This document shows, in pieces, positions 1-64,000 of a DNA stretch of 64,000 nucleotides. Every line of letters begins with the position of its first letter. The stretch's first letter is position 1. Origin of the DNA: Clostridia bacterium (lineage in GTDB: Bacteria; Bacillota; Peptococcia; DRI-13; SM3-B62); NCBI GenBank assembly GCA_018432615.1, contig JAHDSQ010000002.1, forward strand, positions 95,054 through 159,053, written 5' to 3'. The translations under genes were made by a program, and so were the position numbers. The notes below the pieces were generated by a model. The model was not told the origin of the DNA, ran no database searches, and worked only from the letters and a program-made list of their open reading frames with translations.

Positions 1-659
1 CCGAGATCGCGCCGGAACCTGTCTTTATCCAGCTTTTCATGGGTTTTCGCATCCCAAAAACGGCACGTATCAGGAGAAATTTCATCTCCCAACATGATTT
101 CTCCTTGGTGTCTCCCAAACTCCAATTTGAAATCCACCAGTTCAAGCCCCAGGGGTTTTAAATATGCGAGCAGTATCTCATTTATCTTCAGGGCCATTTC
201 CTCGATGGTATCCATCTCTTTTGGGCTTGCCAGTTCAAGAGCCTTGATATGATACCTGTTTATCATGGGGTCACCCAGTTCATCATCTTTGTAGTAGAAT
301 TCCAAGACCGGAAACGGCAGCTTTGTGCCCTCAGACTTGCCAAGACGTTTAGCCAGGGAACCGGCTGCTATATTGCGGACAACAACCTCCACCGGAACTA
401 TTTCTAAGTTCTTGACCAGCATTTCCCTTTCTCCGGTCAACTCTACAAAATGGTTGGACACCCCTCGTGTTGCCAGCATTTTAAAAAATATAGCCGAGAT
501 CTGATTATTATAATACCCTTTATCCCTTATTGAACCCTTTTTAAGACCGTTAAAAGCGGTGGCATCGTCTTTATAGTGCACCAAAAGCAATTCGGGGTCA
601 GCCGTTTCATAAATCTTCTTGGCCTTCCCTTCATAGAGCATTTTTAACCCTTTAGTCAT
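1..659 (-). CDS. purC: SAICAR synthetase, 3' end cut by window edge
   Basis: Phosphoribosylaminoimidazole-succinocarboxamide synthase, a cytosolic purine-pathway enzyme that joins CAIR and aspartate using ATP. About 219 residues are visible, and the family is usually near 235, so only a short C-terminal piece lies left of base 1. Visible family motifs are the N-terminal [21 protein letters not shown], and [17 protein letters not shown] in the middle. The ATG at 657-659 is preceded by a good ribosome site (AGAAGGGGG). It starts 36 bases after the purB stop and reads the same way, so it is the third gene of the purE-purB-purC run. PurB acts immediately after PurC in the pathway. Confidence 0.95.
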
Positions 660-695
660 AAACAAACCCCCTTCTTCTCTTAGTGTCTGTCGAAA

Positions 696-1991
696 TCAAG
701 CCAGCCCCGCCCTTTTAAAAATGTAGTCGACATTCTTCGTATGATGGGCGTAATCAAAGAGGTCGTCCACCTCTTCCTCATTCAAAAACGACATGACCTC
801 TTTGTCTTCAAATACCAAATACTTTAGATCCTTCTTCTCGTCCCAAGCCCGCATGGCGTTACGCTGTGTCATCTCATAAGCCTTTTCCCTTGCTAAGCCT
901 TTCTCCACCAAGGCAAGCATTACACGTTGAGAAAAAATAAGGCCGTGGGTTTTTTCCACGTTATCGCGCATCGTCTCGGTATTGACCTTAAGTCCGCGTA
1001 AGACCTTTGTCATTTGACGCAGCATATAATGCATAAGAATCGTGCTGTCGGGAAGGATTACCCTTTCCACTGAGGAATGACTGATATCCCTTTCATGCCA
1101 AAGAGCAATATTCTCGTAAGCAGCCGTCGCATTGCCCCGAATAAGCCTCGCCATGCCTGTAATCCGTTCCCCGATGATGGGGTTTTTCTTATGAGGCATA
1201 GCAGAAGAACCCTTCTGCCCCTTTCCGAAGGGTTCTTCAACCTCCAGCACCTCGGTACGCTGCAGGTGTCTCAACTCAATAGCATATTTCTCCAAAGAAC
1301 CGGCAATAACAGCTAAGACAGACATAAACTGCGCGTGACGATCGCGCTGAATAACCTGTGTTGCCACCAGAGCCGGCTCTAATCCCAACTTATCACAAAC
1401 ATATTCTTCGATTTGCGGAGGGATATTGGCAAAAGTCCCTACGGCGCCGGATATTTTCCCTACACTCACCGTCTTGATTGCTTCCCTCATCCGCACGATA
1501 TTTCTCTCATTTTCCGTATACCACAAGGCCATCTTTAAGCCAAAAGTCACGGGTTCGGCATGGACCCCGTGTGTCCGTCCCATCATCAACGCATCTTTGT
1601 ATGTACGCGCCTTTTCCTTCAAAGTATCACTTAACGCTTCTAATTCAACTAAAATCAGCTCACCCGCTTGTTTCAGTTGCAAAGACAGGGCGGTATCCAG
1701 GACATCGGAAGAGGTCATTCCCAGATGTATGTATTTTGCGTCCTCCCCTACATATTCACCAACATTTGTTAAAAAAGCGATAACATCATGTTTTGTCGTT
1801 TCTTCAATTTCCTTGATCCTAGCCACATCAAAGGCAGCCTTACTACGGATGTTTTGGGCAGCCTTTGTCGGAATCATTCCTAATTCCGCCATGGCCTCAC
1901 AGGACAAAAGCTCTACCTCCAGCATGCATGCCCAACGGTTGTCCTCCGTCCATATTTTCCCCATTTCTTGTAGCGTATAGCGTTCAATCAT
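696..1991 (-). CDS. purB: Adenylosuccinate lyase
   Basis: Fumarase/aspartase-superfamily enzyme that removes fumarate from SAICAR and from adenylosuccinate, so it acts twice in AMP synthesis. The 431-residue length is normal for the short bacterial form. The superfamily signature GSSAMPHKKNP is intact near residue 265, and the catalytic-region motifs TSSDVLDTA (near 95) and GRTHGVHAEP (near 140) are visible. The ATG at 1991 lies 19 bases after the purE stop with GAGGTGAGGG upstream. Nothing looks damaged. It should be co-transcribed with purE and purC. Confidence 0.96.
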   Translation of the reverse strand: MIERYTLQEMGKIWTEDNRWACMLEVELLSCEAMAELGMIPTKAAQNIRSKAAFDVARIKEIEETTKHDVIAFLTNVGEYVGEDAKYIHLGMTSSDVLDTALSLQLKQAGELILVELEALSDTLKEKARTYKDALMMGRTHGVHAEPVTFGLKMALWYTENERNIVRMREAIKTVSVGKISGAVGTFANIPPQIEEYVCDKLGLEPALVATQVIQRDRHAQFMSVLAVIAGSLEKYAIELRHLQRTEVLEVEEPFGKGQKGSSAMPHKKNPIIGERITGMARLIRGNATAAYENIALWHERDISHSSVERVILPDSTILMHYMLRQMTKVLRGLKVNTETMRDNVEKTHGLIFSQRVMLALVEKGLAREKAYEMTQRNAMRAWDEKKDLKYLVFEDKEVMSFLNEEEVDDLFDYAHHTKNVDYIFKRAGLA

Positions 1992-2010
1992 CTGAAACCC
2001 TCACCTCTTT

Positions 2011-2514
2011 TTAACCTTCCATTTCCTCAACAAGCCGCCCGATTTTTTCGTTCTTGACGGCTACTTCCTTGGCCATTTCAGCCTTGTAATTTTTAAAAGC
2101 CTCCCGTAAAGAAGTATCTTTGACCCCTAAAATCTGCACGGCAAACAGTGCTGCGTTCTTGGCCCCGTCTATACCCATGGAAGCCACCGGCACTCCGGAG
2201 GGCATCTGCACAATAGCATAAAGAGCATCCACACCTTGCAAAGCCGTAGCATTTAGCGGCACCCCTATTACCGGCAGCGGAGTCACCGCCGCCAAAACAC
2301 CCGGCAGATGGGCCGCGGCACCGGCACCGGCGATAATGACGTCGAAACCACGTTCTGCCGCTTCCTGAGCCAGTTTAAGAGCTTCCGCGGTCGTTCTGTG
2401 AGCCGAGGCGACATGAAGCTCAAATTCGACTTTAAAATCCTTTAGAACCTGCACGGCCTTTTTCATAACAGGCCAATCCGAATCGCTGCCCATGATAATA
2501 AGAACTTTATTCAT
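2011..2514 (-). CDS. purE: N5-carboxyaminoimidazole ribonucleotide mutase
   Basis: Class I PurE, which moves the carboxyl group of N5-CAIR to C4 to give CAIR. The 167-residue length is typical. The N-terminal phosphate-binding motif IIMGSDSDWPVM, the SAHRTTAEAL segment and the GAGAAAHLPGVLAA loop are all present. PurK, its usual partner, is not next to it in this window. It is the first gene of the purE-purB-purC run; the start at 2514 has GTAGGAGGAAAAGCC directly before it. Upstream are a promoter and a leader hairpin, described separately, that could control the whole operon. Confidence 0.96.
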   Translation of the reverse strand: MNKVLIIMGSDSDWPVMKKAVQVLKDFKVEFELHVASAHRTTAEALKLAQEAAERGFDVIIAGAGAAAHLPGVLAAVTPLPVIGVPLNATALQGVDALYAIVQMPSGVPVASMGIDGAKNAALFAVQILGVKDTSLREAFKNYKAEMAKEVAVKNEKIGRLVEEMEG

Positions 2515-2550
2515 GGCTTTTCCTCCTACCTCGAAAAGTTATCGCTGTTT

Positions 2551-2594
2551 GAAAACAAAAAGTGAGCCTCTCCGGACGATGTACTAAGACTCAC
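2551..2594 (-). terminator. Attenuator-like hairpin in the purE leader
   Basis: Read on the minus strand, GTGAG at 2594-2590 pairs with CTCAC at 2566-2562, the stem is extended by a few weaker pairs, and a TTTTTGTTTT run follows at 2561-2552. It lies inside the transcribed leader, downstream of the promoter at 2626-2654 and about 37 bases before the purE start. A terminator in that place normally means premature termination control. No iorA-iorB transcript should need it, because that operon ends at 2706 just upstream of the promoter; a read-through role cannot be excluded. Confidence 0.5.
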
Positions 2595-2625
2595 CTATTA
2601 ATAACGCCAACGAACTTATATTCAT

Positions 2626-2654
2626 ATCTTACCCACAACACGGTGTCATGTCAA
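2626..2654 (-). promoter_or_regulatory. Sigma-A-type promoter of purE-purB-purC
   Basis: On the minus strand a perfect -35 TTGACA (2654-2649) is followed after exactly 17 bases by the -10 TAAGAT (2631-2626). Transcription would start near 2619 and give a leader of roughly 105 bases before the purE ATG. Confidence 0.75.
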
Positions 2655-2705
2655 GAAAAAAGCGAACATTATTTCCGCTCCTTGCTATTTTATTCGTATT
2701 ATTCT

Positions 2706-3290
2706 TTACACCAACTCATATCCCTGGGTAAAGGCTTTCTTGTTAATTTCCAAGAACTTTGTCGGAACTTTATTTTCCAGGGCTTTTAACCAAATTTCTT
2801 TAGCAAAACCCAGCCTGCGCGCCAAAACCCCCATCAGCACAACATTAGAGGCCTTTGCATTGCCACATTCCGTAGCAACAGCCAGAGCATCAAGGGAAAT
2901 CAGTTTTTGCACCCTCCCCTGTATGGTCTCCACAATGCCGCTGGGGTAAACCGCCTTACCCATGATAACCGGAACCGGTTCAATCACCTGGGTACCGGTA
3001 ATGATTTCACCGTCCGGCTTGAGAAATGACAACCAACGCAAGGCTTCCAATTGTTCAAAGGAAAGTATAATATCGGCTTCTCCCTCCTCTACAAGGGGTG
3101 AATAGATCTCATCGCCCATTTTTACATGGGTTACGACACTACCGCCACGCTGAGCCATCCCGTGTATTTCCGACATTTTAACATCCAACCCACTCAACAG
3201 GGCAACCTCGGCTAAGATCTTGCTGGCCAGGATTGTTCCCTGTCCGCCTACCCCGACGAGTAAAAGGTTTATCTTATTCAACATCTTCAC
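2706..3290 (-). CDS. iorB: Indolepyruvate ferredoxin oxidoreductase, beta subunit
   Basis: Small subunit of the oxygen-sensitive 2-oxoacid:ferredoxin oxidoreductase that oxidatively decarboxylates aryl pyruvates (from Trp, Phe, Tyr transamination) to aryl-acetyl-CoA. The 194-residue protein has the POR-gamma-type nucleotide/CoA fold start GVGGQGTILASKIL and the SEIHGMAQRGGSVVTHVK segment typical of IorB. It overlaps the end of iorA by 17 bases, so the two are translationally coupled and made in equal amounts. The enzyme family points to anaerobic amino-acid metabolism. Confidence 0.93.
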   Translation of the reverse strand: MKMLNKINLLLVGVGGQGTILASKILAEVALLSGLDVKMSEIHGMAQRGGSVVTHVKMGDEIYSPLVEEGEADIILSFEQLEALRWLSFLKPDGEIITGTQVIEPVPVIMGKAVYPSGIVETIQGRVQKLISLDALAVATECGNAKASNVVLMGVLARRLGFAKEIWLKALENKVPTKFLEINKKAFTQGYELV

Positions 3291-5034
3291 CCGCCCTTCT
3301 GATTGCTCCTACCTTGCAGACCTGTGTGCACAGATTACAACCGTTACATATCTCAGGATTTATGGTTACTCGACCATCCCTTAACGCAATGGCCGGACAG
3401 CCCAAAGCCATACACTGTTTACAATTGATACACTTAGCCTCATCGATCACCATGTAGCCGGAGGCCGCTTTTTCCAAAAGTGCACAAGGCCTTTTGGCTA
3501 TTATCACCGACACTTCTTCAGCAGCTGTTTCCTCCTTGATGATGGCTTCCAGATGAGCAAGGTCAAAAGGATCTACTTCCACGACCCGTTTTACACCTAA
3601 TCCCTTAACTAAGCCGGCAATGTTAACGGCTGCTGTCGGCTCATTCTTAAGTGTTTTCCCCGTTGCCGGATGCTGCTGGTGTCCTGTCATGGCCGTGGTG
3701 CTGTTATCCAGAATCAGCACGGTTCCTTTTCCTTTGTTGTACAGCATGTCAACCAACCCGGTTATTCCGCTGTGGAAGAAGGTGGAGTCCCCTATCACCG
3801 CCACGATCCTCTTAGCCAGTTCGGGGTTTGATTTTTCCATCCCTAAAGCCGTACCGATACTGGCACCCATGCAAATGGTCGTATCCATAGCTTCCAGAGG
3901 CGGAAGGGCTCCTAAGGTATAACAGCCAATATCACCGGTAACTACCATTTTTAGCTTTTTCAAGACATAAAAGACTGCTCGGTGCGGACAACCGGGACAC
4001 AGCACAGGAGGTCTGGCCGGTATTGATGGCAGTCCCTCCCTTGTTCTTTCCTCATCAGGGAACGAAGCTAACCCCAGCTCTCTATTTATCTTTTCCCTGA
4101 CCATTTTAGCGCTGAGTTCGCCTATTAGCGAGAAAAGCCTTTTTCCGTCTACCTTTAGCCCCATAGTTACAACCGCTTCCTCCAGAAAGGGCTCTAATTC
4201 TTCAACGACAAAAACCCGGTCCACTTGGGAGGCAAAGTCTTTCACAAGCTTTTGGGATAAGGGATAAGTCATCCCCAGCTTCAAAATGCTGGCCTGTGGA
4301 AACGCTTCTTTAACATATTGATAACAAATGCCACTGGTAATGATCCCGAATTTCCGGTCTTTAATCTCCGTAACATTTAACTCTGTTTCACCGGCGTACT
4401 GCACCAATTTCTCCGTACGTTCCTCCACGACCGTATGCCTGATGCGCCCATAGGCCGGAATCATGACATATTTTTGAGCATTCTTGGTATATTCCTTCTT
4501 CACTACAGGAACCGGCTCTGCCAGTTCAACCATCCCCTGCGAATGTGCAATACGTGTCGTGATCCTCAACATCACCGGCGTATCGAAAGCCTCGCTGATT
4601 TCAAAGGCTTTTTTTACGAACTCTTTGGCTTCCCTGCTGTCGGCAGGCTCAAGCACAGGTATTTTTGCCAACCTGCCATACCTGCGGTTATCTTGCTCGT
4701 TTTGTGAACTATGCATCCCCGGGTCATCAGCCGAGACAAGAACAAAACCCCCGTTGACCCCCGTATAAGAAAAGGTCAAAAGAGGATCGGCGGCTACATT
4801 GACGCCCACATGCTTCATCGTAACAAGAGTTCGAGAACCGGCTATACTCGCACCTACACCGACTTCAAAGGCTACCTTCTCGTTAGGAGACCACTGGCTG
4901 TATATTTTCGGATACTGAACAATGCTCTCCAGTATTTCCGTACTCGGTGTACCCGGATAACCGGCTGCTACTCCCACTCCTGCCTCGTACGCTCCTCTGG
5001 CTATAGCTTCATTCCCTGTAAGCAATACTTTCAT
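3274..5034 (-). CDS. iorA: Indolepyruvate ferredoxin oxidoreductase, alpha subunit
   Basis: Catalytic subunit of 586 residues. The N-terminal pyrimidine-binding and transketolase-like domains come first (GNEAIARGAYEAGVGVAAGYPGTP at the start), then the thiamine-diphosphate-binding domain with GDIGCYTLG near 370 and GDSTFFHSG near 416. The C-terminus (about 530-575) holds a ferredoxin-like module with two four-cysteine sets, CINCKQCMALGCP and CNGCNLCTQVCK, for two [4Fe-4S] clusters. Length and order match the IorA family. It is the first gene of a two-gene operon with iorB. The ATG at 5034 is preceded by AAGGAAGGCGGG. Confidence 0.95.
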   Translation of the reverse strand: MKVLLTGNEAIARGAYEAGVGVAAGYPGTPSTEILESIVQYPKIYSQWSPNEKVAFEVGVGASIAGSRTLVTMKHVGVNVAADPLLTFSYTGVNGGFVLVSADDPGMHSSQNEQDNRRYGRLAKIPVLEPADSREAKEFVKKAFEISEAFDTPVMLRITTRIAHSQGMVELAEPVPVVKKEYTKNAQKYVMIPAYGRIRHTVVEERTEKLVQYAGETELNVTEIKDRKFGIITSGICYQYVKEAFPQASILKLGMTYPLSQKLVKDFASQVDRVFVVEELEPFLEEAVVTMGLKVDGKRLFSLIGELSAKMVREKINRELGLASFPDEERTREGLPSIPARPPVLCPGCPHRAVFYVLKKLKMVVTGDIGCYTLGALPPLEAMDTTICMGASIGTALGMEKSNPELAKRIVAVIGDSTFFHSGITGLVDMLYNKGKGTVLILDNSTTAMTGHQQHPATGKTLKNEPTAAVNIAGLVKGLGVKRVVEVDPFDLAHLEAIIKEETAAEEVSVIIAKRPCALLEKAASGYMVIDEAKCINCKQCMALGCPAIALRDGRVTINPEICNGCNLCTQVCKVGAIRRAGEDVE

Positions 5035-5106
5035 TGATTAAATCCCGCCTTCCTTACCTAATGCAGTATTACAATTATAAATAATCATAACCGTCACCCT
5101 ACATAA

Positions 5107-5134
5107 TAATTACATTATTTGTACCCCCGGTCAA
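5107..5134 (-). promoter_or_regulatory. Candidate promoter of iorA-iorB
   Basis: Minus-strand TTGACC (5134-5129), 16 bases, then TAATTA (5112-5107) in an AT-rich gap between iorA and the divergent gene at 5244. The -10 is imperfect, so this is a moderate call. Confidence 0.4.
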
Positions 5135-5243
5135 TACTTTTTCATCTTCCATCATTTTTTTCATAAAATCGACATTTTTTCCTTAACTTTTGTTATCATA
5201 TATTAAAATAGATTATATCAAATCAAGGAACGGAAGTTATACT

Positions 5244-5774
5244 ATGCGAAAACAAAGGGCTGTGTTTTTTAATTCCCTGTTTGCCGTAATTACAATTAAA
5301 ATCGCTCTTATCCTACTGGGCATCTCCGACGCAGAAGCCGCCTCGCTCCTTACCGGTATGATAGCCGTTATCTGCCTGTTGCTTCTTTTGCCGGCTGCTT
5401 TAAAACACCTGCGGCCTTTGAAGCCATGGAAGGAAGGTTTTGCCCTTGTTTTCATGCTTTTTCCCATAATTCTGATGCTTTCCGATCCAATTATCCATAC
5501 TTTCCGTTTGTCCTCACTGTTGCAGCAAAGAGCCGTACCACTCCTACCACCGGAACCATCCCTTTGGTCACTACCGACGGTACATTCCGTTCTTTTGTGG
5601 GCCGGTAACTTCATCCATTATGCTGTTCCCTTTTACTTCATAGGCTATCTTTTCTCAAAATCTTGCGAAGGCAAAAACCCAACCTTAAAAGGTGCACTCC
5701 TTTACACTTTTATCCTCTTGTTCCTTTGTTCTCTCTATTTCTATGCAAAGTTCGGATTAAGCACCCTGCTTTGA
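5244..5774 (+). CDS. Hypothetical polytopic membrane protein
   Basis: I do not recognise this 176-residue protein. It has about four hydrophobic segments: residues 8-24, 31-51, 65-82 and two near the C-terminus (about 115-133 and 144-170). No catalytic or metal-binding motif is visible, and a Pro/Leu-rich loop (LLPPEPSLWSLP) separates the middle and final segments. An upstream ATG-less extension of the frame reaches 5190, but the ATG at 5244 with AAGGAACGGAAG before it is the better start. It stands alone, divergent from iorA and convergent with the DUF421 gene, only 4 bases from the end of that gene. Confidence 0.6.
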   Translation: MRKQRAVFFNSLFAVITIKIALILLGISDAEAASLLTGMIAVICLLLLLPAALKHLRPLKPWKEGFALVFMLFPIILMLSDPIIHTFRLSSLLQQRAVPLLPPEPSLWSLPTVHSVLLWAGNFIHYAVPFYFIGYLFSKSCEGKNPTLKGALLYTFILLFLCSLYFYAKFGLSTLL

Positions 5775-5778
5775 TAAA

Positions 5779-6507
5779 TTATTCAAAACCGTGCTCTCCA
5801 TGCTTTTCTTCTCTTTTTTCATTAAGGGAAAGATAAAGATTACCTTGAGTATCCAGGCCTCCATAAAAAACATCCCTTGGATTATTTATTCCTCTTTTGC
5901 CCAGCTCAATGTTTAACCATTCATCATTTAAATCAATTGCCTGTAGATTTTCTGACATTACTTTACCATCAATAATAACGTCGGCTGTCAGGCCTATGTA
6001 TTTAGTATCCAACCCCATATCTGCCGGAGTTGCCGGTCGTTTTTGAGATTTCAGTAAAACTGATAATTTGCCGTCTGATTCGAAAATGGCATATTCAACG
6101 TCAGCTATATTGAATGTATTTTTTTCTCTAAGCATCATCATCAGATCCGTTAATGTAAGACGTGCTCGCCTCATATTTTCAACAATTAATTTACCGTTTT
6201 CTATCATGACTATTGGTTCAGAATCAGTAATCTTTGATAAACGGAAGTTCTTCAGATTAAGAAAATCAATCAAGATTACAATTATAGTTAAAGTTAACAA
6301 AACAGACATTCCCGATATAAAAGATTGCTGCCTATTAACTGACATATTAGCTGCTACCGAACCAATTATTACACCAACTACGAAATCAAAGAAGGTCATT
6401 TGAGATATAAGCTTTCTGCCTATTAATCTAGTTAAATACAGAAGAAATAAATATGTGATTAGTATTTTTACAGCTGAATCAAGAATTACGGCAAAAATGG
6501 TGTTCAC
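5779..6507 (-). CDS. DUF421 (YetF-like) membrane protein
   Basis: A 242-residue member of the DUF421/YetF family of Bacilli and Clostridia, whose biochemical role is largely undefined; some members help spores or germination. The first 85 residues form about three membrane helices, with the typical segment LTRLIGRKLISQMTFFDFVVG. The remaining cytosolic part carries the usual family blocks: IVENMRRARLTLTDLMMMLREKN-type sequence, then VEYAIFESDGKLSVL, and VIIDGKVMSENL near the end. A second, more divergent copy lies at 8396 on the other strand. The start at 6507 (ATG inside GGTGAAC context) has no strong ribosome site. Confidence 0.85.
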   Translation of the reverse strand: MNTIFAVILDSAVKILITYLFLLYLTRLIGRKLISQMTFFDFVVGVIIGSVAANMSVNRQQSFISGMSVLLTLTIIVILIDFLNLKNFRLSKITDSEPIVMIENGKLIVENMRRARLTLTDLMMMLREKNTFNIADVEYAIFESDGKLSVLLKSQKRPATPADMGLDTKYIGLTADVIIDGKVMSENLQAIDLNDEWLNIELGKRGINNPRDVFYGGLDTQGNLYLSLNEKREEKHGEHGFE

Positions 6508-6614
6508 CTACTTATATTTTAATATTAACCAGGTTTGAAAACATCTTTACCTCTTTGTGAAATGACTTGTCGAAGTATGCTATTTTTGCGTATAGCAGGG
6601 TTTTTTACAGTCTG

Positions 6615-6640
6615 AGAGAGCCTGAAATTTCAGGCTCTCT
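6615..6640. repeat. 26-base perfect inverted repeat between two converging/serial genes
   Basis: AGAGAGCCTGAAA is followed directly by its reverse complement. As RNA it makes an 11-pair stem with a 4-base loop. It lies 15 bases after the gerW stop, so it is the likely 3' end of the gerW transcript, but there is no U-run on that strand; the TTTTTT run at 6600-6606 is 9 bases beyond the stem and reads as A on the gerW strand. Confidence 0.5.
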
Positions 6641-6654
6641 TGTGTTTGCCCTTA

Positions 6655-7059
6655 TTATCCTTCGTTCTCTTCTTTGCCTTCTTTCTCTTCTTTACCTTCA
6701 TTGTCCCCTTTTTTATCTATCTTTTCCATAAACTTATCCAGGATATCGGGGACCATCTCCAGTACCTTCTCCATATTGTTCCTGCCTTTAAGCGGGATTA
6801 TCGATACTTCCTTCCCTTTTATCACAAGAATGCTATTGGGCGTAATTTTCGCCCCGACTCCGGCACCTTCCCCCGTACCGTCGTTCCCTTTAGGGTCCTT
6901 GCCGGAACCGCCTCCGGAACCAAGCCCGAACCCGATGTCAATGATGGGTACAATCGTAACCTCGCCAATGGTCTTCGGTTCTCCGACAATCGTCTCGGTC
7001 TTAAAGAAGTTCTCTAGCCTCTCAAAAATCGTATTCAGCGTTCCTTCTATTTTTCCCAT
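6655..7059 (-). CDS. gerW: GerW family spore protein (YtfJ)
   Basis: A 134-residue GerW/YtfJ protein. In Bacillus subtilis the homolog is a forespore protein needed for normal L-alanine germination; it appears across endospore formers, which makes it a marker for sporulation here. Visible are the N-terminal helix (MGKIEGTLNTIFERLENFF), the central VTIVPIIDIGFGLGSGGGSG segment with the glycine-rich strand, GAGVGAKITPNSILVI, and a Glu/Lys-rich tail (KEEKEGKEENEG). The start has GAGGAGGTAGAAAG before it. It follows the DUF2953 gene by 44 bases, a pairing that is common in spore formers. Confidence 0.9.
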   Translation of the reverse strand: MGKIEGTLNTIFERLENFFKTETIVGEPKTIGEVTIVPIIDIGFGLGSGGGSGKDPKGNDGTGEGAGVGAKITPNSILVIKGKEVSIIPLKGRNNMEKVLEMVPDILDKFMEKIDKKGDNEGKEEKEGKEENEG

Positions 7060-7103
7060 CTTTCTACCTCCTCATATTTTTATCATGCTATGCCCAAAAG
7101 GCA

Positions 7104-7739
7104 TTAACTTGTTCGCCATAATTTCCATAGTACTGTTCTGACCCTTTTAGACACAATAAAGCGCAGTATGTAGAAAAACAAAACTATCGGCCTGATTCTA
7201 CCCAACACATACATTCTAAGGTCACGTACCTCCCCGGTAAAATCCGGGGTAATTCTTATTCCCGGGATTGCTGCCCTCACTGCAGCCAACAGCCCGGTGT
7301 AATAGGGATCATCAAATCCCAATGTTCCCTTTACCTCACATTTTCGAGGTAATATGCGACAGATTATTAATTTAACTGTTTTAAACAGTTCCGCTAAAAA
7401 CCCTTTATCATTCAATACCGCTAAATCACTGATTCCGAAAGGTCTTTTTCTTTCTCGTTTTTTTCTTTTCCCCTTACTCCTTGTTTTATCCTTTCCTTTA
7501 TTGTCTTCCTTATCCCCTTTAAGCGATGTCTTTTTCATCACAATACCGAATACGCTGACAATAAATTCTTTTTCCTTCTCCTGGTCAAAGACAACGAATG
7601 CCCGTAAAGGCCCTGTCTGAAGGCTGACCTCCCCGCCGAATGTTTGCTCCCAACGTCCAAAAACCTCATAACTTATCGGCATCATCATTACAAGCAGAAC
7701 GAGACAAATCGCCCCCAGTATTACCCATAAAACAACCAT
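7104..7739 (-). CDS. DUF2953 membrane-anchored protein
   Basis: A 211-residue protein matching the DUF2953 family, usually found beside gerW in spore-forming Firmicutes; its function is not known. It begins with one membrane helix (residues 2-22), then a beta-rich part, a very basic low-complexity linker (KGKDKTRSKGKRKKRERKR, about 78-100), and the conserved C-terminal block with GTLGFDDPYYTG near 142 and a final hydrophobic segment. It is the first gene of a likely two-gene unit with gerW. Confidence 0.8.
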   Translation of the reverse strand: MVVLWVILGAICLVLLVMMMPISYEVFGRWEQTFGGEVSLQTGPLRAFVVFDQEKEKEFIVSVFGIVMKKTSLKGDKEDNKGKDKTRSKGKRKKRERKRPFGISDLAVLNDKGFLAELFKTVKLIICRILPRKCEVKGTLGFDDPYYTGLLAAVRAAIPGIRITPDFTGEVRDLRMYVLGRIRPIVLFFYILRFIVSKRVRTVLWKLWRTS

Positions 7740-7774
7740 TATCTCACCTATTTCACTCGTAAGAATAGAATCGG

Positions 7775-8233
7775 TTAGAGAACTTGCCCCTCATCGTCAA
7801 GTAATCCTTTCTCCTGCATGAATCTCATTAAAAGCATGGCTGTGGTACCGGTTATCTTTAAGCAATTCCTTAAATGCTCACGGGTATCGAACTCGAACGG
7901 GTTCAAAGCACGACAGCACGTAGTACCAAATTTTTCTTCAAAAACCTTGTGAAAATCGTTGGCTAATTCATAAGCCGGTTCACGGCTTTCTTGAATGTCT
8001 TTTCGACCCCTAAGCAGGCTTAATATCATCGCCGATCCTGCCAGTGCGCCGCACATACAGCCTGCATGCCCCAAGCCTCCGCCAAAACCTGTGGCTATTT
8101 TCAATACGTCCGACTCCATATCAGGGTCCACATATTCCATAAAGGTCTTAAATAAGGATTCGGCACAATTATATCCCTCTCTAAAATAGTTTCCTGCTTT
8201 GTTTCTGGCTTCTAATACTAGGTTCTCATTCAT
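7775..8233 (-). CDS. C-GCAxxG-C-C family redox-type protein
   Basis: A 152-residue member of the C_GCAxxG_C_C family, small proteins with spaced conserved cysteines thought to bind metal or act in redox chemistry; no precise role is known. The first Cys is in YNCAESLF, the signature region is GFGGGLGHAGCMCGALAGSAM (written here as two halves, GFGGGLGHAG and CMCGALAG), and paired cysteines follow in TTCCRALNPF and HLRNCLK. Length and spacing are normal. It sits alone ahead of the DUF2953-gerW pair, 35 bases upstream, and could be co-transcribed with it. Confidence 0.85.
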   Translation of the reverse strand: MNENLVLEARNKAGNYFREGYNCAESLFKTFMEYVDPDMESDVLKIATGFGGGLGHAGCMCGALAGSAMILSLLRGRKDIQESREPAYELANDFHKVFEEKFGTTCCRALNPFEFDTREHLRNCLKITGTTAMLLMRFMQEKGLLDDEGQVL

Positions 8234-8395
8234 ATGCCAATTATCTCCTTCCTTTCAGTATCTATCTTATCAAGAAAACATCAGATTACACAACACCATT
8301 TATCTCAAAAAGCAACCGGTATAAATGAGACGCTCTCCAGTTAGAATAATACATAAACCTTATATTAACCTTAAAATCTTTAGTTTGGAGGAACC

Positions 8396-9079
8396 ATGCT
8401 GGTTATCGCACTTCGTGCTTTCATCCTTTATATGCTTGTTGTGGTAGTAATGCGCATTATGGGTAAACGCCAGATTGGAGAGCTGCAACCCTTTGAACTC
8501 GCTATCGCCATTATGATTTCCGAACTGGCAGCGATTCCCATGTCCGATACGGACATCCCCTTATTAAGTGGCGTTATTCCTATCTTAACCCTGCTTTTTG
8601 CTCAGGTGACACTCTCATATGTAAATATGAAGAGTAATAGCGCTCGTTGTGTACTTTGCGGTCGTCCCAGTATCCTGATCGAAAAGGGACGCATCAGCGA
8701 AAGCGAATTGCGTCGTTTACGCCTAAATATCAATGACCTGATGGAGCAGCTGCGGGTGAAAAACTATGCCGATATTACTAAGGTGGACTACGCTATCATG
8801 GAAACCAACGGACAGCTAAGTATAATCCCCAAAGGCCAAAACCGTTCCCTGGCGCCAAGTGACCTCAATATTAAAACAGCAGACGAAGGATTGCCGCTCA
8901 CCCTCATCGTAGACGGAAAAATAATAAAGCACAACCTCACTATAACAGGAATGACCGAAGAAAAACTGTACCATGCACTACGTCAAGAAGGCGTACAGAG
9001 CATCAAGGAAGTATTCTTTGCCAGCCTTGATAAAACAGGAACGCTACACTGGCAGCGGAAGGAGAGTGCCAAGCCATGA
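8396..9079 (+). CDS. DUF421 (YetF-like) membrane protein, second copy
   Basis: A 227-residue DUF421 protein with the family hallmarks: N-terminal helices, VVMRIMGKRQIGELQPFELAI, then the cytosolic part with SELRRLRLNINDLMEQLRVK, VDYAIMETNGQLSII and LTLIVDGKIIKHNL. It starts at an ATG preceded by TTTGGAGGAACC. It overlaps the DUF4363 gene by ATGA (4 bases), a gene order frequent in Clostridia, which suggests the two products work together at the membrane. By eye it resembles the other copy at 5779 only in the family blocks, so this is not a recent duplication. Confidence 0.88.
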   Translation: MLVIALRAFILYMLVVVVMRIMGKRQIGELQPFELAIAIMISELAAIPMSDTDIPLLSGVIPILTLLFAQVTLSYVNMKSNSARCVLCGRPSILIEKGRISESELRRLRLNINDLMEQLRVKNYADITKVDYAIMETNGQLSIIPKGQNRSLAPSDLNIKTADEGLPLTLIVDGKIIKHNLTITGMTEEKLYHALRQEGVQSIKEVFFASLDKTGTLHWQRKESAKP

Positions 9080-9465
9080 AAAGCTGGTCTGTCCCCCTAG
9101 CGCTACTTTTACTGATATCGTTAATAGTTTCCTTAGGATATGGCAGCTACCATCTCCTGCAAAAAGGATCCACTGAATTACTCCTCCCTGTTGAAAGAAT
9201 AAAAGAGTCCGTTTTGCGGGAGGATTGGCTGTCAGCCGAAAAACACTTTCGTAAAGCAGTAAATACATGGCAAAGAGAAAACAAATACTGGCCGATGCTC
9301 ATTAACCATCAGGAAATGGATAATATCGAGGAATGCCTCAATAGTTTGAAAAGCCATTTGCATTACAAAAACAGCAATGAGGCCGTAGCTGAACTCTACA
9401 ACCTCATTTTCTATATCAAACATATTCCGGAAAAGGAATCTCTTAATCTGAAAAACATCCTTTGA
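9076..9465 (+). CDS. DUF4363 family protein
   Basis: A 129-residue protein with one N-terminal membrane helix (residues 5-26) and a helical outer part rich in Trp, Glu and Leu (WLSAEKHFRKAVNTWQRENKYWPMLINHQEMDNIEECL), matching DUF4363, which is regularly encoded right after a DUF421 gene. No catalytic residues are apparent. The start codon overlaps the stop of the DUF421 gene, so translation is coupled. Function unknown. Confidence 0.8.
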   Translation: MKSWSVPLALLLLISLIVSLGYGSYHLLQKGSTELLLPVERIKESVLREDWLSAEKHFRKAVNTWQRENKYWPMLINHQEMDNIEECLNSLKSHLHYKNSNEAVAELYNLIFYIKHIPEKESLNLKNIL

Positions 9466-9486
9466 ATACCTATCGTGCTTAATTCT

Positions 9487-10425
9487 TTATTCGGCATACA
9501 CAAGAGTGAAATAACTGGTTGTTTCAATTGCATCGTTTTGCAATATCCTGCCCGAATTGGTATGATCAACAATCTCAAAACTCATGACTCCATTCTTTTC
9601 CGCCGTACGCAAAACAAAAGAGAGGGATGCCGGAGAATCAAGATGATCACTACCGAAACGGTAGAGAGCAGGGTAATCAAAATACCTTATCGCATCTAGG
9701 GTCTCCTCATCCCTTCTCTCCGCCTCATTTTGGGGCAAATAGTGGGAAAAATCTACCGAACCCAGCACAACGACGCTCTTTCTAGCAGCGCCTTCGTTTT
9801 CAGACAACACAGCCTCCAGTATCTTGTCAACCTCCGTTACACTTACATCACGATGCAATATCAAAGGCACTATTTCCGCATCAGGTAGATAATGCTTAAG
9901 AAAAGGCACAACCACCCCGATCGAATGCTCGCTGCCTAGGACTTCCTCATCACGGGCCGCCAACCCTTTATCCAATAGCCCGGATACGATATCCTGCTGT
10001 GTGTTCACGATCCCTTCTGGTGTTTGCCAGTCGTACAGCCCTGTAATGACCCTCTCACCTACGTGCTTATGGTTAGGTCCAACAATCACGATTATCTCAG
10101 GTTCTTGCAAAGCAAGGATTTTCATGAAACGGGCAATTAATTCCCCCGCCAGTAAATGATGAGGCAACACACCTGAACATATTTCGCCAAATCCTTTATA
10201 ACATTCACCTTCGATACCCTCGTATTGCCCCTCTGTCTGCAGAATGAATTCCTTAAGCTGTTGGTCTGTAACAAATACCTCAATATGCGCCGAAGCAGCA
10301 TTATGTTCAACATCAAAGCCCCGTTCGAGGCTCCCGTTGGTGGTTTTTAGCCCGCAGGCACAAGCACTGAGCACCACAATAAAAGCAACGATAAATACAA
10401 TTATTTTTCTTCTAACCGTTCTCAT
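9487..10425 (-). CDS. MEMO1-family lipoprotein (AmmeMemoRadiSam system B-like)
   Basis: A 312-residue protein of the MEMO/AmmeMemoRadiSam-B superfamily, related to extradiol dioxygenases. It has an N-terminal lipoprotein signal with a lipobox LSAC and acylated Cys at residue 22, so it should sit outside the membrane, unlike most MEMO proteins. The conserved histidine blocks are SGVLPHHLLAG, VIVGPNHKHVGE, and GSVDFSHYLP, and a C-terminal FGSDHLDSPASL. No AMMECR1 or radical-SAM partner is next to it. Instead it overlaps the alpha-2-macroglobulin gene by 4 bases (ATGA), which ties it to an envelope role. Substrate unknown. Confidence 0.82.
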   Translation of the reverse strand: MRTVRRKIIVFIVAFIVVLSACACGLKTTNGSLERGFDVEHNAASAHIEVFVTDQQLKEFILQTEGQYEGIEGECYKGFGEICSGVLPHHLLAGELIARFMKILALQEPEIIVIVGPNHKHVGERVITGLYDWQTPEGIVNTQQDIVSGLLDKGLAARDEEVLGSEHSIGVVVPFLKHYLPDAEIVPLILHRDVSVTEVDKILEAVLSENEGAARKSVVVLGSVDFSHYLPQNEAERRDEETLDAIRYFDYPALYRFGSDHLDSPASLSFVLRTAEKNGVMSFEIVDHTNSGRILQNDAIETTSYFTLVYAE

Positions 10426-13400
10426 TTTATGGCAATCCTGGTTTCCTGCCCGAAGGCACAGATCTCATCATACTTCATATGACTTATCAATGGGGGCTCA
10501 GCCACAAATCCACCAGGTGATACGACACGAGCATAATACTCTATCGTCCCTGTTTTTTCCCTCACCGTAAAGACCACTTTTTGTCCCTTTACTTCCGAGG
10601 GATACTTCAACCAGCATGCCCTATCACGAGGCATGGCTGCCGCTCCTTCAATATATCGCAGCCCTGCGGGAAGGATATCCACTATCTCATAATCTCCTGC
10701 AGGCTGTTCTTCACTCACACTGTAGGTTATCATCACTTTAACCAGATCCGACCTGTCAAAACTCCTTGTTGCGACTCCCCCAACTGTGTATTCCCTGTCA
10801 ATATTCATACCCTTCCTTGGATTAATGCTTTCTGCATTATGTGGCACAGTATAAGCAGTTAAGACGCCAACCTTGCCCACAACTCTATTTAAGATAATTT
10901 CCTCCGCGTCTTCCGGCAACAGGGTCAAACTCAAAATCCGGCTTTCGTCCAGTGTTTCCTTCTCGAACTGTCCGTTCCTTTCGTAGGTCAAACTTGCTAT
11001 TGTGGGATCCATGTACTGCAAGAGATACTTCAAAATCCCCGCCTCATGCAATGATATCAGTATGTTATCCGCAGGGTTTTCCAGCAGATACTGGTAGAGC
11101 CCGTACTTTTCCGGCCGGTCAAGCCGTGCTGCCAGCAAGGCCATCTGGGCTGTTGACAGGATAATGTCATCCTGTTTACTTCCGACTTTCATCCGAAGTG
11201 TTTCTCCCAATTTTTCACCATATGCCTCCTGCAGTTCCGCATATACAGCAGAAGCATATGCCCCATTCCCTGCATCTAGAGAAGCTAACGCCAGACGGAA
11301 CTTCTCCTCCGGCGAAAGTCCCTCCTTCTCCAAATACTTGTTTATCCGGAGCAAAACCGGCTCTTCTAAAACGGCTAATCCCCACAATGCCGGCGTTTTA
11401 TCTTCAATCTCGTCCTTTTCTAAGAGCTCATAGAAATACCCAATTAAAGCCTTTTTGTCAAAAGCCTCCGCATTTACCGAAGCGGCCAACGCAGATAACG
11501 CAGGTTCGCTTTCAGCGTAAGGCAGTATTGCTATTCCCCCATCCTCCTGTTGGTATTGTAACAACTCGACCTCTCCTGAGGCAGCATGAAAATAATCCTC
11601 ATTAGCAAAATAATCATTGAGCAGCCGCATAGCTTCATAGCCGCCAAGCCTCTGTTCCAGACGGTTTCCATTCTGACAAGCCGTTTTATATAAGCCCTTC
11701 AAATATTGCGACCTTTCATAATCGCTGAAAACTACCGTGAGGGGTTCCGTAACGCCTTCTGGGATCCCAATTATTTGCCCTTCCACCGCAGTACTAAAAG
11801 TTGTAACGGTCCGCTCCAATAACGAATCGACAACCTTTAGCTCCCTGGTAACTACATCAGTATAACCGTTCGCTTTCGCTTCCGCTGTGAGGGTATAAGT
11901 ACCTTTTTCCAGAGCGGGCAGAACCCAGTCATAGGAAGTAAAGGAAAGCCCACTGCCACTTCTTTCAACCGTCTTGCCATCCGGGGCAACCAGCTTGAAT
12001 TTATATTCTACACGTTCTCCTGCCTTTATTCCTTCCCCAAATGAACGCAGGATCACTACCGGTATATCCCCGTCTAAATAGACATCATTAATGTTCATTT
12101 CTACAAAGAAAGGTAACCGTACCGGTAAAAGCTCGGTACCGCTTTTCGCCTGCAAGTCATCCGTCAAGGCATGATAAGTAATACGCCAGGAAGTCAGATT
12201 ATCAGGTAAAGTAATTTCCGTAGCAGCTTTCCCTTTACTATCGGTTTCAAGGGTGGAAAACAGCAAGGCATCCTTAAACTCTCTGCGTTCACCGCCGCCT
12301 TCCCCGCCGCCTTCAGCAAAATTAAGCTCCCGTGGGTATCCATGGGATACACTTGTATGGAAATTTCCATAAATATATTTGGTGTATAGCTCAGATAAAA
12401 AGTCAACACTTTGCTCCTTTAAACTGAAAAGTGCTTCGTCGACAAGGCTAAGACACACCTTGGCCTGCACAGGTTTATCATTATCATCTGTAACACGTAC
12501 CACCAATTTGACCTCTTCCTGGGGCTTGTATTCTTCTTTGTCTGTTGCTACCTCAACCTTAAGAGCTTTGTTTTCTCTGGCAAAAGGGACCAATTTAGTC
12601 GGTGTCTCATGATAAAACCTTCCGTCAAAATACACCCCCCCGACATTGACATTAGGTATGTACATATCGGTAAAAGTAAACGTATAATCCGGACTGTCGG
12701 AAACTGAATATTCCTCCGCTACATCCCCACCGCGGAAGTAAAAATACCCGCTTGCCCTTTCTGTCAGTTGCTCATCATTCTTCAGAAACACAAGGCCTAC
12801 TTCTTCCCCAGGCGCAAACTGCTCTTCTCCTTGTTTTGTTTCAAGGTGGTAATACTGGTAAGCATCATAATATCCCTGATTACTGTTCCCTTTGCCAAGC
12901 CAAACCCGCCTTGAAAATTCGTAACCCTCATTATCTACTGCTGTCAAATCAATATAATATGAATCATCCTGAGGCAATTCAATACTTACAGTTGCCCTGC
13001 CCTTGCTATCCGTGGTCATAATGACATCATCGACATGCTCGGCAGAATGCTTCCACAGATATTGCTTAACGACCTTTTTACTCAGATAATCGTATCTCTC
13101 ACCTTGCTCCGTTTTTTCCCACACATCCCGATATATCTTACCCTGTATCGTGCTATTAGGCATAGTCTCCGCTATAAAATTCTCCTCACTGGGATACTCA
13201 CCCTCATTGATTCTGCTCAAATCCACCTGTGAAAGAACGGCATTGACCACCACATAATCAGCTTTCCATTCGGCTTCCGCCTGTAAATATACTCGGCTTC
13301 TAAATACATAAATACCGCTTTCAGCCGTAATCTCTCCATATTCCGGCAAGGCCGTTCTTACACCCAGATAATTGATGCGGTAATTACTCGATTGGGTGCT

Positions 13401-15398
13401 GGACATCTTTCCGGTGTATGGTATTTCTGCGACACCCTCTTTATCGGTCACAACCGCTTTGGTTTCATCATTGATTCGGCATTCCAAACTCAACTGCGGG
13501 ACCGGCGTTCCTTCAAAGAAATGCGCGGCAGCCTTAAAGCGTGTAGCTTCCCCGGCAAAAACAGCCTTTTTCTCAGGTTCAACCGTCAGCTGGTAAGAAG
13601 GTTTTTGATAAGTTTCCACCGAAAAACCACGTGAAGCCATGGTCACCCCATCGGCTTTAACGGTTAGGTAATAGTAGCCTGGTTTTAACTGCGGCAATGC
13701 GATCGCCCCAGTGTAAGTATTTCCTTCTAGAGGAATTGTTTCAGAAACAATGGGGGAATTTCCCCAGGCCTCGCCATGATAGTAGCGACCTGCCCCTTCC
13801 AGCTCGACTTCAACTTCCTCTATTTCTCGGTTATCCTCACTACGTACCGCTAAAACTCCCCAATAATTCACCATATCGCCGGGTTTATATAACACCCTGT
13901 CAAGGTACAAGTAGCGCCAATAATCTTTGCTTTGTAATCTCTCCTCCTGTCGGTCTTCGTTAATAGTATTGTCCAATCTTGCCAATACTTCATAGGAAGA
14001 ACTGCTAACTAGGGCATAAACAGCTTCAGTAGCCGTTTTATTCTGCCCATCTTCCTCACCGTCGGGCAGCAATTCCTTATTAATAGAAATTACTCCGTTT
14101 TCGTCGGCTTTCACAGTCTTGCCATTTACCGGCAAGCGTGCACGCGCTTCGGAAGGCGGGGCTTTTGTTACAAGATCGTTTACCCATAGAATATTTTTCT
14201 CGCTGTCTGCAACCTGATAAACCCCAAGATTACTTACCTGGAATCTAACCTGTGTTGAAGCTTCCCCCACCTTAATCTCTGCAGCATAGTAGCCTAACGG
14301 CAATGCTTCGGGAAACACAATGTAATGTTGATAATCATTGACCGTCAATAATTCTGTGTTGTATTCTCCTACCTTGCTCAGCTCGGTGAAATCTTCCTTG
14401 TTTTTAACTCTTGCCACCGGGGCCCACTCCGGTACTGCATCGCTTTTTTCCAAGGCGGCAATATATTCTTGATAACCCGCATAACGATAAACCTTAATAT
14501 TTAAAGTCGGTATCTGATTTTGGGGAACATAGTACGCCGTAAACACAGGCTCTTCGCCTCCGGCAAAGGCAGCCGTTTTATCTAAAATATCAAACTCATA
14601 TTTGACTTTGTCTTCCTTTTTTTCGTCGGTCTCAAAAGAAAAAGAGTAATCATAGCCAAGCTCCTCCTCGCTCTTTAAAAGAGGCAAGCCCTTTTTTATA
14701 CTAACCGTATATAACGTTCCCGGGTTCAAACTCTGAGGAACAAAAACAAGAGTGTTTTCATACTGTTCAAAATGCCCCTGTACCTGAGGGGAGATGCTAA
14801 AATATTCTGCCATCACTGACAAATCAAAGCTATCATGAGTGAAAATTATTTCTATTCCTGTATCAACCGGTACAAAGGCCGCACTGTCACGCGGCAAGGT
14901 CCCCACTACTCCAAAGTCCTTTTTCGTTTGAAAAGCCCAGGTATTGCATTCTCTGTCCTTTCCGGTGGGGTCCAATGATAAAGTGTATATCTTATTTGCC
15001 TCTAACTGCATCAAGGGTGTTACTTTATACTTCCTGCCGCCGTCATCCTTCTTTAGTTTATACTCCACAGCCGGCTTTATCTTTAAATACTCTTCAACTG
15101 TTTTTTCTTGAAGAGGCTCTTGGCTGATTATTTCGAAAGCCGTATCAACCGACGCGCCTAGTGAATCTTCCTTAAGTGCTTTTATTGTTAAGGTGTCGCT
15201 GAAACCGTTTTCTGGCAGGCTGGCTATTTCGCCGACCCGATTCAGTCCCCAAAAAACCCCTGCAAACAGCAGCACCACCAAACCTATACTTGCCCAAAGC
15301 AATAAAAACCGGAGCCGTTTACCATGCTTCAATATCAACTTTTTCGCCCCCAATAAGCAAGAAGTATCCTTCGCATAATTATATACTAACAATACCAT
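10422..15398 (-). CDS. Bacterial alpha-2-macroglobulin-like protein without thioester Cys
   Basis: A 1658-residue membrane-anchored surface protein. A signal-anchor helix lies at about 28-52. Two Ig-like (BIG_5-type) domains follow to about 260, then macroglobulin domains including the MG2-like YLDRVLYKPGDMVNYWG near 495, and the A2M core with LPDNLTSWRITYHAL near 1130. The thioester region reads NGNRLEQRLGG, so residue 1246 is Arg where the family has Cys in CLEQ (bases 11652-11663). It cannot form the thioester and resembles the YfaS type in that respect. There is no neighbouring pbpC. The start is uncertain: the ATG at 15398 has a weak ribosome site, and a TTG at codon 21 has GGGGG before it. 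Confidence 0.87.
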   Translation of the reverse strand: MVLLVYNYAKDTSCLLGAKKLILKHGKRLRFLLLWASIGLVVLLFAGVFWGLNRVGEIASLPENGFSDTLTIKALKEDSLGASVDTAFEIISQEPLQEKTVEEYLKIKPAVEYKLKKDDGGRKYKVTPLMQLEANKIYTLSLDPTGKDRECNTWAFQTKKDFGVVGTLPRDSAAFVPVDTGIEIIFTHDSFDLSVMAEYFSISPQVQGHFEQYENTLVFVPQSLNPGTLYTVSIKKGLPLLKSEEELGYDYSFSFETDEKKEDKVKYEFDILDKTAAFAGGEEPVFTAYYVPQNQIPTLNIKVYRYAGYQEYIAALEKSDAVPEWAPVARVKNKEDFTELSKVGEYNTELLTVNDYQHYIVFPEALPLGYYAAEIKVGEASTQVRFQVSNLGVYQVADSEKNILWVNDLVTKAPPSEARARLPVNGKTVKADENGVISINKELLPDGEEDGQNKTATEAVYALVSSSSYEVLARLDNTINEDRQEERLQSKDYWRYLYLDRVLYKPGDMVNYWGVLAVRSEDNREIEEVEVELEGAGRYYHGEAWGNSPIVSETIPLEGNTYTGAIALPQLKPGYYYLTVKADGVTMASRGFSVETYQKPSYQLTVEPEKKAVFAGEATRFKAAAHFFEGTPVPQLSLECRINDETKAVVTDKEGVAEIPYTGKMSSTQSSNYRINYLGVRTALPEYGEITAESGIYVFRSRVYLQAEAEWKADYVVVNAVLSQVDLSRINEGEYPSEENFIAETMPNSTIQGKIYRDVWEKTEQGERYDYLSKKVVKQYLWKHSAEHVDDVIMTTDSKGRATVSIELPQDDSYYIDLTAVDNEGYEFSRRVWLGKGNSNQGYYDAYQYYHLETKQGEEQFAPGEEVGLVFLKNDEQLTERASGYFYFRGGDVAEEYSVSDSPDYTFTFTDMYIPNVNVGGVYFDGRFYHETPTKLVPFARENKALKVEVATDKEEYKPQEEVKLVVRVTDDNDKPVQAKVCLSLVDEALFSLKEQSVDFLSELYTKYIYGNFHTSVSHGYPRELNFAEGGGEGGGERREFKDALLFSTLETDSKGKAATEITLPDNLTSWRITYHALTDDLQAKSGTELLPVRLPFFVEMNINDVYLDGDIPVVILRSFGEGIKAGERVEYKFKLVAPDGKTVERSGSGLSFTSYDWVLPALEKGTYTLTAEAKANGYTDVVTRELKVVDSLLERTVTTFSTAVEGQIIGIPEGVTEPLTVVFSDYERSQYLKGLYKTACQNGNRLEQRLGGYEAMRLLNDYFANEDYFHAASGEVELLQYQQEDGGIAILPYAESEPALSALAASVNAEAFDKKALIGYFYELLEKDEIEDKTPALWGLAVLEEPVLLRINKYLEKEGLSPEEKFRLALASLDAGNGAYASAVYAELQEAYGEKLGETLRMKVGSKQDDIILSTAQMALLAARLDRPEKYGLYQYLLENPADNILISLHEAGILKYLLQYMDPTIASLTYERNGQFEKETLDESRILSLTLLPEDAEEIILNRVVGKVGVLTAYTVPHNAESINPRKGMNIDREYTVGGVATRSFDRSDLVKVMITYSVSEEQPAGDYEIVDILPAGLRYIEGAAAMPRDRACWLKYPSEVKGQKVVFTVREKTGTIEYYARVVSPGGFVAEPPLISHMKYDEICAFGQETRIAIK

Positions 15399-15456
15399 AT
15401 ATCTCTTATTTTTCCCAGTTTAACAAGATAAAAAGTAAAAACAATCTATTCCAATT

Positions 15457-15592
15457 ATAAGAACCCCACCCGACATTGCAATCAAAGATTGCTGTCGGGT
15501 CCCGGGAACCTTGTTGTTTTCACAATAAGAACCCCACCCGACATTGCAATCAAAGATTGCTGTCGGGTCCCGGGAACCTTGTTGTTTTCACA
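15457..15592. repeat. Two identical 68-base tandem units, each with a strong hairpin
   Basis: Bases 15457-15524 are repeated without a visible mismatch at 15525-15592, followed by the first 4 bases of a third unit. In each unit ACCCGACA and GCAATC pair with GATTGC and TGTCGGGT around an AAA loop, and a CCCGGG palindrome follows. The units lie between the asd terminator and the A2M gene start. Neither strand has a U-run directly after the stem, so they are not ordinary terminators. The exact identity points to a recent duplication. Confidence 0.9.
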
Positions 15593-15594
15593 AT

Positions 15595-15644
15595 AAAAGG
15601 GAGGAGCATCCCAATCGGCAGAACCGATTTGCTCATCCCTTTTT
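15595..15644 (-). terminator. Terminator of asd
   Basis: On the minus strand AAGGGATGAGCAAATCGG pairs with CCGATT...GCTCCTCCCTT, with a 5-base loop and small bulges, and TTTTATTG follows. It starts 46 bases after the asd stop. A T-run on the opposite side means it could work in both directions. Confidence 0.75.
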
Positions 15645-15689
15645 AAACAAAAATACCACCTTATTACGCCCCTGATATTGCCCGGGCAA

Positions 15690-16718
15690 TTAACATCCGG
15701 TATCCTTTGAAACCCAATTTTTCTCAGCTAACAGCTCGGCGATTTGCACCGCATTCAATGCCGCGCCTTTTAGAAGATTGTCGGCTACAACCCACATATT
15801 CAGTCCGTTTGGTATACTGTAGTCCTTACGTATTCTCCCGACAAACACTCCATATTTGTACTGGCAGTCAGCGGCCAACGGATAGGCATCATTCGCCACA
15901 TCATCGATTACTGTAACACCGGGGGCCTCAGCCAGTATTTTTTTTATCTCTTCCACGGAAGGCATGGGTTTTTCTGTCTCAATGTTTACCGCCTCGGAAT
16001 GACAGCGCACCACCGGAATTCTTACCGCTGTAGCCGAAACCTGAATGCTTTCGTCCCCTATAATTTTCCTGGTCTCATGATGCATTTTCATTTCTTCCTT
16101 GGAATACCCGTTATCGAGGAAAACATCGATATGCGGTAAGGCATTGAAAGCAATCTGATGCGGATAAACACTGTTTTTTATTTCCTCTTGGGCAATGTAA
16201 GCACTCACCTGTTCGTTCAGTTCGTCTATCGCTTTGTATCCGGTTCCGGAGACGGCTTGATACGTAGACACAACAATTCTTTTAATCTTATACAAATCAT
16301 GCAGTGGCTTCAAGGCAACCACCATCTGAATGGTCGAACAATTAGGGTTGGCAATCAGCCCTTTGTGTTTTTTAGCATCCAGCGGATTAACCTCAGGCAC
16401 AACCAAGGGAATTTCCGGATCCATCCGGAAGGCATTACTGTTGTCGATTACAACAGCTCCCTCCTCAATCGCCATCGGCGCTAATTCTTTGCTGGCCTGC
16501 TCCCCTGCGGAAAATAGTGCAATATCAACGCCCTTAAAAACACCTTTATTGACCTTCACCGTTTTATAAGTGCGTCCCCTAAAAGAAATTGGCTCTCCTT
16601 CATTTCTGCGCACCAGAGGTAAAAGTTCAGACACGGGCAAGGAAGATTTTTCTAAGGTAGCAACCATTTCTCTTCCCACTGCGCCCATTCCCACAACCGC
16701 TATGCGATACTCTTTCAT
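15690..16718 (-). CDS. asd: Aspartate-semialdehyde dehydrogenase
   Basis: NADPH-dependent enzyme that reduces aspartyl phosphate to aspartate semialdehyde, the branch point to lysine/diaminopimelate, threonine and methionine. The 342-residue protein has the nucleotide-binding VVGMGAVGREMV at the start, the catalytic Cys in NPNCSTIQ near residue 126, and the catalytic His in RCHSEAVNIE near 236. Length and motifs are typical and intact. It is a single-gene unit: its leader is a lysine riboswitch (16953-17165) and it ends at its own terminator. The ATG follows AAGGGTGTTCGTAG. Confidence 0.95.
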   Translation of the reverse strand: MKEYRIAVVGMGAVGREMVATLEKSSLPVSELLPLVRRNEGEPISFRGRTYKTVKVNKGVFKGVDIALFSAGEQASKELAPMAIEEGAVVIDNSNAFRMDPEIPLVVPEVNPLDAKKHKGLIANPNCSTIQMVVALKPLHDLYKIKRIVVSTYQAVSGTGYKAIDELNEQVSAYIAQEEIKNSVYPHQIAFNALPHIDVFLDNGYSKEEMKMHHETRKIIGDESIQVSATAVRIPVVRCHSEAVNIETEKPMPSVEEIKKILAEAPGVTVIDDVANDAYPLAADCQYKYGVFVGRIRKDYSIPNGLNMWVVADNLLKGAALNAVQIAELLAEKNWVSKDTGC

Positions 16719-16892
16719 TCTACGAACACCCTTTCTCTATTAAGTTTCAGCATTAATCCTCATTTTATAGTGTCTATTCTCTACGGACATTTATCTGCCT
16801 ACGGCGGATATTTATAATAGGTATTATACAGCTTTCCATTAGTAAGTCAATAGTTTTTTGCTGCTCAATGTTTTTGCTACTCATCAATGAGC

Positions 16893-16934
16893 AGTCTTAA
16901 AAAAGAAAAATCAGCTAAAGGACGTGCCTTAGCT
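16893..16934 (-). terminator. Riboswitch expression-platform terminator before asd
   Basis: Minus-strand AGCTAAGGCACGTCCTTTAGCT (two 9-base arms, AGCTAAGGC and its near complement) is followed by a long T-rich run at 16910-16893. It sits directly after the lysine aptamer, 175 bases before the asd ATG, as expected for ligand-triggered termination. Confidence 0.8.
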
Positions 16935-16952
16935 GTCGAACGCTTCTGCCCC

Positions 16953-17165
16953 CCTCCTGCCCCTCGTGAGATAGTTCTCCAACCGGCATCGGGCAAACCA
17001 CCGGTTGACAGTCCTGCATCTCTTAAATGCAGAACCAGCGCAATGAGTGCGGTAACTCACTACACTTCGGCAAACGCCCCTTTGACTCGCTTCACGGCTA
17101 CCACACTCCACGAGTTACTCTTGACGCCTGCGCCCCTACCCCACCCGCAAAAGAGTGAGGTAATT
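16953..17165 (-). promoter_or_regulatory. Lysine riboswitch (L-box) controlling asd
   Basis: Read on the minus strand, the conserved lysine-aptamer blocks appear in order: GGTAGGGGCGC at the 5' side, CAAGAGTAAC (loop-E/turn segment), AAAGGGGC then GCCGAAGTGTAG (the hallmark core), a helix ending in GGACTGTC, and TGGAGAACTATCTCA at the 3' side. The class binds L-lysine and turns off lysine-pathway genes; asd, the next gene, fits. Edges are approximate. A terminator follows at 16893-16934. Confidence 0.88.
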
Positions 17166-17185
17166 CCTATTAAGCTTTGTTATAT

Positions 17186-17214
17186 ATAGTATTACCCGGA
17201 AACGCGTTTGTCAA
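17186..17214 (-). promoter_or_regulatory. Sigma-A-type promoter for the lysine riboswitch-asd transcript
   Basis: Perfect TTGACA (17214-17209), 17 bases, TACTAT (17191-17186) on the minus strand. Transcription would begin near 17180, just before the aptamer. The -35 overlaps the last bases of the DUF815 gene. Confidence 0.75.
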
Positions 17215-18593
17215 TGCTTAAGAAGTGTACTATCGGATTCCTTTAAAGCCATTTGTCCCTCCAGATAATCTACGAACTGTTTTGCAGTACGTGCCGATCT
17301 GGTGTTAAAGCTCAATTCCCACTTCAAAGCCCTTCGCTTCAATTCCTCATTAGTTATGGCTATCTTTCTCTCTTTGACCATTTTTTCAACAATCGCCAAA
17401 TATCGCTTCTGGTCCGGTGTGATAAATGTCACCGTTATACCAAACCTATCCGCTAAAGAAAGTTTCTCCTGCATAGTATCCATATGTCGGACATCGTCGT
17501 TTCCGTCAAAGTACTGGTCCCTATCGGTAAATTTTTCTTGCACAAGATGTCTTCTATTAGAAGTAGCGTAAACCAACACATTTTTCGGTCTAGACTCCAA
17601 GCCGCCTTCCAAAAGAGCTTTTAAATCCCGGTACTGTCCCTCCTGCTCATTGAAGGAAAGATCATCAATAAAGAGTAAAAACTTCTGCGGATGACCGGCC
17701 AGTAAAGCGACAACCTCAGGAAAATCTCCTAAATCCTGTTTTTGCATCTCTACCAGACGTAATCCTTCTGCGCCGTACTCATTGACTAAGGCCTTGACCG
17801 TTGAGGATTTTCCCGTACCCCTATCACCATACAAAAGCACATTATTAGCAGGATATCCCGCCAGGAACTGTTCAGTATTCTCAATGATCTTTTCCTGTTC
17901 GTTTTTATACTCATACAACTGTTCCAAACGTACCGGATCAGGATTTGCAACCCCCACCAGCTTGCCCGGACTGCCGTTTTTCACCCAGCGAAAGCAATGA
18001 AACCGCCCAAAGATACCCACACCATTGTGATAATAATGCCGGCATAAAGGCTCTAAAACCTCGCCCCAATCCTCCGTCTTTCGGAAACAATCTATTAGTT
18101 CGGATGAAGCTTTTTCGTTTAAACTTTTTTTCATTGCCTCTTTTCGGCTGATTCCTTCCCAGTCAGGCAAAAGCTTCTCATCATAATCCTTCCTTAGTCT
18201 CTTTGTCAGCATACTCCGCAGGGACGCACCGGAAACAGAAGCCAAAAGCTGCAATTGTTGCAAGTCTTTCCCGGCAAGTTCCTTAAGCTTCTCGGAAATG
18301 CTTTCACAAGGCAAGGATTCTGCTTGGCGGCTGAAGACGTTATCATCCAGCAGAATCAAGTTAAGAATATATTCCTGCCAAACGTCGTTATCCCCGGCCC
18401 CTGACTCCACCGCATAAGAAAGGAAATTTGAAACAAAATCCAAATAATACTCCAAAACCTCATCTTTCGATGCGTTCGTCTCCGCTACCGCCTTTAAAAG
18501 CTTCATCAGTTTTTTGACATAAAAATCTTTTAAAATATTCCTGTACACTAATATCTTAAACTCCGACTGCAGTATTTTTACGGCTTTATCCAT
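17211..18593 (-). CDS. DUF815 family AAA-type ATPase
   Basis: A 460-residue protein. The N-terminal ~200 residues are helical and have no motif I recognise. The C-terminal half is a DUF815-type P-loop ATPase with Walker A YGDRGTGKSS near 258, Walker B FLLFIDDLSF near 305, a sensor-like VLVYATSNRRHL near 340, and the family block YFDGNDDVRHMDTMQEKLSL. The substrate is unknown; the family is broad in bacteria and poorly studied. It reads towards asd but asd has its own promoter. The ATG at 18593 is preceded by a weak GGGGATAGGAGAC ribosome site. Confidence 0.85.
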   Translation of the reverse strand: MDKAVKILQSEFKILVYRNILKDFYVKKLMKLLKAVAETNASKDEVLEYYLDFVSNFLSYAVESGAGDNDVWQEYILNLILLDDNVFSRQAESLPCESISEKLKELAGKDLQQLQLLASVSGASLRSMLTKRLRKDYDEKLLPDWEGISRKEAMKKSLNEKASSELIDCFRKTEDWGEVLEPLCRHYYHNGVGIFGRFHCFRWVKNGSPGKLVGVANPDPVRLEQLYEYKNEQEKIIENTEQFLAGYPANNVLLYGDRGTGKSSTVKALVNEYGAEGLRLVEMQKQDLGDFPEVVALLAGHPQKFLLFIDDLSFNEQEGQYRDLKALLEGGLESRPKNVLVYATSNRRHLVQEKFTDRDQYFDGNDDVRHMDTMQEKLSLADRFGITVTFITPDQKRYLAIVEKMVKERKIAITNEELKRRALKWELSFNTRSARTAKQFVDYLEGQMALKESDSTLLKH

Positions 18594-18778
18594 ATTTGTC
18601 TCCTATCCCCTTGTTCTAACCAGGTTAAATATTTCTACTATTATAACAATAATTGCCGAGACCTCACAAGGCCCAGAATAAAAAAGTTGGCATCAAGTAA
18701 ACATTGATTTGTGTCCGGTATTAATCTAGAATTGAAACAGATCATACGTTAATCAACAGCGAGCAGGAGAACATAATC

Positions 18779-20827
18779 ATGAAAAAAATTCGGCAAACAG
18801 CTATTTGCATTTCTTTAGCCCTTTTATTTCTGGGTAATCCCTTTCTGACCGGGGCAGTTCCCGGGACACCTTCTTCACAAACAGCTTCGGAAAAGGAGCC
18901 TTCCTTATCGATACAGCCCAGTCCTCGGGGCAAAACCGATATTGTCATGGACAAATCCAAAATATACCTGGAATTATCCGAGGAAACAACGACTCTTAAA
19001 GCAGATTATTTCCTGCTAAATCCGACTGAAAAAAGTGATAAGCTGACTATGTCTTTGCCGGCTGAACTTCTTTTGATTGATGATGGTGCAGAGGCTACAA
19101 ATGACGATACGCCTAGCAATGATGCCGAACCACTCCCTCCTATCACAATAGAAATCAGCGACAGTGAACAGGATATCGACTTTAGATATAACGAGGATGA
19201 CAATACCTATCTCTGGACAATAGCCTTCGAGCCTCTGGAAACCCTTGAACTGCATATTGAGTATCAAACCAAGAACAGTGTCAATGAGAACGGTCTGACG
19301 GTTGTGGGATTGACCAATCCTCCCGATACCGGCTTTAAAAGCGCCGCAGGATTCTCAAGCAGCGTAACTGTCGGTTTTACCGAGCCTGAAGTAAATCCGG
19401 GCAACATCGTATCTTTAGAACCGAGAGATTATACAATCGACGGAGATTACTTTTATTGGACCTGGGATGTTCCTGAAGACTTGTGTGATCTTGTCCTCTG
19501 TCTAAACATAATTAACGAAAAAGCCACCTGGACGGAAGAACTCACCACCGCTGAAAAAACCCTTCTCTCTGCATATATCGAGGCCGGCAACTACCGCCAA
19601 GCCGCCGCCGTATTCGCAAGAAGATGCGAATTGGTACCCAAAGAAAAAAAAGAGGCCTTACGCATAGGCGAAGCGTATTATTTAGAAAAAGCCAGGGAAG
19701 AAGATAAAGCCAATACAGTATGGGAAGAACTATATTTTTATGAAACTACGACTCCTCGTGCTTACTGGGCTCTTGGCAAGGCAGCGGCAGGCCAAGTGAC
19801 AAAGCTCTCTAAATACTACACCAGAGTCAAAGAACTGCAGGTTCATCCCTTGATACAGGAATGGCTGGCAGCACAGCTTCCGGAAGAAAAATTCGAATAT
19901 TCGACGCCTGTCTTCCATAGCACCTTGGCAGAACATGAAAAAGGTACGGCCGGATTGAATCTGCAAACTACCGTTGTCGATAGCGACGGTGACATTAAGG
20001 AAATTACCCTTGATTACTACTGGGAGGAGAGAAATGTTGCCAGTATTCCCCTTCCTGTCACACCCTTCAAATACAAACATAATCCTTCCTGTTTTATTGA
20101 AGCAGAAGGTCCGCTGCTACGAATATATTATGAATTCTTCGTAGTCGACAAGTCCGGAAACCAATCCTCCTCCGGCAAAAAAGAGGCCTTTTATATTACC
20201 GACGAAATCACCGGTCATACGGAAAACCTGTCCGGCGCCAATTTGGTTCTGGCCGACTACTCAGCCGAAGACCAGGACGAAATCAGAAAATGGTTTAAAA
20301 GCTATTTGCAGATGCTAAACGAGTCCGATTTTATCTCTTTGCACGGCGGTACGCCATACTTTATTTTTCTGGGTAAGCGCCACGATTATATCGATGAGTA
20401 TCAAGGGCCGCTCTTCTTGCTGTATTCACCGCCGCCCTTTTCTCCCGTCATGGTAAAGAATCAAGTTCACGGTCATTTTTTGTCTCACCTGTTCGGTTTG
20501 GGGTGGAACAATTTACCGGAAAAGCAGTTGTCCGAACTGGGCGATAGCCTTCTATTAGGAAAAGGGAAGCACGTCTTGACCCTCAAATATCTACAAGCCA
20601 AAAACCCTGATGATTTTAACACGCTTTTGTATAATGTCGGCTTGGGAATGAAATGGGAAGAAGCCATAAAGGATTTATACGGTTTAAACACGATACAGCT
20701 ATGGCTTTTATCTTGCTGGCATGCCTGCCGCAGTATGATTATCGCCATAATCCTCATCATAGCCTTTGCCTGGCTTGGGAAGAACGGCCATCTGGTAAGA
20801 TTTATCCGCGCTCTGCAGAAAGAGTAA
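18779..20827 (+). CDS. Secreted membrane-anchored protein with degenerate peptidase-MA-like domain
   Basis: A 682-residue protein I cannot name. It has a signal peptide (1-30), a Ser/Pro/acidic outer region, a beta-rich part (about 50-250), a helical repeat-like stretch (265-390) resembling TPR packing, a C-terminal peptidase-MA/gluzincin-like stretch, and a membrane helix at about 650-668 with a short basic tail. In the gluzincin-like part the zinc-site position reads H566-F-L-S-H570: both His remain but the catalytic Glu of HExxH is Phe. The following NLPEKQLSELGDSLLLG and DFNTLLYNVGLGMKWEEAI resemble the rest of that fold. The ATG has AGGAGA before it. It leads a run with an ABC exporter, so a role as sensor or regulator is possible. 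Confidence 0.65.
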   Translation: MKKIRQTAICISLALLFLGNPFLTGAVPGTPSSQTASEKEPSLSIQPSPRGKTDIVMDKSKIYLELSEETTTLKADYFLLNPTEKSDKLTMSLPAELLLIDDGAEATNDDTPSNDAEPLPPITIEISDSEQDIDFRYNEDDNTYLWTIAFEPLETLELHIEYQTKNSVNENGLTVVGLTNPPDTGFKSAAGFSSSVTVGFTEPEVNPGNIVSLEPRDYTIDGDYFYWTWDVPEDLCDLVLCLNIINEKATWTEELTTAEKTLLSAYIEAGNYRQAAAVFARRCELVPKEKKEALRIGEAYYLEKAREEDKANTVWEELYFYETTTPRAYWALGKAAAGQVTKLSKYYTRVKELQVHPLIQEWLAAQLPEEKFEYSTPVFHSTLAEHEKGTAGLNLQTTVVDSDGDIKEITLDYYWEERNVASIPLPVTPFKYKHNPSCFIEAEGPLLRIYYEFFVVDKSGNQSSSGKKEAFYITDEITGHTENLSGANLVLADYSAEDQDEIRKWFKSYLQMLNESDFISLHGGTPYFIFLGKRHDYIDEYQGPLFLLYSPPPFSPVMVKNQVHGHFLSHLFGLGWNNLPEKQLSELGDSLLLGKGKHVLTLKYLQAKNPDDFNTLLYNVGLGMKWEEAIKDLYGLNTIQLWLLSCWHACRSMIIAIILIIAFAWLGKNGHLVRFIRALQKE

Positions 20828-20882
20828 AGGTTGCGGAATACCTTAACCTCATAGTATTATTACTGAAAGGGGGCGAGAATGC

Positions 20883-21587
20883 ATGGAACCCATTATCAGT
20901 GCCAAAAACCTCTCAAAGCATTACCGGATGGGCGAGGTTACGGTTAAAGCCCTGCAAGAGGTTGATTGCGAAATATACCCGGGGGAATTTATCGTTATTT
21001 TCGGTCCTAGTGGTTCCGGAAAAAGCACCTTGCTAAACCTGATTGGAGGAATGGACACCGCGACCGGAGGTTCTTTGCTTTATAAGGATACTCCCTTGCA
21101 TAACGCCGATTCCAAACAGCTTACCCTTTTTCGCAGAAATACGGTGGGATTTGTCTTTCAATTCTACAATCTAATACCAAATTTAAACGCCTATGAGAAC
21201 GTTGCCCTTTCCGCCCAGCTCTCCTCTGACCCTCTTTCCGTCAAAGAAATGCTGGAAAAAGTTGGCCTGGGAGAACGGCTGGATCACTTTCCGGCCCAGT
21301 TGTCAGGGGGAGAACAGCAACGTGTCGCCTTGGCCCGCGCTATTGCCAAAAACCCGGAGATCTTGCTCTGCGATGAACCGACAGGTGCCCTGGACCACCA
21401 AACAAGCATCCAGGTATTAAGGATCCTCAGGGATTTCTGTGATGAATTCAATAAAACAGTCTTGGTCATTACCCATAACTCCGCTATCTCTAAAACAGCG
21501 GACAGAATCTTCTATCTCAAAGACGGCAGACTGGTACGTATTGCTACCAATGAATCCCCACTCCCGCCGGAGAAGGTGACATGGTAA
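20883..21587 (+). CDS. ABC transporter ATP-binding protein (LolD/MacB type)
   Basis: A 234-residue ATPase of the mechanotransmission/export ABC class. Walker [10 protein letters not shown] is near residue 41, the Q-loop FQFYNLIPNL near 87, the signature LSGGEQQRVALARA near 140, Walker B ILLCDEPTGALD near 160, and the H-loop ITHN near 195. It starts 55 bases after the previous gene with AAAGGGGGCGAG upstream, and overlaps the permease by 7 bases. It should power the 790-residue permease encoded next. Confidence 0.93.
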   Translation: MEPIISAKNLSKHYRMGEVTVKALQEVDCEIYPGEFIVIFGPSGSGKSTLLNLIGGMDTATGGSLLYKDTPLHNADSKQLTLFRRNTVGFVFQFYNLIPNLNAYENVALSAQLSSDPLSVKEMLEKVGLGERLDHFPAQLSGGEQQRVALARAIAKNPEILLCDEPTGALDHQTSIQVLRILRDFCDEFNKTVLVITHNSAISKTADRIFYLKDGRLVRIATNESPLPPEKVTW

Positions 21588-23953
21588 TGCTATTCAAAAA
21601 AATGCTGCGCGACCTATTGGAGAATAAAGGGGCTTATTTTGCCTGTACTGTGATCATCACCATCGGATTGATCATCTTTACCGCATTCTCTATTGTTTCC
21701 GATAACCTTTTTCTTTCCCGTAACACCTTCTACCACAACCAAAACTTTGCCGAAGGCTTTGCCGAAGTCGAAAGAATGCCCCGGGAGAAAATCAAAGAAC
21801 TTTCTTCGCTGCCGGGTATTGCACAAATTGAAGGACGCCTGATCAAAGACGTCTTAGTACTGTTCCCCGACCGGACGGATAACGTCTATCTCCGTATTGT
21901 CTCTGTAGACCCCGAATCGCCAAACCCTATCAATGGGGTCTTGCTGGATAAGGGAATACCACTTGCTACCGGTAGAATGAATATTTGGGTTGATAATAAT
22001 TTTCTTGAAGCAAACGATTTGGAGTTGAACCAAGAGATAGAAATAATTGCCGAAGGCAGAAAACGAAGCCTGCAGATAGTCGGTTCCGGTAAGAATCCTG
22101 AGTTTATCTATGCTATGCGTACCGCCGGCGAACTTTATCCAGACCCTCAAACCTTCGGAATTGCCTATATCCCCTACGAGATGACAAAAACCCTCTTTAA
22201 AGAAAATGGCATGATTAATAATATCGTCTTTACCCTCAAACCCGGTGCGGAGTATCAGGATGTTGAAAATACGTTAAAACCAAAGCTGGATAAATACGGT
22301 CTAAAAAGCCTCTATCCCCGCAAAGACCAGAGCAGCCACCTTATTTTGGAAGAAGAACTGTCAGGTATTGAAGCCATGTCTTTCAGTTTGCCTCTTCTCT
22401 TTTTATCAGTAGCCAGCTTTATCCTCTATATCATGCTCAAGAGAATGATTGAAAGCCAAAGGGGACAAATCGGCATCCTCAAAGCCCTGGGATACACCCG
22501 TACTGAAATCCTCACTCACTATATGTCCTACGGGGTTATTCTGGGCCTATTAGGTGGAATATTAGGCGGTCTTTTGGGGGCCTGGCTTTCTTATCCGTTT
22601 ACATCTCTCTATGAAATGTACTTCAATATGCCGGATTTACGGGGAAGCTTTTCGCCGAGTTATCTTCTTTTCGCGATATTATTGTCCCTCCTCTTTTCGA
22701 CTATAGCGAGCTACCAAGGCTCCAAAGCCGTCCTGCGGCTGGAACCGGCCGAAGCAATGAATCCTCCGGCACCGCCGGTTGGAAAAAAGATTGTTCTGGA
22801 AAGCATCACTGCCTTTTGGAACATGCTGACTGTCCAGGGCAAAATGGCAACCCGTAATATTTTCCGTCATCCCGGACGCAACCTCTTTATCCTGTTGGGT
22901 ATCATGTTTACCTTCGCCCTGCTGGCCACCCCCTGGGTTATGAAAAATATGGTAGACATCATGATTTTTGATCAGTATGAAAAAATAGAGGTCTATGATG
23001 CCAAGGTTTCCTTAGCCTACCCCCTTGATAAAAACAGTGTTGAAAAAGAGCTGGCCCGTTTCCCCGGTGTCCTCAAAGTAGAGACGAAGGCTGAAGCGCC
23101 GGTGACCCTCAGCTATCTCTGGCATAAAAAAAACGTTGTTCTTTTGGGATTACCCTCTGACGGCGATCTGCACCGGATAATCGACAAAAGCGGCAAGCAA
23201 ATCAGGCCGCCTAAAAACGGTATTTTACTGTCGGAAAGACTGGCCGATTTGCTTGCGGTAACTACCGGAGACGAACTACTGCTTACCAGCCCTTTTTTTA
23301 AAAACACCGATACTAAAAAAGCAGTCTTAGTAAGCGGGGTAGTATCTCAGACCCTTGGGATAAATGCCTATATGGATTTGGAAGCGTTGCATAACCTTTT
23401 CGGCCAGGGTGATTTTGTCACCACCGCCATGATCGGTATGGAAAGACAGTTGATACCTACCCTGCAGCAAGAGTATCGAAATGCTGCGGCTGTCAGCAAT
23501 ATTGAGAACCAAACCGAGCTGTTCAGGAAAATGAAGGAATTAATGGCCTCTTACGACGCAATGATTTACAGCATGCTCATCTTTGGCATCATCACAGGCT
23601 TTGCCATCATCTACAGTTCCTCAATAATTTCCCTCTCGGAACGCAGCCGTGAACTGGCTTCTATGATGGTCTTGGGCATGACACCTGCCGAGGTGCTCTC
23701 CGTGATTACCTTTGAACAGTGGTTCCTCAGTGCACCGGCCATGCTGGTAGGAATCCCTTTGACTAAACTGATGCTTAAGGGCATGGCTCAATCGGTCAAT
23801 AATGACATCTACACGGTACCCACCTCATTGGATGGTGTCTCCATAATCAACGCCTTTTTGGTCACAGTAGCCTCAATTTGGATTGCCCAGAGGTTTGCGG
23901 CCAAAAGGATAAAAAAACTGAGAATTGTCGATGTTTTAAAGGCGAGAGAATAG
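21581..23953 (+). CDS. ABC transporter permease with two FtsX domains
   Basis: A 790-residue permease. An N-terminal helix (15-37) precedes a large extracytoplasmic domain, followed by three helices with the FtsX-type segment LKALGYTRTEILTHY (about 275-400), a second N-terminal-type helix near 440, another outer domain, and three final helices with MVLGMTPAEVL (about 665-780). The duplicated layout is that of the LolCE-like/antimicrobial-peptide exporters of Gram-positives, not of single-domain MacB or FtsX. Translation is coupled to the ATPase by overlap, and the adaptor gene follows by 20 bases. Cargo unknown. Confidence 0.88.
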   Translation: MVMLFKKMLRDLLENKGAYFACTVIITIGLIIFTAFSIVSDNLFLSRNTFYHNQNFAEGFAEVERMPREKIKELSSLPGIAQIEGRLIKDVLVLFPDRTDNVYLRIVSVDPESPNPINGVLLDKGIPLATGRMNIWVDNNFLEANDLELNQEIEIIAEGRKRSLQIVGSGKNPEFIYAMRTAGELYPDPQTFGIAYIPYEMTKTLFKENGMINNIVFTLKPGAEYQDVENTLKPKLDKYGLKSLYPRKDQSSHLILEEELSGIEAMSFSLPLLFLSVASFILYIMLKRMIESQRGQIGILKALGYTRTEILTHYMSYGVILGLLGGILGGLLGAWLSYPFTSLYEMYFNMPDLRGSFSPSYLLFAILLSLLFSTIASYQGSKAVLRLEPAEAMNPPAPPVGKKIVLESITAFWNMLTVQGKMATRNIFRHPGRNLFILLGIMFTFALLATPWVMKNMVDIMIFDQYEKIEVYDAKVSLAYPLDKNSVEKELARFPGVLKVETKAEAPVTLSYLWHKKNVVLLGLPSDGDLHRIIDKSGKQIRPPKNGILLSERLADLLAVTTGDELLLTSPFFKNTDTKKAVLVSGVVSQTLGINAYMDLEALHNLFGQGDFVTTAMIGMERQLIPTLQQEYRNAAAVSNIENQTELFRKMKELMASYDAMIYSMLIFGIITGFAIIYSSSIISLSERSRELASMMVLGMTPAEVLSVITFEQWFLSAPAMLVGIPLTKLMLKGMAQSVNNDIYTVPTSLDGVSIINAFLVTVASIWIAQRFAAKRIKKLRIVDVLKARE

Positions 23954-23973
23954 CGAGAAAGTAGGGGACTGTT

Positions 23974-25071
23974 ATGAAGAAAAAATGGAAAGTCATCTTG
24001 GGTTCATTGATATTTGTCTGTATCGTGACAGTTATTATTCTCAACGGTTTAAAACCGCTCCCGGCCAGGCTTTTGGAAATCCACCCCCAATCTATTGCCA
24101 AAACCTTTAAAGAAGAAGGCTTGGTCGTGGCCAAAGAAGAATACCTCATCCACACTGCCTACGGCGGGAAGGTGGCTTCTCTTTCGGTACAGGAAGGACA
24201 AAAGGTAGCGGCGGGGGATCTGCTCGTTGTCTTTGATGACAGTGAACTGCGCTACCAACTGGAACAACTGCAGGGTCAGTATAAAAGCCTGAAGGCTCAA
24301 CAGGAAATGGAAATTAAGAAAATCTCTCCGGAGAGAATGAAAGAATTATACGAAGCAGGCGCCATCAGTCAAAAAGAATACGAGGACGCCTTAAGCACCG
24401 TGGAGTCTGATTACTACCCCGGTCAATTGGAAGCCCTCAACGCTCAAATCGAGTTAACTCGCTACATGATTAATGAGGCTAATCTCACCTCCCCTGCCCC
24501 GGGCCTTGTTACGGCCTTAAATATCAAAGAAGGAATGGTCCTCCCTCCGGGTTCTCCGGTTGCCGGCATTATCCAAAAAGACGGTTACGATGTCGAAGTA
24601 TATGTTCTTTCCGAAGACACTGCCGGTATCTCAGAAAACATGCCGGTTACCCTCATCCGAGACAATAAAACTCAAAACGTGGGGTTTGCGGGAAAAGTAG
24701 TTAAAATAGCCCCTACCGCCGAAGAAAAAATATCTGCCCTAGGTCTTGTAGAACAACGTGTCAAAATAACGGTCGAACCGGATATCCCCAAAAGCCTGGA
24801 GCTAAAACCGGGTTACTCCCTCTATGTGGAATTTACACTTGACAAACAAGACGACAAGCTTGTTGTACCCAAAACCGCCCTCTTCACTTATCAGAGCAGT
24901 GACGCTCTCTGGGTCCTTCGTGACGGCAAAGCTGAAATCCAGACAGTGACGACCGGCTTTGAAAACGATAGGGAAATTGTCATCGAGACAGGTCTTTTGG
25001 AAAACGAACTCGTCATTCTCAACCCACAATTGGAAGGACTCAAAACAGGTAAAAAAGTTATCTCCGAGTAA
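23974..25071 (+). CDS. Membrane-fusion-type adaptor (HlyD/MacA-like)
   Basis: A 365-residue adaptor with an N-terminal signal-anchor (6-23), the first biotinyl-lipoyl half GGKVASLSVQEGQKVAAGDLL (given here as GGKVASLSVQEGQ plus the following residues), a short coiled-coil hairpin (about 90-150), the second lipoyl half SPAPGLVTALNIKEGM, and a beta-barrel C-terminal part ending with ETGLLENELVIL. In Gram-positives such proteins link an ABC permease to outer-face partners. Position directly after the permease supports one complex. Start has GAAAGTAGGGG before it. Confidence 0.9.
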   Translation: MKKKWKVILGSLIFVCIVTVIILNGLKPLPARLLEIHPQSIAKTFKEEGLVVAKEEYLIHTAYGGKVASLSVQEGQKVAAGDLLVVFDDSELRYQLEQLQGQYKSLKAQQEMEIKKISPERMKELYEAGAISQKEYEDALSTVESDYYPGQLEALNAQIELTRYMINEANLTSPAPGLVTALNIKEGMVLPPGSPVAGIIQKDGYDVEVYVLSEDTAGISENMPVTLIRDNKTQNVGFAGKVVKIAPTAEEKISALGLVEQRVKITVEPDIPKSLELKPGYSLYVEFTLDKQDDKLVVPKTALFTYQSSDALWVLRDGKAEIQTVTTGFENDREIVIETGLLENELVILNPQLEGLKTGKKVISE

Positions 25072-25188
25072 AGTGTGTCATATTTTGTTAATGCTTTTTT
25101 TCCTTTTTCGGCAGGAATCCCCATTTTTTCGGCGAATAAAGGATTGTATTGAAAAGGTGCGTCGAAAAGGCCGAAGAGAGGGATTATT

Positions 25189-26334
25189 TTGAGGAAGAAT
25201 CAAAAGCATACGAAAAGAACAGCAATCATTCTAATCGTCATTCTTATGTTTGCACTCGTCTCTGTTGTCGAAGCGACAGAGTCGGAACTGAAGGAACAAT
25301 TAGACTATTTGGACCAGAAAATTCAGGAGCAGGAAGACATTTTAAAGGAAAAGAAAGGGCAAGAGAACAGTGCCCTCGCTGAGCTCCGCCAGCTCAATAA
25401 CACCCTTTCCAGTGTTGAAAAAGACTTGCAATCAACCGAGAGCCAGCTTAAGAAAACACAGCAGGAACTGGCCAAGCTCGAGCAGGAAATAGAAGAAACA
25501 GAAACAGAATTAGATAATAATAAAGGAATTCTGAGTAATCGCCTTGTAGCCATGTATGAACAAGGAGAAGCCAGTATTTTTGAGGTTTTGTTGGACTCGA
25601 CAAACTTCTCTGATTTTCTGACCCGTTGGGACTTTTTCAGTCGGCTGGCTGAAAACGATTCGGTATTGATTGCAGAGATTAACGGCTCGCTCAAAACCCT
25701 TCAAGATAACCAAAATCTCGTTTTGGTTAAAAGAGATAACCTGAATAAATTGATTGATGATAAAGGTAATCAACAAAAACAAATCCAGATTGCCAGTTCC
25801 CGTCAGAAGGAAATATATAACTCTATCAAAAGCGACAGGGTTACCGTTGAACAAGCCCTGGATCAATTAGCAAAAGAATCTCAGAGCATCACAGTCCAAT
25901 TGAAGAAATTACTGGGCAATGATAATTCCGTATATTTAGGTGCCGGAAAAATGGCCTGGCCCACTCCCGGTTATACCAGAATAACCTCCGATTACGGCTG
26001 GCGCAAACACCCCATTCTTAAAACCAGACGTTTTCACACAGGAACGGACATTGCAGCACCTCATGGTTACAAAATCGTGGCAGCAGAGTACGGAACGGTT
26101 ATTGACGTAAGCTGGCATGACGCCTACGGTCGTTTGATTATGATTGACCATGGCGGAGGCATTGTCACCATGTATGCCCACACCTCAGCCAGTCTGGTAA
26201 AACCGGGCGAAACAGTCGCCAAGGGACAACAAATCGGCAAAATCGGCACTACCGGTTGGAGCACCGGACCGCATCTGCATTTTGAAGTACGTATCAACGG
26301 CGATACTGTAGACCCCATGACTCATCTTAAATAA
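25189..26334 (+). CDS. EnvC-like M23 endopeptidase with long coiled coil
   Basis: A 381-residue secreted protein: signal peptide (1-28), heptad-rich coiled coil (about 30-110 and 150-245), then an M23 LytM domain from about 258. All zinc ligands are present: H283 and D287 in HTGTDIAAP, and H364 in GPHLHFEV, with the accessory YAH. So it should cleave peptidoglycan peptides, unlike degenerate EnvC-type activators. The start is a TTG at 25189 with GAGAGGGATT before it. It follows the adaptor by 117 bases in the same direction, without a clear terminator between them, echoing FtsEX-EnvC organisation. Confidence 0.9.
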   Translation: MRKNQKHTKRTAIILIVILMFALVSVVEATESELKEQLDYLDQKIQEQEDILKEKKGQENSALAELRQLNNTLSSVEKDLQSTESQLKKTQQELAKLEQEIEETETELDNNKGILSNRLVAMYEQGEASIFEVLLDSTNFSDFLTRWDFFSRLAENDSVLIAEINGSLKTLQDNQNLVLVKRDNLNKLIDDKGNQQKQIQIASSRQKEIYNSIKSDRVTVEQALDQLAKESQSITVQLKKLLGNDNSVYLGAGKMAWPTPGYTRITSDYGWRKHPILKTRRFHTGTDIAAPHGYKIVAAEYGTVIDVSWHDAYGRLIMIDHGGGIVTMYAHTSASLVKPGETVAKGQQIGKIGTTGWSTGPHLHFEVRINGDTVDPMTHLK

Positions 26335-26356
26335 TTCCCTGTCTTAATGTAAACGT

Positions 26357-26402
26357 AAAAAACCCTCCGCGCAGTTCTCTTGTGAACTCACGGAGGGTTT
26401 TC
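26357..26402. terminator. Bidirectional terminator between convergent genes
   Basis: AAAACCCTCCG pairs with CGGAGGGTTTT, closing an inner AGTTCTC/GTGAACT stem. T-rich ends lie on both sides. It ends the M23 gene on the plus strand and the MacB-like permease gene (stop 26443) on the minus strand. Confidence 0.85.
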
Positions 26403-26442
26403 TATTTTTAAAGCAATACCAAGGTAGCACCGCAACCCTTCC

Positions 26443-27612
26443 TCATTCATGACGCAAAGCCACGATGGGATCGAGTTTTGCCGCCTTATAAGCCGGGTAG
26501 CCGCCGAAGAAAAGTCCCACGGCAAAAGCAAAGGTAAAGGAAATCAAAACGGATGCCGGAGATACGGCTGTCGTCCACCCGCCCAGGATGGAGATTAGTA
26601 GAGATACCCCTATCCCAGCTGCAATGCCGATAACGCCTCCTCCGACGCTTAAAAATATCGATTCTACCAAGAATTGCTGCAAAATGTCCGAGCTCTTTGC
26701 TCCCAATGCTTTGCGAATCCCAATCTCTCTGGTTATCTCCGTAACGGATACCAACATAATATTCATGATCCCAATACCACCTACCAAAAGGGAAATCCCG
26801 GCAATAGCTCCCAACATCAGGGCAAAGGTCTGAGTCGTACTGTTGATAGTGGACAGCATCTCATCCTGGCTCATGACCCTGACCATGTTCTCCCTTTTAT
26901 ATTTTTGATAATAAATTGAAGTAACATGCGCCACCGCAAGATCGGCTTCTTCCCCGCTTTTGGCTTTAAGATAAATTGTGTTGACATCCGTCGTCAGAGA
27001 CAAGCGTTGAGCCAGTGTAACCGGTATCAGAATTGTGTCATCATTGTCCTGTCCCATGGACGAACCCTTCGATTCCAACACACCTATTACAGTAAAGTAT
27101 TGCCCTTTGATATTAATTTTTTCTCCTAAAGGAGACTTTCCCTCAAACAGCTCTGTTATCACAGTTTCCCCAATGAGAGCGACCGGCGTTCTGTTAGCAA
27201 TCTCGTCTGCGGTAAAAAACCTCCCTGAACCGGTATTCAAGTTCCTCACCTGGGGGTAACCTTCGCCTACCCCTTCAATTGCGGCATCATACGTATTCGT
27301 TTCCCACTTGACCGTCGCATTTAAATTAACCACAGGCACCGCTTCCGTTATTGTCGGTACCCGCTCCAACAGTTCCTCGGCTTCCTCCATTTTCAAAGAA
27401 ATACCGCTTCCCCTGTTAGACATTACCGTAATCATGTTGGACCCCATACTCTCAATCTGTGCCGTAATATCACGGGAAGCGCCTTGAGCAACCGAAACCA
27501 TGGCAATCACAGCTCCTACCCCGAAGATGATCCCCAAGGCCGTTAGAAAAGACCTCATCTTATTGGACTTGATACTGGCCCAAGCCATTTTAATCCCTTC
27601 CCAAAAGTTCAT
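26443..27612 (-). CDS. MacB-like ABC transporter permease
   Basis: A 389-residue permease. An N-terminal helix (16-38, with the MRSFLTALGIIFGVGAVIAM signature region) is followed by a MacB periplasmic-core domain and three C-terminal helices (about 270-385) with EIGIRKALGAKSSDIL, the FtsX coupling motif. Length and order are those of the standalone MacB permeases of Gram-positives. Overlaps the ATPase gene by 4 bases. It is part of an adaptor-ATPase-permease operon on the minus strand, head to tail with the convergent exporter system on the plus strand. Confidence 0.93.
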   Translation of the reverse strand: MNFWEGIKMAWASIKSNKMRSFLTALGIIFGVGAVIAMVSVAQGASRDITAQIESMGSNMITVMSNRGSGISLKMEEAEELLERVPTITEAVPVVNLNATVKWETNTYDAAIEGVGEGYPQVRNLNTGSGRFFTADEIANRTPVALIGETVITELFEGKSPLGEKINIKGQYFTVIGVLESKGSSMGQDNDDTILIPVTLAQRLSLTTDVNTIYLKAKSGEEADLAVAHVTSIYYQKYKRENMVRVMSQDEMLSTINSTTQTFALMLGAIAGISLLVGGIGIMNIMLVSVTEITREIGIRKALGAKSSDILQQFLVESIFLSVGGGVIGIAAGIGVSLLISILGGWTTAVSPASVLISFTFAFAVGLFFGGYPAYKAAKLDPIVALRHE

Positions 27613-28307
27613 AGCTCCACCGCCTCGACTATCCGGCTGTCGTTTTGCAGCAACCCGTCTCTAAACCGCACTACCCTCTTGCAATTCCCAGCAATCTCAT
27701 CATCATGAGTAACCAAAACAATGGTGATACCTCTATCATTCAGTTCCCGAAAAATAGTCATTACCTCTTGACCTGACCGGCTGTCGAGGTTTCCTGTAGG
27801 CTCATCCGCCAGAATCAAAGGAGGATCCCCTGCCAGCACCCGTGCTATCGCCACCCTCTGCTGCTGCCCTCCGGAAAGCTCCGAGGGCAAATGATTCTCC
27901 CTGTCACTTAACCCTACAGATTCTAAGGCTTGTTTGGCTCTAAGCAATCTCTTTTTGCCCGGCACACCCCTGTAAACAAGGGGCAGGGCCACATTTTCCA
28001 AGGCCGAAAGCTTAGGCAGGAGATTAAAGCTTTGGAAGATAAAACCGATGTAGTGATTGCGTAAATCTGCCAGCTCATCATCGCTTTTTATCGAAATATC
28101 CTCACCGTTTAAAATATACTTACCCCTGCTCGGGCGGTCCAAACAGCCGAGAATATTCATGAACGTCGATTTTCCCGAACCCGAAGGGCCCATGATGGCT
28201 ACATACTCTCCCTCATCAATTCCAACACTCACATCCCGTAAAGCTGTTACCGATATCTTCCCCGTGGTATATATCTTATCCAGACCTTCTACTTCAAGCA
28301 GCATCAA
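27609..28307 (-). CDS. MacB-like ABC transporter ATP-binding protein
   Basis: A 232-residue ATPase: Walker [13 protein letters not shown] near 40, Q-loop [10 protein letters not shown] near 92, signature [14 protein letters not shown] near 143, Walker [17 protein letters not shown] near 163, H-loop VTHD. It lies 23 bases after the adaptor gene's final stop and overlaps the permease by 4 bases. It is intact. If the adaptor gene is dead, this pair may still be expressed by re-initiation. Confidence 0.93.
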
Positions 28308-28330
28308 CCTGCACTCCTTCCCCTTTATGG

Positions 28331-30142
28331 CTAATCTCTCGGACGTTGACCACCGCCACCGGCAGGCGGAGCAGCACCGCCGCCCATGTTCATCCCACCC
28401 ATGTTCGGCATACGTACCGTCATGTTGCTTGAAGACTCTGTTGTCACATAAACAATCTTGTCTCCTTCCTCAAGTCCCTCTACGATTTCAGCAATAACGC
28501 CATTGTTAATGCCTACCGTAACAGGCGATAACACTTGCCCGCCATCTTCTGTCAAGACACGCACCATATTCCTGCCGTTTTGAGTAACCAAGGCCTCCGC
28601 AGGTATCAGCAAGGCATCATCCTTTTGTTCAAGATGTACCGTAGCGCCGGCAGTCATTCCTCCTTTAACTCCTTCTCCCTTTTCTACCTCCAGGCTGACG
28701 GTATAAGTAGTAATACCATTCTGGGTCGTGCCTTCCTGATCAATCCTTATAATTTTAGCCTATAATTCGATGCCGGAAACCGCATCCACCGTAACAACGG
28801 CCTGCTGTCCAACGCTCAGCTTGCTGATGTCCAGCTCGTCAATTGTAATATCCAGACCATACTTGGAATAATCACCTATCACAGCCAATTCTTCATAAGC
28901 CTTTATCTCGTCACCGACACCAACCGGTATGCTCATTACAGTGCCGGAAATCGGCGTTATAACGGTAAGGCTCGCCAACTTCTCCTGAGCATCCAAAAGC
29001 TCCATATATCTTTTTTCTGCCGTCAACTCCTGCTTCCTGAGCACACTGGCTTCAGGATTTAATAATTGTTCCAGTTCATACTGGGCCTGTGCCAGATTGT
29101 ATTCCGCTTCTCTTACCTGCCGGTCCAAATCCTCATTCTCCAGGCGCATTATGACGGCACCCTCCCTAATTTCTTCTCCCTCCCGGCACAGTATTTCCGC
29201 CACTGTGCCGTTTGAATCCAGTTTGATGCTCTTTTTCTCAACATAACGAAGATAGCCGGAAGCCTGTTTATATATAAAAGTGTCTGTATCTTCATCCCGC
29301 ACCACATATACGGTGTTGTATGTACTCATCCCTTCACACAGTTCCTCACCGGGGTCATTAATTGCTAAAATAACCTCAAAAGTGGTAGTTCCGCTGGAAG
29401 ACAGATCACCCACAAAGGCTATTTTTTTCACAACTCCGGTATAGGTCATGCTAATCCCATGTACATATATTTGAGCTTCCATCTCCTCCGACAAACTGTT
29501 GATGTCGGTATCCTTAAAAGAAGCCACCACCTCCATTTCATCGGCAGTAGCAACCTGGACAATCTCTGTTCCCGCATTTACTTCTTCACCCTCCCGCAGG
29601 TCAAGGCTTAAAACCCTGCAGGCAAAAGGAGCTTTTACAAGTAAATCTTCTTTTGCTTTCTCTTTCTCCTCAAGGGCTATTTGGTATTGCTCAACCTTCA
29701 GCTCGGCCTTTTTCCTGTCCAGGGTATTTTGCGCCGAATCTCCCGTCATATCGTTTAGATCGATTTGGGCAATTTCCCATTCCAACTCTGCCTGTCTGAC
29801 CGACGAATCAACTTCTTTGTTTTCAACCTGCATGATTACTTGGTTTTCCTCTACATAATCGCCGGCTTCCACCATTATTTCCTGAACCTTGCCTTCGGCT
29901 TTCGTAGTTAAAGACTTACTTAAAACCGGTTCGATTACACCGGTTCCACTCAAGGTATTTTCAATGTTACCCCGTCTTACCGTGGTTGTTAAATACTCGC
30001 CTGAAACCTCTGCGCCCTTTCCCCATGCGCTTGTGAAAACTCCAATCACACTGGCCGCCACAAGCAGCAAAACTCCAATTGTAATGACTTTTCTTTTCTT
30101 TGACCAGTTTTGCAATCTAATACGGTCTTGCAAAAAACCCAT
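28331..30142 (-). pseudogene. MacA/HlyD-like adaptor gene split by an in-frame TAG
   Basis: Without the stop this would be a 603-codon adaptor starting at the ATG at 30142 (GGGGGAAAATAT before it). A signal-anchor (17-38) and two successive lipoyl/hairpin modules are seen, then a beta-barrel part. At 28760-28762 a TAG follows VDAVSGIEL; the same frame goes straight on with AKIIRIDQEGTTQNG and YTVSLEVEKGEGVKGGMTAG, exactly the sequence expected next. So this is one base change (for example CAG to TAG), not a frameshift. Products would be a 460-residue N-part and, by re-initiation at an internal ATG (28657), a 108-residue C-part ending in a Met/Gly-rich tail. Confidence 0.8.
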
Positions 30143-30289
30143 ATATTTTCCCCCTTTTCCCCTCCTGCTTATAGGACTGTTTAGCACCGTAACAAATTTG
30201 AATTTAGCATAGCACACATAATTTACATATCTGTGAACAGACTGTGAACAGGTCCTGAACTTTTACCCATTTTTATCTTATTAACCAGC

Positions 30290-30392
30290 CTTAAGACTCC
30301 CACTGACAGGACTCTCACCCGTTAGGCTGCGCCCATGCCGGGCTCACCATTATCACATCCAGACGCCAGATAAGACGTCCGCATGTGAATAA
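30290..30392 (-). other. Structured remnant, possibly a group II intron fragment
   Basis: In the 398-base gap between the adaptor and clpB, the minus strand holds CACATGCGGACG against CGTCTGGATGTG (a stem with an internal loop), then GCCCGGCATGGGC (a 4-pair hairpin) and CTAACGGGTGAGAGTCC. The last block resembles domain I of some bacterial group II introns, but no reverse transcriptase or domain V is present and I could not compare it. The rest of the gap holds the clpB promoter. Confidence 0.2.
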
Positions 30393-30439
30393 ATGAAATC
30401 CAAAATATTAATTATACTAAATGACCGTTCAATAGATTA

Positions 30440-30456
30440 TTTGACCTTTTTTGACC
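30440..30456 (-). promoter_or_regulatory. CtsR-type operator before clpB
   Basis: On the minus strand GGTCAAA-AAA-GGTCAAA, a perfect match to the CtsR heptad direct repeat with three-base spacing. It lies just upstream of the clpB promoter, 85-101 bases before the ATG. CtsR binding would repress clpB until heat stress. The ctsR gene is not in the window. Confidence 0.85.
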
Positions 30457-30457
30457 T

Positions 30458-30488
30458 TTGCCTATTACCAAACCATTTATTGTATAAT
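30458..30488 (+). promoter_or_regulatory. Promoter of clpB
   Basis: A perfect -10 TATAAT at 30483-30488. The best -35 match is TTGCCT at 30458-30463 with a long 19-base spacer, so the -35 is uncertain. The CtsR site ends 2 bases upstream, placing a bound repressor against the polymerase. Confidence 0.55.
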
Positions 30489-30540
30489 ATTCTTAGCATA
30501 ATATTCATTAAACAAAGCACTGCTTAGGAGGTGAAACACT

Positions 30541-33141
30541 ATGGATTTTAATAAATATACGCAAAAGTCGAGAGAGGCAGTATCTGCGGCACAAAGTCTG
30601 GCCGCAGAAAACCATCACCAGGAGATAACCGGAAAACACCTTCTTCTGGCACTGTTGACCCAAGAAAACGGTATAATACCGCATGTCCTTGAACACGCCG
30701 GGATTGAGTTCACACCTCTGCTGGCTCGGGCCAAAGAACTTCTTGATAAAATCCCGGGGGTTTTTGGATACGACGGTCCTCTTCATCTGGGAACCGGATT
30801 AGCCCGGGTTTTCAGCCATGCCGAGGCTGAAGCCGCAAAAATGAAGGATGAGTTTATCAGCACCGAACACCTGCTACTGGGGCTTTTAGAAAAGGGAGAA
30901 AGTGATTTAAAAAGCCTTTTGACCAACAGCGGACTGACCCGCAACTCCTTGCTGAATTCACTGAAAGCCATTAGGGGAAACCAACGGGTAACCAGTGAAA
31001 ACCCTGAAGAGACATATGAGGCTTTGGAGAAATACGGACGTGATCTAACAGCCCTCGCCCGGGAAGGCAAGCTTGACCCGGTTATCGGCCGGGATGACGA
31101 GATCAGGCGTGTCATCGAAATCCTTTCCAGAAGAACAAAAAACAACCCCGTCCTGATAGGAGAACCTGGTGTCGGTAAAACCGCTATCGTTGAAGGCTTA
31201 GCTCGTCGTATTGTAGCAGGAGACATTACAGAGGGACTGAAGGACAAGCAGGTTATCGCTCTGGATATGGGGGCCCTGATAGCCGGGGCTAAATACCGCG
31301 GAGAATTTGAAGAAAGGCTGAAAGCTGTCCTCAAGGAGGTACAAAACGCCAACGGTCGTGTTATCCTCTTTATCGATGAGCTGCACACCATTGTCGGTGC
31401 CGGCGCGGCAGAAGGGGCCATGGATGCCGGAAACCTGCTTAAGCCCATGCTGGCACGAGGTGAACTCAAAGCCATCGGGGCAACCACCCTGGAAGAATAT
31501 CGTAAACACCTGGAAAAGGATGCGGCCTTGGAACGCCGTTTCCAACCGATAGTCGTCAATCCCCCCTCAATTGAGGATACCATCTCTATTCTGCGGGGCT
31601 TAAAAGAACGCTATGAAGTCCACCATGGTGTACGCATCCAAGACGGAGCTCTGGTTGCAGCAGCCACCCTTTCCGATCGCTATATTTCAGACCGTTTTCT
31701 GCCGGATAAGGCCATCGACCTGGTAGACGAAGCCGCTGCCCGCTTGCGCACCGAAATTGACAGCCTGCCGACTGCCCTGGACGAAATCAACCGTAGGATA
31801 ATGCAGTTGGAAATAGAAGAAGCCGCCCTGAAAAAGGAGACCGATACGGCTTCCCAAAAACGCCTGGAGGATATCCAAAAACAATTGGCAGAACTAAAGT
31901 CTCAGGCTCATACCATGAATGCCCAGTGGCAAATCGAAAAACAGAGCATATCCCGGCTCAGAGAGCTGAAAAAAGAAATAGAAGACACCAAGCTGGAAAT
32001 CGAAAAAGCTGAACGCAATTATGACCTGAACCGAATGGCAGAATTAAAATACGGCAAACTGGACGGGCTTGTACGCCGGCTAAAACAGGAAGAAGAAAAC
32101 ATAAGCGGAAAGCAAGAGACAGGCATGCTGCTGCAGGAAGAAGTAACGGAAGAAGATATCGCCCGTATCCTCAGCCGCTGGACAGGTATTCAAGTCAGCA
32201 AGCTGTTGGAAGGAGAGAAAGAAAAACTAATCCGCCTTGATGAAATCCTGCATGAACGCGTTATCGGACAGGACCGGGCGGTGGAAGCAGTCGCGGATGC
32301 CATCATCCGTGCCCGGGCCGGGGTCAAAGACCCTAACCGTCCTATCGGCAGTTTCATCTTCCTCGGTCCTACCGGAGTCGGCAAAACAGAGCTGGCAAAG
32401 GCCTTAGCCCAGTCTTTGTTCGATGATGAACGCAATATCATACGTCTGGATATGTCGGAATACATGGAGAAGCACACGGTCGCTCGCCTTATCGGCGCAC
32501 CTCCCGGGTATGTAGGACACGAAGAAGGCGGACAGTTAACAGAGGCCGTACGCAGACGCCCCTATTCGGTTCTTTTGCTTGATGAAATCGAAAAGGCACA
32601 CAACGACGTTTTCAACGTCCTGCTGCAGGTCCTTGATGACGGCCGCCTCACCGACGGCAAAGGAAGAACGGTAAACTTTAAAAACACAATAATCATCATG
32701 ACCTCCAATATTGGTAGCCAGGAAATCCTGGAATCCTCCCAACAAGGCAGTGACAACTATGAAGCAATGAACAAAAGGGTTTTGGGCCTCCTACATGGCT
32801 TTTTCCGACCGGAATTTTTGAACCGTGTCGATGAGATTGTTGTCTTCCATGCCCTGGAAGCTCAACACATGTTGGAAATAACCCGACTGATGCTCGAAAA
32901 TCTGAGTCATAGAATATCAGAGTCCGCACATATTTCCATCACCTGGACAAACGAGGCTTTGGAATACTTGGCCAACAAAGGTTACGACCCCAGCTACGGA
33001 GCACGTCCTCTGAAGCGCCTAATCCAACAGGAGGTCGAAACCCCTCTGAGCCGTTTGATAATCAAGGGAGATGTCATACCTGATTCTACTGTCAACCTCA
33101 TACAATCTTCCGGGCATCTTCTTCTGAAAGCAGGTAACTAA
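30541..33141 (+). CDS. clpB: ATP-dependent disaggregase ClpB
   Basis: Hsp100 chaperone of 866 residues that, with DnaK, pulls proteins out of aggregates. The Clp N domain repeats ([10 protein letters not shown] and [10 protein letters not shown]) come first. NBD1 has Walker [10 protein letters not shown] near 206 and Walker B LFIDELHT near 278. The coiled-coil middle domain (about 405-525) marks ClpB, not ClpA or ClpC. NBD2 has GPTGVGKTE near 606 and [10 protein letters not shown]. No ClpP-binding loop motif is apparent. The ATG follows AGGAGGTGAAACACT. Monocistronic: a CtsR-type site and promoter lie upstream and a strong terminator follows. Confidence 0.97.
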
Positions 33142-33152
33142 ATTATATTTTT

Positions 33153-33209
33153 AAGCTGTTCGTCGTATTTCCTTGATATATTTAAGGAATTTAGGCGAAC
33201 AGCTTTTTT
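33153..33209 (+). terminator. Terminator of clpB
   Basis: AAGCTGTTCG pairs with CGAACAGCTT around an inner TTCCTT/AAGGAA stem, followed by a TTTTTT run. It lies 12 bases after the clpB stop. Confidence 0.85.
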
Positions 33210-33327
33210 ATTTAAAGTATGCAGTTTATGTTCTGTCCTGGCCTGCAGGAAATCATTCAACTATAGCGAAAGAATATTAAGGGATTGATTATATACCCAG
33301 AAAATTATGTATTATGGAGGGTTAATT

Positions 33328-34530
33328 ATGTCAACCACGCTTATCTTTAACGGAAACCTCATCCCTCTTACCGGCCAAGGAGTTATTGAAAACGGGGCTT
33401 TGCTGATTAAAGACGGGATAATAGCCCAGGTTTTCAAGGGGCCTCTCCCTGATATCAAAGCAACATACAAGATAGATGCCGCAGGAATGTATATCCTCCC
33501 CGGTCTGACAGATTGCCACACGCATCTCATGGAATACGCCGCCGGAGAAATCCACAAGGCCCAGGGCAAAGCCCAAAAAATGGCTGGGATCGCCAACCTC
33601 CTGACCTCTTTAAAATCAGGGGTCACTAACCTGGGGGAACACTGTCTCGGGCATTTTGCCTTCACGCAAACGATTCGTGATTATCAAGAAATCGCCGACA
33701 GTCTCCCTCTAAACGTGCGTCTGGCCTGCGGTTGCTGTTTTATTGGCACAGAGCCCTTGGCTCTTGTCTCCTCCACCAGGCCTGCTCAAGTAATCAAGAA
33801 AACCGAGCTTACTGCCGAGGACTACTATCTGATGGCTTCGGCCTCCGATTTCCCCGGCGAGAACATTTTTATCAATGCCACCGTTGCCAGTTTGCCGCTT
33901 TCCGCTGCCCCACGGGCCGGTGAAATAACCTTTTCCTATGAGGAAATAAAGAAAATAGTTGAAATCTTTCATTCCGCCGGTAAAAAAATCGGCGCTCACA
34001 TTGAAGGCGACGAGGCTGCTTTGATGTTCATCCGGGCCGGCGGCGACGTGATACATCACGGCCATAACTTAAGTCCCCACCTTGCCGATTTAATGCGGGA
34101 AAATAAAGTAGATCTTGTAGTAACTCCACATGCCGGCACCAGCGCCAAACCTACCTCTCCCGTTGAAGTGCTACATTTCCATGAAAGGGGAGTCAAGGTT
34201 GCCCTGGCCAGCGATTCATATATACCGGTCCATCCTGAGGCCGAATGGACAGATTTGCCTTCCGGCTACCTTGCCGGTCCGGAGGATTTTATGACAATAT
34301 GCCAACCCATTGCAAAACACTTTTTAGATAAGGGCGTATCCCTGGAAGACACCCTGAAGCTCTTTACCATCAATGGCTGTGAAATCCTCTCCTTAGAGAA
34401 CGTTGGTTCCTTCAGCCCGGGAGATAAAGGCAACGTCATTATCTGTGACAAAATACCTGTAATTGAAACGACCGACCCCTCTTCGGTTAAATGTGTAGTC
34501 TATGAGGGTGAAGTAATAATACAGAAGTAA
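33328..34530 (+). CDS. Amidohydrolase, metal-dependent (imidazolonepropionase-like)
   Basis: A 400-residue cytosolic amidohydrolase. The metal-binding HxH is in GLTDCHTHLMEYAAG near residue 60; later ligand-type blocks are IGAHIEGDEA, VIHHGHNL and ALASDSYIPVH near 290. It has the composite-domain start and end (NGNLIPLTGQGVIENGALLI and KGNVIICD). Substrate cannot be told. The frame continues upstream to 33307, but the ATG at 33328 has GGAGGGTTAATT directly before it. A second, distinct amidohydrolase is at 61376. No neighbour clarifies its pathway. Confidence 0.85.
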   Translation: MSTTLIFNGNLIPLTGQGVIENGALLIKDGIIAQVFKGPLPDIKATYKIDAAGMYILPGLTDCHTHLMEYAAGEIHKAQGKAQKMAGIANLLTSLKSGVTNLGEHCLGHFAFTQTIRDYQEIADSLPLNVRLACGCCFIGTEPLALVSSTRPAQVIKKTELTAEDYYLMASASDFPGENIFINATVASLPLSAAPRAGEITFSYEEIKKIVEIFHSAGKKIGAHIEGDEAALMFIRAGGDVIHHGHNLSPHLADLMRENKVDLVVTPHAGTSAKPTSPVEVLHFHERGVKVALASDSYIPVHPEAEWTDLPSGYLAGPEDFMTICQPIAKHFLDKGVSLEDTLKLFTINGCEILSLENVGSFSPGDKGNVIICDKIPVIETTDPSSVKCVVYEGEVIIQK

Positions 34531-34604
34531 GAGCTAAACACTAAATTTCTCGCCCTTTTGCCCGATTATATCAGTATAGAGTGTTTTACAAGGGAGGGAA
34601 TGAT

Positions 34605-35654
34605 TTGAAAATATCGGCTTCGACTATGGCCTTATCCGCGGCCCATCTTAAGCTGGAAAAACAAGAAATAAAGGAAAGCCTGACCATCCTGCAGCGACAG
34701 CCACAAGACAACCTCAACCTGAACTCAGTAGATTTGCTGTCTCCGGCAGGAGATGTTTCTTCATACGGCGCTGCTCTCCAAACGGGCAGCACAGAAACTG
34801 AAGCTCTAAACCGGACTGATTCAGATTGCGAAATTACTGAAAAGGACAAACTTAAAATAGCGCTGCTTGAATCCTTTATCGAACACCTTACCGGGAAAAA
34901 ATTCAAAATACGCGTACCTGCACTTCGTCTCCAAGACACAGAACACAATAATACCGCTCCTCAGAAGGCTGAAGCGGTCACAAACGGCTGGGGGTTTATC
35001 TACAGAAGAGATGAGTTGTATTACGAAAAAGAGATGACCTCCTTTAACGCACAAGGCCTCGTGAAAACAACCGATGGACAGGAAATAGAAATAAATCTAA
35101 CCTTTAATATGAGCAGAGAGTTCTTACAGCAAAACAGCATCGAAATTATCGGCGGAAATGCAGCTAAAATCGATCCTCTGGTAATAAATTTCGACGGACA
35201 AGCTCCGGTGCTAACCGGAGAAAAATTCGCCTTCGACCTTGACGCGGACGGAACAACAGAACAAATCTCCTTTTTGCGGAAAAACAGCGGTTTTCTCAGC
35301 CTCGATCTCAACAACAACGAGAAAATCGACGACGGCAGTGAACTGTTTGGCCCAAAATCCGGCGATAGTTTTGCTGACCTCGCTGCCTACGACCATGACG
35401 GTAACGGTTGGATAGATGAAAATGATACCGTTTTCAATAAGCTACGCATTTGGATAAAAGACGAACAGGGCCATGACCAGCTTCTGGCCCTCGGCGAGGT
35501 AGGCATTGGTGCAATATATCTGGGCAGCATCAACACCTTGTTTTCCCTCAATGATATTCAAAATAACAATCTTGGCCAGATCCAACGTACCGGATTATTC
35601 CTTAAAGAAGATAAATCAGCAGGGACAATACAGCATATCGATTTAGCAATCTGA
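34605..35654 (+). CDS. Hypothetical protein with EF-hand-like calcium loops
   Basis: A 349-residue protein with no signal peptide or membrane helix seen. The N-terminus (KISASTMALSAAHLKLEKQE) and middle are helical and charged. The C-terminal third has acidic calcium-loop-like repeats: DLDADGTTEQI, DLNNNEKIDDGSELFG and DHDGNGWIDENDTVFNKLRIW, followed by a conserved-looking LGEVGIGAIYLGSI. This resembles the non-repetitive tail shared by many proteins annotated as hemolysin- or VCBS-type calcium-binding, but no GGxGxD repeats are present. The frame opens at GTG 34581; the TTG at 34605 with AGGGAGGG six bases upstream is the better start. Function unknown. Confidence 0.65.
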   Translation: MKISASTMALSAAHLKLEKQEIKESLTILQRQPQDNLNLNSVDLLSPAGDVSSYGAALQTGSTETEALNRTDSDCEITEKDKLKIALLESFIEHLTGKKFKIRVPALRLQDTEHNNTAPQKAEAVTNGWGFIYRRDELYYEKEMTSFNAQGLVKTTDGQEIEINLTFNMSREFLQQNSIEIIGGNAAKIDPLVINFDGQAPVLTGEKFAFDLDADGTTEQISFLRKNSGFLSLDLNNNEKIDDGSELFGPKSGDSFADLAAYDHDGNGWIDENDTVFNKLRIWIKDEQGHDQLLALGEVGIGAIYLGSINTLFSLNDIQNNNLGQIQRTGLFLKEDKSAGTIQHIDLAI

Positions 35655-35658
35655 ATCA

Positions 35659-36450
35659 TTATGGTCTCATATCCCAAAAACGCTGACTTTTCCCTCTTAT
35701 AATCTCCTTTGTCGGCTCCGGGGGCCAAAGTTGAATATTTCTTCCTTCCCGCATAGCAGCTACCAAATGATAGAAAACATTAGGATTTTTTTTCTTTAAT
35801 TCGTGAATTAACTCTTTTGCTTCTCGTCTTTTTGTATCGCCGTCCAGCGGACAAGGGTTTGCTACCACACTCAAACCCAGCCGCTTGACGGCGCTTTTTA
35901 TTTCGGTTTCACGCAAGTAAACCAAAGGACGAATAACAGTCACCTCGGTCCGGTCTAAATACGTTTTAGGTAAAAACGTTGATATTTGTCCGGAATAAAT
36001 AATACTCATCAAAAAGGTTTCCACGGCATCATCCAGATGATGGGCCAAAGCAACCTTGTTATACCCTTCTTCTCTGGCGTAATTATTAATAATTGCGCGC
36101 CGAAAGTATGAACAACGCGCACATGGTGTTTGCTTATTATTATTTAATATTTCATCCGCTATTTCGGCTCTGGACAAATGATAAGGTATTTCCAGTGCCG
36201 CACACATTTCTTGCAGGGGCCCAAATTCCGTCTCCTCCTGCCTTTTAAACCCAGGGTCAAAGGTAATTGCCCCCAGTGTAACTGAAAAGGGCAAATGCTT
36301 AACAAGCACAGCAAGCGTGTACAAGAGAAGAGAACTGTCTTTTCCCCCCGAGAGCCCGATCAGGACACTATCATCAGGCTCCAGCATCTCAAATTCTACT
36401 ACTGCCCTTTGTACTGTTCTTATTATTCTTCGCGGTAAAGAAAGGCGCAT
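35659..36450 (-). CDS. TtcA-like tRNA 2-thiolation PP-loop ATPase
   Basis: A 263-residue cytosolic enzyme of the TtcA/TtuA group, which puts sulfur on tRNA (2-thiocytidine 32 for TtcA itself). The PP-loop SGGKDSSLLLYTL lies near residue 39. The cluster cysteines are CARC near 116 and the single Cys in NPCPLDGD near 205, the three-cysteine [4Fe-4S] pattern of TtcA. The frame extends to 36513, but the ATG at 36450 with GGGGAATTATAC before it gives a normal length. It is separated from its neighbours by terminators on one side and the convergent gene at 35654 (4 bases away) on the other. Which tRNA base is modified is an inference. Confidence 0.82.
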   Translation of the reverse strand: MRLSLPRRIIRTVQRAVVEFEMLEPDDSVLIGLSGGKDSSLLLYTLAVLVKHLPFSVTLGAITFDPGFKRQEETEFGPLQEMCAALEIPYHLSRAEIADEILNNNKQTPCARCSYFRRAIINNYAREEGYNKVALAHHLDDAVETFLMSIIYSGQISTFLPKTYLDRTEVTVIRPLVYLRETEIKSAVKRLGLSVVANPCPLDGDTKRREAKELIHELKKKNPNVFYHLVAAMREGRNIQLWPPEPTKEIIRGKSQRFWDMRP

Positions 36451-36572
36451 GTATAATTCCCCTTTATCTGTCGGTCTAATAAGTATCTTCCCCGAAGGCC
36501 AGCCTCTTGTCAAGGAAAATCCTACCCCTATGAAAAACTACCCCTTTGCGATCATACAATTCTTGACGAAGA

Positions 36573-36610
36573 GAAGGGAAACTTGGCTTCTGCCAAGTTT
36601 CCCTTCTTTT
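36573..36610. terminator. Terminator after the Pro/Gly/Tyr-rich gene
   Basis: GAAGGGAAACTTGGC pairs perfectly with GCCAAGTTTCCCTTC around a 4-base loop. TTTT follows on the plus strand; on the minus strand, where the gene reads, TCTT follows. It lies 9 bases after the stop at 36615. Confidence 0.7.
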
Positions 36611-36614
36611 AACG

Positions 36615-36902
36615 TTACTCCCTCTCACCGCGAGGGGGTGGACCAAAAATACCAAAGCCCGGACCGAACCCCGGACCGGGACCAGGACCGGGACCTCCCG
36701 GTTTTGAACCGGGTCCGCATGGCGGGCGAGGGCCATAACCGGGTCCGTATGGCGGACAAGGTCCATACCCAGGGCCATAGCCGGGTCCGTATGGCGGACA
36801 AGGCCCATAAGGTCCTGGACCCGATGGTGATTGTTCAATCTGGTACTGGAATTTTTGCTTACAATGAGGGCAAATTATTTCAAGAGGCTTCTGTCTATCC
36901 AT
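36615..36902 (-). CDS. Small Pro/Gly/Tyr-rich protein with one zinc knuckle
   Basis: A 95-residue protein I cannot name. It begins with a short segment and a CPHCKQKF half zinc ribbon (residues 12-19), then a low-complexity tail of YGPGYGP, CPPYGP and GPGPGPG repeats and ends in PPPRGERE. The DNA repeats a 29-base-like unit several times. No membrane or export signal is visible. Start has AAGGAGGAAAACAATCAT before it. A sigma-K-like promoter lies upstream (36946-36974), so a spore coat role is possible but only inferred; Tyr/Gly-rich composition is common among coat proteins. Confidence 0.6.
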   Translation of the reverse strand: MDRQKPLEIICPHCKQKFQYQIEQSPSGPGPYGPCPPYGPGYGPGYGPCPPYGPGYGPRPPCGPGSKPGGPGPGPGPGFGPGFGIFGPPPRGERE

Positions 36903-36945
36903 ATGATTGTTTTCCTCCTTAATCCATTATAATTAGCTGTCCGTA

Positions 36946-36974
36946 CATAATATGAAACAGCTCTTGGAAAGGTT
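36946..36974 (-). promoter_or_regulatory. Sigma-K-like promoter for the Pro/Gly/Tyr-rich gene
   Basis: On the minus strand AACC (36974-36971) matches the sigma-K -35 (mACm), 16 bases follow, then CATATTATG (36954-36946), which matches the CATAnnnTA -10 at all but the last base. Transcription would start near 36939, about 37 bases before the ATG. By eye only. Confidence 0.35.
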
Positions 36975-36983
36975 AACCTTTCT

Positions 36984-37631
36984 TCAGGAACGGATTAAGG
37001 CTTCACACCGAAAAATTGGTTGTCCTAACGACACAAATCTGGTCTCATATTCGGTCATAGCATTTTCTCTCTCAACCCCGGCATGCAAATCATAAGTGAT
37101 CCGGCGGAGTGAAAAACCTTCGTTCACAAAGGCATGCAGGGAATACTCAAAAAAGCTCCGGTTATCTGTTTTAAAGTGTATTTCAGCATTGTCCTTTAAT
37201 ACCTTTTTATAAATACGAAGCATTTCAGGGTATGTCAACCTTCTTTTCTCATGCCTGTTTTTTGGCCAGGGATCACTAAAATTTAAATATAACCGTTCAA
37301 TTTCTCCCGACGCAAAGTAATCCACAAGTTTTTCCGCGTCCCCCAAAAGGAACCTGATGTTTTCGTCTTTCAAATCAGCCTCTTGTGTTTTTCTTACTGC
37401 GTGCCACATGACCTCCGGAACTCTTTCCAAGCCAACATAATTAATTCTCGGATTTTTCGTAGCCATTGCTGTTAAAAAAGCCCCTTTACCTGTCCCCAAT
37501 TCGACGTGTATCGGTTTATTGTTGGCAAATATCTCAGCCCATTTGGTTTTTATGCATTCCGGTTCAAAGTATAAAAGCCCGGTGTATTGTTGTAATTTTT
37601 CCTTTATTCCTGCCTTTCTTCGCAAACGCAT
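36984..37631 (-). CDS. trmB: tRNA (guanine-N7-)-methyltransferase
   Basis: SAM-dependent enzyme that methylates G46 in the variable loop of tRNA. The 215-residue protein shows the SAM-binding ELGTGKGAFL near 42, and the catalytic/tRNA-binding block LYLNFSDPWPKNRHEKRRLT near 115-134. Typical length, intact. ATG at 37631 has AGGAGGGATACA before it. It is a single gene between the Pro/Gly/Tyr-rich gene and a membrane protein gene. Confidence 0.95.
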   Translation of the reverse strand: MRLRRKAGIKEKLQQYTGLLYFEPECIKTKWAEIFANNKPIHVELGTGKGAFLTAMATKNPRINYVGLERVPEVMWHAVRKTQEADLKDENIRFLLGDAEKLVDYFASGEIERLYLNFSDPWPKNRHEKRRLTYPEMLRIYKKVLKDNAEIHFKTDNRSFFEYSLHAFVNEGFSLRRITYDLHAGVERENAMTEYETRFVSLGQPIFRCEALIRS

Positions 37632-37690
37632 TGTATCCCTCCTTGTGCTTCCATCTCAAATGATATAGCCTTTTTTCTTCCGTTGCAACA

Positions 37691-38182
37691 CTAATATATC
37701 GTGATTCTATTCAGGAAATCATGAGTTTTTTCAAACAATAAACCTACAGTAAACCAGACTGGAATATAATCCAACCTGATCAGGCCGTTAATATGATAAC
37801 TGGCTGTTAAACTGTAATCCCAAGGACAGGCTCCTAAAAGAATGCTCAACAGCCAGCCGGTTGCATACTCAATACCGAATATAGCCACAGTCCACACCGT
37901 TCCCCGCACAAACCAATGAACTGTCCGCAGGGCATCATGAATTGGCTCCAGCCAAACTGCCGAACCGTACACAAAAAACATCCATATGTAGGTAAATGCA
38001 GGCATTTGCATGTTGCCCTGCAGTAAAGAAAAAAATCCTGTCCATAATACTTCAAGGGACCATCCCAATATGCCGTAAGCAATAAAATGTGTAATCATGA
38101 TAGTAGTTTGCTTAGAAAAAAAGAAATTATTAACTCCTAAGAAGCATAACAACACGTAACAAAAATATAATAATATTTGCAA
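37691..38182 (-). CDS. PF06541-like membrane protein (putative ABC transporter permease)
   Basis: A membrane protein with about five helices that fits the putative ABC permease family PF06541, of which the conserved start YGILGWSLEVLW and the AIFGIEYATGWLLSILLGACPWDY block are visible. No ATPase gene is adjacent, and in this family the transporter assignment is weak. The start is uncertain: the frame opens at a TTG (38182) with no ribosome site, and the ATG at 38098 would give 135 residues, starting close to where most homologs begin. Function unknown. Confidence 0.6.
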   Translation of the reverse strand: MQILLYFCYVLLCFLGVNNFFFSKQTTIMITHFIAYGILGWSLEVLWTGFFSLLQGNMQMPAFTYIWMFFVYGSAVWLEPIHDALRTVHWFVRGTVWTVAIFGIEYATGWLLSILLGACPWDYSLTASYHINGLIRLDYIPVWFTVGLLFEKTHDFLNRITIY

Positions 38183-38319
38183 AACATATTAAGTCGTTGT
38201 ATACTGAGTGTGTATCCTTGCTTTCTGCTTGTGGGTTTCTAAATCTATTCTCTTTCCTAGATTAGATTTAATGATCCTTTCAAGTAAGCAGGAAAAATTC
38301 TATACTCGGGAGGAAGAGA

Positions 38320-38604
38320 ATGGAAGACAAAACCATTGTATGCAAAGATTGTGGTGAGGAGTTTGTCTGGACCGTACAAGAGCAAGAGTTTTTTGCAGAA
38401 AAAGGATTTAAGAATGAGCCTTCGCGGTGCCTGGTATGTCGCAAAACACGCCGGCAGCAAAACAGCGGAGAACGCCAGCTCTATACGGTGACCTGTTCAA
38501 GCTGCGGCATCGAAACCCAGGTTCCTTTCAAGCCAACCGGCGTAAGACCCGTGTATTGCCGTGACTGTTATCAGAAGCTGGTGCTAGAAAACAACGAAGA
38601 ATAG
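38320..38604 (+). CDS. Double zinc-ribbon protein
   Basis: A 94-residue protein with two four-cysteine zinc sites: CKDCGEEF plus SRCLVC, and TCSSCGIET plus YCRDC. The first half matches the probable zinc-ribbon type found widely in Firmicutes, the second the CxxC-CxxC type with a basic loop. The sites could bind nucleic acid or protein. ATG follows GGGAGGAAGAGA. It is convergent with the small-gene cluster, and a shared bidirectional hairpin follows. Confidence 0.8.
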   Translation: MEDKTIVCKDCGEEFVWTVQEQEFFAEKGFKNEPSRCLVCRKTRRQQNSGERQLYTVTCSSCGIETQVPFKPTGVRPVYCRDCYQKLVLENNEE

Positions 38605-38639
38605 ATAAACTTCTACATACCAGAATACCAAAACAACCT

Positions 38640-38670
38640 GAAGCGTCCTGCCTTTACAGTAGGACGCTTC
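38640..38670. terminator. Bidirectional hairpin between convergent transcripts
   Basis: GAAGCGTCCT pairs with AGGACGCTTC around an 11-base loop. It ends the zinc-ribbon gene on the plus strand and, 6 bases after its stop, the 107-residue gene on the minus strand. U-runs are weak on both sides. Confidence 0.6.
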
Positions 38671-38676
38671 AATAAT

Positions 38677-39000
38677 TTATTGGCTCACCATTCTCATCAA
38701 GGCTTGCCGAGCAATATTTTGAAAAGCAGGGGTTTTTAGCATTTCCAACAGGCTGTCGATTTGTTCCTCACTCAACTGTTGCAATACGACCTGACCATCT
38801 CCTGATTCCGCAATGTTTTTCTCCATTGTTTTTAAGTTTCCTAAAACCTTTAAAATCGAGTCAATCTTATACGTTCCTTCATCCATAAGTTTGCGCACCC
38901 TGCCACAGTTTTCCCTTAACCTGCCAATATCCTCCCCCATAGTCTGCAGGGCAGCAACCGTATTGTCATTTGAACCTGCCACGGCGGTATTATTTCCCAC
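38677..39000 (-). CDS. Small helical protein of the 38.7-40.6 kb cluster (paralog A)
   Basis: A 107-residue all-helical protein without signal or membrane helix; not recognised. Its C-terminus reads EEQIDSLLEMLKTPAFQNIARQ and continues to the end; the paralog at 39701 ends with DDLLELLQTPALQGVLRQ. The middle (RKLMDEGTYKIDSILKVLGNL) looks like a coiled coil. Starts at a GTG (39000) with GGAGGCGAAG before it. A strong hairpin lies 21 bases upstream (39021-39052). It is the last gene of the run. Function unknown; the shared C-terminal motif suggests mutual assembly of the two proteins. Confidence 0.6.
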   Translation of the reverse strand: MGNNTAVAGSNDNTVAALQTMGEDIGRLRENCGRVRKLMDEGTYKIDSILKVLGNLKTMEKNIAESGDGQVVLQQLSEEQIDSLLEMLKTPAFQNIARQALMRMVSQ

Positions 39001-39020
39001 ACCTTCGCCTCCCTTTGGCT

Positions 39021-39052
39021 AAGGGGACGCAGCCATCGACTGCGCCCCCTTA
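39021..39052 (-). terminator. Hairpin between micropeptide and paralog A genes
   Basis: AAGGGGGCGCAG pairs with CTGCGTCCCCTT on the minus strand. No U-run follows, so it may be an mRNA-stabilising stem rather than a terminator. Confidence 0.4.
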
Positions 39053-39059
39053 ACTTCTA

Positions 39060-39176
39060 TTAATAGCCATAGCCGCCAAAGAAACTCGGGAAAAGAAGCA
39101 GAATTAAAATCACCAGGAATAATATTGCAAAGTTACTGCGACCAGGATAGCAGCCGGGAGCACTTGTTTCTGCCAT
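39060..39176 (-). CDS. 38-residue membrane micropeptide (YjcZ-like)
   Basis: A short open frame of 39 codons: MAETSAPGCYPGRSNF, then a hydrophobic core AILFLVILILLLFP, ending in SFFGGYGY. The ribosome site AAAGGAGGTATAAATCA lies right before the ATG (39176), and the aromatic-Gly tail is like the YjcZ-type tiny spore proteins. Its core is close to the core FGIAFLVIFILLFFPGIGI of the 83-residue protein at 39388. Too short for standard gene lists. A sigma-K-like promoter is at 39224-39252. Role unknown; a membrane or coat component is possible. Confidence 0.65.
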   Translation of the reverse strand: MAETSAPGCYPGRSNFAILFLVILILLLFPSFFGGYGY

Positions 39177-39223
39177 TGATTTATACCTCCTTTGTTTTTT
39201 TCGGGATTTTTATCCCTCTTGCC

Positions 39224-39252
39224 TTCTCTATGAGAAGAAGAATGTTTTTGTA
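39224..39252 (-). promoter_or_regulatory. Weak sigma-K-like promoter of the 38-residue micropeptide
   Basis: TACA (39252-39249), 16 bases, CATAGAGAA (39232-39224) on the minus strand; the -10 has one mismatch to CATAnnnTA and the -35 has a T in place of A/C. TSS near 39217 would give a 41-base leader. Confidence 0.3.
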
Positions 39253-39378
39253 CTAATATAAAGGATACGTTGGTCTACAGATACAAGAAAATAGTATTAC
39301 GAGCAGAATGATCCCAAATATTATCCAAATCCAATTGAAACCCCCATAATACTCAACGCCAGCACTTTGTTCCATCAT
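39253..39378 (-). CDS. 41-residue membrane micropeptide
   Basis: A 42-codon frame, MMEQSAGVEYYGGF, then a single membrane helix NWIWIIFGIILLVILF, then SCICRPTYPLY. Two Cys sit at the membrane face. Preceded by AGGAGGGGATT; the first ATG is too close to it and the second (39375) is better spaced. Stop is TAG at 39253-39255. Not recognised. It lies 9 bases after the 83-residue gene's stop, so the two are co-transcribed. Confidence 0.6.
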   Translation of the reverse strand: MMEQSAGVEYYGGFNWIWIIFGIILLVILFSCICRPTYPLY

Positions 39379-39387
39379 AATCCCCTC

Positions 39388-39639
39388 CTAAAAGTTGTTG
39401 GTTTTACTTTTTTGTGTTCCTTCAGTAATGCCTATGCCCGGAAAGAATAGCAGGATAAAGATAACTAAGAATGCTATACCAAATGCTTTGGAATAAGATA
39501 CTTTATGACCTAGTACTGTTATCATCTGCTCCTTTTGCTTTTCCGCCTTTCTTTTAACGGGTTCGGCTTTTTTAAATTGTTCACTTGCGTTTTTTGGTTC
39601 CCCTTGTGTTTCCTGAACGCAACCTGCATCATTAATCAT
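39388..39639 (-). CDS. 83-residue single-pass membrane protein of the cluster
   Basis: An acidic/lysine-rich soluble half (residues 1-48, EQFKKAEPVKRKAEKQKEQM) is followed by a membrane helix (52-70, FGIAFLVIFILLFFPGIGI) and a short polar tail. Not recognised. Its helix resembles that of the 38-residue micropeptide. The start is the ATG at 39639 with GAGGAGGTAGGGGCGG upstream. A good sigma-K-type promoter precedes it at 39664-39692. The gene ends 9 bases before the 41-residue micropeptide starts. Confidence 0.6.
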   Translation of the reverse strand: MINDAGCVQETQGEPKNASEQFKKAEPVKRKAEKQKEQMITVLGHKVSYSKAFGIAFLVIFILLFFPGIGITEGTQKSKTNNF

Positions 39640-39663
39640 CCGCCCCTACCTCCTCTGTGTAAA

Positions 39664-39692
39664 TATTCTATGACCGACATTTATAAAGCGTT
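39664..39692 (-). promoter_or_regulatory. Sigma-K-type promoter of the 39388 gene
   Basis: AACG (39692-39689), 16 bases, CATAGAATA (39672-39664) on the minus strand. The -10 is an exact match to CATAnnnTA. It lies in the 61-base gap between the 39701 gene and this one, with the predicted start 18 bases before the ATG. Confidence 0.5.
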
Positions 39693-39700
39693 ACAATCAT

Positions 39701-40198
39701 TTATTGTTGCGCATTCTCCTCTTTACCGATCAAAATACTTACAAGCAACTGCCGCAATACACCTTGCAACGCCGGTGTCTGCAGTAATTCGAGGAGATCA
39801 TCAACGGTATCCTTTTCTGTCTTCTGATCTGTCACTTGTGCAGCGGAATTAATATGTTTTCTTTCCTCATTCATTTTGATGATTTCAATGATTTGTATTG
39901 CACTTTCCATTTTATAAAGAAGATCGTCAAAGAAGGCTTTGGCAAGGTCGACCTGTCCTCTAATACTATTCAACCCAGACTCCGCCGTTTCAAGTTTGGT
40001 AATTAACACCTCACTTACAACGGCGCAGTTTTTTTGTTCTTTTATTTCATCCTTTGATTCGGCAGAGTCCTCTAAATCTAAAGGCAGCGCCGACGGCCTC
40101 TGCGGCTCATATGTCCTCTGCTTATTTGGATAATACGGCGCACGTCTTGGCATTTCTTGCCTTCTGTCTCCGTTGTAAGTAAATCTTAAACTCGCCAC
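39701..40198 (-). CDS. Small helical protein of the cluster (paralog B)
   Basis: A 165-residue protein with a basic N-terminus (RFTYNGDRRQEMPRRAPYYP), a Ser/Pro/acidic linker, then a long helical part with a coiled-coil look (about 60-130) and a C-terminal helix DDLLELLQTPALQGVLRQLLVSILI, matching the end of the 38677 protein. The open frame extends to 40231; the GTG at 40198 with AGAGGTGAAGCT before it is the better start. A sigma-K-type promoter sits at 40245-40273. Function unknown. Confidence 0.6.
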   Translation of the reverse strand: MASLRFTYNGDRRQEMPRRAPYYPNKQRTYEPQRPSALPLDLEDSAESKDEIKEQKNCAVVSEVLITKLETAESGLNSIRGQVDLAKAFFDDLLYKMESAIQIIEIIKMNEERKHINSAAQVTDQKTEKDTVDDLLELLQTPALQGVLRQLLVSILIGKEENAQQ

Positions 40199-40244
40199 AG
40201 CTTCACCTCTTTTTTGCCCATCTCTTAACATTTTTCTTTATCTT

Positions 40245-40273
40245 TATCATATGAGATCCCTTTAGTAAGTGTG
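40245..40273 (-). promoter_or_regulatory. Sigma-K-type promoter of the 39701 gene
   Basis: CACA (40273-40270), 16 bases, CATATGATA (40253-40245) on the minus strand: exact for both mACm and CATAnnnTA. TSS near 40238, 40 bases before the GTG. It overlaps the 3' end of the gene at 40262. Confidence 0.55.
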
Positions 40274-40546
40274 TTTGGTTCCCAGCAAGCCCAGTACCGA
40301 CGTTAAATCCAGACTGCCCACCTCTAAAGCCTTATTGAGCAGTTTTTGAGCAGCAATTTGTTCCGGGAGGCTTAATTCCTTACCTTGTTGAAAGCTTGTT
40401 AAAATCCTTTGGGCGTATTCCTTATCTTCTCCCTCTAATCCGAGCTGCCCGACAAAATGCTCTATTTCCTCCTGCTTCATTTTTTTAATAGCTTCAACTA
40501 TTTGGGGAAGAGAAGATAAGGCCTTCATAAATTCACTCATGCTCAC
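40262..40546 (-). CDS. Small acidic helical protein, first gene of the cluster
   Basis: A 94-residue helical protein, MSMSEFMKALSSLP start, no signal or membrane helix. It contains KKMKQEEIEHFVGQLGLEGEDKEYA and SLDLTSVLGLLG near the end. Not recognised. The frame opens at 40558 (GTG), but the GTG at 40546 has GGAGAAAGCC before it. A candidate sigma-E promoter lies upstream at 40609-40635. It is the upstream-most gene of a six-gene run reading the same way to 38677. Function unknown. Confidence 0.6.
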   Translation of the reverse strand: MSMSEFMKALSSLPQIVEAIKKMKQEEIEHFVGQLGLEGEDKEYAQRILTSFQQGKELSLPEQIAAQKLLNKALEVGSLDLTSVLGLLGTKHTY

Positions 40547-40608
40547 GGCTTTCTCCACATCCTTTTTTTGTTTTATACAAAATAATCCTATTCAACACAC
40601 ACAATTCT

Positions 40609-40635
40609 TGTGCATGTTTCCGCTTATTAAAATAT
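40609..40635 (-). promoter_or_regulatory. Candidate sigma-E promoter of the small-gene cluster
   Basis: ATATT (40635-40631), 14 bases, CATGCACA (40616-40609) on the minus strand, close to the sigma-E pattern ATATT-N14-CATACAAT. TSS near 40602. By eye only. Confidence 0.3.
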
Positions 40636-40649
40636 ACTTCCGATGATAC

Positions 40650-40688
40650 AAAAAAAGCACCTGACCCCTTAAATCTTGGATCGGTGCT
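40650..40688 (-). terminator. Terminator of sbcC-sbcD transcript
   Basis: AGCACCGATCCAAG...TCAGGTGCT closes a hairpin on the minus strand, followed by TTTTTTT (40656-40650). It starts 16 bases after the sbcC stop at 40704. Confidence 0.75.
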
Positions 40689-40703
40689 CTAAAACTTTTA
40701 TGT

Positions 40704-43700
40704 TCAGCTTTTTACCAGCTTTGTCCCTTCTTGGTGCAGTTTTTTTAACATAATGACATTTTCCGTTAAGTAATCAAAGCTGTCGTCATGACTGATGACA
40801 AACACCTGTCGAAAGCTGGCTGTTATTTCCGGAATAAGCCTGGCCAGATTTGTACGTCTCGTCTCATCAAGATTTGCAGTAGGTTCATCAAAAAAGCCCA
40901 ATCCTATACCTGAAAGATATTTTAACAGTGCTAATCTTACGGCCAACGCCGCTGTCATCTTTTCCCCTCCCGAAAGCTGGCTGAAAACGCGTTCCCGTTC
41001 TTGCCCGTCCAAAACATCTACAATCTTTATATCGTAATCTTCTCCCCAATAAAGAAGAACATTCTCGCCCGCAACTTTACGATATATCATATCCGCTTCT
41101 CTTCCCAGATATTGGCGATACACTTGTGCCATCTTTTCCCCACTCTTATTCAGCACTCTTCTAATCAACCCAAGCAGTTCTTGGGCTTTTTTTTCTGTTT
41201 CCAGTTTCTTCTCTAATGCCCGGATACGCTGTTTAAGCTCTTCCTTTTCTTCGACCAGTTTCTGATATCTTTGAGCATCTAGTAACGCACGCTTAAATTC
41301 TTCTTCTTTTTGGCCTTTCTCTCCCAACAATTCCTCCCTCTTTTTTCGCAGCTTTACAAGTAGCTCCGCACTATAATCCTCTCTTAAGCAACTCAGCCTT
41401 TTTTCCACTTCCTCCGACTCCAGCTGCATCCTTTGCAACTCTGCTTCTGCAAGACTGTCATCCTTTCTCAGTATCTTCTCTTTTTCGGCACTCTCGGAAT
41501 TCTGTACGTACTGACGGTACATCGGCTGTAGTTTTTCAATACTGATCCTATTTTTTTCCCAGCTAACATCTAACCCTTGATATAATTCGGCCTCTTTTTG
41601 CAAAGAAAGGATTTCCTTTTGCATGACACTGAGCTCATTAGTCTTGTTTTCAATTGTTTTGCTTTGCTTCAACTCACTCAAACTGTGTTTGATTTTCTTA
41701 TAGCGTTGTCTCAATAAATCAAGTCTTTCTTCATAGATATTGACTTCTGCTTGGTATTGCCGCTGCAAAGCATCTGATTTTTCCGCAACCTTATTCCAGA
41801 AGGATTCCCCGGAGTTTCTGATAGCTTCGAGCATTTTGATAAAAACAGCATTGCTCGCAGTAAAATCCTCTATTAACTCAGGCGTCTCAAACTCAGTTGA
41901 AGAATTTTGTTTTTCAATATCCCTCAGCCCTCTACCGTAAGCTTGCAAACATTCTTCCAGCTCGTTTTGCAGAGGACGTAGCTCACTCATAAGCTGTTCT
42001 TGCTCCGGCCCGCCTTTTTTCAGTATGGCTTGTACGGCATCTTGTAAACGCTTTTGCTCCTCAGAGGCTTCGATATTTTTCGCCATCTTCCAAACAACAG
42101 TCTGCTCCGTCAGCAGTTCTTTTTCCCATCTATCCTGTTCTGCCCTTATCTTTTCCCATTGTTGTTTTTTATTCCTCAGTTCCAATAATTCTTCCTGGGC
42201 CTTCTTGGCCACAGCCAAATCCTTTTCAAGCCGTAATACCTTTTCTTCCAGTATTGTTTTCCGTGGCAAAATTTTAGCGATTTCTTTCTCAAAATAACCT
42301 GTCAAGTCTCCCTCTACATTTTTACAGGGCATTTGCAAAAAAGGACATAGCCCGCCCCGGGAAGCCTGCTTGTTTTCTTCCAAGGTATCCATCCTTGTCT
42401 TGATATACTGCAGTTCCTGCCTTGCCAAGTCATACTCCTCTGCCAACGATTCTATATTACGAGCCGCCTGCTCCAACTCTTGCCATCTTTTCAACGCTTC
42501 CTCTAACTCTTTTTCTTCCGTCACAAGTCGATAATACCCGGCTAGTTTTGTCTCTATAACTGCTTTCGCCTGTCGTAAATCCTCCAATTGCTTGTCAATA
42601 CCGCGAACGTGCTCCCTTTGCACAGAAACGATTTCCAGGACCCTTTCCATTCTGAGCTTATTTTCAAACTCCTTACCACGTTTACACTCCGCGCGCCGCC
42701 CCTCCTGGTCTACTTCTTCCAATTCTTTTTGCCAGGTCTCCTCTTGTTTGGCCCGATTCTCCTTTACCGCATTTAATTCGGCACAAAGAGCAGCCGCCTT
42801 ATTCTCTAAGGCTTGCAAGCCCGTCTTCACAGTATCTCTTTTTTTCCTTTTGTCTTCCAATTTCCTTTGTATTTCCAACTCCCTACAATACTCTTCGTAA
42901 GCCGGCCTTGCTGCTTCAGCTTTCTTACAGCAAACAACGACGTTCTTTATTTCTTCTGCCAGTTTCTCCCTTTGCCTACGAAGGTTTTCACTCTTTATCT
43001 GCAATAACTGTTGCTGTTTTTCATTTTTTTCCAGATCAATTCTCAATTGTTCCTGAGTATTGATCTTTTCTTCTAAACCTTTTAAGGATTCGTTTACCTC
43101 TCCCAATTTGCTCTTAAGCTTTCCTGCCTTCTCTTGGGAAACCGCCAACTCTGTTTTGCACTCTTCATAATCCTCTGTTTTGACGGCCATTACTTCTTTC
43201 TCGTTCTCTTTTTTCATAATACCGTTTTGAATAAAGGCCTCCAGGCTTCTTGTCTTTTCAAAAGATAAACGGTAGCTTTCCAACTGCAAAATGGTATTAA
43301 ACTTTCTTTTTCTTTCCGACGCTTTTTCCAAAAAAGGAGCAATAAATCTTCCCTGAGAAACGCCGATAATATCTTCGAAAACCAACACAGGTTCTAAATC
43401 TCCCGCCATACCTATGGCTTCCGCCAGCCAGGCTTTAACGTCCTTACTACCGTGCAATTCACTAAGCTCTGTCCCCGTCTGCTCATCAAAAACTACCCAC
43501 GCCCCACCTGTGGGATTACGCAACCGCCGCTCAACACGGTAAATCCTTTCATCTGCCGCTTCAAACACTACCGTTATCGTTCCGCTCTTTTCACCCTCTC
43601 TGATAAACTGACGCTGTGCAGAGAAGGGATGCGCATCAAAAAGTGCATAACCAATGGCCTCAATGATGGTGCTCTTACCGGCACCATTCATTCCGCTGAT

Positions 43701-43781
43701 AAAATTAACACCTTCATAAAAGTTGATTGTTTCCAGAACATAACTTTTTATATTCTCCAGGGTCAAGCTGACAAGTTTCAT
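40704..43781 (-). CDS. sbcC: SbcC/Rad50-like ATPase
   Basis: A 1025-residue SMC-related ATPase for hairpin and DNA-end processing with SbcD. Walker A GMNGAGKSTI is near residue 35, long coiled-coil arms fill the middle, the hook is near 480, and the ABC signature LSGGEKMTAAL with Walker B LGFFDEPTANLDE lies near 935-970. The hook sequence is GLCPFLQMPCKNV, so its cysteines are six apart instead of the usual CxxC. It overlaps sbcD by 4 bases, so it is translated together with it. Length is normal. Confidence 0.88.
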   Translation of the reverse strand: MKLVSLTLENIKSYVLETINFYEGVNFISGMNGAGKSTIIEAIGYALFDAHPFSAQRQFIREGEKSGTITVVFEAADERIYRVERRLRNPTGGAWVVFDEQTGTELSELHGSKDVKAWLAEAIGMAGDLEPVLVFEDIIGVSQGRFIAPFLEKASERKRKFNTILQLESYRLSFEKTRSLEAFIQNGIMKKENEKEVMAVKTEDYEECKTELAVSQEKAGKLKSKLGEVNESLKGLEEKINTQEQLRIDLEKNEKQQQLLQIKSENLRRQREKLAEEIKNVVVCCKKAEAARPAYEEYCRELEIQRKLEDKRKKRDTVKTGLQALENKAAALCAELNAVKENRAKQEETWQKELEEVDQEGRRAECKRGKEFENKLRMERVLEIVSVQREHVRGIDKQLEDLRQAKAVIETKLAGYYRLVTEEKELEEALKRWQELEQAARNIESLAEEYDLARQELQYIKTRMDTLEENKQASRGGLCPFLQMPCKNVEGDLTGYFEKEIAKILPRKTILEEKVLRLEKDLAVAKKAQEELLELRNKKQQWEKIRAEQDRWEKELLTEQTVVWKMAKNIEASEEQKRLQDAVQAILKKGGPEQEQLMSELRPLQNELEECLQAYGRGLRDIEKQNSSTEFETPELIEDFTASNAVFIKMLEAIRNSGESFWNKVAEKSDALQRQYQAEVNIYEERLDLLRQRYKKIKHSLSELKQSKTIENKTNELSVMQKEILSLQKEAELYQGLDVSWEKNRISIEKLQPMYRQYVQNSESAEKEKILRKDDSLAEAELQRMQLESEEVEKRLSCLREDYSAELLVKLRKKREELLGEKGQKEEEFKRALLDAQRYQKLVEEKEELKQRIRALEKKLETEKKAQELLGLIRRVLNKSGEKMAQVYRQYLGREADMIYRKVAGENVLLYWGEDYDIKIVDVLDGQERERVFSQLSGGEKMTAALAVRLALLKYLSGIGLGFFDEPTANLDETRRTNLARLIPEITASFRQVFVISHDDSFDYLTENVIMLKKLHQEGTKLVKS

Positions 43782-45076
43782 GAGTGTTCACCCGCCTCAT
43801 CTGCCACGGACTTTTCTGCCTCATCCTTTGCGAGTCCGGCATGCTTTAAAAGCAGTTCAAACAACTCCGCATCTTCTTCTTCCGCAAGGGACATTTCCTT
43901 TATTTTCTGCACGATACCGACCGCAGTCTCTAAATCGTCGGTCTCCCAAACACGTTCATCGGCTAAAAGCTGTTTTAAGGCGATTCTTTCAATTTCGGCC
44001 CGCCGCGCAAAGCTATTTACTTCTATAGCTTTTCCACCGAAAGTATCGGTATGATTTAAAACCTCCACATACAGGGCATTGTATTTTCCCTTGACCTCCT
44101 CCGCAAGAGCTCCGGTGTCTAACTGTATAGGATTAAAAGCGATCTCACCCCGCAGTTTTATTTGAACCTGCGAGCCACTTACGGGTGGTCGATTATCGAG
44201 TTCTTTCATCATTCCGGCCCGTACGGTGTCTTGCTCCGCAAAACCGTCCACATTCACATCGTACAGGGCAACAGGCCGATGTATAGTACGTATGTACCGG
44301 ACAATTTTTCCCTCACCACCGATGGTTACATGGTAAAATCCCTTTTCCAGTTCCGGATGATATTCGTCTAAATGGACACATTCCAAAGATCCGGGGTTAT
44401 ATATCCAGTCATCTATTTCATACCTGCTGTGGATATGTCCCAAGGCAAAATAGTCCACCTGCCCACGAAAGGGCTCCAGTTCCCCCTTGCTGACACCCCC
44501 TAGATCCTGTCCCATTAATCTGTTTACAGCGGCATGCAGCATGAAAACGGAAAAGTTCTGTCCTTCCCCTTCTTCATCCTCCTGCAAAATGGCAGAAACC
44601 TCCTCCAGCCTGCTTCCGGTCGTAACCCCTAAGTATCCCACTCCATAGACCCTAACGCCGCACAAATCGATCTGGGAACCGTACCTGTCCTTTTCATCCC
44701 AGGGCCGCATCACAAGCTTCCCCTCTTCAAAGGCAGGCGAAAGGAGACAAATATAGCCCTGCTTGTTTAAAAACCCCAGCCAGGAACCCTTGTCCTGGTA
44801 AAGGGCTTTATCGTGGTTGCCCTCAATGGCAATCACAGGAATATTTGCCTCCTTCAAAGGCTCTAATAATTCAACAGCCTGTGTTAAAGTATCGGCATTG
44901 ATAGATCTTTTATGAAAAAAATCACCGCTGATAATGACAAAATCAACCTTTTCGTCTTTTGCGTAACAAACAACCTGTTTAAACCCTTGCGCAAAATCCA
45001 ACAAGCGCTGCGGTTCGTTATTTTGCTTATGTCCCAGATGAATATCCGCACAATGAAGAAAGGAAACGTTTTTCAT
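43778..45076 (-). CDS. sbcD: SbcD/Mre11-like nuclease
   Basis: Calcineurin-type phosphoesterase of 432 residues. The metal-binding blocks are HCADIHLGH (N-terminus), VISGDFFHKRS near 48, IEGNHDKALY near 85, FMLHAAVN near 180 and FALGHIHSRYEI near 210. The C-terminal part is a long helical extension that would bind SbcC. Together with SbcC it cuts DNA hairpins and ends. It heads the two-gene run, ATG at 45076 with CCTGATGAAAAAC after it and a modest ribosome site. Some annotations would call it DNA repair exonuclease. Confidence 0.9.
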   Translation of the reverse strand: MKNVSFLHCADIHLGHKQNNEPQRLLDFAQGFKQVVCYAKDEKVDFVIISGDFFHKRSINADTLTQAVELLEPLKEANIPVIAIEGNHDKALYQDKGSWLGFLNKQGYICLLSPAFEEGKLVMRPWDEKDRYGSQIDLCGVRVYGVGYLGVTTGSRLEEVSAILQEDEEGEGQNFSVFMLHAAVNRLMGQDLGGVSKGELEPFRGQVDYFALGHIHSRYEIDDWIYNPGSLECVHLDEYHPELEKGFYHVTIGGEGKIVRYIRTIHRPVALYDVNVDGFAEQDTVRAGMMKELDNRPPVSGSQVQIKLRGEIAFNPIQLDTGALAEEVKGKYNALYVEVLNHTDTFGGKAIEVNSFARRAEIERIALKQLLADERVWETDDLETAVGIVQKIKEMSLAEEEDAELFELLLKHAGLAKDEAEKSVADEAGEHS

Positions 45077-45111
45077 CAGGTTAATTCACTCCCGCTACAA
45101 TCACTTTCCCA

Positions 45112-45624
45112 TCACCACAATTTTATCCTATCAAGCGGCCAATAAGTGACCAAAGCCTTGCCCTTTACGCTTTCAAAATCCACAAAGCCCCAGGCGTGGG
45201 AATCAAAAGATCTGTTTCGATTATCGCCTAAGACAAATATTTTTTCTTCGGGCACGATGGTTTTTTCAAATGTATAACTCATTTCCTCCGCCAAATAAGG
45301 CTCGTCCTGAGGATTATCATTAATATACAGCTTACCGTCCTTTATTTCGACCTCATCGCCGGGCAAAGCAATAACTCTCTTAATCAGATCATCCTCCAGC
45401 TGTGACTGCTCGGGCGGCTCGAATACAATAACTTCACCTCTTTCAATACCTTTAAATCGGTGGGTTATTCTTTCCACAAACAGTCTGTCACCTGGTTGAA
45501 TACTGGGAACCATCGAAACACTGGGAACTATCCTATTATCAAGAATAAATGACCTGATAATAACCACCAAAATAAGCGCCACAAGAATAACTTGAATCCA
45601 CTCTTTTATTTCCTGCCTGTTCAT
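45112..45624 (-). CDS. lepB: Signal peptidase I
   Basis: Type I signal peptidase of 170 residues, short as in Gram-positives. A membrane anchor (9-28) is followed by the catalytic Ser37 in PSVSMVPSIQPGD and the general-base Lys82 in LIKRVIALPGD. The substrate-binding box GDNRNRSFDSHAWGFV comes at about 137. It should sit outside the membrane and cleave exported preproteins. ATG at 45624 has TCGAGGAGTTTATG context. Alone between sbcD and the transporter pair. Confidence 0.93.
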   Translation of the reverse strand: MNRQEIKEWIQVILVALILVVIIRSFILDNRIVPSVSMVPSIQPGDRLFVERITHRFKGIERGEVIVFEPPEQSQLEDDLIKRVIALPGDEVEIKDGKLYINDNPQDEPYLAEEMSYTFEKTIVPEEKIFVLGDNRNRSFDSHAWGFVDFESVKGKALVTYWPLDRIKLW

Positions 45625-45738
45625 AAACTCCTCGACACCACTTTTCTTTTTTCAAATATCTAATCGCTCTGACTTCTTAGTATACAGGAAAATTAAGTAA
45701 ATGTTAAGACCCTAGTCCCGCATTTTTGAGGTCCACTT

Positions 45739-47163
45739 TTACAACATAGGCAACAGAAACGAGAAAACCACAACAACAATAAGGTTAAAACCAATATTTA
45801 ATCTGGGAACGACATTCCAAGAGCTTTCACCGGATATTCCCGCCATTAATAAGGATATAGCTGTGAAGGGTGAAGATGTGGCAGCAACGATGTACCCCAG
45901 TAATAGCATTTGAGCAAAAGCCACCGGAGATAATCCCAAAGCCGCAGGTGTCAAAATAGAGGACAAGACCGAAACACTGACGATGGGATGGATGCCAACA
46001 AGAGAAATAATCCCCATAATGACAATTACCGTGAAAACAGTCAGCCACACAAACGGTATCTTATCCAGAGGTATATATGAAAAGAGCATGTTGCCGACTC
46101 CTGTCATATCTAAGACTTTACCGAAAAAACCAATAGCGGCAAAAAGTATTACCTCATCCTTAATACTTGGCAGTTTTACCTTAAAAAACCATAAGGTCTG
46201 TTTCCTGTATACATCAAGTTTCTGAAAAACAACGGCTAAAAGCAAAGGATAAATAGCTGCTGTAATAATGATAACCGCCAAAAAGCTTAAAGCAAAAGAT
46301 GCATTGAACATTACAACAAATAGAATCAACCCTAAAAGTACAAAAAACAAGTGTCGGAGGGAACCTTCAGAAGCTGTGATGACCTGTCTTACATCGCTTG
46401 ATTTTTCTTGTTCTTTAGTCCCCTTCTCTTCCATATCTTCTAAGACCTCAGGTAGTACTCTTGTGGTATCCTTTCTGTCACGATGCAAAACAAAAAACGC
46501 TATATTTACCAACAACATATACACCACCGAAAGCAAAAAACCACTTGGCGCAATCTCCAGCCAATCAAGTCCGGTACAAGTAATAACAGTAGCTACAGCA
46601 ATATAGTTTGGTGCCCACAGCACTGCGGCCATGTTACCCCTGACAAGGGCCTGATAGAAACCATGCTTTACCTCGTATCTCTCAGCATTTCTTCTCAGCA
46701 AATTATCCAGCATATAATCGGTGGCTATATTCAAAATAGTACTTATCAGCAACGTAAGCCATGATACCAGGATTAAAAAACCGCTTTTGCTTTGGACCCT
46801 TTTTACAAACAATGCATTGATGGACTCCCGATAATCTTTGTAAGTCAGTGCTACGGAGAAAAGAGGTAACGAAAGAAAAAAGGCGACTAAACCGCCATTA
46901 GCGGTAAAAGCCGTTATCCATCCTCTGGTATCTACGCCGCCAAAAACCAGAGCAATAATTCCCGCCCCAAAAAGAAAAACAGAAATGATGCGAGTCGAAT
47001 ATTTAGCCTTCGGAAAGGCTTGCAAGACAAGAAGCAGTAAAATAAAAGCATACGCATAAACCAAAAATTTGATAGAAAAAAATTCACCCAATAGGTAAGT
47101 TACTATAAAAATCAGGTATAGAATCCACATCTTATGTTCAAAACGTTCTAATAACTTTATCAT
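45739..47163 (-). CDS. Polytopic transporter-like membrane protein, copy 1
   Basis: A 474-residue protein with about 12 hydrophobic segments split by a charged loop (EVLEDMEEKGTKEQEKSSDV, near residue 240). The general shape recalls ArsB/NhaD-like ion transporters, but I recognise no motif and give no substrate. Distinctive blocks are ANGGLVAFFLSLPLFSVALTYKDYR and SSPFTAISLLMAGISGESSWNVVPR. It is closely similar, block for block, to the 463-residue protein at 47374. The frame opens at 47262; the ATG at 47163 with GAGGAATAATC upstream is preferred. Confidence 0.65.
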   Translation of the reverse strand: MIKLLERFEHKMWILYLIFIVTYLLGEFFSIKFLVYAYAFILLLLVLQAFPKAKYSTRIISVFLFGAGIIALVFGGVDTRGWITAFTANGGLVAFFLSLPLFSVALTYKDYRESINALFVKRVQSKSGFLILVSWLTLLISTILNIATDYMLDNLLRRNAERYEVKHGFYQALVRGNMAAVLWAPNYIAVATVITCTGLDWLEIAPSGFLLSVVYMLLVNIAFFVLHRDRKDTTRVLPEVLEDMEEKGTKEQEKSSDVRQVITASEGSLRHLFFVLLGLILFVVMFNASFALSFLAVIIITAAIYPLLLAVVFQKLDVYRKQTLWFFKVKLPSIKDEVILFAAIGFFGKVLDMTGVGNMLFSYIPLDKIPFVWLTVFTVIVIMGIISLVGIHPIVSVSVLSSILTPAALGLSPVAFAQMLLLGYIVAATSSPFTAISLLMAGISGESSWNVVPRLNIGFNLIVVVVFSFLLPML

Positions 47164-47373
47164 GATTATTCCTCTATTCGTTAGACAATCATACTGATTC
47201 AATATATTATAGCGAAATGTTCCCTGTAAAAGACAATTTATAGGCAACTTCTGCCACAGCATATGACGGCTATTGCTTGCCTCATTCTACCACCTGCTTG
47301 TCCTAATTTCAACATAAGGAAAACTCGTTACAACCAAAACCTATGCTCTTGTATATTTAAAATACACACCTCC

Positions 47374-48765
47374 TTATAACAAAGACAGCAAAATCGAAAA
47401 TACTGTCGCAAGAACCAGATTAAAACAAATATTCAACCTGGGAACGACGTTCCAGGAATTTTCGCCGGTTATTCCCGCCATTGTCAAGGATACGCCTGAA
47501 AAGGGCGAAGAAGACACTGCTACAATATATCCCGTCAAAAGCATATATGCAAAAATCACGGAAGATATTCCCATCTCAGCAGGCACTAGCAGAGAGGATA
47601 ATATTGATACACTAACAATCGGATGTACCCCAATCATCGAAACGATTCCCATAAAAATGATAACCGCAAAGATCGCTAAACCTGTAAACGGTATTTTTTC
47701 TAAAGGTAAATATGAATAGATCCCACTACCGATACCTGTCAATTCCAAAGCCTTACCAAAAAATCCTATTGACGCAAAAAGAACGACCTCATTTTTGATA
47801 CCGGGCAGCTTTGTTTTAAAATATATTACGAGTTGCTCCTTATATACAGTGATCTTTTGAAAAACAACAGCCAGCAATAAGGGATAGATAATGGCCGTAA
47901 CAACGATAATAGTCAAAATGCTTAATGAAGAAAAGAGATTGAACGAAGCAACCACTAGAATCAGCCCCAAAAGTACATATAAAAGATGACCGAGGGAACC
48001 GGCGGGAGCGGATATACCTTTTTCCGTTTCGCTACCCTGCTCTTCTTCCTTAGCATCCTGTTCTTCAAAAACATCCGGTAATACCGTTTCTTTATTCTTT
48101 CCGAATCTATATGAAAAAAAAGTTGCCGCATTTGACAGCAGCATATACAGCATGCCCAGCAAGAAGCCGCCTGGCGCTATCGTCAGCCAATCAAGGCCGG
48201 TACAGGTCAGCACCGTGGCTACCGCAATGTAATTCGGTGCCCATAGTGCCGCACCCATATTACCCCTGACAAGAGCCCGATAGAAGTCTTGCTTGGCCCC
48301 ATAGTGTTTGGCACTTCTTTTCAGCAGATCGAAAAGCATATAATCTGTAGCTACATTTAGAATCGTACTTGTCAATAATGAAATCCACGATACCAGAATT
48401 AAAAAACCGCTTTTGCTCTTGATTTTTTGCTCAAAAAGGTCATTGATGGAATACCGGTAATCTTTATAAGTTAAAGTTATGGCAAAAAGAGGCAGCGAAA
48501 GAAAAAAGGCAACCAGCCCACTATTGGCGGTAAAAGCTGTTATCCATTGCTCGACGTCCGACCCGCTGGCAATCAGAGCGGCAATTCCCACCCCGAAAAG
48601 GATTAGAGAAATAATCCGGTTTGAACCCACTGACTTTGGAAAGGCTTGAATAACAAGCAAGAGCAAAACTAAGGCAAAAATATAAGACAAGAAATCGTTA
48701 TGAACAAACTCTCTTGTCAGGTAAATTAATAAGAATAACACATACAATATCGAAATCTTTTTCAT
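47374..48765 (-). CDS. Polytopic transporter-like membrane protein, copy 2
   Basis: A 463-residue paralog of the previous protein. The same blocks appear in the same places: ANSGLVAFFLSLPLFAITLTYKDYR, ALVRGNMGAALWAPNYIAV and SSPFSGVSLTMAGITGENSWNVVPR. About 12 hydrophobic segments with a charged loop near 235. The pair arose by tandem duplication and then diverged. It lies between copy 1 and glnN, but no pathway link is visible. ATG at 48765 has GAGGAAATGAGAT. Confidence 0.65.
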   Translation of the reverse strand: MKKISILYVLFLLIYLTREFVHNDFLSYIFALVLLLLVIQAFPKSVGSNRIISLILFGVGIAALIASGSDVEQWITAFTANSGLVAFFLSLPLFAITLTYKDYRYSINDLFEQKIKSKSGFLILVSWISLLTSTILNVATDYMLFDLLKRSAKHYGAKQDFYRALVRGNMGAALWAPNYIAVATVLTCTGLDWLTIAPGGFLLGMLYMLLSNAATFFSYRFGKNKETVLPDVFEEQDAKEEEQGSETEKGISAPAGSLGHLLYVLLGLILVVASFNLFSSLSILTIIVVTAIIYPLLLAVVFQKITVYKEQLVIYFKTKLPGIKNEVVLFASIGFFGKALELTGIGSGIYSYLPLEKIPFTGLAIFAVIIFMGIVSMIGVHPIVSVSILSSLLVPAEMGISSVIFAYMLLTGYIVAVSSSPFSGVSLTMAGITGENSWNVVPRLNICFNLVLATVFSILLSLL

Positions 48766-48831
48766 ATCTCATTTCCTCTGCCTATTGCCATTAGTCCGGT
48801 CCTGGGAATCTTCTTGTATACACAATGAATC

Positions 48832-48859
48832 GCTGCTTGCGAAAATCCTCGCAAGCAGC
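48832..48859. terminator. Hairpin downstream of glnN
   Basis: GCTGCTTGCG pairs with CGCAAGCAGC around an 8-base loop, 37 bases after the glnN stop on the minus strand. No U-run on that strand, so termination is uncertain. Confidence 0.4.
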
Positions 48860-48895
48860 TCTTTCTAAACCATCCGACTGTCTGGAGTACTGTTT

Positions 48896-50986
48896 TCACA
48901 AATCAAAAAGCATTTCAGTATATACCGGAAGCGGCCATAATTCCGCATCCGTAACTTCTTCCAGTTTATCACCTGCATTTCTTAGATGCAACATGCCTTG
49001 AAAAACTTTATCGTGATATATTTCTGCTTTGCTTAAGATTTCCTCTGTTTCCCGGGCAATATCCAAGGCCTTCTCAAGCCTTTCCGTCTTTTCTTTTAAT
49101 TCCGTGATTCCCAGTAAGACCTTCTCCAAGGTGCCCTCAATTGCCGAAACATCTGCACTGACCGTTGTTGCACATATCTTGTTTACCGCCTCCCCTAACT
49201 GTGACGCATATTTGATCACGGCCGGCATGATACGGCGTTTTGCCATATCCAGCATCGTCAGTGCCTCGATGTTGATCTCCTTACAATAACGTTCCAAAGA
49301 AATCTCATATCGTGCTTCCAACTCTGCTTTGTTTAGGACTTTATGCCTTTCAAAAAGGTCGATAGTCTCCTTTTTGATTAATACCGGCAGGGCTTCGACT
49401 GTTGATACGATATTTGGCAAGCCGCGTTTTTTGGCCTCCCTTACCCACTCCTGTGTATAGTTGTTACCGTTAAAAACAATTCTTTTATGCTTGTTAGCAA
49501 TCTCCTTGAGCACCCCTTGCAGTTCGGCGCGAAAATCTTGGGCGGTCTCCAATCTGTCGGCGAGCTGCCTAAGTGCTTCAGACACGATGGTATTTAAAAC
49601 AAAGTTGGGTCCGGCAATGGAAATTGAGGAAGGCACCATCCTGAACTCAAACTTGTTCCCGGTAAAGGCGAAGGGCGACGTCCTGTTTCTGTCGGTGGTA
49701 TCCTTTGGCAGGGGAGGCAAGGTAGTCACTCCAACAGACATATTTCCAGCGTCTTTACATGTTTTGGCGCCACCGTTGCCTAATTGTTCAAAGATATCGT
49801 TAAGCTGTTCCCCCAAAAACACAGAGATGATCGCCGGGGGAGCTTCGTTGGCACCTAGTCTGTGATCATTTCCCGCATTAGCACAGGAAGCCCTCAGTAA
49901 ACCGGCGTAATCATCCACGGCTTTAACCACCGCGCAGAGGAAGAGCAAAAACTGTGCGTTGGCATGTGGCGTAGAACCGGGTTCAAGTAAATTCTGCCCA
50001 TCATCCGTAGCCAGCGACCAGTTGTTATGCTTGCCTGAACCATTTACCCCGGCGAAGGGTTTTTCGTGGAGCAGGCAGACAAGCCCGTGCCTGGAGGCCA
50101 CCTTCTTTAAATAATCCATGACCAACTGGTTATGGTCGGTGGCAATATTTGCGGAATCGTAAATGGCCGCTATTTCGAATTGTCCGGGGGCCACCTCATT
50201 ATGCTGGGTTTTCGCTTTGACGCCCAGCTTCCACAACTCCGTATTAAGCTCTTTCATAAAAGCCGCCACACGTTCCTTGATGGTGCCAAAATAATGGTCT
50301 TCCATCTCCTGTCCCTTCGGGGGCATCGCTCCAAAAAGAGTCCTGCCCGTCAACAACAAATCCTCTCTCTTGTGATAATACTTTTGGTCGATAAGAAAGT
50401 ACTCCTGTTCAGGACCCACCGTGCTGATAACTCTTTTCGCCGTATCGTTGCCAAAAAGTCGCAGTACTCTCATCGCTTGCCTGGACAAAGCCTCCATTGA
50501 CTTTAAGAGAGGTGTTTTTTTATCCAGGACTTCTCCGGTATATGAGCAAAAGACTGTCGGAATACAGAGGGTCACCATCCCTGCATCCTTCCGTAAAAAA
50601 GCCGGCGAGGTGCAGTCCCAAGCAGTGTAACCCCTGGCTTCAAAGGTAGCCCGCAATCCCCCGCTGGGGAAAGAAGAGGCATCGGGTTCACCCATAATGA
50701 GCTCCTTACCTGAAAACTCCATCATCACCTTTCCGTCACCAGAAAAAGTGATAAATGAATCATGTTTCTCGGCAGTGACACCCGTCATCGGCTGGAACCA
50801 ATGTGTAAAATGCGTGGCACCCCTTTCCACAGCCCACTCCTTCATGGCATTGGCTACAACATCAGCGATGGAATCATCAAGTGCCAGCCCTTCCGCAATC
50901 GTTGTACGCAGCGCTTGATACACCGGTTTTGGCAGTCTTTCGCGCATAACCGCATCATTGAATACGTTTTCCCCGAAAATTTTCAT
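48896..50986 (-). CDS. glnN: Type III glutamine synthetase
   Basis: A 696-residue GSIII, an ATP-dependent enzyme making glutamine from glutamate and ammonia; this form is usual in Bacteroidetes and some Clostridia. The N-terminus ([12 protein letters not shown]), the substrate segment THWFQPMTG near 60, the large conserved core with [22 protein letters not shown] and the C-terminal helical region near 560-696 are all seen. Length is right for GSIII, and the start has GAAAGGGGTATGGAGC before it. A hairpin terminator 57 bases upstream (51043-51094) could be an attenuator or the end of the UPF0182 transcript. Confidence 0.93.
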
Positions 50987-51042
50987 GCTCCATACCCCTT
51001 TCCATCGTTCGTTTCTACTGTTTTGCTTTTTGAAAGTAGAAC

Positions 51043-51094
51043 AAAAAAAGGCGTCTCAAAAGATTAACAATAAATCTTTGTGAGAACGCCTTTG
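51043..51094 (-). terminator. Hairpin terminator between UPF0182 gene and glnN
   Basis: Minus-strand AAAGGCGTTCTCACAAAGATT pairs with AATCTTTTGAGACGCCTTT (with a 2-base mismatch), then TTTTTTTG. It begins about 84 bases after the UPF0182 stop and ends 57 bases before glnN. Confidence 0.75.
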
Positions 51095-51177
51095 CCCTCA
51101 AACGATAATTAACTTTTCCTTGCTATTAGGCTAACACAATATTTTCAATCCGGCAAGAGCCTTTCTTCATGTATACA

Positions 51178-53943
51178 TTATTCCTGGGCCCCGGTTTCCG
51201 GTTCTCCGTTTTCCGAGGAAACTGCTTCTTGTTGATTACCCTCCCAGAAATTAAGCAAATCATCGATTTCCTTTTGCAGCGAACCAAAGGTCTCCCAGTC
51301 ACCTTCCTTCAATTTCTCCATAGCCTGCCTGTTTAAATCAACGAGCCTTTTAAGGATTCCATCGGGGTCTTCATTAATATCAATAATAGTCGGAGGCTTT
51401 GTATCATCCCTGTCTTTTGTACTTTCCCCGAACAAAACGGCTAAAGCCTGCTCAAGGTTGTCCTCCATCACAATTTTATCCTGGTAGAGCACAAATACTT
51501 TTTTCAACTGCGGATACTTGTTTTGCTCGGATTCGATATACAAGGGCTCAACATATAATAGAGAATCGGCTATCGGATAAACCAGTAGGTTTCCTCTAAT
51601 AACGTTACTTCCCCCTTGGGCCCACAGGGACAATTGCCCGGAGATAGTCGGATCCTGGTCTATCAGAGACTCAACCTGATTAGTACCCTGCACCTGTTCA
51701 CCCTTAGGGAATTTGTACAAGAGCAGCTTGCCGTAATTATCACCGTCCGACCTCCCGGCCAGCCACGCCACCATATTCTGTTTACGGATCGGCGTAAAGG
51801 CACGCATGAGGACAAATTCCGATTTTTCTTCTCCCGGAAGACGAATAATACTGTAATACGGTTCCTGTGTTATTTGCTTTCCGGCATAATTTTCCTGGGC
51901 GATCTCCCATCTGTCCTCCCTGTTATAAAAGACGGTTGGGTTGCTCATATGGTAATCCCGTAGCATGACGGATTGTACATTTAGTAAATCTACCGGATAC
52001 CTGACATGCTTTTTCAAATCAGCAGGCATTTCGGCAGCTTCCTTAAACAGCTCGGGATAAATGTTATCATAGACCTTGATGATAGGATCCTCATCGAAAA
52101 TGTAAAAATCAATATCACCTGAATAGGCGTCGATTATGACCTTAACACTATTACGCAAATAATTGTAGCGACGCGACTCAATAGCCTGGGAGTAAGGGTA
52201 TCTTTCTGTTGTCGTATAGGCGTCCATCATATAATAAAGCTTGCCGTCTTCACCTAAAACAAGGTAAGGGTCACCGTCATAGAGCAAGAAGGGAGCAATT
52301 CTGTATGCTCTTTCTTTAATTCCTCTTGTCTCTAAATACAGGCTTTCTGAGGTGATATAGCTTGACAGCAGGTACTTAAACTGCACGTCCCGCATGGCGA
52401 ACAAGACTCTGTTCAGAAAAGTCATAGGAATTCCTTTATTGCCCTCATAATAATATTCCTGGTTATCGTTACCCTCAGGATAATCAAATTCCAATAATCC
52501 TGTTTTAACAATGACATTTTCATTGGTGGATTCGCCGTAGTAAATACGCGGCTCTTTCACCTTAAACACTGTTGACTGGGGGGGTATATCCTTGATAAAA
52601 TACTCCGGCAAACCCGTAGATGTAATAGCGTTGGCAGGGCTCATGGCCAAACCAAAACCGTGAGTATACTTAAACATCTGGTTGTTAAAGTTCTGGGCTT
52701 GCTCCGACAAGGCTTTCTGGTTCATTTCCCGGGCAGAAATCATGACATGGGTGAGCTTCCCATCAATAAGGTATCTGTCGGAATCCACATCAATAAAATC
52801 AAAATATGAGCGGATCTCCTGCTGTTGGGCAAAGGTGCTGTTTGTAGCGCGATGGTCCAACAGTCTGATGTTGCTGATGATTTCATCGTTTTCCTCAATA
52901 TCTTTCAGCGTTAACTCCCCTATGGGGTACTCTTCTTCCTTCATATCGTCAAGCCCGTAAGCCAGCCTGGTGTATTCAATGTTACGTTCTAAATAAGGTA
53001 ATTCCCTTTCTAGTTCTTCGGGATCGACTACAAATTTCTGATAGAGACTCGGATAAACCCCCGTAATAACAACACTGCAAATAAAAAACACCAGAATAGA
53101 AAAGAGTGCTGTCTTTATTCTTTTGCGAAAGGTAACTACTATGAAGCCTCCCACCAACAGCGCTAAGACCATCATAATAAAATATGCGGGCATTCTCGCT
53201 CCGATATCGGCAGCACCGGCGCCAATCACAGAGCCGGTCTGTGAATAAAGGAGTTCATAAGACGCCAGCTTGTACTGCACAGCCTGAAAAGCGATGAGCA
53301 AGCCCAGCAGTACACCGACATGAGAAATACCTCGTTTTTCCACAATGGTGATGATACGGGAAGTAATGTTCTGAGCGGTGATTTCCACGTTGCGCGGCAA
53401 TAGTAAAATATAAAAACCAACCGCAACGATAAGATTGACCACCAGCCAGGTTGTCACAAGGCGGTATAGCAACCAATAAATCGGCATCCTGAATACGTAA
53501 AAACCTATATCTATCCCAAATTGCGGATCCGCCAACCCAAAAGGTACCGCATTGAACGTTCTGAGTATGGCCAGCCATAACTCCCCAGAATTACCGACCA
53601 CAATCGCGGCAGTAAACAAGGCCACCGGCACGGCAACCATTTTCTTTAAAGGTTTTTTGGCCAATCGGAAAATCAGGATCATATTTGCCATATTGAGTAC
53701 AAAAGCGGCTATGAATATGGCACCGCCAATAGTCAGTTTAGCATAAAAATTACGCCAAAAAACCGAACCGTACCCCAATACGTCAAACCAAGTCAAGTCA
53801 AGCTTGAGGGTAATAAAAAAACGAGCAAAAATAAATACAAGTATCAGCAAAGCAATGATTATCCGTTTAGGTGTAAATAATCCTCGCCAATTAATATTAC
53901 TGATATTTTCCATATGCCCGGTATTTTTATGCTGTCCGAACAT
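51178..53943 (-). CDS. UPF0182 family membrane protein
   Basis: A 921-residue protein of the UPF0182 family (large, Firmicute and actinobacterial membrane proteins of unknown function). The first third has about seven membrane helices (about 30-50, 70-95, 105-130, 150-180, 205-230, 255-275, 280-300); the large rest should be outside the membrane, with LDHRATNSTFAQQQEIRSYFDFIDVDSDRY and GFGLAMSPANAITS. The tail is acidic. It is a single gene; ATG at 53943 has AAAGGAGTGATGGG. No function can be assigned from sequence. Confidence 0.88.
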   Translation of the reverse strand: MFGQHKNTGHMENISNINWRGLFTPKRIIIALLILVFIFARFFITLKLDLTWFDVLGYGSVFWRNFYAKLTIGGAIFIAAFVLNMANMILIFRLAKKPLKKMVAVPVALFTAAIVVGNSGELWLAILRTFNAVPFGLADPQFGIDIGFYVFRMPIYWLLYRLVTTWLVVNLIVAVGFYILLLPRNVEITAQNITSRIITIVEKRGISHVGVLLGLLIAFQAVQYKLASYELLYSQTGSVIGAGAADIGARMPAYFIMMVLALLVGGFIVVTFRKRIKTALFSILVFFICSVVITGVYPSLYQKFVVDPEELERELPYLERNIEYTRLAYGLDDMKEEEYPIGELTLKDIEENDEIISNIRLLDHRATNSTFAQQQEIRSYFDFIDVDSDRYLIDGKLTHVMISAREMNQKALSEQAQNFNNQMFKYTHGFGLAMSPANAITSTGLPEYFIKDIPPQSTVFKVKEPRIYYGESTNENVIVKTGLLEFDYPEGNDNQEYYYEGNKGIPMTFLNRVLFAMRDVQFKYLLSSYITSESLYLETRGIKERAYRIAPFLLYDGDPYLVLGEDGKLYYMMDAYTTTERYPYSQAIESRRYNYLRNSVKVIIDAYSGDIDFYIFDEDPIIKVYDNIYPELFKEAAEMPADLKKHVRYPVDLLNVQSVMLRDYHMSNPTVFYNREDRWEIAQENYAGKQITQEPYYSIIRLPGEEKSEFVLMRAFTPIRKQNMVAWLAGRSDGDNYGKLLLYKFPKGEQVQGTNQVESLIDQDPTISGQLSLWAQGGSNVIRGNLLVYPIADSLLYVEPLYIESEQNKYPQLKKVFVLYQDKIVMEDNLEQALAVLFGESTKDRDDTKPPTIIDINEDPDGILKRLVDLNRQAMEKLKEGDWETFGSLQKEIDDLLNFWEGNQQEAVSSENGEPETGAQE

Positions 53944-54047
53944 CCCATCACTCCTTTAAGGTATTGTGAAGGTAATTAACACATTAAAGTATATCATAAA
54001 TCAAAGGAGAGTTGGACAGTCCTTTTTACAGTATTTTTTACCCCTGC

Positions 54048-55007
54048 CTAAATGGAAAGGATCGAGGCTAAACGATAATCGTCATAATTCAACTTTTTCT
54101 TCCTGTTTATAATACTCTCAAATTCAATACCTTTAATTTCGTTCCCGGAAACCGCCATCATAATCCCTTTTTCTCCCCGCAGTATTCTCTTTACTGCTTC
54201 GGCGCCCATACGACTGGCCAAAATACGGTCAAGGGCGGTAGGTGAACCGCCTCTTTGAATATATCCGAGAATGGAAAGACGGGTATCCAGCCCAGTAAGC
54301 TTACTGAGTTCCTCTGTTATCTCCATGCTGTGCGCCACACCCTCGGCCAATAAAATGATGCTATGACGCTTGCCCCTTGCCATCCCCCTTTTAACATTTT
54401 CCGCCACCATATTAAGATCTAACTCAATCTCCGGCAAAAGCAGTGATTCCGCCCCGCCGGCTAACCCTGCGGCCAATGCGATCTCCCCCGAGTTTCTTCC
54501 CATTACCTCTATTACAAAGACCCTTTCATGGGAAGTAGCGGTATCCCTAATCTTGTTTATCGCATCCAATACGGTATTAACAACCGTATCGAATCCAATA
54601 GAATTATCTGTACAAGGAATATCGTTATCAATTGTACCCGGTATTCCCACTACAGGAATCCCCATTTTGTTCAACTCAAGGGCTCCGCGAAAGGTACCGT
54701 CCCCTCCAATGGTTATTAAAGCCTCTATTTCTTTTTTATGCATATTTTCCAAGGCCTTTTCCCTGCCCTTTGGGGAGCGAAACTCATCACAACGGGCTGT
54801 CTGTAATATTGTGCCCCCGCGATGGATGATGTCGGCGACTGAGCCTAATCCCATCTCGATAAAATCACCGTTTATCAGACCTGCATAACCCCTTTTGACA
54901 CCACATACCTCCAGGCCGTGATAAATGGCGGTCCGCACCACAGCACGGATAGCGGCATTCATGCCCGGCGCGTCGCCTCCACTGGTTAAAACCGCGATTT
55001 TTTTCAT
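54048..55007 (-). CDS. pfkA: ATP-dependent 6-phosphofructokinase
   Basis: Glycolytic enzyme of 319 residues that phosphorylates fructose 6-phosphate. The N-terminal GGDAPGMNAAIRAVVR, the ATP-binding GGDGTFRGA (near 100), and the catalytic PGTIDNDIPCTDNSIGFDT near 123 are intact, as are MGRNSGEIAL and the C-terminal GYIQRGGSPTALDR. The typical bacterial length. It reads away from the T-box leader of ilvA, 160 bases away. ATG at 55007 follows a GGGAGATAATACT ribosome site. Pyruvate kinase is not seen next to it. Confidence 0.96.
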   Translation of the reverse strand: MKKIAVLTSGGDAPGMNAAIRAVVRTAIYHGLEVCGVKRGYAGLINGDFIEMGLGSVADIIHRGGTILQTARCDEFRSPKGREKALENMHKKEIEALITIGGDGTFRGALELNKMGIPVVGIPGTIDNDIPCTDNSIGFDTVVNTVLDAINKIRDTATSHERVFVIEVMGRNSGEIALAAGLAGGAESLLLPEIELDLNMVAENVKRGMARGKRHSIILLAEGVAHSMEITEELSKLTGLDTRLSILGYIQRGGSPTALDRILASRMGAEAVKRILRGEKGIMMAVSGNEIKGIEFESIINRKKKLNYDDYRLASILSI

Positions 55008-55131
55008 AGTATTATCTCCCCTTCGTCAGATTCTTTTAATATTATACACAACAACATGTCTTTCTATTTTGCGGCATGCTCCATGTCATAATTGTTAAAA
55101 AAAATTTATTTTTAAAACCAATTGACTAAAA

Positions 55132-55160
55132 CGTTTTCCTCCTGTATCATATTTGATAAT
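55132..55160 (+). promoter_or_regulatory. Promoter of the T-box-ilvA transcript
   Basis: TTGACT (55132-55137), 17 bases, GATAAT (55155-55160) on the plus strand. Transcription should start near 55167. It matches the 5' end of the T-box leader. Confidence 0.6.
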
Positions 55161-55169
55161 CGTATTTAG

Positions 55170-55505
55170 GATAAATATCACATAAAGGTTTCGACGGAAA
55201 GAAAAGTGCTCCTCTTTATGTACAGAGAGCCGGTAAAAGCTGAAAGTCGGCAATAAACGAGCATGAAATGATCATTCCCGAACCGTTGTATTGAATGAGT
55301 GGTATTATCACCGCTTGCGTAAATACAACCGGCAGCCTGTCCAAACAGGCGCGGCCACCGTTAACCGGCCGGGGTTTACGGCTTTTTGCCTGCGACCTGT
55401 CGAGTTCGTCGGTGCAAATCGACGAAAAATTAAGGTGGTACCGCGAGGATACCTCTCGTCCTTATGATGCTTGTGTGCATATTCATAAGGGCGAGTTTTT
55501 TTTTG
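55170..55505 (+). promoter_or_regulatory. T-box leader, probably isoleucine-responsive, before ilvA
   Basis: The leader shows an AGAGAGCCGG distal-stem-I block (near 55223), a GCTGAAAGTCGGC arm, the universal T-box AAGGTGGTACCGCG at 55432-55445, and a strong terminator: CTCGTCCTTATGA against TCATAAGGGCGAG (55455-55495) with T8 following. A GATCA at about 55271 is a candidate specifier, read as AUC for isoleucine; this fits ilvA as the target. Uncharged tRNA would switch to the antiterminator. The specifier codon was placed by eye and is less certain than the T-box itself. Confidence 0.85.
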
Positions 55506-55532
55506 CAAACATTATAGTAGGAGTTGATTAAC

Positions 55533-56780
55533 TTGTGTGAACTAACTATTCAGGAGATTTTAAAAGCAGCTCAGGCACTTAAAAACGTTGTTGTCAACAC
55601 CCCTCTGCAGAGAAACGACATCCTCTCGGAAAAATATCAATGCAATGTCTTCTTAAAAAGAGAAGACCTGCAAATCGTCAGATCCTTCAAGATCAGGGGT
55701 GCTTACAACCTAATCCAAGACCTACCCCAGGAAGCCATTCAAAATGGTGTGGTATGCGCCAGCGCCGGCAATCACGCCCAAGGGGTGGCCTATTCCTGCA
55801 GAGCATTGGGTATACGGGGAAAAATCTTTATGCCTTTCACGACACCCAAACAGAAAATCGACCAGGTCAAGCGCTTTGGCGGAGAATTCGTTGAAATCAT
55901 CCTGACAGGGGACACTTTCGATGATGCCGCCCAACAGGCTCAAAATTTATGTAAAGAAGAAAACGCAGCCTTCGTCCACCCCTTTGACGACCTTAGAATC
56001 ATCGCCGGACAAGGAACCATCGGCATAGAGATTATGAATGACATGGAGGATGAAGTAGATTACGTTTTCTCGACAATCGGTGGGGGTGGACTAACCTCGG
56101 GCGTCGGAACATATATCAAAAATATCAGCCCGCACACAAAGGTCATCGGAGTTGAACCTGCCGGCGCTTGCGCGATGAAAAGGTCTTTTGAAAAGAATAA
56201 AACGGTGACCCTCAAGACAATAGATAAATTTGTCGATGGAGCGGCCGTCAGAACTGCCGGAGAACTCACCTTCCAAATCTGTAAAAAGGTTGTTGACGAC
56301 ATTGTGGTCATACCTGAGGGACATGTGTGCACTAAAATCCTGGAAATGTACAATGAAAGTGCCATTATTGTCGAGCCGGCCGGAGCCCTTCCCGTTGCCG
56401 CCTTAGACTACTATAAGGATAAAATCAAGGGTAAAAACGTTGTCTGTATCATCAGCGGCGGTAATAATGACATTGAAAGAACTCAGGAAATCAAAGAAAA
56501 ATCTTTGCTTCATGAGGGTCTCAAACACTATTTCCTGATTAATTTCCCCCAGCGCCCCGGTGCTCTGAAGGAATTCGTGGTAGAGGTCTTAGGTCCCAAT
56601 GACGACATTGCACATTTTCAGTATACCAAGTCTAACAACAAAGAAAAGGGTCCTACTCTTGTCGGGGTAGAACTTAACGACAGAAACGATTACGACCTTA
56701 TCATTGAGAAAATGAAACAAAAGGGTATTCAGTACATGATCATCAACGATAATCAGGAGCTCTTTAACCTTCTCGTTTGA
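55533..56780 (+). CDS. ilvA: Threonine deaminase (threonine ammonia-lyase)
   Basis: PLP enzyme that turns threonine into 2-oxobutanoate, the first isoleucine-specific step. 415 residues with the PLP lysine in RSFKIRGAYNLI near residue 55, ASAGNHAQGVA near 82, the PLP-phosphate loop GGGGLTSGVG near 184, and a single C-terminal ACT-like regulatory domain (about 340-415, FLINFPQRPGALKEFV). The frame opens at 55524 (TTG), but the TTG at 55533 is 9 bases from TAGGAG and preferred. Controlled by the T-box above and ended by the terminator below. Confidence 0.93.
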   Translation: MCELTIQEILKAAQALKNVVVNTPLQRNDILSEKYQCNVFLKREDLQIVRSFKIRGAYNLIQDLPQEAIQNGVVCASAGNHAQGVAYSCRALGIRGKIFMPFTTPKQKIDQVKRFGGEFVEIILTGDTFDDAAQQAQNLCKEENAAFVHPFDDLRIIAGQGTIGIEIMNDMEDEVDYVFSTIGGGGLTSGVGTYIKNISPHTKVIGVEPAGACAMKRSFEKNKTVTLKTIDKFVDGAAVRTAGELTFQICKKVVDDIVVIPEGHVCTKILEMYNESAIIVEPAGALPVAALDYYKDKIKGKNVVCIISGGNNDIERTQEIKEKSLLHEGLKHYFLINFPQRPGALKEFVVEVLGPNDDIAHFQYTKSNNKEKGPTLVGVELNDRNDYDLIIEKMKQKGIQYMIINDNQELFNLLV

Positions 56781-56804
56781 CCAAGGCTGCTCTACTACCC
56801 GTTT

Positions 56805-56851
56805 AAAGCCCGCATCTATCGGAGGACTCCTATAGATGCGGGCTTTTCTTT
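56805..56851. terminator. Terminator of ilvA (bidirectional)
   Basis: AAAGCCCGCATCTAT pairs with ATAGATGCGGGCTTT around an inner GGAGGACTCC-type loop, then TTTTCTTTG on the plus strand. It lies 25 bases after the ilvA stop. It may also end glnS (stop 56859) from the other side. Confidence 0.85.
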
Positions 56852-56858
56852 GTTCACT

Positions 56859-58550
56859 TTAGTTTTTCTTCTCTTTATCTTTATCTTTGACCTTTGCCCA
56901 AGTGTCGCGTAAGGATACAATGCGATTAAATACGAGAACATCCCCTTTACTGTCGGGATCAACAACAAAGTAGCCCTGTCTCATAAACTGATACTTTTTA
57001 CCCTTCTCTGCTTCCTTGAGGCTTGGTTCAACCATACAATTGCCCAATACCGTCAGCGACTGAGGATTCAAACGCGACTCCAGCTCGTTTTGTCCTCCCG
57101 GTTCTTCTGCGGCACCTTCCTCGAGAAAGAGGTAATCATACAACCGCACCTCGGCTTGTATAGCATTTTGGGCTGAAACCCAATGCAGTGTGCCTTTTAC
57201 CTTCCTGCCGCTATTATCACAACCGCTTTTTGTTTGCGGATCATAGGTACAATGAACCTCTAAAACCTCTCCTGTTTTCTCGTCTGTGACAACACTTTCA
57301 CACTTAATGATATAAGCATTCTTCAGCCGCACCTCACGACCGGGGGCTAAGCGAAAGAATTTTTTAGGGGGCTCTAACATGAAATCATCCTGTTCAATAA
57401 ACAACTCCCTGGAAAACAGGAGCTTGCGCTCGCCCATTTCCGGATTCTCCGGGTTATTCTCAGCAACCAGCTCCTCCTCCAACCCTTTTGGATAATTATC
57501 AATTATCACTCGTAAGGGCTTTAGGACTGCCATAACACGCGGAGCCTTTTTGTTTAAATCTTCCCTGACACAATGCTCTAACAATGAAATATCCACCACA
57601 CTGTTGCTTCTGGCAACCCCGATCCTTTCACAGAAATCGCGGATGGACTCCGGGGTATATCCGCGTCTCCTCAACCCCGAAACCGTCGGCATTCTTGGAT
57701 CGTCCCACCCGCCGACATGACCTTTTTCCACCAGTTCCCGCAGCTTTCTCTTACTCATTACAGTCCGGCTCAGGTTAAGACGGGCAAACTCCATTTGCTT
57801 GGGAGGACTTTTAAACCCCACATTCTCAACCACCCAATCGTATAAAGGCCTGTGATCTTCAAATTCCAAGGTGCAAATAGAATGTGTAATTCCTTCGATT
57901 GCGTCGGAAAGAGGATGAGCAAAATCGTACATGGGGTAAATACACCATTTATCGCCGGTTCTATGGTGCGACGCCCTCAGGATTCGGTACAAAACGGGGT
58001 CACGCATATTAAGATTAGGGGACGACATGTCTATCTTCGCCCTCAGCACTCGAGTTCCGTCCGGAAACTCCCCTGCCCTCATCTTCGCAAAAAGCTCCAG
58101 GTTTTCCTCCCTCGTTCTGTTGCGATAGGGACTGTCCTTTCCGGGCTCCGTTAAAGTACCCCTATACTCCCTGATTTCTTGCGCATTCAGGTCGCAGACG
58201 TAAGCCTTACCGCTTTTTATCAATTGCTGCCCAAATTCGTACAACTGCTCGAAGTAATCCGAGGCATAATAGATGCGGTCTTCCCAATCAAAACCGAGCC
58301 ATCTGATGTCTTCTTGGATTGATTCGACGTATTCCAAATCCTCTTTGCTGGGATTGGTATCGTCAAACCTCAAATTGCATAGACCGTTATTTGAGCGGGC
58401 AATGCCAAAATTTAAACAAATGGATTTGGCATGTCCGATATGCAAATAACCGTTCGGCTCGGGCGGAAAGCGGGTATGCACCCTACCACCGTATTGCCCT
58501 GAGGTGTTATCCTCATTAATTATACTTTGTATGAAATTTGTTGGTATCAC
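56859..58550 (-). CDS. glnS: Glutaminyl-tRNA synthetase
   Basis: Class I synthetase of 563 residues that charges tRNA-Gln. The signatures are [21 protein letters not shown] (HIGH type) at residues 31-50, the acceptor block, and the KMSKS-like VMSKRKL near 268; the C-terminal beta-barrel anticodon domain follows. Length agrees with bacterial GlnRS (~555). Many Firmicutes make Gln-tRNA by the GatCAB route instead, so its presence is worth noting. ATG at 58550 follows ATTCAACGGTGATACCAACAAATTTCATAC with no strong ribosome site visible. Single gene. Confidence 0.94.
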
Positions 58551-58619
58551 CGTTGAATCTTTAATAGTAATATCCCTTCCCCCCTCGTAAAATGGTAAAC
58601 GGATAAAAACAGTATATCA

Positions 58620-59651
58620 TTAATTTCCCTCTTTGACGCATAATTTTAAGCCCGGAACCGCATTCAGTCTCCAATCTGCCCAGTCTCTTGCCATGTAACG
58701 ATAATATCCGGCAGCGGCAATCATGGCTGCGTTATCCGTGCAGTATTCTATCGGTGGAATGTAGAGGGTTTTCTTTTCCTCTTCGCACCTTGTTTTGAAA
58801 CGTTCACGCAGTCCGGTATTGGCGGACACTCCACCGGCCAGTAGGATCGTCTTGACACCGTGTTTTTTGGCAGCACACATTGTCTTCTCAACGAGAACCT
58901 CGATAACACTTTCTTGAAAACTTGCGGCAAGATCAGCCTTATCAACCTCTTCTTTTTTCATGGCTACCTTATTGAGATAGTTCAATACCGCCGTTTTCAA
59001 GCCACTGAAGCTAAAATTGTAGCTATCCGCCCCTAACCAGGCTCTAGGCAACTCGATGGCCTTGGGGTTTCCTCTTTTGGCCAGCTTGTCAATCATCGGC
59101 CCCCCGGGGTAACCTAGGCCCATCACCCTGGCCACCTTATCAAAGGCCTCCCCTGCTGCGTCATCCTGGGTCTGCCCTAAAAGAAGATACTCTCCATGCC
59201 CCTCCATTTTCACCAACAGCGTATGTCCACCGGATACGACCAGGCAGACCAGCGGAAATTCTATGTCCCGGCTGACTAGCCAATTGGCATAAATATGACC
59301 TTCAATATGATTTACCCCTATCAAGGGCAAGCCCAGACTATAGGCCAAAGCCTTGGCAGTATTCACCCCTACCAATAAGGCCCCCGCCAATCCCGGGCCA
59401 TAGGCGACCGCAATCCCACTGAGATCGGAAAACCCCAGCTTCGCCTCGGCAAGAGCCATCTCGATCACCATGTTGACTTGTTCTAAATGGTGCCTTGATG
59501 CGATTTCAGGCACAACTCCGCCATACTTTTGATGTATTTTTATTTGCGAGGCAACGACATTAGCAAGCAGCTTTTTACCATCTGCCAGGATTGCTGCCGC
59601 CGTTTCATCACAACTTGTTTCAACGGCAAGGATTATTTCTTGTTTAGCCAT
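58620..59651 (-). CDS. tsaD: tRNA N6-threonylcarbamoyladenosine transferase TsaD
   Basis: Kae1/TsaD enzyme, 343 residues, that with TsaB and TsaE places threonylcarbamoyl on A37 of ANN-decoding tRNAs. The N-terminal VETSCDETAAAIL, the metal-binding SRHHLEQV near 54, the VSGGHTLL near 144, and GGVSANTGLRERF with CTDNAAMIAAAGYYRY near the end are all intact. Co-transcribed with rimI and tsaB, the last gene of the tsaE-tsaB-rimI-tsaD run. The ATG at 59651 has a GATGAGATAGAAAA context. Bacterial TsaD works in the cytosol as a complex with TsaB. Confidence 0.96.
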   Translation of the reverse strand: MAKQEIILAVETSCDETAAAILADGKKLLANVVASQIKIHQKYGGVVPEIASRHHLEQVNMVIEMALAEAKLGFSDLSGIAVAYGPGLAGALLVGVNTAKALAYSLGLPLIGVNHIEGHIYANWLVSRDIEFPLVCLVVSGGHTLLVKMEGHGEYLLLGQTQDDAAGEAFDKVARVMGLGYPGGPMIDKLAKRGNPKAIELPRAWLGADSYNFSFSGLKTAVLNYLNKVAMKKEEVDKADLAASFQESVIEVLVEKTMCAAKKHGVKTILLAGGVSANTGLRERFKTRCEEEKKTLYIPPIEYCTDNAAMIAAAGYYRYMARDWADWRLNAVPGLKLCVKEGN

Positions 59652-59684
59652 TTTTCTATCTCATCCTTTATCTCATTCTGCCCT

Positions 59685-60137
59685 TTATAGCTTTTTCCAC
59701 ATAATAACCGCATCCTCTTGCGTATCTACATAGTATCCTGGTCTGATACCCGCGGCTTCAAAACCAAGTTTTTCATATAACGACCTGGCTGTTGAATTGG
59801 AAATCCTTACCTCCAGTGTCATTTGCAAAACACCTTTTTTCCTAGCTACGGCAAACAAACCGTTCATCAAGAGAGTTCCCAGAGATTTACTGCGATAATC
59901 CGGCGCAACCGCAACATTGGTAATATGAGCCTCGTCAATAATTATCCACATCCCCCCATAGCCTAGAACCTTTGCAGGGTCCCCCTCCGGGGTGGCTACA
60001 AGATAATGAGCAAATTCGTTATCACTCAGTTCACAAGAAAAGGCATACGCGGACCAAGGCGTAGGAAAAGACCTTTTTTCTATTTCAACAATCCAGGGAA
60101 TGTCGTCCATTCTCATTGCCCTCAGGGTATAGGCCAA
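59685..60137 (-). CDS. rimI: Ribosomal-protein S18-alanine N-acetyltransferase
   Basis: A GNAT acetyltransferase of 150 residues with the acetyl-CoA-binding VAVAPDYRSKSLGTLLM (Q/R-x-x-G-x-G/A type) near 84 and the MTLEVRISNSTARSLYEKLGF block after it. RimI acetylates ribosomal protein S18, and in clusters with tsaB and tsaD it is the usual companion. It lies 5 bases after tsaB's stop and 34 bases before tsaD's ATG, so it is in the same operon. Confidence 0.9.
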   Translation of the reverse strand: MAYTLRAMRMDDIPWIVEIEKRSFPTPWSAYAFSCELSDNEFAHYLVATPEGDPAKVLGYGGMWIIIDEAHITNVAVAPDYRSKSLGTLLMNGLFAVARKKGVLQMTLEVRISNSTARSLYEKLGFEAAGIRPGYYVDTQEDAVIMWKKL

Positions 60138-60141
60138 CTCA

Positions 60142-60840
60142 TCACCCCCGCTTTTTTAACCGTGCTTCCGCTTCCGACGGCCTCAGATACATCGGTTTCA
60201 AGCTATATATATCTTCGCCGCCTTCTTCCCGCAGCCTTTTTTCCCCTAACCAGGCCACTGTTGCAGCTCTTGCCTGCAAAACTCCGGGAAGAGGAAGAAA
60301 AGCGTTTTGCCCTAGGACTTCCTCCCAAATATCGGCATAAACCATCGTTCCGTCGCCCACCAACACAACAGGCTCCCCATAAGAAGACAACTCCTTTACC
60401 CATTCCTGCGGACAAACAGCCCGATAAGGAACCAACTGCTCGGTTTTTTCCCCGCCAAAGCGGAAAAGTGTTGTATAAACTTCCTGTTTTCGGGCATTAA
60501 GCACCGGAGACACAAGCCCGCTACAGCCTTTCATTGTATAAGCCAGGGCCAAAAGTGTGGGCACACCGGTCAACAGAATTTTGCCTCCCTGGGCTAACCC
60601 TTTGGCAGTAGCCATACCTATCCTCAACCCGGTGAAGGAACCGGGACCGCTGGCAACGGCTATCCCTGTAACATCTTGTAACTTCATCTTGGTTTGCACC
60701 AGCACATCATCTATCAGGGGCAGTAATTGTTCGGAATGGGTTAACCCGATATTAACGGTTATTTCTCCCCTCAGACAGCCGTCCTCAACCAAAGCAACCG
60801 ACGCCACGGAAGTTGAACTGTCAATTCCCAGTACAATCAT
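60142..60840 (-). CDS. tsaB: tRNA threonylcarbamoyladenosine biosynthesis protein TsaB
   Basis: A 232-residue TsaB with the GIDSSTSVASVALVEDG start, GITV-type ITVNIGLTHSEQLLPLID, and the VASGPGSFTGLRIGM motif that is the family hallmark. TsaB holds TsaD and TsaE together for t6A synthesis. It overlaps the end of tsaE by 20 bases (60821-60840), so the two are coupled. Intact and typical length. Confidence 0.95.
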   Translation of the reverse strand: MIVLGIDSSTSVASVALVEDGCLRGEITVNIGLTHSEQLLPLIDDVLVQTKMKLQDVTGIAVASGPGSFTGLRIGMATAKGLAQGGKILLTGVPTLLALAYTMKGCSGLVSPVLNARKQEVYTTLFRFGGEKTEQLVPYRAVCPQEWVKELSSYGEPVVLVGDGTMVYADIWEEVLGQNAFLPLPGVLQARAATVAWLGEKRLREEGGEDIYSLKPMYLRPSEAEARLKKRG

Positions 60841-61336
60841 TTTTTTTCAACTCCTCAACCATCTCTTCCGTTTTTTTCCCGTAGGGAATCAGTTCAAGCC
60901 GTCTTGCAGCTTCTTTATCTTCCCGATAAGAATGTGCTATCCTGACCAGTAAATATTCCTTTGGCAGATACTCCTTTACCAAATTGCTCCATTCCACTGC
61001 CGTAACACCCAAACCATAAAAGTATTCTTCATATCCCAGTTCCTCAATGGCTTGTGAAGATGGTAGCCGATAAACGTCAAAATGAAAAAGCGGCAACCTT
61101 CCCCCTTCATAAATATGCAACAGCGAAAACGTAGGACTGGTTACCGGTCCTGCAGCCCCCAACCCGGCTGCCAAACCTTTGACAAACAATGTCTTTCCCG
61201 CTCCAAGCTCTCCTTCTAAGGCAATCACCTCTCCGCCTGTTAAGCGTTCGCCTAGGCGACGCGCCAACTCGAAGGTCTCCTCAGGAGCAAAGGTTTCATA
61301 TGTATTCACACCACAACACCCAAACTTTCCTCTCAT
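60821..61336 (-). CDS. tsaE: t6A biosynthesis ATPase TsaE
   Basis: P-loop ATPase of 171 residues. Walker A is in LEGELGAGKTLFVKGL near residue 45, SPTFSLLHIYEG near 72 and FHFDVYRL near 88, the switch and Walker-B-type blocks of the family. It works with TsaB and TsaD for multiple rounds of t6A transfer. First gene of the tsaE-tsaB-rimI-tsaD run. Start uncertain: the frame opens at 61336 (ATG, no ribosome site seen) and the GTG at 61309 is an alternative. Confidence 0.93.
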   Translation of the reverse strand: MRGKFGCCGVNTYETFAPEETFELARRLGERLTGGEVIALEGELGAGKTLFVKGLAAGLGAAGPVTSPTFSLLHIYEGGRLPLFHFDVYRLPSSQAIEELGYEEYFYGLGVTAVEWSNLVKEYLPKEYLLVRIAHSYREDKEAARRLELIPYGKKTEEMVEELKKNDCTGN

Positions 61337-61375
61337 TAACCGGCTCTAAAACCCCCGTTACCGGGACTCACTCCA

Positions 61376-62548
61376 TCAAACCTCCGGTGGACTCGCATAA
61401 GCTTCCTTGCCGTTGACATAGACTCTTTTTATCTTAGTTCTCCAATCCAAGGGATGCCCCGAAAGGACCAGCATATCGGCGTCTTTTCCCTCTTTGAGAC
61501 TGCCAATTCTATCATCAAGCCCTAAGATACGAGCGGGATTAATCGTTATAGCCTTCAAGGCTTCCTGCTCGTCCATCCCATGTCTGACCGCCAGGGCAGC
61601 ACACAGGGGCAAATACTGCACAGGTATGACGGAATGATCGGTTGTCAAAGCCACCAACACACCCGCCTTGCTCAAAAGCGCTGCTGTTTCCCAATTCATT
61701 TCAGCCAACTCAACCTTTGACCTGCTGCTGAGAGTCGGCCCCAAAACAACAGGGATATCTCTCTTCACAATATCCTTGATATTTTTATGTGCTTCCGTTC
61801 CATGCTCCAGCACCATCTTCACCTGAAACTCATCGGCAATCCGTATCGCGGTAGCAATATCATCGGCTCTATGAACGTGAGCACGCAAGGGTATTTTTCC
61901 CTTGAGAACAAGGGCTAAATTCTCGAACCCCAAGTCATGCTCAACAAGCTCATTCTCTTTCTCCGCTTTTTCCTTCTTGGCAAGATAGTCCTTTGTGTCA
62001 ATAAAGGCTTGCCGCAAGAGAGCAGCTATACCCATTCTGGTGGAAGGCATCTTCTTTTGCTCGCCATAAACCCTTTTCGGGTTTTCGCCAAAAGCCACCT
62101 TCAAGCCCGACTGTTCTATCAGTACCATGTCCTGCAAACATTCGCCCACCGTTTTTAACACCATTGTCGTCCCGCAGACTACGTTTGCACTGCCCGGCCC
62201 CGTCATCACCGTCGTAATTCCGCCCTTGATAGCATCTTTAAAACCCAAATCATACGGATTAACGCCATCTAAGGCCCTCAACTCCGGGGTAACGGGTTCA
62301 GTCATTTCATTTAAGTCGTCACCCTCCATTTGATAAATCTCTTCCAAGATACCCAGGTGAGTATGGGCGTCAATATATCCCGGCACCACTGTGTTTCCTC
62401 TCTCATCCAGCACCTCTGTTTGGGAAGGCAAATCCAGGTTTTCGCCCACCGCAATTATTCGGTCTTCCTCCCAAAGCACAGAGCCGCTCTCTATTATCCT
62501 GCCGGTCATAGTGTATATCCTGGCATTTATTATTGCCGTTTTCTTCAT
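61376..62548 (-). CDS. Amidohydrolase, metal-dependent (imidazolonepropionase-like)
   Basis: A 390-residue amidohydrolase. HxH is in VPGYIDAHTHLGI near 65; later ligand blocks are LRAHVHRADD near 220, MVLEHGTEAHK near 240 and ALTTDHSVIP near 300. The C-terminal block GSLKEGKDADMLVLSGHPLD is typical of the superfamily. It differs from the amidohydrolase at 33328 and is encoded next to the asparaginase (11 bases between stop and start), so an amide-hydrolysis or peptide-degradation role is possible but inferred. ATG at 62548 has AAAGGAGGATACC before it. Confidence 0.85.
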   Translation of the reverse strand: MKKTAIINARIYTMTGRIIESGSVLWEEDRIIAVGENLDLPSQTEVLDERGNTVVPGYIDAHTHLGILEEIYQMEGDDLNEMTEPVTPELRALDGVNPYDLGFKDAIKGGITTVMTGPGSANVVCGTTMVLKTVGECLQDMVLIEQSGLKVAFGENPKRVYGEQKKMPSTRMGIAALLRQAFIDTKDYLAKKEKAEKENELVEHDLGFENLALVLKGKIPLRAHVHRADDIATAIRIADEFQVKMVLEHGTEAHKNIKDIVKRDIPVVLGPTLSSRSKVELAEMNWETAALLSKAGVLVALTTDHSVIPVQYLPLCAALAVRHGMDEQEALKAITINPARILGLDDRIGSLKEGKDADMLVLSGHPLDWRTKIKRVYVNGKEAYASPPEV

Positions 62549-62559
62549 GGTATCCTCCT

Positions 62560-63573
62560 TTAGCTGCTCCGGATCAGCGAAAATGCCGACCTTATTTCCC
62601 CTATCGTTTCACCGCGGTAATTCTTGATTTTCTTGCGGGCATACGGTTTAAGCATCTCGCTTTCCTCTTCTGTCAATAAACCTAACTCCTGTAATACCGA
62701 AATAATTACCGGGCCCAGTGCCCGCATGTCTCCGTCTTCGATCTTGACGGCAATACCCCAACCCTTACCGGGCACACCAACACATATAATACCCTCATTT
62801 CCGTCTTTGACCAACAGCTTGTCCCCGGTAATGTTCATTATTTCCGTTGCCAAACGTCCTGCCCCGGCTATTATCACCGGGTTGTTCAACATGGCCTCGT
62901 GGAGGGTACGGCAGGCCTGTGCCCTTTCTGCACTGCAGTCATCCGGTTTGGCCCAACGAGCATAGGCAAGAGCCATTCTGTAAAGTGGCATACCGAAGAC
63001 AGAAACTCCGCAGCCATCAACACCCACTATGATTTCGCCCTCCCGCAATCCGGCAAAAGACCTTACGGTGGCAAGCATCAGCTTCTGCACAGGGTGTTCA
63101 GGCAAATAGTACCCTTCTTCTTCCCAATGATGGTATTTAACCAAGGCAAGCATACCGGCATGCTTGCCGGAGCAAGTACAGTGAAAAACCGAAGGCGATT
63201 TACCCTCCTGCACCAACTTAACAGAAGATTTTTTGTGCAGCGGAAAATGAGTGCCGCACTTCAGAGCATCTGCCGATAAGCCCAATTTTTCCATAATATC
63301 CATGCCGATACGAACATGCTCGTCCTGCCCACTGTGTGAGGCCATGATCAGAGCCAACTCTTTTTGAGACAGGTTGTAGTATGCCGCAGCCCCGCTTTCA
63401 ACCACGGGCAAAGCCTGCATGGGCTTGGCTGCCGAGCGCAGATATGTCACATAAGACGGGTCGCCGACACTGGCTATTAAAGACCCTGAGATATCCACCA
63501 CCGCGACAACACCTCTGTGCATGCTTTCAATAAGACTACCCCTTGTTACTTCTACCAGCTTCTCCGTAAACAT
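62560..63573 (-). CDS. L-asparaginase family protein (PF06089)
   Basis: A 337-residue protein of the asparaginase family typified by Rhizobium etli AnsA (PF06089), unrelated to the usual type I/II asparaginases. Visible blocks are SAAKPMQALPVVESGAA near 47, MASHSGQDEHV near 77, HCTCSGKHAGMLAL near 131, GVDGCGVSVFGMP near 172, and CVGVPGKGWGIAVKIEDGD near 258. Cytosolic. It lies 11 bases upstream of the amidohydrolase ATG (co-transcribed) and follows the amidotransferase-like gene by 19 bases. It would feed asparagine nitrogen into central metabolism; substrate is by family only. Confidence 0.85.
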   Translation of the reverse strand: MFTEKLVEVTRGSLIESMHRGVVAVVDISGSLIASVGDPSYVTYLRSAAKPMQALPVVESGAAAYYNLSQKELALIMASHSGQDEHVRIGMDIMEKLGLSADALKCGTHFPLHKKSSVKLVQEGKSPSVFHCTCSGKHAGMLALVKYHHWEEEGYYLPEHPVQKLMLATVRSFAGLREGEIIVGVDGCGVSVFGMPLYRMALAYARWAKPDDCSAERAQACRTLHEAMLNNPVIIAGAGRLATEIMNITGDKLLVKDGNEGIICVGVPGKGWGIAVKIEDGDMRALGPVIISVLQELGLLTEEESEMLKPYARKKIKNYRGETIGEIRSAFSLIRSS

Positions 63574-63592
63574 TATCTAATCCTTTCTCTTA

Positions 63593-64000
63593 CTACTTAT
63601 ATTTTCTATTCTTATGCATAATTTCCCTTTTATTCGCCTCACAAACCAATTCTCTGAAAAGACGAAAGGAAACGTCATCGGACTTCCAACAGCATTCAGG
63701 ATGCCATTGTACACCAAACACACACCGGCCGTCTTCTGCTTCAAGGGCCTCAATCAATCCGTCACTGCTCCGGGCAACCGCCTTTAGTCCGCTTCCGACA
63801 AGCCTCACTCCTTGGTGATGAAAACTGTTAACGCGGATCCTCTCTTTTTGGACAATACGATACAAAAAACTTCCCTTATCCAGCTCAACATAATGGGTCC
63901 CATGGTAACGCGGCGCCTGCTGCATGTGCTCCTGTCTTGTCACCCCACCTAAATCCTGATAAAGCGAACCACCTACCGCTACATTCAAAACCTGCATACC
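63593..64000 (-). CDS. Gamma-glutamyl-gamma-aminobutyrate hydrolase-like protein, 5' part beyond window
   Basis: The C-terminal ~136 residues of a class I glutamine-amidotransferase-fold hydrolase (PuuD type). The visible part starts GMQVLNVAVGGSLYQDL, which in the family directly follows the catalytic Cys (LGICRG), now past base 64000. The catalytic His and Glu are in GVQWHPECCW. The tail is basic. By context it forms an operon with the asparaginase, 19 bases downstream, which suggests a nitrogen/amide-salvage role. The upstream start is outside the window. Confidence 0.85.
   Translation of the reverse strand, partial: GMQVLNVAVGGSLYQDLGGVTRQEHMQQAPRYHGTHYVELDKGSFLYRIVQKERIRVNSFHHQGVRLVGSGLKAVARSSDGLIEALEAEDGRCVFGVQWHPECCWKSDDVSFRLFRELVCEANKREIMHKNRKYK

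Follow-up and report, generated by a model that had tools for sequence, protein, structure and literature searches.

Six small clustered genes with sigma-K-type promoters as a probable late mother-cell sporulation module in clostridia

The window, by which we mean the whole 64,000-nucleotide stretch of DNA that was analysed, carries a cluster of six small genes (here called A to F) that we take, with somewhat better than even confidence, to be a late mother-cell sporulation module in which small membrane proteins made under sigma-K would fasten coat material to the outer forespore membrane. In kind, the products would very probably belong with the small spore-envelope proteins under sigma-K control, such as YjcZ or CotM, although the families themselves are undescribed in the libraries and literature that we searched.

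Six genes and their products

All six frames lie on the minus strand, from about 40558 down to 38677, and end at the stops given in the earlier note, which had listed six short same-strand frames; only the starts of A and B need moving. Gene A (40262-40540) encodes an acidic, helical and soluble protein of 92 residues that is kept in 11 genomes with 10 invariant columns, and the alignment places its start probably at ATG 40540 and not at GTG 40558, which would be too early. For gene B (39701-40198; 165 residues), the sequence suggests GTG 40198 (MASLRFTYNGDRR, with GAGGTGA just upstream) as the start instead of ATG 40231, because the conserved N-terminal motif MASLRFxYDGxRR lies there behind this ribosome site; a variable linker then leads to a C-terminal helical domain that B has in common with F. 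Alignment and hydropathy describe the product of gene C (39388-39639; 83 residues) as a charged N-terminal part followed by one membrane helix and an FFPGIG tail. Gene D (39253-39378), which begins 9 nt after C, and gene E (39060-39176) encode single-pass membrane proteins of 41 residues (from the alignment) and 38 residues, respectively, the latter being one of a multi-copy family that shares an anchor helix (see below). Gene F (38677-39000) encodes a helical protein of 107 residues, a paralogue of the C-terminal domain of B. Besides the site of B, ribosome sites are found before E (AAGGAGGT), C (AGGAGGT), D (AGGAGG) and F (GGAGG), while that of A (GGAG) is weak and distant.

The frames A to F are real coding frames that are conserved as proteins: differences from a sister genome are biased toward third codon positions, and all six genes are also present elsewhere in the order, in other families. 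Counted at first, second and third positions, the differences number 2/0/14 for A, 0/1/2 for E and 0/1/8 for F, the three genes that have the same length in both genomes. C, D and E are predicted single-pass membrane proteins with maximum 19-residue hydropathy values of 2.69, 2.88 and 2.82, against at most 1.24 for A, B and F, which lack any strongly hydrophobic stretch. The earlier note's count of three single-pass membrane proteins agrees with this.

Profile searches of all six proteins, which the earlier note had called for, found no family match in the Pfam and NCBIfam libraries, no significant PDB sequence match was obtained for A to F in single and profile searches, and neither the set nor its motifs are described in the open-access literature searched. 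A match of four D members to a LITAF-like zinc ribbon (E 6e-4) was judged a chance match of hydrophobic sequence. Comparison of profiles aligned F with the C-terminal domain of B over 97 columns (hhalign, E 9e-16) and so showed the two to be a single domain, for which AlphaFold models of both proteins propose one long helix and two short ones at low confidence; these low-confidence models had no fold match in the PDB. The F profile weakly resembles, over residues 10 to 100, the solved chains of YjlC (E 0.35) and of an NDH-2 membrane coupling protein (E 0.72), which we take to be DUF1641 proteins. Descent of F and B from DUF1641 is nonetheless not supported, since its Pfam model PF07849 finds neither of them at E 1e-5 in 25 genomes that include all carriers of the cluster.

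Promoters of the sigma-K type

The assignment of the cluster to sigma-K, for which promoter sequences make a strong case, starts from the gaps before A, B, C, E and F, which were extracted as 59 upstream regions from 14 genomes. The pattern AC-N16/17-CATANNNT occurs in 40 of these 59 regions, compared to 0.5 in shuffled sequences and 1 on the reverse strand, and in 35 of 51 once two near-duplicate genomes are left out. AC stands 17 nt before CATA far more commonly than at any other distance, and 39 of the 56 CATA boxes have it at 16 to 17 nt. Column counts read GCAC-N17-CATA(G/T)NAT(A/G) and match the published sigma-K consensus with KCACM as -35 and GCATANNNTA as -10 block (PMC3416734), the two blocks lying 14 to 16 nt apart (PMC517825). 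By contrast, among 180 other genes of these loci, taken as controls, only 4 have the motif upstream, and three of these four belong to the GPGYGP-rich, coat-like family of a gene at 36615-36902 of the window. It is also found upstream of gene D, used as a control because it follows close behind C, in only 1 of 12 genomes, and C and D probably share one promoter.

Within the window, the candidate promoters of B and C are clear, that of E is weak and that of A degenerate. The sigma-K-type promoter of B (40245-40273, minus strand, as all in this paragraph) reads CAC-N17-CATATGATA, and AC-N16/17-CATA is kept there in 12 of 13 genomes tested; the one serving C and D (39664-39692) reads AAC-N17-CATAGAATA and is conserved in 11 of 12. 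A weaker, sigma-K-like sequence precedes E (39224-39252; TAC-N17-CATAGAGAA), and the degenerate one before A (40583-40612) has CAC-N17-AATAGGATTA here and CATAGGATTA in the sister genome. Upstream of F, no sigma-K motif was found in the window. Directly before the ribosome site of F, the sequence of the gap between E and F can be read as a GC-rich hairpin without a T run (39021-39051), and several relatives have terminator-like hairpins at the same place; this element may limit read-through from E into F. A scan of 34000-46000 against Rfam gave no hit.

The earlier note had seen promoter-like sequences for both sigma-E and sigma-K in these gaps. The sigma-K part is borne out before five of the six genes, and the own genome encodes a clear sigK (TIGR02846, 350 bits against a cut-off of 298.65). 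The sigma-E part had to be given up: a sigma-E promoter would have TYATATTT as -35 block 12 nt (+/- 1) before the -10 block, which puts its core ATA at 15 to 17 from CATA, and this core is correctly placed in 1 of the 56 CATA boxes. As a separate observation, seven genomes (G002, G004, G005, G009, G012, G020 and G022) have partial sigK matches that break near model positions 109 to 149, some of them inside contigs, and G002 has, in addition to an intact copy, one 5' part and two 3' parts separated by more than 100 kb. The pattern resembles a skin-type interruption of sigK, although contig ends may account for some cases.

Because the motif had first been spotted by eye in these same sequences, two further motif tests were made. 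Copies of E that lie outside the cluster carry the sigma-K motif in 11 of 12 cases, and in the twelfth AC-N17-CATA is present but the T is missing. As a raw count over the own genome, the strict sigma-K pattern is not enriched (16 against 15 for the reversed pattern), so that only its placement before genes is informative. Strict sites just 5' of same-strand genes precede B and C of the cluster, YabG, a LysM/peptidoglycan-binding protein, a CotS-like protein (with a match below the curated cut-off) and one doubtful frame of 38 residues.

Two other genes of this genome were noted beside sites of the same type. One is the gene at 36615-36902 (minus strand), downstream of TrmB, which is served by a sigma-K-type promoter at 36946-36974 and encodes a GPGYGP- and Cys-rich protein of 95 residues with a CxxC N-terminus and no family match in Pfam or NCBIfam; it is kept in the sister genome and in G004 and is probably a coat gene of the cluster's regulon. 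The other encodes a collagen-like protein (RGATGATGPAGPPGPRG) that starts 159 nt behind a sigma-K-type site (L138, site at 1501) and is a probable exosporium-type gene.

Distribution and the anchor helix of E

Gene B was found in 13 relatives among 150, all of the same order (families f1-f6 and f8), and the profiles of F and A gave clear matches only in this order when 398 genomes across the phylum were searched. The gene order A-B-[H]-C-D-E-F recurs in the relatives, where individual genes are occasionally missing or duplicated. Gene C was found in 13 of 25 genomes. The additional gene H, which five genomes have between B and C but which the own cluster lacks, is Hsp20-like on weak evidence, that is, by non-significant matches to Pfam HSP20 (E 0.077) and ArsA_HSP20 (E 0.03) and of its profile to solved small heat-shock proteins in the PDB (E 0.04). 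On the 3' side, most clusters are followed by a convergent zf_Tbcl gene, a CmpB-like membrane protein and TrmB. In the window, the first of these encodes a double zinc-finger protein (38320-38604, plus strand; zf_Tbcl and CxxC-x17-CxxC), which is convergent to the cluster in nearly all carriers and is separated from F by a terminator hairpin (38639-38671).

Two variations on this arrangement were seen. In G016 (L042, 8277-9842), an insertion of two genes on the opposite strand sets E and F 1.8 kb apart, and F retains its own sigma-K-type promoter. Candidate A-B-like pairs of the same gene order occur in G079 and G155, two SpoIVA-positive genomes of another class (loci L051, 1465-2488, minus strand, and L087, 1089-2133, plus strand); their similarity to the F profile is confined to a C-terminal motif of 25 residues (LExxKSPxFxxxxxQL; E 1.5e-5, probability 80%), and the profile comparison gave nothing firm for A.

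The idea that the set keeps to spore formers was examined in 25 genomes of the one order with SpoIVA as the marker. All 14 carriers have SpoIVA, and the cluster is present in 14 of 19 SpoIVA-positive and 0 of 6 SpoIVA-lacking genomes. Within this sample, co-occurrence is thus limited to genomes with SpoIVA, as had been expected, and the gene set, whose presence in non-sporulating relatives would have spoken against a sporulation role, was not encountered in the six that lack SpoIVA. The chance of this association is about 0.003 by the hypergeometric distribution, though it is confounded by descent because all six negatives come from one family. Since five SpoIVA-positive relatives do without the cluster, it is not needed for sporulation as such.

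These five genomes, together with flanks made of housekeeping genes (TrmB, a PP-loop protein and an SbcCD-like nuclease), could also be explained if the proteins made up a membrane complex of vegetative cells that plays no part in sporulation and if the promoters were coincidental. We regard this as very improbable given the motif frequency over that expected from shuffling, the spacer peak at 17, the independent count on E copies outside the cluster and the failure of all SpoIVA-lacking relatives to carry the genes.

The strongest hint as to what the membrane proteins might do comes from the E family, whose helix may act as a membrane plug able to carry coat-like sequence. In G008, G014 and G016, the E helix ends proteins with short, GPGYGP- and Cys-rich, collagen-like N-terminal parts. 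We tentatively consider that FAIxFLVILILLLFPxFFGG could be a portable helix that occurs both in free proteins of 38 to 44 residues and at the C-terminus of collagen-like proteins rich in Gly, Pro, Tyr and Cys, where it would serve as a plug, with sigma-K in control of all of them. A layer of such plugs might then lie in the outer forespore membrane and, with B and F as bridges, tether the coat in a group of bacteria where CotE and SpoVID are not found.

The size and hydrophobicity of C, D and E are, however, also typical of membrane-active peptides, and together with the sigma-K timing they would suit holin-like or membrane-weakening peptides that help the mother cell to lyse and set the spore free, while A, B and F would be their partners or keep them in check. 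This seems unlikely to us: the cluster contains no lysin gene, and a structural role fits better because the E helix occurs in fusions with collagen-like sequence of the coat type and a genome has several copies of it.

The own genome has three further E copies, on contigs C48, C8 and C58. The copy on C8 adjoins the gene of a spore germination permease of the GerA type, and the one on C58 lies directly after spoVAE and a DUF1657 gene, which would be in keeping with accessory proteins of the SpoVA and GerA membrane complexes in germination or spore small-molecule traffic. SpoVA and GerA are, however, made in the forespore and sited in the inner membrane, whereas the genes studied here have the promoters of mother-cell sigma-K genes, and the cluster itself is not beside genes of the SpoVA or GerA type; we therefore hold a germination role to be quite unlikely and keep to coat tethering as the preferred reading.

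Some further neighbourhoods were recorded in passing. A sporulation-type neighbourhood also lies at 5779-9465 of the window, with a Spore_YtfJ protein (6655-7059), two DUF421/YetF proteins (5779-6507 and 8396-9079) and a DUF4363 protein (9076-9465), and in G006 (L103) an E copy adjoins a DUF4363-DUF421 pair. In G123 (L104) and G082 (L105), two genomes of another order that have SpoIVA, tandem membrane proteins of 29 to 33 residues (MGFFGxxGNSSLVFLIILILLLFDG) are arrayed with a helical protein of 98 to 100 residues near ferritin-like and DUF1657-like genes, some with sigma-K-like promoters; their helix (SSLVFLIILILLLF) resembles that of E at E 2e-4 to 5e-4.

A proposed role and its likeness to known systems

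We propose four steps. First, sigma-K polymerase would use a separate AC-N17-CATANNATR promoter for each of A, B, C-D and E, with F having its own promoter in some genomes and presumably being read from upstream in others including this one. Second, the mother cell would produce the proteins at the time of coat assembly around the engulfed forespore. This would follow from the first step and from what is established about sigma-K genes, which are active in the mother cell at that stage. For these two steps together our confidence is high. Third, C, D and E might enter the outer forespore membrane by their single helix and expose Tyr/Cys/Gly ends that could be cross-linked; E in particular would be a general-purpose anchor, given that related genomes have its helix at the end of collagen-like proteins rich in Gly, Pro, Tyr and Cys. 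Fourth, A, B and F might be helical linkers that bridge this membrane layer to the coat, and the Hsp20-like H could serve as an assembly chaperone in lineages that have it. We consider the chances of the third and fourth steps to be evenly balanced. The spore-envelope location of the products is what we infer from the sequences, and the proposal of a mother-cell or spore-envelope system is thereby upheld as far as sigma-K, conservation and the SpoIVA evidence go, without the sigma-E control and the YjcZ/YhcN likeness that had been part of it.

According to Galperin et al. (PMC3533761), CotE, SafA and other coat organisers of Bacillus were not seen in clostridia, and the coats of other Firmicutes probably include proteins that are still to be identified. 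The cluster may fill some of this clostridial gap in coat proteins with six or seven undescribed families and a shared anchor helix. Its promoter signature offers a means to find more members, and the attachment of the coat to the forespore in clostridia becomes a testable question.

Of the systems already known, YjcZ-type tiny sporulation proteins are like the membrane proteins of the cluster in being small, with one hydrophobic helix and Gly/Tyr-rich ends, and yjcZ is a sigma-K gene as well (PMC517825). The likeness to YjcZ/YhcN-type proteins that had been suggested does not extend to profiles: at an E-value limit of 10, NCBIfam gave no match for 9 E members and none relevant for 12 D members, and no Pfam match exceeded the cut-off. 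Gene H of the relatives recalls Hsp20-type coat proteins such as CotM as a weak Hsp20-like domain within a sigma-K gene set, cotM being a sigma-K gene too (PMC517825), but differs in that its Hsp20 match is not significant and that it is absent from the own cluster. The E protein is unlike SpoVM, an amphipathic peptide of another family, in its full hydrophobic helix and in sigma-K instead of sigma-E timing, and SpoIVA is present besides in these genomes. What may be comparable is the way of working, since in the SpoVM/SpoIVA basement layer the coat is fastened to the outer forespore membrane through a membrane-associated protein of very small size (PMC7911427). The coat genes of the Bacillus subtilis sigma-K regulon (PMC517825, PMC3416734) differ from the cluster, which has no sequence relative among described coat families, is specific to one order and packs several promoters into 2 kb, yet they have the same promoter blocks and spacing, and small, lineage-specific and uncharacterised products are typical of coat genes (PMC3533761).
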